From positions 1 to 27,272 of the IMG/VR virus record IMGVR_UViG_3300030101_002901: a DNA stretch of 27,272 nucleotides; one strand, 5' to 3'. Made by a program: the position numbers and the translations under genes. Positions within the stretch are counted from its first letter, which is position 1. The number at the start of each line of letters is the position of its first letter. Positions 1 through 27,272 of this stretch are shown one piece after another. The stretch comes from a virus. The notes below the pieces were generated by a model. The model did not search any database. It was not told the DNA's origin and was given only the letters and a program-made list of their open reading frames with translations.

Positions 1-348
1 CAACTAATTCATTCGGCAGTAGACTCTTCGGCATTTCAGAAAAGCCAAAATCTTTCCCGCCTATTTATTTTATATCCATCTAGAGTTGGAGATGATTTTG
101 GATATAGGGCGGGCTTAAACGAAAATACACCACAAGATGAATGCCCATTAGTCCCCTTTGATTACAAATCAAGAGCATTAGACGCTTCACCTGCTCAAAT
201 AGGCACATTTGCAGGTCCAACTGATGGACAAGACGATTATAGAGGGGTAACGGGGGTATTGGAAACTTTTGGAACTTCGATAACTCCAGGCCAACCTTTT
301 ATATCTTTTAACCTCTCATTCACACAATCCTTTGTATTTACAGGCTGA
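1..348 (+). CDS. C-terminal part of a truncated ORF, probable virion protein
   Basis: The frame starting at base 1 is open for 115 codons to TGA at 346-348, so this is the 3' end of a gene that begins left of the window. The end of the product is rich in Phe, Thr, Ser and Gly (it finishes with SFVFTG), and nothing in it was recognised as a known domain. It lies 5 nt upstream of the LamG-like gene on the same strand, at the head of the tail genes visible here, so a structural or tail role is likely by position only. There are no in-frame stops, and codon use matches the downstream gene. Confidence 0.7.
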   Translation, partial: QLIHSAVDSSAFQKSQNLSRLFILYPSRVGDDFGYRAGLNENTPQDECPLVPFDYKSRALDASPAQIGTFAGPTDGQDDYRGVTGVLETFGTSITPGQPFISFNLSFTQSFVFTG

Positions 349-353
349 TTACC

Positions 354-1406
354 ATGACATATACAGTATTTTCCAAAGATAGGAAGTCATTACAGTTTCC
401 TGTAATGTGCGATGGTTTTATTACAATTCCTAGATTTGAGGCTAATACTCCCAATCAAGAAATTGGTCTATGGTCACATTCTGGTGGATTTTCTTTTGAG
501 GCAGTTTTAACACCATATGATGTTAATGGAAATCCAGATGGATTTTCCGCTACTCAGAAATCTCTTTCAAGGGGAACAAAGGGAGATGCCTATATTTTAG
601 ATGGTAATAGAAAGGATGTTAAAATGAGAGTTTTTCATAATGATAACTTCTTTATCGAACTAGTAAATACAGAATCGGAAACATCTCCCAGTACCCCTGC
701 TAAATATTCTATTAGAGTTACACTAAAAATAGGTTCAACGACAACAACGTTAGAATCTTCTACTGTAATTAACCCCACTGATATTGATGATTCTTCTTTA
801 TCCCCAACAGATTATCTTTATAGTAATCATGGGGCTTTTGCTAAAAAATCTTCTAGAACTGTTCTTTCTAGCGATGATTCAGCCGCTAATAATACAATTA
901 CATTAAGTGGTGCGCCAGAATTTGGTGTTGGATATACGTTGTATAGAGATAATGGGGCTTTAATAGGAGGAATTAATCAAGTAAGTAGTAGCACGGTTAC
1001 TCTTATTGGACAGGCTTTAACTACCGATAATACACCCGCAAATGGTTCGCATATTTATTATTCTTTACCAAAAGAACCATTATATGTAAATACACCACAC
1101 CATATAGCCTTTAATTATACGCCTGATGGTCTAATGCAAATTTTTTATAACGGTGAATTAGTAGGTTCTGGAACTCATGGTGTAGGGGGTAATTTTTCTT
1201 TCGATGCATCAGATTGTTTTATTGGGCAAAATAAAAACGGGTCTAGTTTTACTGTTAGAAGATTAAGTCAATTTATGGGTGAAATACATGAGTTGTCTAT
1301 TATGGGTATTAGTAAAACACAGTTTAAAAGCACCAATACTCTATACCCACTTTTTAAAGACACATTATTGTATATAGATTTTGAGGAGGCAAATTTAGAT
1401 GGCTGA
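354..1406 (+). CDS. LamG/concanavalin-like jelly-roll virion protein
   Basis: This 350-residue protein is probably an exposed tail or adhesion component. The C-terminal half has the pattern of a LamG-type jelly roll: HHIAFNYTPDGLMQIFYNG, then FIGQNKNG, then FMGEIHELSIM. These are the strands around the 'W/H-hv-vt-dg-..lYvNG...G' core and the 'GxIDEl-i' edge strand of Laminin_G_3 domains. The N-terminal 120 residues are also beta-rich. There is no signal peptide. The family is found in phage and archaeal-virus structural proteins and often binds glycans, but the ligand here is unknown. The start is the first ATG after the preceding stop. The last 8 nt overlap the giant gene that follows, whose GAGGAGG-like binding site lies inside this gene. 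The domain call is from pattern only. Confidence 0.65.
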   Translation: MTYTVFSKDRKSLQFPVMCDGFITIPRFEANTPNQEIGLWSHSGGFSFEAVLTPYDVNGNPDGFSATQKSLSRGTKGDAYILDGNRKDVKMRVFHNDNFFIELVNTESETSPSTPAKYSIRVTLKIGSTTTTLESSTVINPTDIDDSSLSPTDYLYSNHGAFAKKSSRTVLSSDDSAANNTITLSGAPEFGVGYTLYRDNGALIGGINQVSSSTVTLIGQALTTDNTPANGSHIYYSLPKEPLYVNTPHHIAFNYTPDGLMQIFYNGELVGSGTHGVGGNFSFDASDCFIGQNKNGSSFTVRRLSQFMGEIHELSIMGISKTQFKSTNTLYPLFKDTLLYIDFEEANLDG

Positions 1407-4400
1407 TGATTTGTTTGTTTTAAATGAGGGAGAAAACATTCCCACAGATTTTACTGCCACTCCAAGTGCAGGAACATTTAATATTAAAACTAGTGTAAAT
1501 CCTAGAGCAGTTAGTATAAACGTTTCTAGTTCTACTACATTGGGAATTAATTGTTATGAGATACATTCAGACGATACTTCTACTATGGGAAGTGGGACAG
1601 TATCTGGTAGTAAGTTAAATAGACTTTTTCCTGAAAGTACCACAGTTGCCGATTATGCTGATAATATAATCGAAAATCCAGGTTACAGAGTTACAATTGA
1701 TACTGGTTTAGCGGGTGTAGATTTAGAAGATACTAGAGATTACTTTATTGTTATTTATGCTGATAATGTAAAGAAACATCACGTTGCTAAAATTACAGAA
1801 CAGACTACATATGATGGCACTAATAAACATTTTGAATTTAGTCCTAGATTAAAAGAAAATATTACTGTTGGAACTAAAGTAGCAATTTATCAAGGACCAC
1901 TAAAAACAGATAATGTAGTTGCAGTTGGGTATGGGTTATTAAATGACACTGCTACTAGCGAAGAAAGACATGATAAATATGTAGACATTAGTAGACCTAC
2001 ATTTTATTTCTACGAGGGGGATAAATTAGACCATGACCGTAAATATACATTACTAAAAGTATCTACTAATTTTTCAGGCACTAAAAAATCTGTTTTTAAA
2101 ACTGCCCCATTATCATCAGATATGATTATTGACAAAAGTTTCTTTACCCATCATGGAGATTTGACGGATAATAATAGAGCAAATGATAACTTATCTACAC
2201 CTAGAGAAATAAATGCCTATAACTCACAGGGTTCTACTTACACATTTGATAGAACAACGTGGGCTGGTTCATCTAAAAATATCTATGATTCCGATGGCGG
2301 TTTATCCACATATATTACCTTCATAGATTCTCCAGTAAAAAATCAAATTCATTCTTCTCCATATTATATTAATGTAAATAAAACTGTAACAAATAAAGGT
2401 AATATGGCTACTGTTAAATTTTTTGATGTTGAAAAAATCTTAGATAAAAAAATTAATACATATGAAAGATTTAAGGTTAAGCAATTTATTACAGAAAAAA
2501 AATTAGACCGAATTGCTTCTAGTGCATTACCTGGAAATTGCACTAACACTACATCTAACACATTTACTGTATCAGGTTTAGTTGCAGGGGAAGATTGGAG
2601 AAAGGTATTGTTTGACGGAAGTAGTGCATATGAACCTATATTTATTGAAAATTACTATTACGTTATTTCTAATATTACTGCACCTGCTAATGGGGAACAG
2701 GTAGTTACTATTACCCACAAAAGATTACTAACTGCAAATGCGTTTAGTTCTGGCACTTTAGAAACATTTAGTGCGAAAAAAGCATTTAGAAAAACATGGT
2801 CGCCCGTATCTCAAACATTTTTGGCCGACCATCAAATTGACACTCAAATAGATTTTGTAAATGCAATAACTAGAAATGGTATTACTGTAACTGCTTCTGA
2901 CTCAGATGTAAATGGTATCGAGTATATTTTAGAAGATTCTAAGGACAGCGTTATTCTAGAAGTAGATAAAGGTGATAAAGATACGGGATATACAAAAATT
3001 ATCTCTAGACCTACTTCAAACTTTTTTAGTGGTAAATTCTTAACTGATTCTATTACGGGAAAATTAATTGTAAATAATCCTATTTTTGATGGGTTTGTTG
3101 AAACTAAAAAAGCCGATGTTAAACAATCATTTAAATACGAGATTGTAGGCCGAGATTCAATTAGTAAATTACTAAATACTTCTTTAGATAAAAATTATGT
3201 TCATAGTGAGGAAATGGTCTACACTACATTTAATCCAATAGTGGGTGATGTGGATAATACAAATGAATTTTCTTATGTAACTTTAATAATAAGCGGTATT
3301 AGTGGTAAAGAAATAACAACTGCACAAGACCCGACAGGAAGACTTACTACGGGTGATGTAATCGGATTAGATTTAAATGACGATAGATATGTAATTTTAG
3401 GTGTGGTTGATTCGGTTTCTAGTGGTCCCAATAAAATAACATTAATGAAAGATAGTTACATTACTGATTTAACAAATATAGGAACAAGCACATTAAATAG
3501 TAACAGAATATATAGAATAAGAAAATCTATAATACCTCATAAAAATCTTGAAACAACACCTAGAATTAATAATAGAGCGACAAGCATAGCAGGAACTTTG
3601 GACAAAGGTATTGTTTTTGGAAGCGGAAAAACTTTTTCTGGTTTCCCTTTAACCTTTGGAGAACCTAAGGCTTTTGCTTTTTCGGGAACTGTAAGTTCTA
3701 GCAATATTGTTTTAGACAATTTACATGAGGCACAGAGATTAAATGTAGGCGATTTTATAATTTCTTCGATTTATCCTTTTGGGACTAAAATTAGCACAAT
3801 ATCTTATGATACAATTGTTCCCTCAAATTCTCCCTTTATAACAGGTTCAACGACGATTGTATTTTCTACTTCTATTAAAAACGGCTTTGACATAGATGAT
3901 TTCATAACACCTATTGTTAATAGTGATGGTGAATATCTAGATTTTCCACTAGGTTTTAAAACAGGTTTAAACATCCCTGCCTCTACTCCAGATATGGAAA
4001 TTATTTCCAGTGAACAAACAGGCGAAGGTAGTGTGTTGTATGAATTGGGTTATGTTTCCCCAATTGTTTTAGGTATGGTTGCAAAAAATGACAATGATAA
4101 ATTTATTAGCGGTAGTAACGAAGATAAAACTCACGCCATTAGGCTAATTAATGGACAGGGGCTTCCTGATGGTGGATTTTTACATTTGTTAAGTAGTTAT
4201 ACTAATTCCGATTATAGCCCTAAGACTTTCAATAATATTTTTTCAGATGACCCAGGATTTGTTTCTACTGTGAAATCTCAATATGCTCTTAGATATACCC
4301 AACCTATTTTTAGATATTCTTCAAAGAACAAAATCAACGCACCCCTTTTACAACCCTATACAAATAAATACGTTAAAATAAATGAAAATAGGGGTGGCAG

Positions 4401-7400
4401 TGGTCCATCAGTATTGTATGATAGAAATGATTATTATGAAAAAACCAATAACTTTAACTTTTATTTATCTTCATATAAAACAAATAGGAAAGAAATAGAC
4501 TACGATAAAGATAATTCTGATTTTTGGCTAAAGGGTTATCCCAAAGAACAGACAGCCATATATCCCGCACTTGGTTCTAGATTTTTTGATATAAATAGAG
4601 TGCCAACTTGGTATTATAATAGCGATGATTTTTATGGTAACAGATTTACCACAAATAACGATTTTGAGGCTTTGAGATTTTATGTTGGGCAAATGGAATT
4701 GCATGACCCTAGTGCTTTATCTATGCATTTATTTTCATTAGGTGACGTATATCCAGAAAGTAAATTAAGTTCTAATAATATATTTAAAACGGATAGAGAT
4801 GTTAATGACTATTCAATTATGTTTAAGAAAAAGAAAATCACTAATTCCGAAACGTCTTCCACAGGATATACTCACTTTAATGACTTACACATGCCTACTA
4901 ATATACAAGTTTCAAGTAGATTGGATGACGAGTATCATACAGAACCAATAAGTTCTTCTAGCGGTGAGCAGATTAGATTTAACCTAATGAGATTAACAGA
5001 CGTTACATTCGATATATTATTTAACGAAATAGATTATGAAAACTATAAAGTTAATGATATGGGAACTGAAATTTCTAAAGGTTTTACTTCTACTACACAA
5101 CCTGGAGTTAGACCTCAATTATTATTAAAATCTTTTCCACAAGCAGGTCTACACAATGTAGATGTAAAGGTAACTAGCGCACATTCGGATTCTGATAAAT
5201 TAAATGTAACTACAACGCATTGGTATAATTCAGATTATGAATATTATATTTATGCATATCTAAACAATTTATCTTATCCTACCTTTGTTGGACGTATAAA
5301 TACAGCGACTTCTAATATAATAACTTTTCATAGCGGTCTTCCTAGCGGTGCTAATGTTACAGATGTAGTTCTATATGTTAGGTCAATAGGAATTGATAGT
5401 GGCACTTCAGAATATTTTGAAAATAATAAAATGCTATTAACAAAAGAAGGAACGATACCTTATTTACCAGAAACATCAGACGTGAACCCGCATAACTATA
5501 ATAAGACGGCATTTTTTACTAATACTGATGATTTTACTGACGCATCTACAAATGTTTTTAATAGCGCATTAAGTGTAACTAATAATTCCGCAATTATCAG
5601 AACACCCATTTTTGTAAATAGTAGAGCAGGATTTACCAACGGAGTTGTAAGCACTACGGAAAACAGCGATTTAGCAACAGTTACAACAGCACCAAATTTT
5701 CACCTTTCTGTAAGTGTAACTACTTCTGGTGATACTATTACTTTGCAAGATTCAAATTCTAAATTGACTCACTTTTTAGATTTATTTCAAAGTAATAAAA
5801 TAATGTTCACATCTAGTAGTGCTAATGTTGATGCCTTATTTGGTTCTACGTCTGCTACTGCTAGAGTTACTGAAATAGGGTCGGCTAATCAGTGGCAATT
5901 AACTAGCGGTTCACATAGCACTTCTAATTTTCAAACAGGAATGAGATTTATTATTAATAGCACTACTTATACCGTAACAAGGATTATAGATGCGTCAAAT
6001 TTTGAGGCTAGTCCTGCTCATGGTGGTGGTGGTGGTCCAAGTAACGTTACTCTTCCTTCTTCCGCTAACGGTAGTATTGATTCCACGGAACTATTTATCG
6101 CAATAACAGGATTTACCCACGACACTACTCAAAATAGAAATTATAGAATAGCATCATATACGGATACTACTCTTACCTTAAAAGATATGGCAGGAAACGC
6201 TGCGGCTCTCGGAACTGCTAGTGCAGTTACCATTGCAATTAAAGGTATTGACGCTTCTAGTTTAGCAGTAGGATATACGGGCGGAACTACTTATGGTGCT
6301 GCTTGTGTAGAAACAGTAAATGGTGCTACTGAACCCATTAATAGATTTAATATTATTAATACCATAATTCCTCACAGGGCTTGGTATGATACTGAAACAA
6401 AGTTGGACTTTGGAAGCATGGACACGGTGGCTGTTAAGTTTAATAATATAATAGAATTAGGTTCAGAATTTGCACCTCTTAGTGAAGAAGTAAGAGAAAC
6501 AGTAGGTGCTATTTGTGATGATGAATTTGCAGGAACGACTCTTAGTGAAATATCTTTTAGTCAATCGGGAACACAAAGATGGAATAGAGCGCAACGGATA
6601 AATTATACTGCTACTGAGGGTTTGCTAAATACTAATTATAGGAATGGTGCTACTGCTACCAAAGAAAGAATATACGGTGCTGAAATATTGTTTAGACCTT
6701 ATATTAAATATAATTCTTCTACAATGCATGTTACAGATACATTGGAAGAAAGTGGTGAGGAAACGTTATTTTTTGAAATTTATAATAACGTAGACTATGA
6801 ACATGCTTCTAATCAAAACACATGGTTAAATTATTGCAACAATTTGACAGGCTATTACTTCTATAACGAAAACGATTCTACTCTACACAAGGTTATTTCG
6901 CATGAAATTAATAGAACTAATAGCACAGTGTTTAGACATTTATTAAAATTAGATAATATGAGTAGTGTTACTAACAACGACATATTAAGGCTCATGAGAA
7001 TTAACCAAGTCTGTATGTACGATTTTACACCAAAAAGAATAGTATTAAATGAACCAAAACCAGAATATACTAAAATTCCAGGTCAAGTAAAAACACACGA
7101 TATTATATATGACGCTACTAGAATGTCATCAGAAAACGATGGTTCAAATATGTTTTTAGATACAACAAACAATACAAAGGGGGTTCTTTCGATGTATGTT
7201 TTGATAGACCCTGATGGAACAAATGCCAATACATATTTAGAAACAAGAACAAGTGCTAGAGCAACTTCATATTCTCAAATATCAGATACGGGCAAAAGAG
7301 TATATGTTACAGACGGTGTTAATAACTTTTCAACAACTTTAACAAAAAAGGATTCATCATTAGAATTTGAGCAAATTAAAAAGGTTTTAGGAACACCTTC

Positions 7401-8346
7401 TGTTGGAACTATATTTACCGTAAAGGTAAATCGTTCTCCTAATTTCAGACCAGAAACAGCCACAATAGGGGCTTCTTTTAAAATTGTTGATGAGATAGAA
7501 GCGGTAATTAATGACGCATTTGAAATTAATGATATTTCTTATACTCAGGACACAGCAGATGACAAGTATTATGGGGCATTTAATTTTACAGGGCAATCAT
7601 TATATTCAGCCGCTAACAATCTTTTATCTTACAAGAATAAAGAAATATTAGTGGATGGAGAAGAGATTAAGATTGTAGATAAAGAGGATGAGAAAAAATA
7701 TAGAAATATTGTGTTATCTTCTAAAAACTCAGACTTTCAGATTACTTCCATTAATAATGACGTTTCCCTATTGGATAACTTTGACGAAGTAATTGTTATT
7801 GGCGATGGAGTTAGAGGCATTGCTAGAAATCCAATTAGCACCACAGATGCCAACAGAACAATCAAAACAAAAGAGATATATGACTATTCAATTTTAGACC
7901 AACGACAAGCCGACCTCAAGGCAATACAATATCTTGATGTGTTTAATACAGCCAATACATCAATTGAAATTGAAGTGGCGGATAACGTGCCATTCCTAAA
8001 ACCTGGACATATTATTGAATTAGAGTTTGAGGAACAGAATATCCCAAGAGGTGATTACTTAGTTATCGAAACTGAAAAGGAATTTGGCCGTCCTACTAAA
8101 TTTATCCTATCCGAATATTCAAAAGATTTGGCAGGAACATTCTCTTTACTATTGGGTGAGATTAGAAATCTACAAGGGTTTACAAGGCAAAAGGTTTATA
8201 CATCCACAACTATCCCTAGAATCAAGAGGGATAAGGTCAATATCAAATTTGTTAAATCTACGGCCACGCTAACCTCAAGTATTACTACAACAAGCACAAT
8301 AGGATTTGGTTACACAATAGGATTTGATTCGGAGGTAGGAGTATGA
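1399..8346 (+). CDS. Giant (2315 aa) baseplate/tail-hub-like protein
   Basis: This is the largest gene in the window. It is almost entirely beta-rich, poor in Cys and rich in Asn/Ser/Thr. The last ~250 residues (about 2070-2290) look like the hub domain of phage baseplate proteins of the gp27/late-control-D kind: ANNLLSYKN, then ILDQRQADLKAIQYL, then IEIEVADNVPFLKPGHIIEL and IPRGDYLVIETEKEFG. A second stretch at about 545-595 (ending GRDSISKLLN) resembles the first half of such a hub fold. If so, about 1500 residues have been inserted between the two halves. A GGGGG run lies near residue 1541. The start has a GAGGAGG site and overlaps the LamG-like gene. The stop overlaps the next gene as ATGA. 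No protease or lysozyme motif was seen. A role as baseplate hub or central tail fibre is inferred from position and the C-terminal pattern. Confidence 0.55.
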   Translation: MADDLFVLNEGENIPTDFTATPSAGTFNIKTSVNPRAVSINVSSSTTLGINCYEIHSDDTSTMGSGTVSGSKLNRLFPESTTVADYADNIIENPGYRVTIDTGLAGVDLEDTRDYFIVIYADNVKKHHVAKITEQTTYDGTNKHFEFSPRLKENITVGTKVAIYQGPLKTDNVVAVGYGLLNDTATSEERHDKYVDISRPTFYFYEGDKLDHDRKYTLLKVSTNFSGTKKSVFKTAPLSSDMIIDKSFFTHHGDLTDNNRANDNLSTPREINAYNSQGSTYTFDRTTWAGSSKNIYDSDGGLSTYITFIDSPVKNQIHSSPYYINVNKTVTNKGNMATVKFFDVEKILDKKINTYERFKVKQFITEKKLDRIASSALPGNCTNTTSNTFTVSGLVAGEDWRKVLFDGSSAYEPIFIENYYYVISNITAPANGEQVVTITHKRLLTANAFSSGTLETFSAKKAFRKTWSPVSQTFLADHQIDTQIDFVNAITRNGITVTASDSDVNGIEYILEDSKDSVILEVDKGDKDTGYTKIISRPTSNFFSGKFLTDSITGKLIVNNPIFDGFVETKKADVKQSFKYEIVGRDSISKLLNTSLDKNYVHSEEMVYTTFNPIVGDVDNTNEFSYVTLIISGISGKEITTAQDPTGRLTTGDVIGLDLNDDRYVILGVVDSVSSGPNKITLMKDSYITDLTNIGTSTLNSNRIYRIRKSIIPHKNLETTPRINNRATSIAGTLDKGIVFGSGKTFSGFPLTFGEPKAFAFSGTVSSSNIVLDNLHEAQRLNVGDFIISSIYPFGTKISTISYDTIVPSNSPFITGSTTIVFSTSIKNGFDIDDFITPIVNSDGEYLDFPLGFKTGLNIPASTPDMEIISSEQTGEGSVLYELGYVSPIVLGMVAKNDNDKFISGSNEDKTHAIRLINGQGLPDGGFLHLLSSYTNSDYSPKTFNNIFSDDPGFVSTVKSQYALRYTQPIFRYSSKNKINAPLLQPYTNKYVKINENRGGSGPSVLYDRNDYYEKTNNFNFYLSSYKTNRKEIDYDKDNSDFWLKGYPKEQTAIYPALGSRFFDINRVPTWYYNSDDFYGNRFTTNNDFEALRFYVGQMELHDPSALSMHLFSLGDVYPESKLSSNNIFKTDRDVNDYSIMFKKKKITNSETSSTGYTHFNDLHMPTNIQVSSRLDDEYHTEPISSSSGEQIRFNLMRLTDVTFDILFNEIDYENYKVNDMGTEISKGFTSTTQPGVRPQLLLKSFPQAGLHNVDVKVTSAHSDSDKLNVTTTHWYNSDYEYYIYAYLNNLSYPTFVGRINTATSNIITFHSGLPSGANVTDVVLYVRSIGIDSGTSEYFENNKMLLTKEGTIPYLPETSDVNPHNYNKTAFFTNTDDFTDASTNVFNSALSVTNNSAIIRTPIFVNSRAGFTNGVVSTTENSDLATVTTAPNFHLSVSVTTSGDTITLQDSNSKLTHFLDLFQSNKIMFTSSSANVDALFGSTSATARVTEIGSANQWQLTSGSHSTSNFQTGMRFIINSTTYTVTRIIDASNFEASPAHGGGGGPSNVTLPSSANGSIDSTELFIAITGFTHDTTQNRNYRIASYTDTTLTLKDMAGNAAALGTASAVTIAIKGIDASSLAVGYTGGTTYGAACVETVNGATEPINRFNIINTIIPHRAWYDTETKLDFGSMDTVAVKFNNIIELGSEFAPLSEEVRETVGAICDDEFAGTTLSEISFSQSGTQRWNRAQRINYTATEGLLNTNYRNGATATKERIYGAEILFRPYIKYNSSTMHVTDTLEESGEETLFFEIYNNVDYEHASNQNTWLNYCNNLTGYYFYNENDSTLHKVISHEINRTNSTVFRHLLKLDNMSSVTNNDILRLMRINQVCMYDFTPKRIVLNEPKPEYTKIPGQVKTHDIIYDATRMSSENDGSNMFLDTTNNTKGVLSMYVLIDPDGTNANTYLETRTSARATSYSQISDTGKRVYVTDGVNNFSTTLTKKDSSLEFEQIKKVLGTPSVGTIFTVKVNRSPNFRPETATIGASFKIVDEIEAVINDAFEINDISYTQDTADDKYYGAFNFTGQSLYSAANNLLSYKNKEILVDGEEIKIVDKEDEKKYRNIVLSSKNSDFQITSINNDVSLLDNFDEVIVIGDGVRGIARNPISTTDANRTIKTKEIYDYSILDQRQADLKAIQYLDVFNTANTSIEIEVADNVPFLKPGHIIELEFEEQNIPRGDYLVIETEKEFGRPTKFILSEYSKDLAGTFSLLLGEIRNLQGFTRQKVYTSTTIPRIKRDKVNIKFVKSTATLTSSITTTSTIGFGYTIGFDSEVGV

Positions 8347-8684
8347 TTACAAGAGAAGGAAGAGTAAAGATTAAAGATTTAGTTATCACTAATTTTAATA
8401 AATTTAGAGTAGGTTCTGGTGGAGATTCTACAAATCCCAATGCGGGAGATTTAGATGCCCCATTAGGAAGTCTTACTAGCGTAACAGGAACATCGGTAGG
8501 ACAAACTACAATTGAATATAATTTCACAATTAGGGGTAGTGACTTTTTAGGACAAACAATTAAAGAAGTAGGAATATTTGATTCAGGGGGAACGGAGATG
8601 TTAATTAGGGCAAACTATGATGGCTTCGGTCCTCTTTCAGCGACAGATGAAATAAATTTTATTATTACAATAGAGGTAGATTAA
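8343..8684 (+). CDS. Small tail-collar/fibre N-terminal-domain-like protein
   Basis: This 113-residue protein starts with an ATGA overlap on the giant hub gene and ends 1 nt before the tail fibre ATG. The order 'VITNFNKFRVGSGG', a loop with 'DAPLGSL', then beta strands and 'IKEVGIFDSGGTEMLIRANYD' matches the layout of N-terminal tail-collar/fibre attachment domains in phages: GxGG near the start, a 'reiGlfd.dG.liai' strand, then an ending in 'v.i.v'. In phages this domain usually leads a long fibre gene. Here it is a separate gene directly upstream of a fibre, so it may join the fibre to the baseplate. Family assignment is by pattern only. Holding the same operon position as its phage counterpart supports it. 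Confidence 0.5.
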   Translation: MITREGRVKIKDLVITNFNKFRVGSGGDSTNPNAGDLDAPLGSLTSVTGTSVGQTTIEYNFTIRGSDFLGQTIKEVGIFDSGGTEMLIRANYDGFGPLSATDEINFIITIEVD

Positions 8685-8685
8685 T

Positions 8686-10713
8686 ATGGTAGCAAATCAG
8701 GGAAAAATAACAACACTAGCGGTAGATGGTTCAGTAAATAAAGGACTTGTAGATGGAACAGATAACTTACATTCTGGTATTATTAAAGTATTAGAATCGT
8801 TTGCACAAGGAGATATGTGCATTAGTCATGCAGGATTTACAATTACAGATGGGGGAGATTATACCCAATATAATCTAGCCCAACCTATTAAGTTTTACAA
8901 AAAGGGGGAGTTTGTTAATCATACAGTTACACTTACAGAAGCATATACAGCCACCGTTCAAAATGCAACTCACAGTAGATATGATTGGGTATTAATAAAT
9001 CCCGCTACTCCAGAACTTGTAATTGTTCAAGGAACTGCGGCTACAACTCCTTTAGTTTCAGATATTACGGCAGGTTATATTCCAATCGCGCTAGTGCATA
9101 TTACCGCAGGAAATGATGACGATAAATTTGATTATACGTTTCAAACTTACACTATGAATGTAGCAAAAAATTCTTTATCAATCGGTTATGACAGTAGTGG
9201 ATATACTGAGGCTATGTCCATAGTTGCTACTGCTGATAGAACCACGTTTAAAAATAAAGTGGCAAATGCAGATATTAGATTTATTTTGGCCGATAATACT
9301 GCTGATGAAAAGTTTGAAATTTTATCAGATGATGACTCAGATGGTGATGAAGGAGATACTACTGTATTTTCAGTAGATGGATTAGGTGCTACAACAGTTG
9401 CAGGAACTTTGAATCTAGGAAGTGTAGTTAATGCTGCAACAGATACAGATAAGTTCTTAGTGTTAGATAGTGGCGGAAATGTAGATTTTAGAACAGGAAC
9501 AGAAGTAGCAAGCGACATTGGAGCAGGAACAGTTTCAGCATTAAATGATTTATCTGATGTATCATATTCAAGTGGAGACTTAACTATTGCAAGTTTAGAC
9601 AAGGTTGTTTTCGCTAATGGCGGGAATGCTGAATTAAGCGTGGCTACAACAGGTTCGGGAACTGATGGAAGAGATTTAACCATAGCCGCAGGTTCAGCCC
9701 CTACTGGTTCGGCTGACCAAAATGGTGGTGATTTAATTCTTAGTTCGGGCGGTGGCGATGGAACAGGAACTTCTGCAATTACGTTTAATACAAAAATTAG
9801 TGGGACTGATGCAGTAGCGGAAAGAATGAGAATTCATACTGATGGTAATGTCGGTATAGGAACAAATGCCCCTACTGAACTATTGCATCTTAGTGATGCT
9901 GATGGAACAGAACCAACCATTCTTATTGATAATACGGGAACAAGTGGAAGTGAACCTGAATTAGTATTTTTAAGAAGCACAGGGACAGGTTCAGATTCAA
10001 GAGATATTGGGAATATAAAATTCAAAGCAAAAGATACTGCGGGTAATGACCACACATTTGTTGAGTTATTTGTAGACCAAGAAGACGCAGATACAGGAAC
10101 AGAAGATGGACGGCTTATTATTAATACAACAAAAGGAGGAACAGACTCTAGGGAAATGTTAAGAATAAGTGGCGGTAGTGGGATTATTTTTAACAATAGC
10201 GCATTAGATGTAGATTTTAAAGTAAAGGGAGATGGCGATGGAAACCTTATTTCTACTGATGCAGCAAATGATAAAGTTGGAATTGGAACAGGTACTCCAA
10301 ACCAAAAACTTACAGTAAGTGGTTCTATGGGTGCTTCTGGTTTTGTAGGCGCAGTAGTGGAAGTTACAGGTTCCCCTGCTTCCCCTATTTTAAATATTAG
10401 CCCTGAAAGTCATAGAACAATTATTGCCGATACTCAAACATTTGACCCTGCTGGGCCTTCTGGTGGCCCTTTAGCATTAACTTTACCTGCTGCTAGTGGA
10501 ACGCATGTAGGTTTTGAATTTAGAATAATTGCTAAAAATAGTGCGGCTGCTGCTGATGCTTTAACATTAAACGTTACGGGTTCTGATGTAATTATTGATG
10601 CTACTGGTGCTACTATCGGTAATTCCTCAACTGCATTTACTTTAACCACAGGAAAAATATACACTGTAATACATATCAGTTCTTCTCAGTATATGGCAAT
10701 TATTCTCAATTGA
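8686..10713 (+). CDS. Tail fibre protein, 675 aa
   Basis: This is a probable trimeric receptor-binding fibre. Residues 1-150 are a beta-rich head (FYKKGEFVNHTVTLTEAYTA, then YDWVLINPATPELVIVQG) like the base of phage fibres that attach to the baseplate. The middle is low-complexity Gly/Thr/Ser/Asp sequence. It carries two copies of the fibre-shaft motif: GNVGIGTNAPTELLHLS at about 387, and KVGIGTGTPNQKLTVSG at about 531. These motifs are common in fibres that end in a peptidase S74 chaperone, but no S74 catalytic domain follows. Instead the last ~100 residues form an apparent beta-sandwich tip ending QYMAIILN. The start is an ATG one base after the previous stop, with GAGGT 8 nt upstream. The nature of the receptor on the archaeal S-layer cannot be read from the sequence. 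Confidence 0.7.
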   Translation: MVANQGKITTLAVDGSVNKGLVDGTDNLHSGIIKVLESFAQGDMCISHAGFTITDGGDYTQYNLAQPIKFYKKGEFVNHTVTLTEAYTATVQNATHSRYDWVLINPATPELVIVQGTAATTPLVSDITAGYIPIALVHITAGNDDDKFDYTFQTYTMNVAKNSLSIGYDSSGYTEAMSIVATADRTTFKNKVANADIRFILADNTADEKFEILSDDDSDGDEGDTTVFSVDGLGATTVAGTLNLGSVVNAATDTDKFLVLDSGGNVDFRTGTEVASDIGAGTVSALNDLSDVSYSSGDLTIASLDKVVFANGGNAELSVATTGSGTDGRDLTIAAGSAPTGSADQNGGDLILSSGGGDGTGTSAITFNTKISGTDAVAERMRIHTDGNVGIGTNAPTELLHLSDADGTEPTILIDNTGTSGSEPELVFLRSTGTGSDSRDIGNIKFKAKDTAGNDHTFVELFVDQEDADTGTEDGRLIINTTKGGTDSREMLRISGGSGIIFNNSALDVDFKVKGDGDGNLISTDAANDKVGIGTGTPNQKLTVSGSMGASGFVGAVVEVTGSPASPILNISPESHRTIIADTQTFDPAGPSGGPLALTLPAASGTHVGFEFRIIAKNSAAAADALTLNVTGSDVIIDATGATIGNSSTAFTLTTGKIYTVIHISSSQYMAIILN

Positions 10714-10720
10714 TATTAAA

Positions 10721-10743
10721 CCTTAAATAGTCGAATGGGGGAG
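10721..10743 (+). promoter_or_regulatory. Possible TATA-like element and strong ribosome binding site
   Basis: The 38-nt gap after the fibre gene holds an A/T-rich CTTAAATAG (about 10722-10730) followed by GGGGGAG (10737-10743), 8 nt before the ATG at 10752. The purine run is a convincing Shine-Dalgarno site. The AT element lies about 22-30 nt before the ATG, the distance expected for an archaeal TATA box on a leaderless transcript. It could therefore be an internal promoter, but the presence of a Shine-Dalgarno site argues for read-through from upstream. Confidence 0.3.
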
Positions 10744-10751
10744 TCTTATAT

Positions 10752-10961
10752 ATGGATGATTTGGATGAGGTTCTAAATCGAGATACTGATGGCAAGATTA
10801 ATTGGTTAGTTTCTAACTTCAATGAATTGCATCAATCGGTTGAAACAATCAAAAACAATCATCTTTACCATATCGAAAAGGACATAAGTTTATTAAAGAA
10901 GACTGTTCTTTCAATAGTGTTGGTAGGTATTACTGCATTGACGGGGGTTAATCTACTATGA
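10752..10961 (+). CDS. Small tail-anchored membrane protein, XhlA/holin-like architecture
   Basis: This is a 69-residue protein. Residues 1-48 are hydrophilic and probably helical or coiled coil (LVSNFNELHQSVETIKNNHL). A single hydrophobic segment at about 50-69 (VLSIVLVGITALTGVNLL) ends the protein. An amphipathic helix followed by a C-terminal anchor is the layout of XhlA-type phage proteins that accompany holins. It is followed directly, with an ATGA overlap, by a hypothetical gene and then a second membrane protein, all behind the tail fibre, which is where many tailed phages keep lysis genes. There is no sequence match I can name, so the lysis role is inference. Confidence 0.6.
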   Translation: MDDLDEVLNRDTDGKINWLVSNFNELHQSVETIKNNHLYHIEKDISLLKKTVLSIVLVGITALTGVNLL

Positions 10962-11245
10962 CTTGGGAAGCAATTCTAAAAGCAAAAATGTTAATGGCAA
11001 ATCAAAGGCGTAGGATTATGGAATATATGAGTCAGAACAATAATAATCCGATGAGCGCACGTCAAATTATTGACGCAGTGGGGAGTGAGTTTAGGTTTTT
11101 TCCAACTGAGATAAAATTAGATTTTATATTGAAGAAGGATGCGGAAGACCCCAATGGAGATTTTGAAATTAGTTATAGAGATTTTATGAGAAAACCTAAC
11201 GGTAATTTATACAGACTATATAGTGTGAGGGAAAAAAATGAATAA
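10958..11245 (+). CDS. Hypothetical protein, 95 aa, with MTWEAILK N-terminus
   Basis: I do not recognise the family. It starts with an ATGA overlap on the preceding membrane-protein gene and overlaps the next gene by 8 nt, so translation is probably coupled. Residues 20-60 (RIMEYMSQN, then SARQIIDAVGSEFRFFPTEIKLDFILKKD) could form a small helical, possibly winged-helix, fold. The end is basic and polar. The first eight residues, MTWEAILK, are shared in pattern with genes at 11641 and 11983 and more loosely with 11780. There is no membrane segment and there are no cysteines. Confidence 0.65.
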   Translation: MTWEAILKAKMLMANQRRRIMEYMSQNNNNPMSARQIIDAVGSEFRFFPTEIKLDFILKKDAEDPNGDFEISYRDFMRKPNGNLYRLYSVREKNE

Positions 11246-11639
11246 AAGTTTTAATGATAGAATGATGTTGCTAATTGGTGTGCCTATTGTATTGTCATGG
11301 GTGGCCTTTGCTTGTCTTGTTATCTATTCAGGATTACAAGATGATAAAGTTATTAATGATATTGACGGATATGCCACTCTATTGGCTATTATCGGTGGAC
11401 CTGCTCTCCTTATTGTGACTTCTATGCTTGAATTGTGGAAGTCCGAACAACAAGGTGAAATTAATCTACATCCAGATTTGGTGATGCAAAACCAAAACAT
11501 CGCTAACCTACGGGCTGAACATGACCGTATAATGGCATTAAAAGAACTTGAGCATCGCAACTTAATGGACGCAGAAGAAAGAAGAGTTAATTTGGGAATT
11601 ATGACAGGACCAGAAAAAGAATTATTGGAGGATGAATAA
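11238..11639 (+). CDS. Two-pass membrane protein, candidate holin
   Basis: This 133-residue protein has two hydrophobic segments at about 9-31 (LLIGVPIVLSWVAFACLVIY) and 45-64 (ATLLAIIGGPALLIVTSML), separated by a short charged loop. A charged helix follows at about 85-122 (IANLRAEHDRIMALKELEH), likely a coiled coil. Two helices with a charged C-terminus suit class II holins and many other small phage membrane proteins. The ATG lies inside the end of the preceding gene. The last codons (LEDE plus stop) contain a GGAGG site used by the next gene. Nothing is known to me of lysis genes in this virus group, so the holin idea rests on topology and position. Confidence 0.6.
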   Translation: MNKSFNDRMMLLIGVPIVLSWVAFACLVIYSGLQDDKVINDIDGYATLLAIIGGPALLIVTSMLELWKSEQQGEINLHPDLVMQNQNIANLRAEHDRIMALKELEHRNLMDAEERRVNLGIMTGPEKELLEDE

Positions 11640-11640
11640 A

Positions 11641-11778
11641 ATGACGTGGGAAAATATTCTAAAGAAAGACGCTAAAGAATTGGAAAAAATTGCAAAAGAA
11701 TTAGATAAAGCAGTTGAAATGCACAAAAGTCAAGCCGAAAGAATTAGAAAAATCATTAAAGAAATGGAGGATGAATGA
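11641..11778 (+). CDS. 45-aa helical mini-protein with MTWENILK N-terminus
   Basis: This short ORF begins at the base after the membrane-protein stop codon, with GGAGG at 11627-11631 and a 9-nt spacer. The product is MTWENILKKDAKELEKIAKE followed by 25 more residues and is almost all Lys/Glu/Ala/Ile. It is expected to form one long amphipathic helix or coiled coil. It ends MEDE plus stop, and that end again contains GGAGG (11766-11770) for the gene at 11780. The start, good ribosome binding site and coupling on both sides make it likely to be real despite its length. Function is unknown. Its first eight residues match the tag of neighbouring genes. Confidence 0.65.
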   Translation: MTWENILKKDAKELEKIAKELDKAVEMHKSQAERIRKIIKEMEDE

Positions 11779-11779
11779 A

Positions 11780-11968
11780 ATGAAATGGAAAGAATATATA
11801 ACAAAACAAGATGATATATCAGATAGTAAGGAATATATGATAGATGAAATAGAAGAAAGAATTAGCAGAATTACGTCAAGTTTAGACACTTCTGTAAGCA
11901 AAGAAACTTTGCTTAAACTTATGATTGCTATTGAAAAAGCAGAAGAAATTATAATGAATTACCGATAA
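11780..11968 (+). CDS. 62-aa hypothetical helical protein
   Basis: The reading frame is open from further upstream (ATG at 11714), but GGAGG at 11766-11770 has the right 9-nt spacing only for the ATG at 11780. That start also removes the overlap with the preceding mini-gene, so the product begins MKWKEYITKQDD. The rest is charged and helical (IDEIEERISRITSSLDTSVS, then LLKLMIAIEKAEEII). No family was recognised. The N-terminus is a loose version of the MxWxxIxK tag of the neighbours. Together with the 45-aa gene it may form a pair of small coiled-coil proteins, possibly scaffold or assembly factors, but that is only a guess. Confidence 0.6.
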   Translation: MKWKEYITKQDDISDSKEYMIDEIEERISRITSSLDTSVSKETLLKLMIAIEKAEEIIMNYR

Positions 11969-11982
11969 ATTTAGGTGATTAA

Positions 11983-12669
11983 ATGGATTGGCGCACTATC
12001 CTTAAATTTGACGAAAATTTGTATAGACATACAAATGACGAAACTAAGGAGAAGCACCGTAAGATTCTAGAATTTATTGGCAAGCAACCTAAGGGTAAAA
12101 ACTTGGGTAATAAGATTAAGGACTTTGTAGAAACGGGAGAACTAGATGAATCTCTTTCGCCAATAGATTTACCTAGAAATAATATTACACCAAAAACAAG
12201 AGAGTTTTATGATAACATTAAAGGGACAATATTATCTAGTTATATCACAGATAAAAGAACGAATAATGAAAGTAGATTCAGAATTGTCAGAAAAAGAGTT
12301 GGTGATGCTGTTAATGCGGCCATAATGATATTAAATTTTAAACATAGAACAGAAGTTCCTGCCGACCAACATGATGATTTAAAAACCGCTATCAGTAGAT
12401 TGATTAGATATTATTATTATGAAGTAGTTCCTAATTATGCGGGCGAATTTATAGATAATTTAAACATTGGGGAAGAAGGGGAACTTAGAAATGAAAATGC
12501 GTATGACGAATTTATAACAAGAGAATTGTTTGAAAAATTCGATAAAACAGAATTTATGGATATAATTGAGGATTGTGTGCATTCTGTATTAATGGTAGGA
12601 TTCTTGCACGGCTATCCTAATAGGGCTTTTAACACAATGATGAGAGGCCGTAGATTTACAAGAAGGTGA
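11983..12669 (+). CDS. Hypothetical protein, 228 aa, last gene of the late module
   Basis: The start has the archaeal site GGTGAT at 11974-11979, 3 nt before the ATG. The product begins MDWRTILKFDEN, the third clear copy of the MxWxxILK tag. It is a mostly helical, charged protein with a conserved-looking centre (VGDAVNAAIMILNFKHRTEV, then RLIRYYYYEVVPNYAG) and a basic end (MMRGRRFTRR) that could bind nucleic acid. No catalytic motif or membrane segment was seen, and I do not recognise a family. It is the last + strand gene before the convergent junction. A structural or DNA-packaging accessory role would fit the position, but the sequence does not show it. Confidence 0.65.
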   Translation: MDWRTILKFDENLYRHTNDETKEKHRKILEFIGKQPKGKNLGNKIKDFVETGELDESLSPIDLPRNNITPKTREFYDNIKGTILSSYITDKRTNNESRFRIVRKRVGDAVNAAIMILNFKHRTEVPADQHDDLKTAISRLIRYYYYEVVPNYAGEFIDNLNIGEEGELRNENAYDEFITRELFEKFDKTEFMDIIEDCVHSVLMVGFLHGYPNRAFNTMMRGRRFTRR

Positions 12670-12729
12670 TTTCATAATTGAAGTTTGTGTCACTTCTTTT
12701 AATGAAACTATGTGTTTTACAGGCAAAAG

Positions 12730-12778
12730 TTTTTTTATGCTAGTTGCGCTTGAATGTTCATTTTACTTTTTATTATTC
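12730..12778 (+). terminator. Oligo-T archaeal-type terminator for the late module
   Basis: About 60 nt past the last + strand stop codon there is a T7 run (12730-12736), followed by further short T runs (ATTTTACTTTTTATTATT near 12760-12777). Archaeal RNA polymerase stops at oligo-T on the non-template strand without needing a hairpin, so these runs are suitable 3' ends for the late transcript. No associated stem-loop is needed or seen. Confidence 0.4.
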
Positions 12779-12796
12779 GCTATTTCTAGAACCCTG

Positions 12797-12814
12797 TTTT
12801 TTAGGTCTAAAAAA
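12797..12814. repeat. 18-bp perfect palindrome
   Basis: TTTTTTAG-GT-CTAAAAAA has two perfect 8-nt arms around a 2-nt centre. It lies between the + strand T-runs and the - strand hairpin terminator. It could form a weak hairpin in either transcript, with a U-run on its 3' side only in part. It may add to bidirectional termination or may be chance in AT-rich DNA. Confidence 0.4.
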
Positions 12815-12839
12815 TTGCGTTTAAAAATCGAAAAAAGCC

Positions 12840-12882
12840 AAAAAAAATAGGATGCCCCTCTCCCGAAGGAGAAAGACACCCT
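12840..12882 (-). terminator. Hairpin terminator with UUCG loop and U8 tail
   Basis: Read on the - strand, 20 nt after the stop of the last replication gene, there is a 15-bp stem around TTCG. The left arm is AGGGTGTCTTTCTCC and the right arm is GGAGAGGGGCATCCT (12849-12882). All 15 positions pair if G-U is allowed (11 Watson-Crick and 4 G-U). The loop is the extra-stable C(UUCG)G tetraloop. One base further on comes T8 (12840-12847 on the complement). The four wobble pairs become A-C mismatches on the + strand, so the hairpin is built for the - strand RNA. This is the shape of a factor-independent terminator and should end the whole replication transcript. Confidence 0.85.
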
Positions 12883-12902
12883 AAAAATTTTTCATAAAAT
12901 AT

Positions 12903-13496
12903 TTACCAATCTAATTTGGTAATAACATAATCGCCCGCTTCTTCATCGAAGAATTTAAGGCTTTTATTTTCAACACCCATCTTATACACATTTAGGCTCA
13001 ATTGAGAATCTAAAAGGCAATACTTTGCAACTTCTTCGTATCTACCTTCTCCCCACCATTTTACTGCGGTTAAACCATCACCGCTTTTTTGTTCACCCAA
13101 GTTACACTTAGCCAAATTATCTAACTGTACTCTTTTACCACTAGCCTTTGTCATAAGACGACTAGTATCAATACATCTTGTTTCTCTACTATCTAAATAT
13201 TTTCTTGTGATAAAAATATCCATTGAATCTCTCAAAGCGGGCAAATCAAATGCTACAATATTGTGACCCAATAACTTACCACCCTTTTGAAAGTGGTCAT
13301 CCAAATCATACTTCAATTGTCTTAGCGATTTCACCACCGCATTATCTACATTTACAGGTTCATCAATGTAGACCGTATTATTAATTCCATCCGTTGTAGT
13401 TACGCAGGAAATTTTCCACATATGGGTATTCTGCCAACCTCCAATATCAGCAGCAGTATTCGCTGTTTCTATATCAATCGCTAGTATATCATTCAT
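12903..13496 (-). CDS. DEDDy-type 3'-5' exonuclease
   Basis: This 197-residue RNase H-like exonuclease has the three motifs in order: Exo I AIDIETAN (D8, E10), Exo II GHNIVAFDLP (N79, D84) and Exo III YCLLDSQLS (Y159, D163). The Tyr-x-x-x-Asp form puts it in the DEDDy group with proofreading domains and the RNase_H_2-type stand-alone nucleases. PolB in this cluster has its own exonuclease domain, so this enzyme more likely resects or degrades DNA, or repairs ends. The frame is open from a TTG at 13505, but the ATG at 13496, behind GGTGG, overlaps the upstream stop and is preferred. It is the last gene before the terminator. The C-terminus is ITKLDW. Confidence 0.8.
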   Translation of the reverse strand: MNDILAIDIETANTAADIGGWQNTHMWKISCVTTTDGINNTVYIDEPVNVDNAVVKSLRQLKYDLDDHFQKGGKLLGHNIVAFDLPALRDSMDIFITRKYLDSRETRCIDTSRLMTKASGKRVQLDNLAKCNLGEQKSGDGLTAVKWWGEGRYEEVAKYCLLDSQLSLNVYKMGVENKSLKFFDEEAGDYVITKLDW

Positions 13497-13680
13497 TATA
13501 TTCAACCACCATTCTCAAAACGTCGAGTATGTCTTGATGATTATAACCAGATAATACAAGTTTATTAACCTTTTCCGCTATTTCTGCATCAACACAATAT
13601 AGGAACAGGTCAATGATTTGTTCCTTGTCTAACTCCGTTCTTAGATAATTAGAAAACTCTCTTGCTACTTCACTTCTCAT
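13489..13680 (-). CDS. Hypothetical protein, 63 aa
   Basis: This small, helical, acidic protein was not recognised. It begins MRSEVAREFSNYL, and the second half (YCVDAEIAEKVNKLVLSGYN, then ILDVLRMVVEYNE) could be a short helical bundle. The start is strongly supported by AAGGAGG, 7 nt before the ATG, lying inside the end of the AAA+ ATPase gene (11-nt overlap). The same 14-nt string AAGGAGGAAGCAAA precedes the Cas4-like gene at 18295. It is coupled at its end to the DEDDy exonuclease gene by an 8-nt overlap. It may be a partner of the ATPase or the exonuclease, by position only. Confidence 0.6.
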   Translation of the reverse strand: MRSEVAREFSNYLRTELDKEQIIDLFLYCVDAEIAEKVNKLVLSGYNHQDILDVLRMVVEYNE

Positions 13681-15184
13681 TTTGCTTCCTCCTTACTTGG
13701 ACTCTATTACCATTTATTCTTCTTTCATCAAAGAGATGTTCTACATTATCCCATTCTCGATAGAAAGTTGCTCTACCCTTTTGGGTCAATTTCATGTATG
13801 TATTTACCATTTGTGTTTTAGAAACCCACCCATCTTTTTTAGGGCAATTCTCAAATACCTTGATGATAATTGCTTCTCTTCCCTTTTCCTGTATTCGCTT
13901 GGGGTTCTTCTTTAATTTATTGCTAAACCATGTTGTGATTGAATCAAAACTTTTGTCTGTTAAAGACTTGGCCTGCATAACGTGTCGTCGCTCAATGATT
14001 GGATTCTTTTCAGCAATAGCGCAAATACCTGCGGCTATACTAACATTGTTCAAAGTATTCATCAAGAAGGTATTCAATGCTTCAAAGATGTGGTCTGAAA
14101 AACCATCCATGTATTTACGCATACTTTTCCAAACAACTTTGAGAGCCGCTTTAGCGTCACTTGACCAGATAACAACCTTTCGCTTATCTCCCGTCTTTTC
14201 ATGTCGGTCTTTACACCACTTGTAAATATCATACATCATCGTTGCAAACTCTTCTGCAAATATATCAGAATCATCCGACGACTCATCAATAACTCCAACA
14301 TTATCAATATAATCCTCTTCCATTTTCATCTTCAAAGATTCAGGAACTTCTCTAACATAAAGCCACATTCTTTGAAATACACCCTTTGTGAGAATTACCT
14401 TTTCTAAACCCTGAGGAGGTAGAGTAGTAGCCCAAAGACTTCTTTGACAATCTACAACTAAATCTCTTCCCCATTCAGTCAATCTTTTCTTAATCAAATG
14501 CGTATCAGAATCCAGTCTGTTCATAAACTTCTGAAACATCATTACTGTGTCCTGCTTATGTTGCGTTTCTTTGAAAATACCAGAGTGTTCAAACTCATCA
14601 AAGGCAATAATACCAGAACCAAATAATGCACCCGCAATTGGTATATCAATAAGTTCTGGTATGGGATTGCCTTCAAAGTCTACGTTATCAGCACCTCTAG
14701 CAAATTCAGGATTAGGTTGGTCAATCTTAATTGTTCCCAATAGGGCTTGGTCTGTAAATGCGTCAGGATTTGATAGAGTAAATTCATTTACGCCATTTAG
14801 CGGTCCTCTTGGTCTTTCTAATGTAAGAGGATGATTGTTAATCAATTTGAAAACTCTATCCCATACGGGGGATAAAAAGTCAAACATTGTTGTCTTACCA
14901 CTTCTCGCTGTTTGAATCCAACAGAAATGAATCCTAGTATCAAGGGCTAACTTCCCAACAGGTATTCTTACATGGTCTTTAACCAATTGTCCAACCGTTG
15001 TATAGAAAGCCATTGTAGCCGCATAATCATTATGTAATGAAAATTGACCAACAACCTCAACCCATCTATTTACAACGGGTGGTAACTCGACCTTTTCCCT
15101 TATTTCTTTTATGGTATCACTTTGGGCCACCTTTTCCATAGCCTCATAAAGTTCCCATTCGTCTACGTCTAAATCTTCTGGCAT
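13670..15184 (-). CDS. AAA+ ATPase, candidate replicative helicase
   Basis: This 504-residue protein has a P-loop ATPase core. Residues 91-98 (QTARSGKT) are a degenerate Walker A. GIIAFDEFEH (D196, E197) is the Walker B. WATTLPP at about 251-257 sits where a sensor-1 polar residue is expected, and GVFQRMWLY (R272) looks like an arginine finger. The order DEF, then a polar turn, then xxxR resembles MCM-type and phage DUF3987-type helicases. The last ~70 residues (GWVSKTQMVNTYMKLTQKGR onwards) look like a winged helix. No other helicase is visible in the window, so it is the best candidate for unwinding at the fork, though a loader or terminase-like role cannot be excluded. Its ATG overlaps the ERCC4 gene's stop as TAATG, behind GAGGTGA. 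Confidence 0.6.
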   Translation of the reverse strand: MPEDLDVDEWELYEAMEKVAQSDTIKEIREKVELPPVVNRWVEVVGQFSLHNDYAATMAFYTTVGQLVKDHVRIPVGKLALDTRIHFCWIQTARSGKTTMFDFLSPVWDRVFKLINNHPLTLERPRGPLNGVNEFTLSNPDAFTDQALLGTIKIDQPNPEFARGADNVDFEGNPIPELIDIPIAGALFGSGIIAFDEFEHSGIFKETQHKQDTVMMFQKFMNRLDSDTHLIKKRLTEWGRDLVVDCQRSLWATTLPPQGLEKVILTKGVFQRMWLYVREVPESLKMKMEEDYIDNVGVIDESSDDSDIFAEEFATMMYDIYKWCKDRHEKTGDKRKVVIWSSDAKAALKVVWKSMRKYMDGFSDHIFEALNTFLMNTLNNVSIAAGICAIAEKNPIIERRHVMQAKSLTDKSFDSITTWFSNKLKKNPKRIQEKGREAIIIKVFENCPKKDGWVSKTQMVNTYMKLTQKGRATFYREWDNVEHLFDERRINGNRVQVRRKQNEK

Positions 15185-15870
15185 TAATACTTCACCTCTT
15201 TTCTACTTCTTAGTGCATCTAATATATTTGATGCGGTAACTTTACCTATTCCATCTATAACCATAATGTCTTTTATATCTAGTCCTGCTATCTCATAAAC
15301 AGAACCAAATTGTTCTAAAAGAGCCTTAGCCTTTTCTACGCTAATACCCGTTATGTTTGTCATTATATCTACTCTCACGTCATCACTTCTTGTTTTCTTT
15401 GGTAACATCTTTTGCAAATCAACATCTTTGTCTATGTTATATCTCATGGCAGTAATAATGTTAGCCGCTTCTTGAGATGATGTAACCCATATTGGCGTTG
15501 TGTTTGTATTCATGGCTATTGCTGAAAATGCGCCATAAACCATACGTTTTAACTTCTCACCCCATTGTTTTTGTTGGTAATAAGTCATATTCCTCACCGT
15601 ATTCAAATACTCTATGGCTTGAGACACATGACCGTAAATAATTACATAACATTTCTCATAATTATCTTCCATGTTGCTTATCTGGTTAAAAATTCTCTTA
15701 TTTCTAACAGAAGCGAGGAAATCAGACATGCTTTTGGCTTCAATTACTACATTTCCGAAGGTATAATCACCAACTTCAATGAATTTCTTCTCATATTTGA
15801 TTCCCGCTAGATTACAACACCCAATTACGGACTCACTTAGCGAAGAATTTTCTCTAGAATCAATTATCAC
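15184..15870 (-). CDS. ERCC4/XPF-type structure-specific nuclease with HhH tail
   Basis: This 228-residue protein has the ERCC4 nuclease layout: IDSRE at 3-7, GDYTF at 34-38, and VIEAKSMSDF at 42-51 where the usual motif is ERKxxxD. The middle Arg of ERK is Ala here, while Glu44, Lys46 and Asp50 remain. The C-terminal ~60 residues are tandem helix-hairpin-helix (ITGISVEKAKALLEQFG, then VIDGIGKVTASNIL), which bind branched DNA. XPF/Hef relatives cut flaps and stalled forks, so it probably processes replication or recombination intermediates. The start is GTG at 15870, directly after the primase stop. GGTGGTGAT just upstream is the ribosome binding site and also codes the primase's last residues. 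Confidence 0.8.
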   Translation of the reverse strand: MIIDSRENSSLSESVIGCCNLAGIKYEKKFIEVGDYTFGNVVIEAKSMSDFLASVRNKRIFNQISNMEDNYEKCYVIIYGHVSQAIEYLNTVRNMTYYQQKQWGEKLKRMVYGAFSAIAMNTNTTPIWVTSSQEAANIITAMRYNIDKDVDLQKMLPKKTRSDDVRVDIMTNITGISVEKAKALLEQFGSVYEIAGLDIKDIMVIDGIGKVTASNILDALRSRKEVKY

Positions 15871-16914
15871 TTAATCACCACCTGAATATCGCCAACATTT
15901 ACCCACACAATAGCCATTATTGATTAAAGTTTGACATGATGGGGCTAAATATCGCTTTTTTACAACGTAATCTACTGCTTTTCTCGTTTTTGGGGCATTA
16001 TAATCAATCCAAACGTCTTCATTAGAGGCAATATCGCCAATTTCTTTACAAATTATGTCTACAATGTCCTCTAAAGCCTGTCCACCGACTTCATCTTGTC
16101 TACAATTAAGATTTTCTTTAAAAATAACCATATCTGTTAAGATTTCGTTATACCATTGGACTAAATAGTGTCTAACTTGATGTAAAGGGTTGTGAGTCAT
16201 TACTGCCGATTTTAAACAAGGTAAAATTGGTAAAGTAGCGGGACTTTCAACACTTTTAATCTCAATTTCAGCAACTTCCATCTTTTTTACGTCAGGCCAA
16301 TCAACTTTACGACTTCCATAAGTTACTTTAGGCATATGTCTTGGTTTTTTCGACAAATTTAGTATAATATCTAAATCAATTAAATCTTCACTTCTCAAGT
16401 TAATAGAAAACTTTCTAGCACCCATATGATATGTATTTTGTACTCTTCTTAGTCTAGTAGTATTAATTACTCTACTATCTAAAGTCTTTGACTTGTTAAT
16501 CACATCATGACATATATTATAAAAGGCTTTTACTCTTCTTAAATCAAATGTTCTTACACCATAGACAAAAATATAGAAACCTCTACCACTAAAAGCCATA
16601 GTATGCACGTAATCTTCTTTTAAAAGCCATCTGTGTAACTTCTTCAAGTCTTCAAACGCCTGTTCTAATTCACCGTTATGTGCATCAATGTCCAAAAAGA
16701 TACGGTCAATATTTACTGTATGTTCTAAACCTCTATTGTTAGAGAACTCGTCATAATCATACACAGACGTATAGACATTCATTTTACCATTATGGTCTAA
16801 AACAAACTGTCTAAATTTTTCTTTATTGACTACTATTCTTTTCGGTTGTATGGCATTATCAACAGGGCTTCCTGCCCATACTTCTCTAGGAAATCTCATA
16901 TCAAATCCAACCAT
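15871..16914 (-). CDS. Archaeo-eukaryotic primase with PriL-like C-terminal cysteine domain
   Basis: This 347-residue protein appears to fuse the primase catalytic core to a PriL-type domain. IFLDIDAHNG (D75, D77) is the metal-binding DxD. AFSGRGFYIFV (109-117) is motif II, normally SGxGxH, but Tyr stands where His is expected. LDSRVINTTRLRRV (145-158) fits motif III and the basic nucleotide-binding strand. From about 230, LPCLKSAVMTHNPLHQVRHYL and a final PSCQTLINNGYCVGKCW give four cysteines (C233, C327, C336, C340) that suit a 4Fe-4S cluster of PriL-CTD kind. It would make primers for PolB. The ATG at 16914 is given. A second ATG at 16899 overlaps the stop of a 37-aa zinc gene as ATGA and could be the true start. 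Confidence 0.75.
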   Translation of the reverse strand: MVGFDMRFPREVWAGSPVDNAIQPKRIVVNKEKFRQFVLDHNGKMNVYTSVYDYDEFSNNRGLEHTVNIDRIFLDIDAHNGELEQAFEDLKKLHRWLLKEDYVHTMAFSGRGFYIFVYGVRTFDLRRVKAFYNICHDVINKSKTLDSRVINTTRLRRVQNTYHMGARKFSINLRSEDLIDLDIILNLSKKPRHMPKVTYGSRKVDWPDVKKMEVAEIEIKSVESPATLPILPCLKSAVMTHNPLHQVRHYLVQWYNEILTDMVIFKENLNCRQDEVGGQALEDIVDIICKEIGDIASNEDVWIDYNAPKTRKAVDYVVKKRYLAPSCQTLINNGYCVGKCWRYSGGD

Positions 16915-17009
16915 TTTCTTGTTTCTTCTTTATCTTGAATTGCTTCACATAAACTACATAACTCTTTATCTTCTTTAGTTACTGTCGCTTTGCACTTCTG
17001 GCACTTCAT
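16896..17009 (-). CDS. 37-aa zinc-knuckle mini-protein
   Basis: The ORF starts at the ATG at 17009 inside the end of the 139-aa gene, 7 nt after GGTG, and stops at 16896-16898 inside the start of the primase gene. The product is MKCQKCKATVTKEDKELCSL followed by 17 residues, with two CxxC pairs (C3/C6 and C18/C21) typical of a minimal zinc ribbon. It bridges an otherwise 60-nt gap between two genes in a cluster where almost every gene overlaps its neighbour, which supports it being expressed. Function is unknown. It could be a nucleic-acid or protein-binding partner of the primase. Confidence 0.6.
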   Translation of the reverse strand: MKCQKCKATVTKEDKELCSLCEAIQDKEETRKWLDLI

Positions 17010-17394
17010 TCATACCCACCATCTTTGTGTCTTTTCTGATTTGTTTTCTTAGTTCTTCTTTACTAGAAACTTTAGATTCGTCGTCCGAAACAAACTCCTG
17101 CAATATTTCATCCATTTGATAATCGGCATAAGGAACTTGTTCTGAATCCCTATCCAAAACGATTACCGCATTTTCCAATTCCTTTACAACTTCACGTTTC
17201 ATGTCCTGAATTATGGCTACTTGAAACTCTTCCATAATGGATTTTCTTTTACCTAGATAATCTACAACGAAACTAATGTCAAAACTAGCCTTTTCGATAA
17301 TATGATACAGTATAGATTCAATCTTCATTACTTCGGAAAAGGTCCATTGACGGTTTAATATATGATTAATCAAATCAGACTTAGAACCAATCAT
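16975..17394 (-). CDS. Hypothetical protein, 139 aa
   Basis: I do not recognise this protein. It begins MIGSKSDLINHILNRQWTFS and has a helical first half with a hydrophobic pattern (MKIESILYHIIEKASFDISF). An acidic middle follows (YQMDEILQEFVSDDESKVSS), then a basic then acidic tail. There are no cysteines, no membrane segment and no catalytic signature. It overlaps the Cas4-like gene by 14 nt upstream and the 37-aa zinc gene by 35 nt downstream, so it belongs to the same translation-coupled run between the Cas4-like nuclease and the primase. A role as a replication or recombination accessory is inference from the neighbours. Confidence 0.6.
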   Translation of the reverse strand: MIGSKSDLINHILNRQWTFSEVMKIESILYHIIEKASFDISFVVDYLGKRKSIMEEFQVAIIQDMKREVVKELENAVIVLDRDSEQVPYADYQMDEILQEFVSDDESKVSSKEELRKQIRKDTKMVGMNEVPEVQSDSN

Positions 17395-18295
17395 ATGTAT
17401 TCACGCCCCCTGCTGCATCACAATGTTCATAATGACCACATTTCTCACACTTCTTATAAAAGAACTTATGAGGGAACTCTCTTTCAAAATAGGCTGCGGC
17501 TAATTTCTTTAGAGAGTTTAGAACAGAAGTCATTGACCTCGATTTTACTTCTTCAACATAGATATAATTAGAGGCGGGAAAAAACCATCCCCAACTTGTT
17601 ATACCGTGTCTAGGATTGATACCTTGTTTTATCAACTCCTCTGCCTCACATTCCTCAAAAAGCAATTGATAAAAAGCCATTTCTTTTCTCATGTATGTTT
17701 TTTTACTATCTTTCCACGGGCCTGTCTTTAATTCAAGTGGCACATAACCATCACCATCAAAGAACATTCTATCAATTATTCCCTGCAAATGCACGTTAAT
17801 AATCCCATGATTTTCTATTTCTAAAGGGTAAGTAGCATCAAGCATTACTTCATTAGCAATTGGTTTGTAAAACTCTAGCGTTCCTTCCTTAACTGAATCA
17901 ATAAAACGTTCAGCCGACCATGCGCTCATCGCCCTATAAATTGCCACCGATATTTCATCTTCAGCATCAGGGTAATATTCTCTAAAGTGTTTTACTAATG
18001 CATTGGGGTCATCAATAAAACTCATAGCCTTTTCAATATTCATTTCATCCCAAAACCTTTCCTGAGCATCATGGACTCTTGTTCCTCTTAGCATAGCCTC
18101 ACTTGTTTTTTGTTTTCTTTTACCTTCACCAAAAGGGTCATAGGAATAAACATATGACGCAGGACAAAAATTAAATGTTCCGATGGAAGATTTAGTAATC
18201 TTTAACGTTGGTCCGTCTTTTGCGGACGGATTCCATTGATAGGTAAAACCATTATTTATATCTCTCTCGCTCCATTCTTCTACATATTCTTTCAA
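17381..18295 (-). CDS. Cas4/RecB-like PD-(D/E)XK nuclease with Fe-S cysteines
   Basis: This 304-residue nuclease has the RecB-family order: GTRVHD (H75), GIIDRMF (D175), PLELKTG (E188, K190) and KEMAFYQLLF (Q210, matching QxxxY-like motifs). Cys44 (FCPASY) with C283, C286 and C292 (KCEKCGHYEHC) gives the one-plus-three cysteine set that holds a 4Fe-4S cluster in Cas4 and AddB. No cas1, cas2 or repeat array is nearby, so this is a viral recombination or end-processing exonuclease, not CRISPR adaptation. The start is TTG at 18295 with AGGAGG 7 nt upstream. No ATG suits until past the N-terminal Cys. It overlaps the HNH gene stop by 4 nt. The C-terminus is NTYDWF. Confidence 0.8.
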   Translation of the reverse strand: MKEYVEEWSERDINNGFTYQWNPSAKDGPTLKITKSSIGTFNFCPASYVYSYDPFGEGKRKQKTSEAMLRGTRVHDAQERFWDEMNIEKAMSFIDDPNALVKHFREYYPDAEDEISVAIYRAMSAWSAERFIDSVKEGTLEFYKPIANEVMLDATYPLEIENHGIINVHLQGIIDRMFFDGDGYVPLELKTGPWKDSKKTYMRKEMAFYQLLFEECEAEELIKQGINPRHGITSWGWFFPASNYIYVEEVKSRSMTSVLNSLKKLAAAYFEREFPHKFFYKKCEKCGHYEHCDAAGGVNTYDWF

Positions 18296-18774
18296 TTTGC
18301 TTCCTCCTTTAATGTATCAATTAGTTTTGACGCTTCGCCTCTAGTCATGTTTGTTGTTATTCGGCTCTTTCCTCCTAATTTCTTGATGTATTCTTCTTGT
18401 CTTATGGTCATCGCTCCATTAGGATTCTTTATAGTTTTAGCACCACCGCCATTTTGTTCAATGTGTTTTCTTCTTAAACTTGCAGTAGTTTCATCATGAC
18501 AACTTCTACAAATTTCAATAACGTTGGTTCTAGAATGTATTAGATATTCTTTGTTTATCTCTCTACATCTATGTTGGCTAATAATGTGATGCCATTCTGT
18601 TCCACCTTCGGTTAAACAAATTGTGCATCTGCCAGCCTTTATCCACATTTCTCGTTCTTTCTTAACTTCCGCTAAGAATTCTTGCTCAATTTCTCCTACT
18701 TCGCCCTTTTTCTTTTGAATACGTTCATGTATATTCCTAAGGGTCTTTAAATATGTTCCTTCTTTCTTTCCCAT
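18292..18774 (-). CDS. HNH-type nuclease/zinc protein with helical tail domain
   Basis: This 160-residue protein starts at the ATG overlapping the PolB stop (TAATG), with GGAG 8 nt upstream. A longer frame reaches 18834 but has no site. Residues 1-45 are a charged helix. The HNH core is CTIC (C50, C53), WHHI (H62, H63), N84 and EICRSCHDE (C89, C92, H93), so zinc is probably held by the four cysteines and the His-Asn-His set would cut DNA. The last ~45 residues (AMTIRQEEYIKKLGGK, then MTRGEASKLIDTL) form a small domain that I have seen in pattern at the ends of other phage proteins (Q..yi..L....t..eAs.lI..L). It may be a free-standing endonuclease acting during replication or packaging. It does not look like an intron or homing insertion, because genes on both sides are intact. 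Confidence 0.7.
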   Translation of the reverse strand: MGKKEGTYLKTLRNIHERIQKKKGEVGEIEQEFLAEVKKEREMWIKAGRCTICLTEGGTEWHHIISQHRCREINKEYLIHSRTNVIEICRSCHDETTASLRRKHIEQNGGGAKTIKNPNGAMTIRQEEYIKKLGGKSRITTNMTRGEASKLIDTLKEEAN

Positions 18775-21218
18775 TAAAACCACTCCGTTAGTGTTTTCTG
18801 ATAAATGTCCTTTTTGATTAAACCAATGGACCATCCTAAACTCTCAAAAATTAGTTCTGATTTCTTTATTACTTCGGCTTGGGCAATAAATTGCCAATCT
18901 GGAGTGTATTTACCATCCACTTCATGAAAGTTTCTGAAAGCAATATAATTTGCTTCATTGGACTTCCCATTCCAAATATAATACTTTTCTCGCAGTTCCG
19001 CATTATTCATTTTAAAATAGAAATACGAATCACCATTTTCTATTCTCCCAATCTTTTGTTGATTGTAATAAATAATACCTGCAACGCCCCCAGCAATTGA
19101 TTTGTAATCTTTTAACTTTTGACGCAATCTACTTCTTTTGCTTATATCTCTAAGACTAACATTACCTGTATATAATTGTTTATATGAATCATTACAGTAT
19201 TTGATAATTTCTTCGCTATCGGAGAAGGACGATACCATTTCCAACAGCCTTCGCTGATATGTTTTAGCAAATTTAGTTTCGTTGCTTTTCTTCATTTCAA
19301 AACCCATGACAAAGAATTTATCCTCATCGAGATATTCTCCATCTTTCCATGATAACCAACCGCAGTAACGATTCTTCTTAGTAGATAAGAAAAACTTACT
19401 AGCGAATTTCTCAAATTCAAGTTCAACAGGTTCTCTAAAAACCTTCTTAATATATTCATTTAATTCTACTCGCAATAAATGGGCCTCCGCTACACCAGAT
19501 ACCTTTACAAAGATTGAATCTGTGTGTCCATAAATAACTTCATAACCCAACTCTTGAGCCTTAAATGCAGTTTCACGCATAGCCCTTCTCGCTGATGCGG
19601 TAATGGATTTAGCCATTTCCATATCGCCCCATCCATAATTATCCTTAGCAAGAATACCATAGAATGCATTAACGACACGCTTGGTAGCCATTTGTGCTGA
19701 ATCCCACTTTCTATACTCTTCATCAGTTTTAGCCTCTTTACGCAACTTCTTATATTCATCACGCATAGCCATTAACTCTTTTACAGCCTTTGGCAGTAGA
19801 CCATCCTTTTTACTACAATAGTGAATATCTGTTTCACCCTGCCAAAGCATTAGATTCTTTGGGGTCTGATACCATACAGGATAATCTCCCTCTTCGGGAT
19901 TTCTTTTTTTAGTTTCCCATGATATATTCATTGATGCCATCATTGAAGGGTATAGCGATTTGAAATCGAATACGGCTACATTTTCATGCAAACCGAATGT
20001 GCCTTCAATCTTAGGATTCATAACGAAAGCCGCTTCAAAGTTTTCCTTTGTTCCTTTTATACCAGAAGGAGCAATCCAATCAGCAACACGCATAAAATAT
20101 ACACCCGCCATTTGCGAATTGTGGAACGTAGATTCAAACGGACATTTAATCAATCTTTGTAGTGCTAAACTGTTCTCACTAATGTTCATCTTTTCATCAA
20201 TATCCACGCATAATTTTACGTCCTTTATTGCATACTCCAAATATACTTTAGTATCTTCTAGCCATGCACGTTCATAGAATTCAGAATCCTGAAACTTAGA
20301 CGTGCTAACTTTTCCTTCATCTTCACCTAAAACCAACTTAGAACAGTCATCCAATTTCAGACTAGGTAATGTCCCCATTTGTGAATCAGTCCATAGTCGT
20401 TCAAATCTATCCATTAGGCAGAATGTAAGACGACCTCTAATTGGTTGTGCGCTATTGATATACTTGTCAATGTTAGAATGAATAGCATTCCCACGCTTAT
20501 ACACACCCTTAATATTTCTAAGAGGTGAAAGGCGAGTAGCATCTATTCCCATTTCAACCAACCTGTTGATAACTTTAGGAATATCATAACCTAAAACATA
20601 CCAACCTAGAATCATATCAGGGTCATGTTCTTCCATTAGAGATACAAAATCTTCCATCATATCTTCTTCTGTTTTGTGAAAATGGTTCACAATATTTAAA
20701 CCTTCAAAGTCTTTAATTTCTTCTGGAAACTGTTCTGGGAACCATGCAAATAAATGGTATGTTTCCGTGTAATTATCATACACAGATAATACTGTAATTG
20801 CATCATGATAAATACCCTGTTGTTGAACCTCAATATCGAAATACCATTTACGCAAATTGTATTCCTTTACCTCCTCAAGTTTGTCCACGCAATAAAGTCT
20901 TCTCATATCTACATCACCTTGATAGGTTCTGATTCCTCTATTCTCAAGACCTTTCTTGACATTGTATCTATTGTCGGGATGACCATAGAAAACTTTCTTT
21001 AGAGGATAACCTTCTAAAGAATGACCATCAGCAAAAGACATTGTTTGCAACTTGTAATAGTTATCTCCATATTTACCTTTGAATACCAATTGTCTTGGAA
21101 CTTTTTCGTCAATTTTGACATAAAAGTATGGCTCAAATGGTTCTCTATCTACTACACGCTCATTGTTTTCATCTCGATAAATAAGTTGTATCTCAGTTCC
21201 CACATAATCAATTATCAT
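18774..21218 (-). CDS. polB: Family B DNA polymerase with proofreading domain
   Basis: This is the replicative polymerase, 814 residues from the ATG at 21218. Exonuclease motifs: FDIE (D128, E130), GWYVLGYDIP (D212) and YAIKD (Y329, D333). Polymerase motifs: A VFDFKSLYPSM (D418), B KRVVNAFYG (513-521) and C YGHTDS (563-568), followed by KKNRYCGW (614-621) of the thumb side. Motif C is normally YGDTDS, and the first Asp is His565 here. The last eight residues, QKTLTEWF, are a textbook PCNA-binding PIP box. The frame opens earlier at a TTG (21251), but GGAG lies 9 nt before the chosen ATG, inside the end of the upstream gene. It is coupled downstream to the HNH gene. There is no intein and no uracil-pocket call was attempted. 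Confidence 0.95.
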   Translation of the reverse strand: MIIDYVGTEIQLIYRDENNERVVDREPFEPYFYVKIDEKVPRQLVFKGKYGDNYYKLQTMSFADGHSLEGYPLKKVFYGHPDNRYNVKKGLENRGIRTYQGDVDMRRLYCVDKLEEVKEYNLRKWYFDIEVQQQGIYHDAITVLSVYDNYTETYHLFAWFPEQFPEEIKDFEGLNIVNHFHKTEEDMMEDFVSLMEEHDPDMILGWYVLGYDIPKVINRLVEMGIDATRLSPLRNIKGVYKRGNAIHSNIDKYINSAQPIRGRLTFCLMDRFERLWTDSQMGTLPSLKLDDCSKLVLGEDEGKVSTSKFQDSEFYERAWLEDTKVYLEYAIKDVKLCVDIDEKMNISENSLALQRLIKCPFESTFHNSQMAGVYFMRVADWIAPSGIKGTKENFEAAFVMNPKIEGTFGLHENVAVFDFKSLYPSMMASMNISWETKKRNPEEGDYPVWYQTPKNLMLWQGETDIHYCSKKDGLLPKAVKELMAMRDEYKKLRKEAKTDEEYRKWDSAQMATKRVVNAFYGILAKDNYGWGDMEMAKSITASARRAMRETAFKAQELGYEVIYGHTDSIFVKVSGVAEAHLLRVELNEYIKKVFREPVELEFEKFASKFFLSTKKNRYCGWLSWKDGEYLDEDKFFVMGFEMKKSNETKFAKTYQRRLLEMVSSFSDSEEIIKYCNDSYKQLYTGNVSLRDISKRSRLRQKLKDYKSIAGGVAGIIYYNQQKIGRIENGDSYFYFKMNNAELREKYYIWNGKSNEANYIAFRNFHEVDGKYTPDWQFIAQAEVIKKSELIFESLGWSIGLIKKDIYQKTLTEWF

Positions 21219-21435
21219 TTCTGTCATCTCCTTCTCGCCATTCTCTATCAACCTTTACTCTAACAGTAAAGAGTTCTAAGTCATTGAATAGTTCTATGAT
21301 AGCCCATTCAATATTATCCTTTACTGAATCTATAATATTAAGTTCAGTTGCTTTTTCAGGATTAGGGTCATAAATAACTTGATAGTTTTCATCATTAAGA
21401 TTAGCCCTAATCGTTACTTCTATTCCTCGCTTCAT
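21208..21435 (-). CDS. Hypothetical protein, 75 aa
   Basis: This small alpha/beta acidic protein was not recognised: MKRGIEVTIRANLNDENYQV, a helix in the middle (IDSVKDNIEWAIIELFNDLE), a strand (FTVRVKVDREW), then a polar end. The start has GGGGGTGAT 5 nt upstream of the ATG and lies inside the MazG-like gene (29-nt overlap). The end overlaps PolB by 11 nt and supplies its ribosome binding site, so it is probably translated at a similar level. Possible roles are a polymerase accessory or a nucleotide-pool protein, by position only. Confidence 0.6.
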   Translation of the reverse strand: MKRGIEVTIRANLNDENYQVIYDPNPEKATELNIIDSVKDNIEWAIIELFNDLELFTVRVKVDREWREGDDRNDN

Positions 21436-21646
21436 TTATAATCACCCCCATTTCCGTCATGAGTGTTTCAAAATCTTCCATGAGTCTTTCTACATAAACA
21501 GCCGCATCCATCAATTCTTCTTGTAAATGGGTTAGCCAATCATGCAGGTTTAAATCCCCACGTTCCATTGTTACCCCGTATTTTCTTTTACCAACTTTTG
21601 CTCTTTCTCTTATCTTAGCACAAACTTGTTCTTCAAATCTACTCAT
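21407..21646 (-). CDS. MazG-like all-alpha NTP pyrophosphohydrolase
   Basis: This 79-residue helical protein has the compact MazG-like pattern common in phages: KRKYGVTMERGDLNLHDWLT, then LQEELMDAAVYVERL. The KYG, the L.D.Wl and the EExxDA (E43, E44, D47) are the metal-binding and substrate-side helices of the all-alpha NTP pyrophosphohydrolase fold. Such enzymes remove pyrophosphate from nucleoside triphosphates. In viruses they are thought to clean the nucleotide pool or adjust alarmones. The substrate cannot be told from sequence. The ATG shares bases with the stop of the upstream zinc mini-gene (TAATG). Confidence 0.8.
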   Translation of the reverse strand: MSRFEEQVCAKIRERAKVGKRKYGVTMERGDLNLHDWLTHLQEELMDAAVYVERLMEDFETLMTEMGVIINEARNRSND

Positions 21647-21798
21647 TAGTATCTCACCTTAAACAATAATTCAATTCTTCTCGCAACGACAATCTCATTA
21701 CATTCATTGCAACATCTTCCTTCTAAGTGAATAGGGCTAGGATTATTACCCCAACCCGTAAAATGTCCACCACACATTACACATTCATATTCCCGCAT
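21646..21798 (-). CDS. 50-aa zinc-ribbon protein of a widespread viral type
   Basis: The ORF runs from the ATG at 21798 (GGTGA 7 nt upstream) to TAA at 21646. The product has CVMCGG (C6, C9), GWGNNPSP (16-23) and GRCCNECNEIVVARR (C30, C33). A two-CxxC knuckle with 'GNNP' between and 'GRCCdeCN..VV..R' at the end is a pattern I know from many small phage and plasmid proteins, so this is a recognisable family although its function is not known. The family name could not be checked. It overlaps the 117-aa gene upstream by 14 nt and the MazG-like gene by 1 nt. Confidence 0.75.
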   Translation of the reverse strand: MREYECVMCGGHFTGWGNNPSPIHLEGRCCNECNEIVVARRIELLFKVRY

Positions 21799-22138
21799 TA
21801 GATTCACCTATTATAGTAAAATGGTTTCTATCGTTCATTTTAAAAATTTCTATGGGGGCATTTCTAGAACGCACATATGCGGCAAAGTCTACAATCATAC
21901 GGTGGTATCTATATCTCATGAAGTTCCCAACCTCTGAATTTTGTATATTATCCTTTTCTCTAACAATTTGTAAAAGTTGATTATAGAGAGCATTTTTAAA
22001 TCCATCTTCTTTTAAACTTTGAAGGTTAAATGTATTACCCAATATATCTCTTCCCTGAGTTAAAACCAATTGTATAACTATGTCCATTACGGGTAGTTTC
22101 TTATTCAGTCTTTTATCTCCTGTTCTGTTTCTACTCAT
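21785..22138 (-). CDS. Hypothetical protein, 117 aa
   Basis: The family was not recognised. The frame opens at a GTG (22147), but the ATG at 22138 sits 5 nt after GAGGTGA and is preferred. It overlaps the stop of the 51-aa zinc gene. The product is basic and helical: MSRNRTGDKRLNKKLPVMDI, then IVREKDNIQNSEVGNFMRYR, then IVDFAAYVRSRNAPIEIF. There are no cysteines and no membrane segments. The basic helical character might suit DNA binding, but no motif shows it. It is in the middle of the run of mini-genes between the PCNA-like gene and PolB. Confidence 0.6.
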   Translation of the reverse strand: MSRNRTGDKRLNKKLPVMDIVIQLVLTQGRDILGNTFNLQSLKEDGFKNALYNQLLQIVREKDNIQNSEVGNFMRYRYHRMIVDFAAYVRSRNAPIEIFKMNDRNHFTIIGESNAGI

Positions 22139-22286
22139 CAGATTCACCTCTCATATTTTTGTAAAAGTCCATATCGGCAATAGATTTCAAAATCATCTTA
22201 GAAATACAAGTAAAACATACTGCCAGACCCTCTGTGTGTAAAAAGCCAACTTGTCCACCCGAAGCACCACAAACTGCACACTTCAT
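22131..22286 (-). CDS. 51-aa zinc-knuckle mini-protein
   Basis: The ATG at 22286 overlaps the stop of the upstream membrane mini-gene (ATGA) and lies 9 nt or so after GGAGG. The product begins MKCAVCGASGGQVGFLHTEG and contains CAVC (C3, C6) and CFTC (C24, C27), a complete two-CxxC zinc ribbon, followed by a short helix and an acidic end. It is coupled at both ends to neighbours (8-nt overlap downstream). It has the same plan as the other mini zinc proteins of the cluster. It likely binds a nucleic acid or protein, with no evidence for which. Confidence 0.65.
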   Translation of the reverse strand: MKCAVCGASGGQVGFLHTEGLAVCFTCISKMILKSIADMDFYKNMRGESDE

Positions 22287-22435
22287 TCATCTTCCTCCAA
22301 TTTATATTCTACACCATAAAGAAAGTCTGCCTTAATCAGTTCCTGTTGTATTGTCATTTGAGGAACAATTAATAACCCCCCAAGCCAATATAAAATTATG
22401 GCTAATAGGCTTAATACAATAATATATCCAATCAT
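22283..22435 (-). CDS. 50-aa single-pass membrane mini-protein
   Basis: The ATG at 22435 overlaps the preceding stop as ATGA. A GAGG-rich stretch at the end of that gene provides a ribosome binding site. Residues 3-24 (GYIIVLSLLAIILYWLGGLL) form one strong membrane helix, followed by a short polar domain ending KLEEDE. The final codons contain GGAGG for the next gene. No family was recognised. Its presence inside a replication cluster could mean membrane attachment of the replication complex or an early host-takeover role, but nothing in the sequence decides this. Confidence 0.65.
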   Translation of the reverse strand: MIGYIIVLSLLAIILYWLGGLLIVPQMTIQQELIKADFLYGVEYKLEEDE

Positions 22436-22626
22436 TCTTCTTCCTCCAATACCTCTTCCACATTCTCTAGCAATTGTCTAGCCAAACTTCTACTACCCAT
22501 TGCATAGGCAATTTGAATGGGTTTACTATGCTCATATTTTCTGAGGAATGTAGCCTCATCCATATCGTTTAACATAGTGGCAATTACAGCATCTAAATTT
22601 TCAATTATCATTAGTATTTCTCTCAT
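22432..22626 (-). CDS. Hypothetical acidic protein, 64 aa
   Basis: This helical, acidic protein was not recognised: MREILMIIENLDAVIATMLN, then FLRKYEHSKPIQIAYAMGSR, then an end of NVEEVLEEEE. The start is 1 nt after the PCNA-like gene's stop, with GAGG 8 nt upstream. The Glu-rich C-terminus contains the ribosome binding site for the next gene. It is directly downstream of the clamp gene and translated from the same RNA, so it could be a clamp modifier, though no PIP box is visible. Confidence 0.6.
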   Translation of the reverse strand: MREILMIIENLDAVIATMLNDMDEATFLRKYEHSKPIQIAYAMGSRSLARQLLENVEEVLEEEE

Positions 22627-22627
22627 A

Positions 22628-23401
22628 TCAATTCCTCAATCTTGGCGCACGAAGTACGGTAACTTTTCTATTAGCAAATACTGTCGGTCTTTCATCATCA
22701 AAAAGGATAACTAATTCATCATCATCTTTGATGATATTACTAATTGGTAAAGACAACTCAACAGTAGCATCACGGTTAGTAGAATCATCATAGGCTTGGA
22801 TAATGGTCATAGCCCTTTGGTTGTTTTCAGATGACGAAATACTTAGATTGGGAAAACTCCAATCAAGTTTGTAAATTGAATTACCAACACGTTCAGCCAG
22901 ATTAACTGCCTTAACTACATTATCAGACCGTAGATTTACAACAGTCTTCAACTTCAATGTATCTGTAACGGCTATACCATCTTCATCCCCATTTGCCAGA
23001 ATAGTCCTGTTATCCAAATCTCTAAGTCTAGCACCTAACTTTTCTACAACACTAATGTTGTTATGAGTATTTGCAGGTGGAATAGTAATAATACTACCGT
23101 CACATCTTACTTCTAGATTTTTACCAAACCGCAATTCCATATTCTCAGACTTGACAACATATTTCAACAGAATGTCTGTATCAATAATAAATGTACCTTT
23201 ACCTTCATGGCTAACTACATCTGCTCTATAACAAACATATGTAAATTCGTTAGCGTTTTGAAAATACACGTCATCATCAATTTTAATAACAACATTGGAA
23301 GATAAAGAACCCGTCTTATTAGTTCTCCCATCATTGTATTTACCTCTTAGTGTGCAAATCTTAATTGCTTTTTCTAATTCGTTTCCTTCTATCACTATCA
23401 T
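22628..23401 (-). CDS. PCNA-like sliding clamp
   Basis: This 257-residue protein has the length and beta-strand spacing of archaeal PCNA. The best local match is the end: DDDELVILFDDERPTVFANR then VTVLRAPRLRN, compared with the PCNA pattern of an acidic turn, 'Pv.i.f', a long strand and a final 'yyLAPRi'. A duplicated beta-alpha-beta plan can be traced in the two halves. Overall similarity to cellular PCNA looks low. The PIP box at the PolB C-terminus and the RFC subunit in the same operon support the call. The frame opens with GTG at 23410, but AGGTGA is 6 nt before the ATG at 23401, which is preferred. It would ring the DNA and tether PolB and nucleases. Confidence 0.7.
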   Translation of the reverse strand: MIVIEGNELEKAIKICTLRGKYNDGRTNKTGSLSSNVVIKIDDDVYFQNANEFTYVCYRADVVSHEGKGTFIIDTDILLKYVVKSENMELRFGKNLEVRCDGSIITIPPANTHNNISVVEKLGARLRDLDNRTILANGDEDGIAVTDTLKLKTVVNLRSDNVVKAVNLAERVGNSIYKLDWSFPNLSISSSENNQRAMTIIQAYDDSTNRDATVELSLPISNIIKDDDELVILFDDERPTVFANRKVTVLRAPRLRN

Positions 23402-23437
23402 TTTTTTCACCTTCTCTACATATCATAACAGCACCCC

Positions 23438-23447
23438 TTAAATTAAA
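23438..23447 (-). promoter_or_regulatory. Possible archaeal TATA box before the PCNA-like gene
   Basis: On the - strand the 57-nt gap between the RadA-like stop and the clamp ATG contains TTTAATTTAA, an A/T-only 10-mer about 37-46 nt before the ATG. An archaeal start about 25 nt downstream would leave a short leader carrying the AGGTGA site. No BRE-like purine pair is clear upstream. AT-rich DNA makes such elements common, so this is a weak call. Confidence 0.3.
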
Positions 23448-23458
23448 CAGACAGAGAA

Positions 23459-24367
23459 TCAAAGATTATTTTCTTTGATTGCCTCCAATCCGTTCCATGT
23501 AACCTCTCCTTTATTGTTCTCAAACAATAGGAAAGATTGACCTTCATTTTCTGCATTCGTTTTAGACTTCAAAACTTTAGCAAAAAGTTTTGTAACTCCA
23601 GCACGTTCTTCTCGATAAGTGTGAATGTGTTGGTACAACTTTGCAGTAGTTGATTTTTCCCAATCTGGCTTTTGTCCTACAATCTCAAAACCATCATGCA
23701 TATCTTTCATATGTGTAATGAAGAACTTGTGACAATTTAATTGACATGCTGCTTTAAACAAACGCTGATATTCCTGCGTTCTAGCAAACCATTGTGTAGG
23801 AACCATCTTAACTTTATCAGCCAATCGAGGGTCATTACCCTTAATGTGATTAAGTCGAGCAATCATGTTTGTAGTATCAAGCCATGTATCTAGCCCGTCA
23901 AATACAATTGCCTTAACTGCCTGAACTTCAATCTCTTCATCACCAAAGATAATCTTCTTTTCCTCAATGGCTTCTTTTACCATACCCATAAAGAAACGTG
24001 CCATATCAGCAGTAGCCATATAATCCACTGTCATATCTTCTTTGTAAACATGAGGGTTATAGATAAACACTTTATCATCACTTGACCAATGTTGTCGCCA
24101 AGTAGGTTCAGCACCTTCGTCAAAATCTAGAATAAATACCCAATGAGTATCTCTTTCTTCTTCTGTTCGACAATCAATTGATAACCCTGTTTTACCTGTT
24201 CCTGGGTCTCCACTAATACCGCATAATAGATAACCAGATTGTTGCTCAATTAGTTTCTTTCTTTGCATAAAGGCTTCACGCTTTGCATTAATAAATGCGG
24301 TTTTAGCGTCTTCCTTTACGGCTTTTTCGTTCAGTCTGCTGGCTCGTCCTTGTTTTCCAATTCCCAT
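23459..24367 (-). CDS. RecA/RadA-like (Sak4-type) ATPase
   Basis: This 302-residue P-loop ATPase has Walker A GDPGTGKT (53-60) and Walker B AIVFDGLD (153-160). A conserved-looking strand, FILDFDEGAEP, lies between them, and KFFITHMKD follows where a sensor strand is expected. This single-domain RecA core without the RadA N-terminal HhH domain is the plan of phage Sak4/AAA_24 recombinases, which work with SSB in strand annealing. It is close to the SSB gene here. The frame opens from a TTG at 24385, but GGAG lies 9 nt before the ATG at 24367, so the shorter form is chosen. It begins one base after the upstream stop. Role: recombination-dependent replication or repair. Confidence 0.75.
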   Translation of the reverse strand: MGIGKQGRASRLNEKAVKEDAKTAFINAKREAFMQRKKLIEQQSGYLLCGISGDPGTGKTGLSIDCRTEEERDTHWVFILDFDEGAEPTWRQHWSSDDKVFIYNPHVYKEDMTVDYMATADMARFFMGMVKEAIEEKKIIFGDEEIEVQAVKAIVFDGLDTWLDTTNMIARLNHIKGNDPRLADKVKMVPTQWFARTQEYQRLFKAACQLNCHKFFITHMKDMHDGFEIVGQKPDWEKSTTAKLYQHIHTYREERAGVTKLFAKVLKSKTNAENEGQSFLLFENNKGEVTWNGLEAIKENNL

Positions 24368-24368
24368 T

Positions 24369-24557
24369 TTATTCATCTCCTTCAAAGTAATGTTCTAGTT
24401 GTTTTAGTTGGTTCTCATGAACCATACGAGAGAACATCTTCCCGCTTTTCATATGAAATCTTACATTGTAATTATCCACATGTTCATCATTTTCTTTCCA
24501 CTCTATACTTTCCACTTCGGTCATATCGAGTAATATTTCGTTTAACTTTACAATCAT
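24369..24557 (-). CDS. Hypothetical small beta protein, 62 aa
   Basis: The ATG at 24557 has AAAGGAG 9 nt upstream. The product (MIVKLNEILLDMTEVESIEW, then YNVRFHMKSGKMFSRMVHEN, ending HYFEGDE) looks like a small beta-sheet plus helix fold, as in many short phage proteins. No family is certain. The final GGAGATGAA codons carry the ribosome binding site of the ATPase gene. It is the first gene after the 119-nt gap, so it may lead a sub-operon with the ATPase and the clamp. Confidence 0.6.
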   Translation of the reverse strand: MIVKLNEILLDMTEVESIEWKENDEHVDNYNVRFHMKSGKMFSRMVHENQLKQLEHYFEGDE

Positions 24558-24631
24558 TTTTCTTTCTCCTTTGGTATAGGCTTCGCACCCACACGAATGT
24601 CATTCAACCGCCACATTTACACGGCTACTGC

Positions 24632-24663
24632 GTCTTTTAACTGTCATAAATTGCAGTAAAGAC
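24632..24663 (-). repeat. Inverted repeat in the longest gap of the replication cluster
   Basis: On the + strand GTCTTTTAACTG (24632-24643) and CAGTAAAGAC (24654-24663) pair over 10 bp with a 2-nt bulge and a 10-nt loop. The gap 24558-24676 (119 nt) holds no convincing gene on either strand; a 20-codon frame at 24554-24616 has no ribosome binding site. The palindrome could be an operator, an RNA hairpin before the 62-aa gene, or part of a promoter region, since an AATTTATGA element sits in the loop on the - strand. Which of these is right cannot be decided from sequence. Confidence 0.45.
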
Positions 24664-24676
24664 TTACAGTATGAGT

Positions 24677-24829
24677 CTAAAGTTCATCCAACCTCTCAGA
24701 AAGTAGCAAAAGTGCTGATGCCCAAAGACCGACAAAGATACCTAAGTCATGGTCATGTAGAGCATAAATAGCAATACTACCAACAATCGAAACTAGACTA
24801 CTTACCAAACCAATCTTTCTGTAATTCAT
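24677..24829 (-). CDS. 50-aa two-helix membrane mini-protein
   Basis: This ORF starts 5 nt after the SSB stop, with GGTGAT 5 nt before the ATG at 24829, and ends with TAG at 24677. The product has two hydrophobic segments, about 6-23 (IGLVSSLVSIVGSIAIYAL) and 31-44 (IFVGLWASALLLL), joined by HDHDLG, and a charged end (SERLDEL). Both ends are probably on the same side of the membrane. No family was recognised. The good archaeal-type site and tight spacing to the SSB gene make it likely real. It may anchor replication proteins to the membrane or act on the host envelope. Confidence 0.65.
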   Translation of the reverse strand: MNYRKIGLVSSLVSIVGSIAIYALHDHDLGIFVGLWASALLLLSERLDEL

Positions 24830-24834
24830 TCAAA

Positions 24835-26073
24835 TCACCAAAAGGTTAGGTCTTCCCCTGCTTCTTCAACTTCTTCAACTGCACCCATTGATGTTCTTAC
24901 ATAAACACCGTATAGGTTAATTGAAACAGGATTGTATTCACCATCAATTGGCATTCCGTCATCATCCTTCTTTTGAGTCTGATTTGTTCGACCAACAACG
25001 ATAACGTCAGAACCTGCTCCAAAGTCAATATTCACATTAGATGGAATCCAAACAGGAGTTGAATCAGGAATATCATCATCATCAAATCCATAAGATGCAT
25101 CTAGTGGTTCAATCCACATTACACGGTTGCCCGTCTTTTCATTAACTGTGAGGTTTTGACTTGTAACAATACCATCAGTAACAATCAAACGTGTTCCCTG
25201 TTTTTGACTAATCATTTCATGGAATGAATCTAATTCCATCAAATCACCCAAATATTCAGCCATACATTCAACCAATAATGTTTCAACATCTTGACCCGAA
25301 GTATCTACATAACGTGGGTCTTCTTCATCAAGATTACCCAAAGCGGTTAGGCTTTGTAGTGTCTTGTTTTGAATACCATAAATAGCATTACGCTCGTCGT
25401 TAAAGATACCATATAGGGTAAGCCATTCAAATGTATTAGCCTTGAAATTCTTAGCCGCATCATTCTTCAATTGCAAAGTCCACAATTGGTAATCTTCTCC
25501 TTCCTTAGCACCAACAAAATGCGCTCTCAATTGGAACTGTTCTTTAGGAAGAGGACGACCATAATTTTTATTCTTATCACCACTAGCCCAAGCCTTTACA
25601 GCATCAACAGGAACAATCCATGTATTTTCGCCAACTTCAATAGCGGCATCTGGCAATCCACCAATAGTCTTTGTTTGCCATTCTCCGTTCAATACTTGAG
25701 TCTTGACATAAGCATCATCTTCAAGAACAACCTCAGCGACAATTTCATCATTTAGGGCTTGAGAAGAATCTGAGCGATATTTACTCAATACATTCTTACG
25801 TCGCCATTCCATAATATCCCGTGTCGGTTCAATTGCAACAAAGAAGCCATGACCATGATTACCATAGCCTGTTGATGTGGAGGAACGGTTTGAGGACAAT
25901 ACCCCACGCACATGGTTTCTAACCAAAGTTAGAGCAACCAATTGTTGTCGTTCTTCACTAACATCAATACCATTTGCTGATGCAATTTCGTTATACTTGT
26001 TCACCATTTCGTTTTCTTCGATTTGTAGTCTGTTTGCAAGACCCTTCAATTCTTTTTCTACTCTTTCAATCAT
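24835..26073 (-). CDS. OB-fold ssDNA-binding protein (RPA/SSB-like)
   Basis: In this 412-residue protein, residues 1-60 are a charged helical region. The centre (120-250) is beta-rich and possibly a first OB fold. Residues about 285-395 show a clear OB pattern: RLIVTDGIVTSQN, then GNRVMWIEPLD, then FGAGSDVIVVGRTNQTQ, then SINLYGVYV. The end is acidic and aromatic (EEVEEAGEDLTFW), like the protein-interaction tips of bacterial SSB and T7 gp2.5. It would coat single strands and recruit partners. The ATG has GGTGA with a poly-A spacer. It follows the RFC gene by 30 nt and sits upstream of the recombinase. No zinc finger was seen. The family name (RPA-like) is inferred from fold and context. Confidence 0.65.
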   Translation of the reverse strand: MIERVEKELKGLANRLQIEENEMVNKYNEIASANGIDVSEERQQLVALTLVRNHVRGVLSSNRSSTSTGYGNHGHGFFVAIEPTRDIMEWRRKNVLSKYRSDSSQALNDEIVAEVVLEDDAYVKTQVLNGEWQTKTIGGLPDAAIEVGENTWIVPVDAVKAWASGDKNKNYGRPLPKEQFQLRAHFVGAKEGEDYQLWTLQLKNDAAKNFKANTFEWLTLYGIFNDERNAIYGIQNKTLQSLTALGNLDEEDPRYVDTSGQDVETLLVECMAEYLGDLMELDSFHEMISQKQGTRLIVTDGIVTSQNLTVNEKTGNRVMWIEPLDASYGFDDDDIPDSTPVWIPSNVNIDFGAGSDVIVVGRTNQTQKKDDDGMPIDGEYNPVSINLYGVYVRTSMGAVEEVEEAGEDLTFW

Positions 26074-26103
26074 TTTTTTTCACCTTTTTTTTGTTTTTTT
26101 TGT

Positions 26104-27012
26104 TCATTGTTTTATATTTGCCACGAACCATGCCACCAAAACTTTTGGAGTTACACTTCTGCTTCTCCATTCTGTTTCTCCTACTAGGGCTACTACCTTA
26201 AACTTAGTGCTAGGTGGTAAATCCATATCTAATACAGATTGTAGGAGTTTATTGCATATATCCTTTACAGAATGTCCTGCCGTTACAAGACGGTTTAAGA
26301 AATCCAAAGATTCCCCATGCTTGTCATCTAAAGCATTCTGAATACATAATTTGTAAGGGACGATGTTTTCTCGATGCAAATTCTTTGGTGTTTTGCCAGA
26401 ATAAATACACGCTTGTAATTCATTAATTGCTCGTCGCATATCGCCTCCAGAAATCTCCACCAAAGTTTCAACATCTTCCAACGCCATCATCACATCATTT
26501 TTCTTCGCTATTTCTAACAGCATATCTTCAACGATATAACTGTTAATTGGCTCGAAGAAATAGTTTGCACAGCGACTTCTCAAAGCCTCGTCCACTCCAT
26601 AAACATCGTTGCAGGTAATAATAAATCGGACATTGGTTGCCCGTTCCATTGTTCTCTTCAACGCTCTTTGTGAATCTCTTGTCATGCCTTCAATTTCGTC
26701 CAACAAAACAATCTTGATTTTGTTATCAGAAACTGAACCATAATTAACAAAGTTTGTAATCGTTTGTCTAACTGTTTCTAGTTTCCTATCTTGACTAGCG
26801 TTAATCTCCAAGAAATCAGCATTTTTGTCATCGCCTAAAAATTCATTACCGATAACATGACTCGCTGTTGTCTTTCCTGTTCCAGGTCTTCCCGCCAATA
26901 ATAGGTTAGGGAAGTCACCTTTCTTTTTCCATGTACGGGCATCTTCAGTAAATTTAGTCTGCCCTACAATCTCTTCAATCCTTTTTGGTCTGTATTTTTC
27001 TGTCCAATTCAT
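26104..27012 (-). CDS. rfcS: Replication factor C small subunit (clamp loader)
   Basis: This 302-residue AAA+ protein has every RFC-small signature: WTEKYRPK at 3-10 (the RFC box), Walker A GRPGTGKT (41-48), Walker B LLDEIEGM (D105, E106), sensor-1 N135 in IITCND, and the RSRC arginine-finger motif (145-148). ISGGDMRRAINELQ near 200 is the sensor-2 region, and a collar domain follows. It loads PCNA onto primed DNA with ATP. Cellular archaea need a large subunit too; none is in this window, so it may borrow the host's or form a homo-oligomer. It overlaps the upstream membrane-protein gene by 38 nt. No inserted intein. Confidence 0.95.
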   Translation of the reverse strand: MNWTEKYRPKRIEEIVGQTKFTEDARTWKKKGDFPNLLLAGRPGTGKTTASHVIGNEFLGDDKNADFLEINASQDRKLETVRQTITNFVNYGSVSDNKIKIVLLDEIEGMTRDSQRALKRTMERATNVRFIITCNDVYGVDEALRSRCANYFFEPINSYIVEDMLLEIAKKNDVMMALEDVETLVEISGGDMRRAINELQACIYSGKTPKNLHRENIVPYKLCIQNALDDKHGESLDFLNRLVTAGHSVKDICNKLLQSVLDMDLPPSTKFKVVALVGETEWRSRSVTPKVLVAWFVANIKQ

Positions 27013-27205
27013 ATTTTTTCCTCTCCTTTCTTATCCATTTTATTTCTTCTATTGTTCTCACTATTGTTTTTCCTACGACTTTAAATATATAATCATAAAT
27101 AAAGTAAAAGGGTAAGAGAAATAAACAAAAACCAATTTTCCACATAACGGGTTCAAATGCTAAACTTTCACTACTAAGCATCTCCACTGCATACTTCCAA
27201 TTCAT
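26975..27205 (-). CDS. Small membrane protein, 76 aa
   Basis: One strong hydrophobic segment at about 22-45 (WKIGFCLFLLPFYFIYDYIF) is followed by a basic helix (RTIEEIKWIRKERKKYELDR), so it is probably anchored with a cytoplasmic basic tail. The first possible ATG is 27214, but GGAG lies 9 nt before the ATG at 27205, giving MNWKYAVEML, another Met-x-Trp start. It overlaps the zinc fragment upstream and the RFC gene downstream. No family was recognised. A membrane anchor for the clamp loader is possible but not shown. Confidence 0.6.
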   Translation of the reverse strand: MNWKYAVEMLSSESLAFEPVMWKIGFCLFLLPFYFIYDYIFKVVGKTIVRTIEEIKWIRKERKKYELDRKIQTKKD

Positions 27206-27272
27206 TTTCTTCATCTCCTTCTAATACCCCTTTTCCTTCACAAGCGGGGCAACTCATTTCGATAGCCATTCC
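27174..27272 (-). CDS. Zinc-knuckle mini-protein, partial at the window edge
   Basis: The frame is open from the right edge to TAG at 27174-27176. An in-frame ATG at 27269 gives MAIEMSCPACEGKGVLEGDE followed by 11 residues, but the gene may begin outside the window. CPACEGKG is the CxxCxGxG knuckle used by DnaJ-type zinc centres. Only one such pair and one lone Cys are present, so zinc binding may need a dimer or missing residues. Its end contains GGAG for the next gene. Confidence 0.45.
   Translation of the reverse strand, partial: GMAIEMSCPACEGKGVLEGDEENELEVCSGDA

Follow-up and report, generated by a model that had tools for sequence, protein, structure and literature searches.

The way in which family B DNA polymerases detect a mismatch after insertion and pass the primer on to their exonuclease is a question of ongoing research. 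In the Pfu polymerase structure, as described in the text of PMC3733885, a salt bridge from Asp541 orients Lys593, which contacts the penultimate primer base, and RB69 Lys706 and phi29 Lys498 are described there as behaving like Pfu Lys593. In human Pol epsilon, the E858/D860-K954 contacts let go at a post-insertion mismatch, and this release may trigger proofreading, making it a recent candidate for the trigger (PMC11638069, main text). According to PMC3564110 and PMC4142720, RB69 polymerase and Pol delta bind the two metals through the Asp of motif A and the second Asp of motif C. The first motif C Asp is not strictly defining for the family, being missing from B2, piPolB, and PolB_SITDG members according to the text of PMC7544198. 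The Lys of the KKRY (or KxY) motif is common among family B polymerases and is also not strictly defining.

Here we describe a viral family B DNA polymerase (PolB) in which both partners of this Asp-Lys contact are replaced. It is encoded in a 27,272-nucleotide stretch of DNA, IMG/VR record IMGVR_UViG_3300030101_002901 (hereafter the window). The reading that we favor, and hold to be somewhat probable, is that this protein is a functional replicase in which His-Asn has jointly taken the place of an Asp-Lys dyad that senses mismatches.

The window encodes a PolB with otherwise conventional catalytic motifs

The polB gene occupies positions 18774..21227 on the minus strand, and translation of this open reading frame from the ATG at 21227 gives 817 amino acids plus a stop. 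The protein matches the Pfam profile DNA_pol_B with 158 bits (curated cut-off, 23) and phrog_262 at 5.6e-97. Its AlphaFold2 model has a mean pLDDT of 90.5, and the closest PDB matches of this model are the KOD, Tgo, 9N, and RB69 polymerases (TM 0.62-0.83 among the best 50).

The original prediction held that this gene looks functional and that the PolB motifs other than motif C are intact. An alignment of the window PolB with 45 further virus PolBs, which are 27-64% identical to it, bears out the first statement, as the motif A, motif B, and exonuclease catalytic residues are present in 46 of 46 rows. These are, all on the minus strand, motif A (FDFKSLYPS, 19944..19970) with the metal-ligand Asp421, motif B (KRVVNAFYG, 19656..19682) with K516, exo I (D131-I-E133, 20829..20837), exo II (GWYVLGYDIP, 20577..20606) with Asp215, and exo III (Y332-A-I-K-D336, 20220..20234). 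The second statement holds for exo I-III, for motifs A and B, and for a C-terminal PIP-like peptide (QKTLTEWF, 18777..18800, minus strand), in which Q810, L813, and W816 occur in all 18 close-clade rows, window included; a Lys to Asn replacement in the KKRY motif was missed. Despite the PIP-like peptide, the PCNA_N profile has no match in any of 14 related virus records. Exo II of the window PolB reads GWY; several other PolBs read GWN there, with Asn in place of the Tyr. A GWN exo II signature with Trp is described for the PolII-like clade in the text of PMC7544198; in the window group the Trp (W209) is present and at least 90% conserved, and the Asn is replaced by Tyr.

The virus is tailed, marine, and probably archaeal. 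The strand that carries polB also encodes a clamp loader resembling the RFC small subunit (26104..27012; phrog_168, 9.1e-54; Pfam AAA), whose nearest named matches are in haloviruses such as HVTV-1 and HCTV-5 (30-31%), and an ERCC4 plus HhH nuclease (15184..15870; Pfam ERCC4, 1.7e-19). All 14 related virus records, window included, contain an ERCC4 gene and a DNA_pol_B match above cut-off, which is the sole PolB found in each, and no DNA_pol_A was found in these records. An ATP-dependent ligase is present in 10 of the 14, namely the ten longer close-clade records (64-96 kb), and is absent from the window fragment and three distant-group records. A replicase role fits these data because the protein is the sole PolB per record and shares its strand with the clamp loader and the nuclease. 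In the favored reading, the window PolB is probably a family B DNA polymerase that is functional and serves in replication.

Both residues of the Asp-Lys contact are replaced

Motif C of the window PolB (19515..19532, minus strand; codons TAT GGA CAC ACA GAT TCA) reads YGHTDS instead of YGDTDS, as was originally predicted, and it does so in all 46 aligned rows. The His lies at the first Asp position of the motif and is encoded by CAC (19526-19524), not by CAT as had been given. The residue is the one previously called His565, a number counted from the next in-frame Met (21218); from the ATG at 21227 it is His568. The second motif C Asp, the metal ligand Asp570, is kept in the window PolB and throughout the alignment. 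Downstream, residues 618-621 (19365..19376, minus strand) read KNRY where KKRY is expected, with K618, N619, R620, and Y621 in 46 of 46 rows; Asn619 is encoded by AAT (19373-19371).

A residue alignment to Pfu polymerase (3a2f) pairs H568 with Pfu Asp541 and N619 with Pfu Lys593, so that the contact described for Pfu falls on the same two alignment positions. The first motif C Asp and the KKRY/KxY Lys are the family B features that the window PolB lacks, having His568 and Asn619 in their places. From the spacing, the yeast residue numbers, and the motif, we assume that D860 and K954 of Pol epsilon occupy these positions as well.

The His codon is authentic

The same His codon occurs on two closely related contigs (L002 and L003, 98 and 97% identical), which come from two different IMG datasets, and L003 has a silent change in the Tyr codon of motif C. 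As different datasets carry the identical codon, His568 is not a read error. Two scans for relatives used patterns that did not include motif C. In the first, 27 of 31 loci reach motif C (the open reading frame read at the other 4 does not contain it), and all 27 have YGHTDS. In the second, which shares part of its contigs with the first, motif C is present in the open reading frame read at 54 of 71 loci (L022 is among the 17 where it is not); 53 of these 54 have YGHTDS and 1 has YGDTDS. Among 75 distinct sequences found without a pattern for the residue pair, the His codon is CAC in 39 and CAT in 36; adding the sequences from the pair scan described below gives CAT 105 and CAC 39, counts that are biased by the pattern of that scan.

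A sequencing or read error, in which the codon would be GAT, is refuted by the two close relatives, the 53 of 54 loci, and the synonymous variation of the His codon. An inactivated polymerase is rejected on the invariance of the metal-ligand, motif A, motif B, and exonuclease residues in 46 of 46 rows. Nothing was found that speaks for a read or assembly error, or for inactivation of the enzyme, and we assign them a negligible probability.

His568 and Asn619 are invariant and co-occur in relatives of the window PolB

Both H568 and N619 are present in all 46 aligned PolBs. The alignment comprises 22 rows from the window and the two scans whose patterns touch neither site, and 24 rows from a scan with YGHTDS[IV]F or motif B patterns, in which N619 was not required. 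Across these rows, down to 27% identity, 52 positions are invariant, 568 and 619 among them, and therefore both sites are under strong present-day constraint. The suggestion that His is a clade signature is thus upheld by the alignment of relatives: the data support the motif C His as a clade signature under strong constraint. In addition, Asn619 accompanies the His in all 75 distinct sequences of the His type that were collected with no Asn requirement, within KNRY or, in one split gene, KNRN.

To compare His-type with Asp-type PolBs, rows at least 80% identical were collapsed, and L103 (whose open reading frame stops soon after motif C) and the split L114 were left out. When 37 His representatives were set against 17 Asp rows, only positions 437, 568, and 619 of 814 were near-fixed in the His rows, conserved in the Asp rows, and different between them, at thresholds of our choosing. 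The same three positions pass with 16 His rows (the window, the two pattern-neutral scans, and the like). Looser thresholds add position 761 and then 532. With a wider set of 71 His representatives two positions pass, but 34 of these rows had been picked by a pattern requiring His and Asn and so had both residues by construction. Two Asp rows (L037 and L111) read KNY, in which the Lys stands two residues before the Tyr; the aligner put the Asn on the column, and these rows were counted by hand as Lys.

Pattern scans of IMG/VR for the four residue pairs used selected codons (CAT as the His codon for His plus Lys) and allowed spacings of 37-47 residues. His plus Asn gave at least 115 PolB-like sequences among the 120 matches listed, and Asp plus Lys gave 7 PolBs among 46 matches. 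A PolB motif C was found in 0 of 25 and 0 of 15 matches in two scans for Asp plus Asn and in 0 of 11 in the scan for His plus Lys, that is, in none of the 51 matches to mixed pairs.

In the sampled tree, the His plus Asn state has a single origin, so its co-occurrence within the clade represents one event kept by descent and not replicated covariation. This single origin counts for an explanation in which an ancestor took a tolerated Asp to His and Lys to Asn change with little functional effect, so that single revertants would now be worse. The remainder of the catalytic center is conventional, and position 437 (Trp in 36 of the 37 His representatives but Pro in 12 of 16 Asp rows) also splits the two groups; both observations speak for such a frozen history. 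Set against it is the presence of both sites among the 52 invariant positions, an observation with which functional equivalence is still compatible. We consider such a neutral history unlikely, while giving it appreciable weight. The favored reading, that Asp to His and Lys to Asn are a joint replacement of paired residues in this virus and its sampled relatives, is to us the somewhat more probable account of the whole.

We also compared acidic sites. Every site where 90% or more of the His rows have an acidic residue also has one in at least half of the Asp rows (lowest Asp-row share, 0.53). A new acidic residue making up for the lost Asp, as has been proposed for B2, is unsupported by this comparison, and the His rows likewise offer no clearly gained acidic site that could stand for the D(K/R) motif specific to the B2/G2 group.

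With respect to hosts and other viruses, no phage record was found at 60% identity or above. A first scan of genome contigs, limited in reach to close relatives, turned up no cellular homologue among 14 stretches. Among 168 in a second such scan there was one homologue (L108, 61% identical), which shares the motif and resembles a viral contig placed in a metagenome-assembled genome. A literature search of listings and text passages found no statement of the paired His-Asn change; Figure 4 of PMC7544198, with its motif logos per group, may already show the motif C His.

A proposed His-Asn contact between palm and thumb

In canonical PolBs, the salt bridge from the first motif C Asp in the palm keeps the second Lys of KKRY, in the thumb, in the minor groove at the penultimate primer base. 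In the window PolB, His568 and Asn619 stand in for both members of this dyad, and we propose that they make an uncharged contact, held by hydrogen bonds, across that interface between palm and thumb. Such a pair could hold the interface while reading the minor groove differently, be it through water, by the His, or not at all. Mismatch sensing and extension would then be retuned and two-metal chemistry left unchanged. We infer the direct His-Asn contact and any altered fidelity. Points against the His-Asn reading are that the side chain of Asn, being the shorter of the two, may fall short of the base that Lys contacts, and that the position scan picks out 437 as well as the pair.

Changed metal choice, fidelity, or lesion bypass had each been suggested as a consequence of the His. 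One possibility is that His568 serves as a metal ligand or shifts one, so that the metal preference moves, for example toward Mn. Transition metals are readily coordinated by His, and mutants of motif C in human Pol alpha reportedly changed metal use. However, D421 and D570, at the positions of the metal ligands given for RB69 and Pol delta in PMC3564110 and PMC4142720, are both intact here. Changed metal choice is less likely because these ligands are retained, and it does not predict the paired Lys to Asn change; we regard it as improbable. Fidelity is the better reading because the Lys that reads the penultimate base makes its salt bridge with the first Asp (PMC3733885, text).

More broadly, we tentatively suggest, at somewhat less than even probability, that in a large marine virus clade the mismatch-sensing palm-thumb switch of the replicase was rebuilt from a charged Asp-Lys salt bridge as an uncharged His-Asn pair, fixed once, and then retained in lineages with no more than about one-quarter to one-third of their residues in common. 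If true, a proofreading replicase would here have a different fidelity switch of natural origin. A clade with both partners swapped is a natural double mutant for testing the idea of an Asp-Lys trigger and could inform the engineering of archaeal-type polymerases. YGHTDS with KNRY also provides a simple sequence marker of this virus PolB group in metagenomes.

Comparison with known polymerase groups

The original prediction mentioned that some archaeal polymerases vary at the motif C site. This is right for B2, but the variation differs from that in the window. Four haloarchaeal proteins (L350, L351, L352, and L354) that we ourselves assign to archaeal B2/bacterial G2 (Dpo2), from the features given here and because they are annotated as "type B DNA-directed DNA polymerase," also lack the first motif C Asp and the KxY Lys. 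They read HGIVDS, with His at the Tyr position and Ile at the Asp position, whereas the window PolB reads YGHTDS. Their KxY motif reads TKY (in two of these rows it was misplaced by the aligner and was read from direct motif comparison), and they have no exo I or exo III motif, whereas D131, E133, Y332, and D336 are present in 46 of 46 rows of the window group. Membership of the window PolB in B2/G2 by way of a published "His in motif C" is rejected, as the His lies elsewhere in the four proteins and the exonuclease motifs differ. That these proteins have neither partner of the contact (Ile and Thr) is a point for the dyad reading.

The shared absence of the Asp and the Lys, and the role of B2/Dpo2 as a damage-tolerance polymerase in the text of PMC7544198 and PMC7390963, would fit a lesion-bypass or low-fidelity enzyme with a motif C altered for translesion synthesis. 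The window PolB keeps the catalytic exonuclease residues that the B2-assigned proteins lack, and it is the sole PolB found in each of the 14 records, on the clamp-loader and nuclease strand in the window. Such an enzyme is therefore very doubtful, slightly more so than one with an altered metal preference.

B5-type PolBs of haloviruses and haloarchaeal plasmids, which belong to the PolII-like clade (for example, those of HCTV-5 and a Halobaculum plasmid), form the nearest well-placed Asp-type branch on the tree and have Trp in exo II, as does the window PolB. HCTV-5 has an RFC gene ∼2 kb from polB, and the window likewise carries an RFC-like clamp loader. These PolBs combine YGDTDS (GGDTDS in HATV-2) with KKRY, KKFY, or KKKY, whereas the window group combines YGHTDS with KNRY. 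In crAss001, a DNA polymerase I is annotated, and the stretches examined contain no annotated PolB.

Magroviruses of Poseidoniales, as portrayed in the text of PMC7544198 (where their polymerase is "Magro" PolB), PMC10160649, and PMC12999244, have PolB, ERCC4, and PD-(D/E)XK nucleases that are also found in the window, and they share the ATP-dependent ligase with the ten longer close-clade records. In those accounts their replication genes lie on the strand opposite another module, as in the window. Neither the PF01896 primase nor PCNA_N was found in any of the 14 related records. Finally, the contact in Pfu and Pol epsilon is a charged salt bridge, whereas the window PolB has an uncharged His-Asn pair at the corresponding positions, which suggests a naturally rewired error sensor.

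The window polB gene encodes a family B polymerase with His in motif C

The window spans an entire IMG/VR virus record (27,272 bases). Its polB gene is an ORF of 817 aa on the minus strand (18774-21227, ATG at 21227). Pfam assigns the product to the family B DNA polymerases (158 bits, cut-off 23), and PHROGs agrees (phrog_262, 5.6e-97), as does the fold: the AlphaFold2 model has a mean pLDDT of 90.5, with the KOD, Tgo, 9N, and RB69 polymerases as top PDB matches. The original prediction that motif C reads YGHTDS is borne out by the ORF (codons TAT GGA CAC ACA GAT TCA), the residue then numbered His565 being His568 when counted from the ATG at 21227.

The minus strand of the window also encodes an ERCC4/HhH nuclease, a PD-(D/E)XK nuclease, and a clamp loader, placing polB within a replication module. 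A separate DnaQ-like exonuclease ORF is present at 12903-13505 (minus strand; phrog_403, 3.2e-09); PolB nevertheless retains its own exonuclease domain. At 18292-18834 (minus strand), an ORF showing weak similarity to HNH endonucleases overlaps the polB 3' end. Elsewhere, a 2315-aa ORF (1399-8346, plus strand), with neither a Pfam match at 0.01 nor a PHROGs match at 0.001, adjoins a protein at 354-1406 whose LamG-like match falls under its cut-off.

His568 and Asn619 are fixed together in the His-type clade

A sequencing error at the His codon had been raised as a concern, and two close relatives, L002 and L003 (98 and 97% identical), from two separate IMG datasets, carry the identical codon, with L003 showing a silent difference in the Tyr codon of motif C. 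In the first scan for relatives, motif C was reached in 27 of 31 loci and read YGHTDS in all 27. When patterns were placed elsewhere in the protein, in an alignment-based scan of contigs partly the same as those of the first, motif C was visible in 54 of 71 loci, 53 with YGHTDS and one with YGDTDS; nine of the 53 belong to a group with identity of about 26-27%. His568 was constant in an alignment of the window PolB with 45 others that are 27-64% identical to it (46/46 rows). Among 75 distinct sequences found without requiring His568 and Asn619 together, the His codon was CAC in 39 and CAT in 36, showing that selection acts on the residue.

In a related group of virus PolBs of about 745 aa (L090-L097, L100, L115, L122), AMYHS replaces SLYPS in motif A, likewise a deviation from the PolB signature. 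In a distant PolB (L103:2755-4830), the ORF stops 36 residues past YGDTDS and ends in SVSQDTRIQT, which resembles the N-terminus of an intein inserted at motif C.

The canonical KKRY motif is KNRY in the same 46/46 rows, with Lys618, Asn619, Arg620, and Tyr621 all invariant. The window and two scans whose patterns touch neither 568 nor 619 supplied 22 of these rows; the other 24 came from a scan with His-containing motif C or motif B patterns that did not require Asn619. Asn619 was likewise present in 75/75 distinct His-type sequences retrieved independently of the pair pattern, one of which, the C-part of a split gene, reads KNRN instead of KNRY. At the equivalent position in the 17 Asp-type PolBs covering this region, Lys was found in 15 by automatic alignment and in the other two by hand register. 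The split gene (L114:2986-6449) is a same-clade PolB divided between motifs B and C into ORFs of 556 and 308 aa separated by three small ORFs; its C-part retains the His and Asn, carries an insert rich in Cys, and has KSLTDWW as its tail.

Across 814 alignable positions, we scored those at which one residue occupied ≥95% of His rows and a different one ≥75% of Asp rows. Positions 568 and 619 passed on 71 His rows, 34 of which had been retrieved by requiring both His and Asn, and positions 437, 568, and 619 passed on 37 His rows fetched without that requirement. Residue 437 (codon 19919-19917, directly after motif A) is Trp in 36/37 His-type and Pro in 12/16 Asp-type rows, so the 568/619 pair is not the sole marker dividing the groups. 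Of the three positions, 568 and 619 alone are without exception in the His rows; in the Asp rows, 17/17 have Asp at the first and 15-17 of 17 have Lys at the second.

IMG/VR was also scanned for mixed pairs, allowing 37-47 residues between the motifs. A PolB motif C context was found in 0/25 matches for Asp plus Asn (0/15 with the other Asp codon), under a spacing that would miss Asp-type enzymes with longer gaps in all Asp scans, and in 0/11 for His (CAT codon) plus Lys. The same pattern with His (CAT) plus Asn gave at least 115 (115/120 among the matches listed). Asp (GAT) plus Lys gave 7/46, a low yield explained by a spacing fitted to His-type enzymes.

His-type PolBs form one clade in candidate magroviruses

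A tree of 55 rows (36 His, 17 Asp, and 2 from the archaeal Dpo2-type group B2), built with both motifs removed, placed the His rows in a single clade (SH-aLRT 99) with three deep branches. PolBs of haloviruses and haloarchaeal plasmids are the Asp rows closest to this clade; phage Cr30 is a less certain neighbour (84, long branch). With the His rows monophyletic, the sample contains a single origin of the paired change, which limits the covariation argument.

We examined 14 virus records, none of which is rated as complete; 13 measure 39-96 kb. Each had exactly one PolB match and none matched DNA_pol_A, so the His-type PolB is likely the replicase of these viruses. ERCC4 was found in 14/14 records and an ATP-dependent ligase in 10/14; PCNA_N was matched in 0/14, despite the PIP-like tail on PolB, and the PF01896 primase in 0/14. 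Passages of two papers report ERCC4 and ATP-dependent ligase in magroviruses also (PMC10160649, PMC12999244); magrovirus is a likely, provisional label for these viruses. An Altibacter MAG includes a contig, L108 (NZTP01000016.1), with a polB of the same type (61% identity); this contig is probably viral.

The substitutions align with a proposed palm-thumb sensing dyad

In a profile alignment to 3a2f, with numbers counted along the printed alignment, His568 aligns with Pfu Asp541 and Asn619 with Lys593. In Pfu polymerase, Asp541 forms a salt bridge with Lys593, the residue that touches the penultimate base of the primer (PMC3733885). Motif C of Pol epsilon is ELDTDG. Taken with the yeast numbering of Asp875 and Asp877 in part of PMC4142720, this motif suggests that human D860 corresponds to the first of the two motif C aspartates. 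In sections of PMC11638069, contacts of palm E858/D860 with thumb K954 are released with a T-C mismatch in the post-insertion site, which its authors suggest may trigger proofreading; RB69 Lys706 and phi29 Lys498 behave like Pfu Lys593 according to a portion of PMC3733885. Two aspartates, that of motif A and the second of motif C, bind the catalytic metals (passages of PMC3564110 and PMC4142720), and both are intact in the window PolB. The clade has thus swapped both contact partners and left the metal site alone.

The double substitution is invariant, and the metal and exonuclease residues are intact. For other PolBs, parts of PMC3733885 and PMC11638069 describe the contact between Asp and Lys and how a mismatch releases it. 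His568 and Asn619 may touch each other, which would keep the interface of palm and thumb intact with no charged reader and could retune mismatch sensing. Asn is shorter than Lys, and direct base contact may be lost, water-bridged, or assumed by His.

Other PolB lineages depart at the same two motifs

No description of the His-Asn pair was found in a literature search that covered paper listings and parts of the text of some papers; the Magro logo (Figure 4, PMC7544198) may show His. Four haloarchaeal plasmid proteins without exo I and exo III (L350, L351, L352, L354), which we assign to B2, read HGIVDS and LTKY, with Ile at the first-Asp position and Thr at the KxY Lys position. A conserved His is described for B2/G2 motif C in part of PMC7544198; in these four it occupies the Tyr position, whereas in the window clade it occupies the Asp position. 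These proteins represent another lineage that lacks both dyad partners, in a form unlike the His-Asn of the window clade. Strong divergence in both MotifC and KxY, described for the crAss-like and HelPrimPolB groups in the same paper (PMC7544198), would fit coupling of the two sites.
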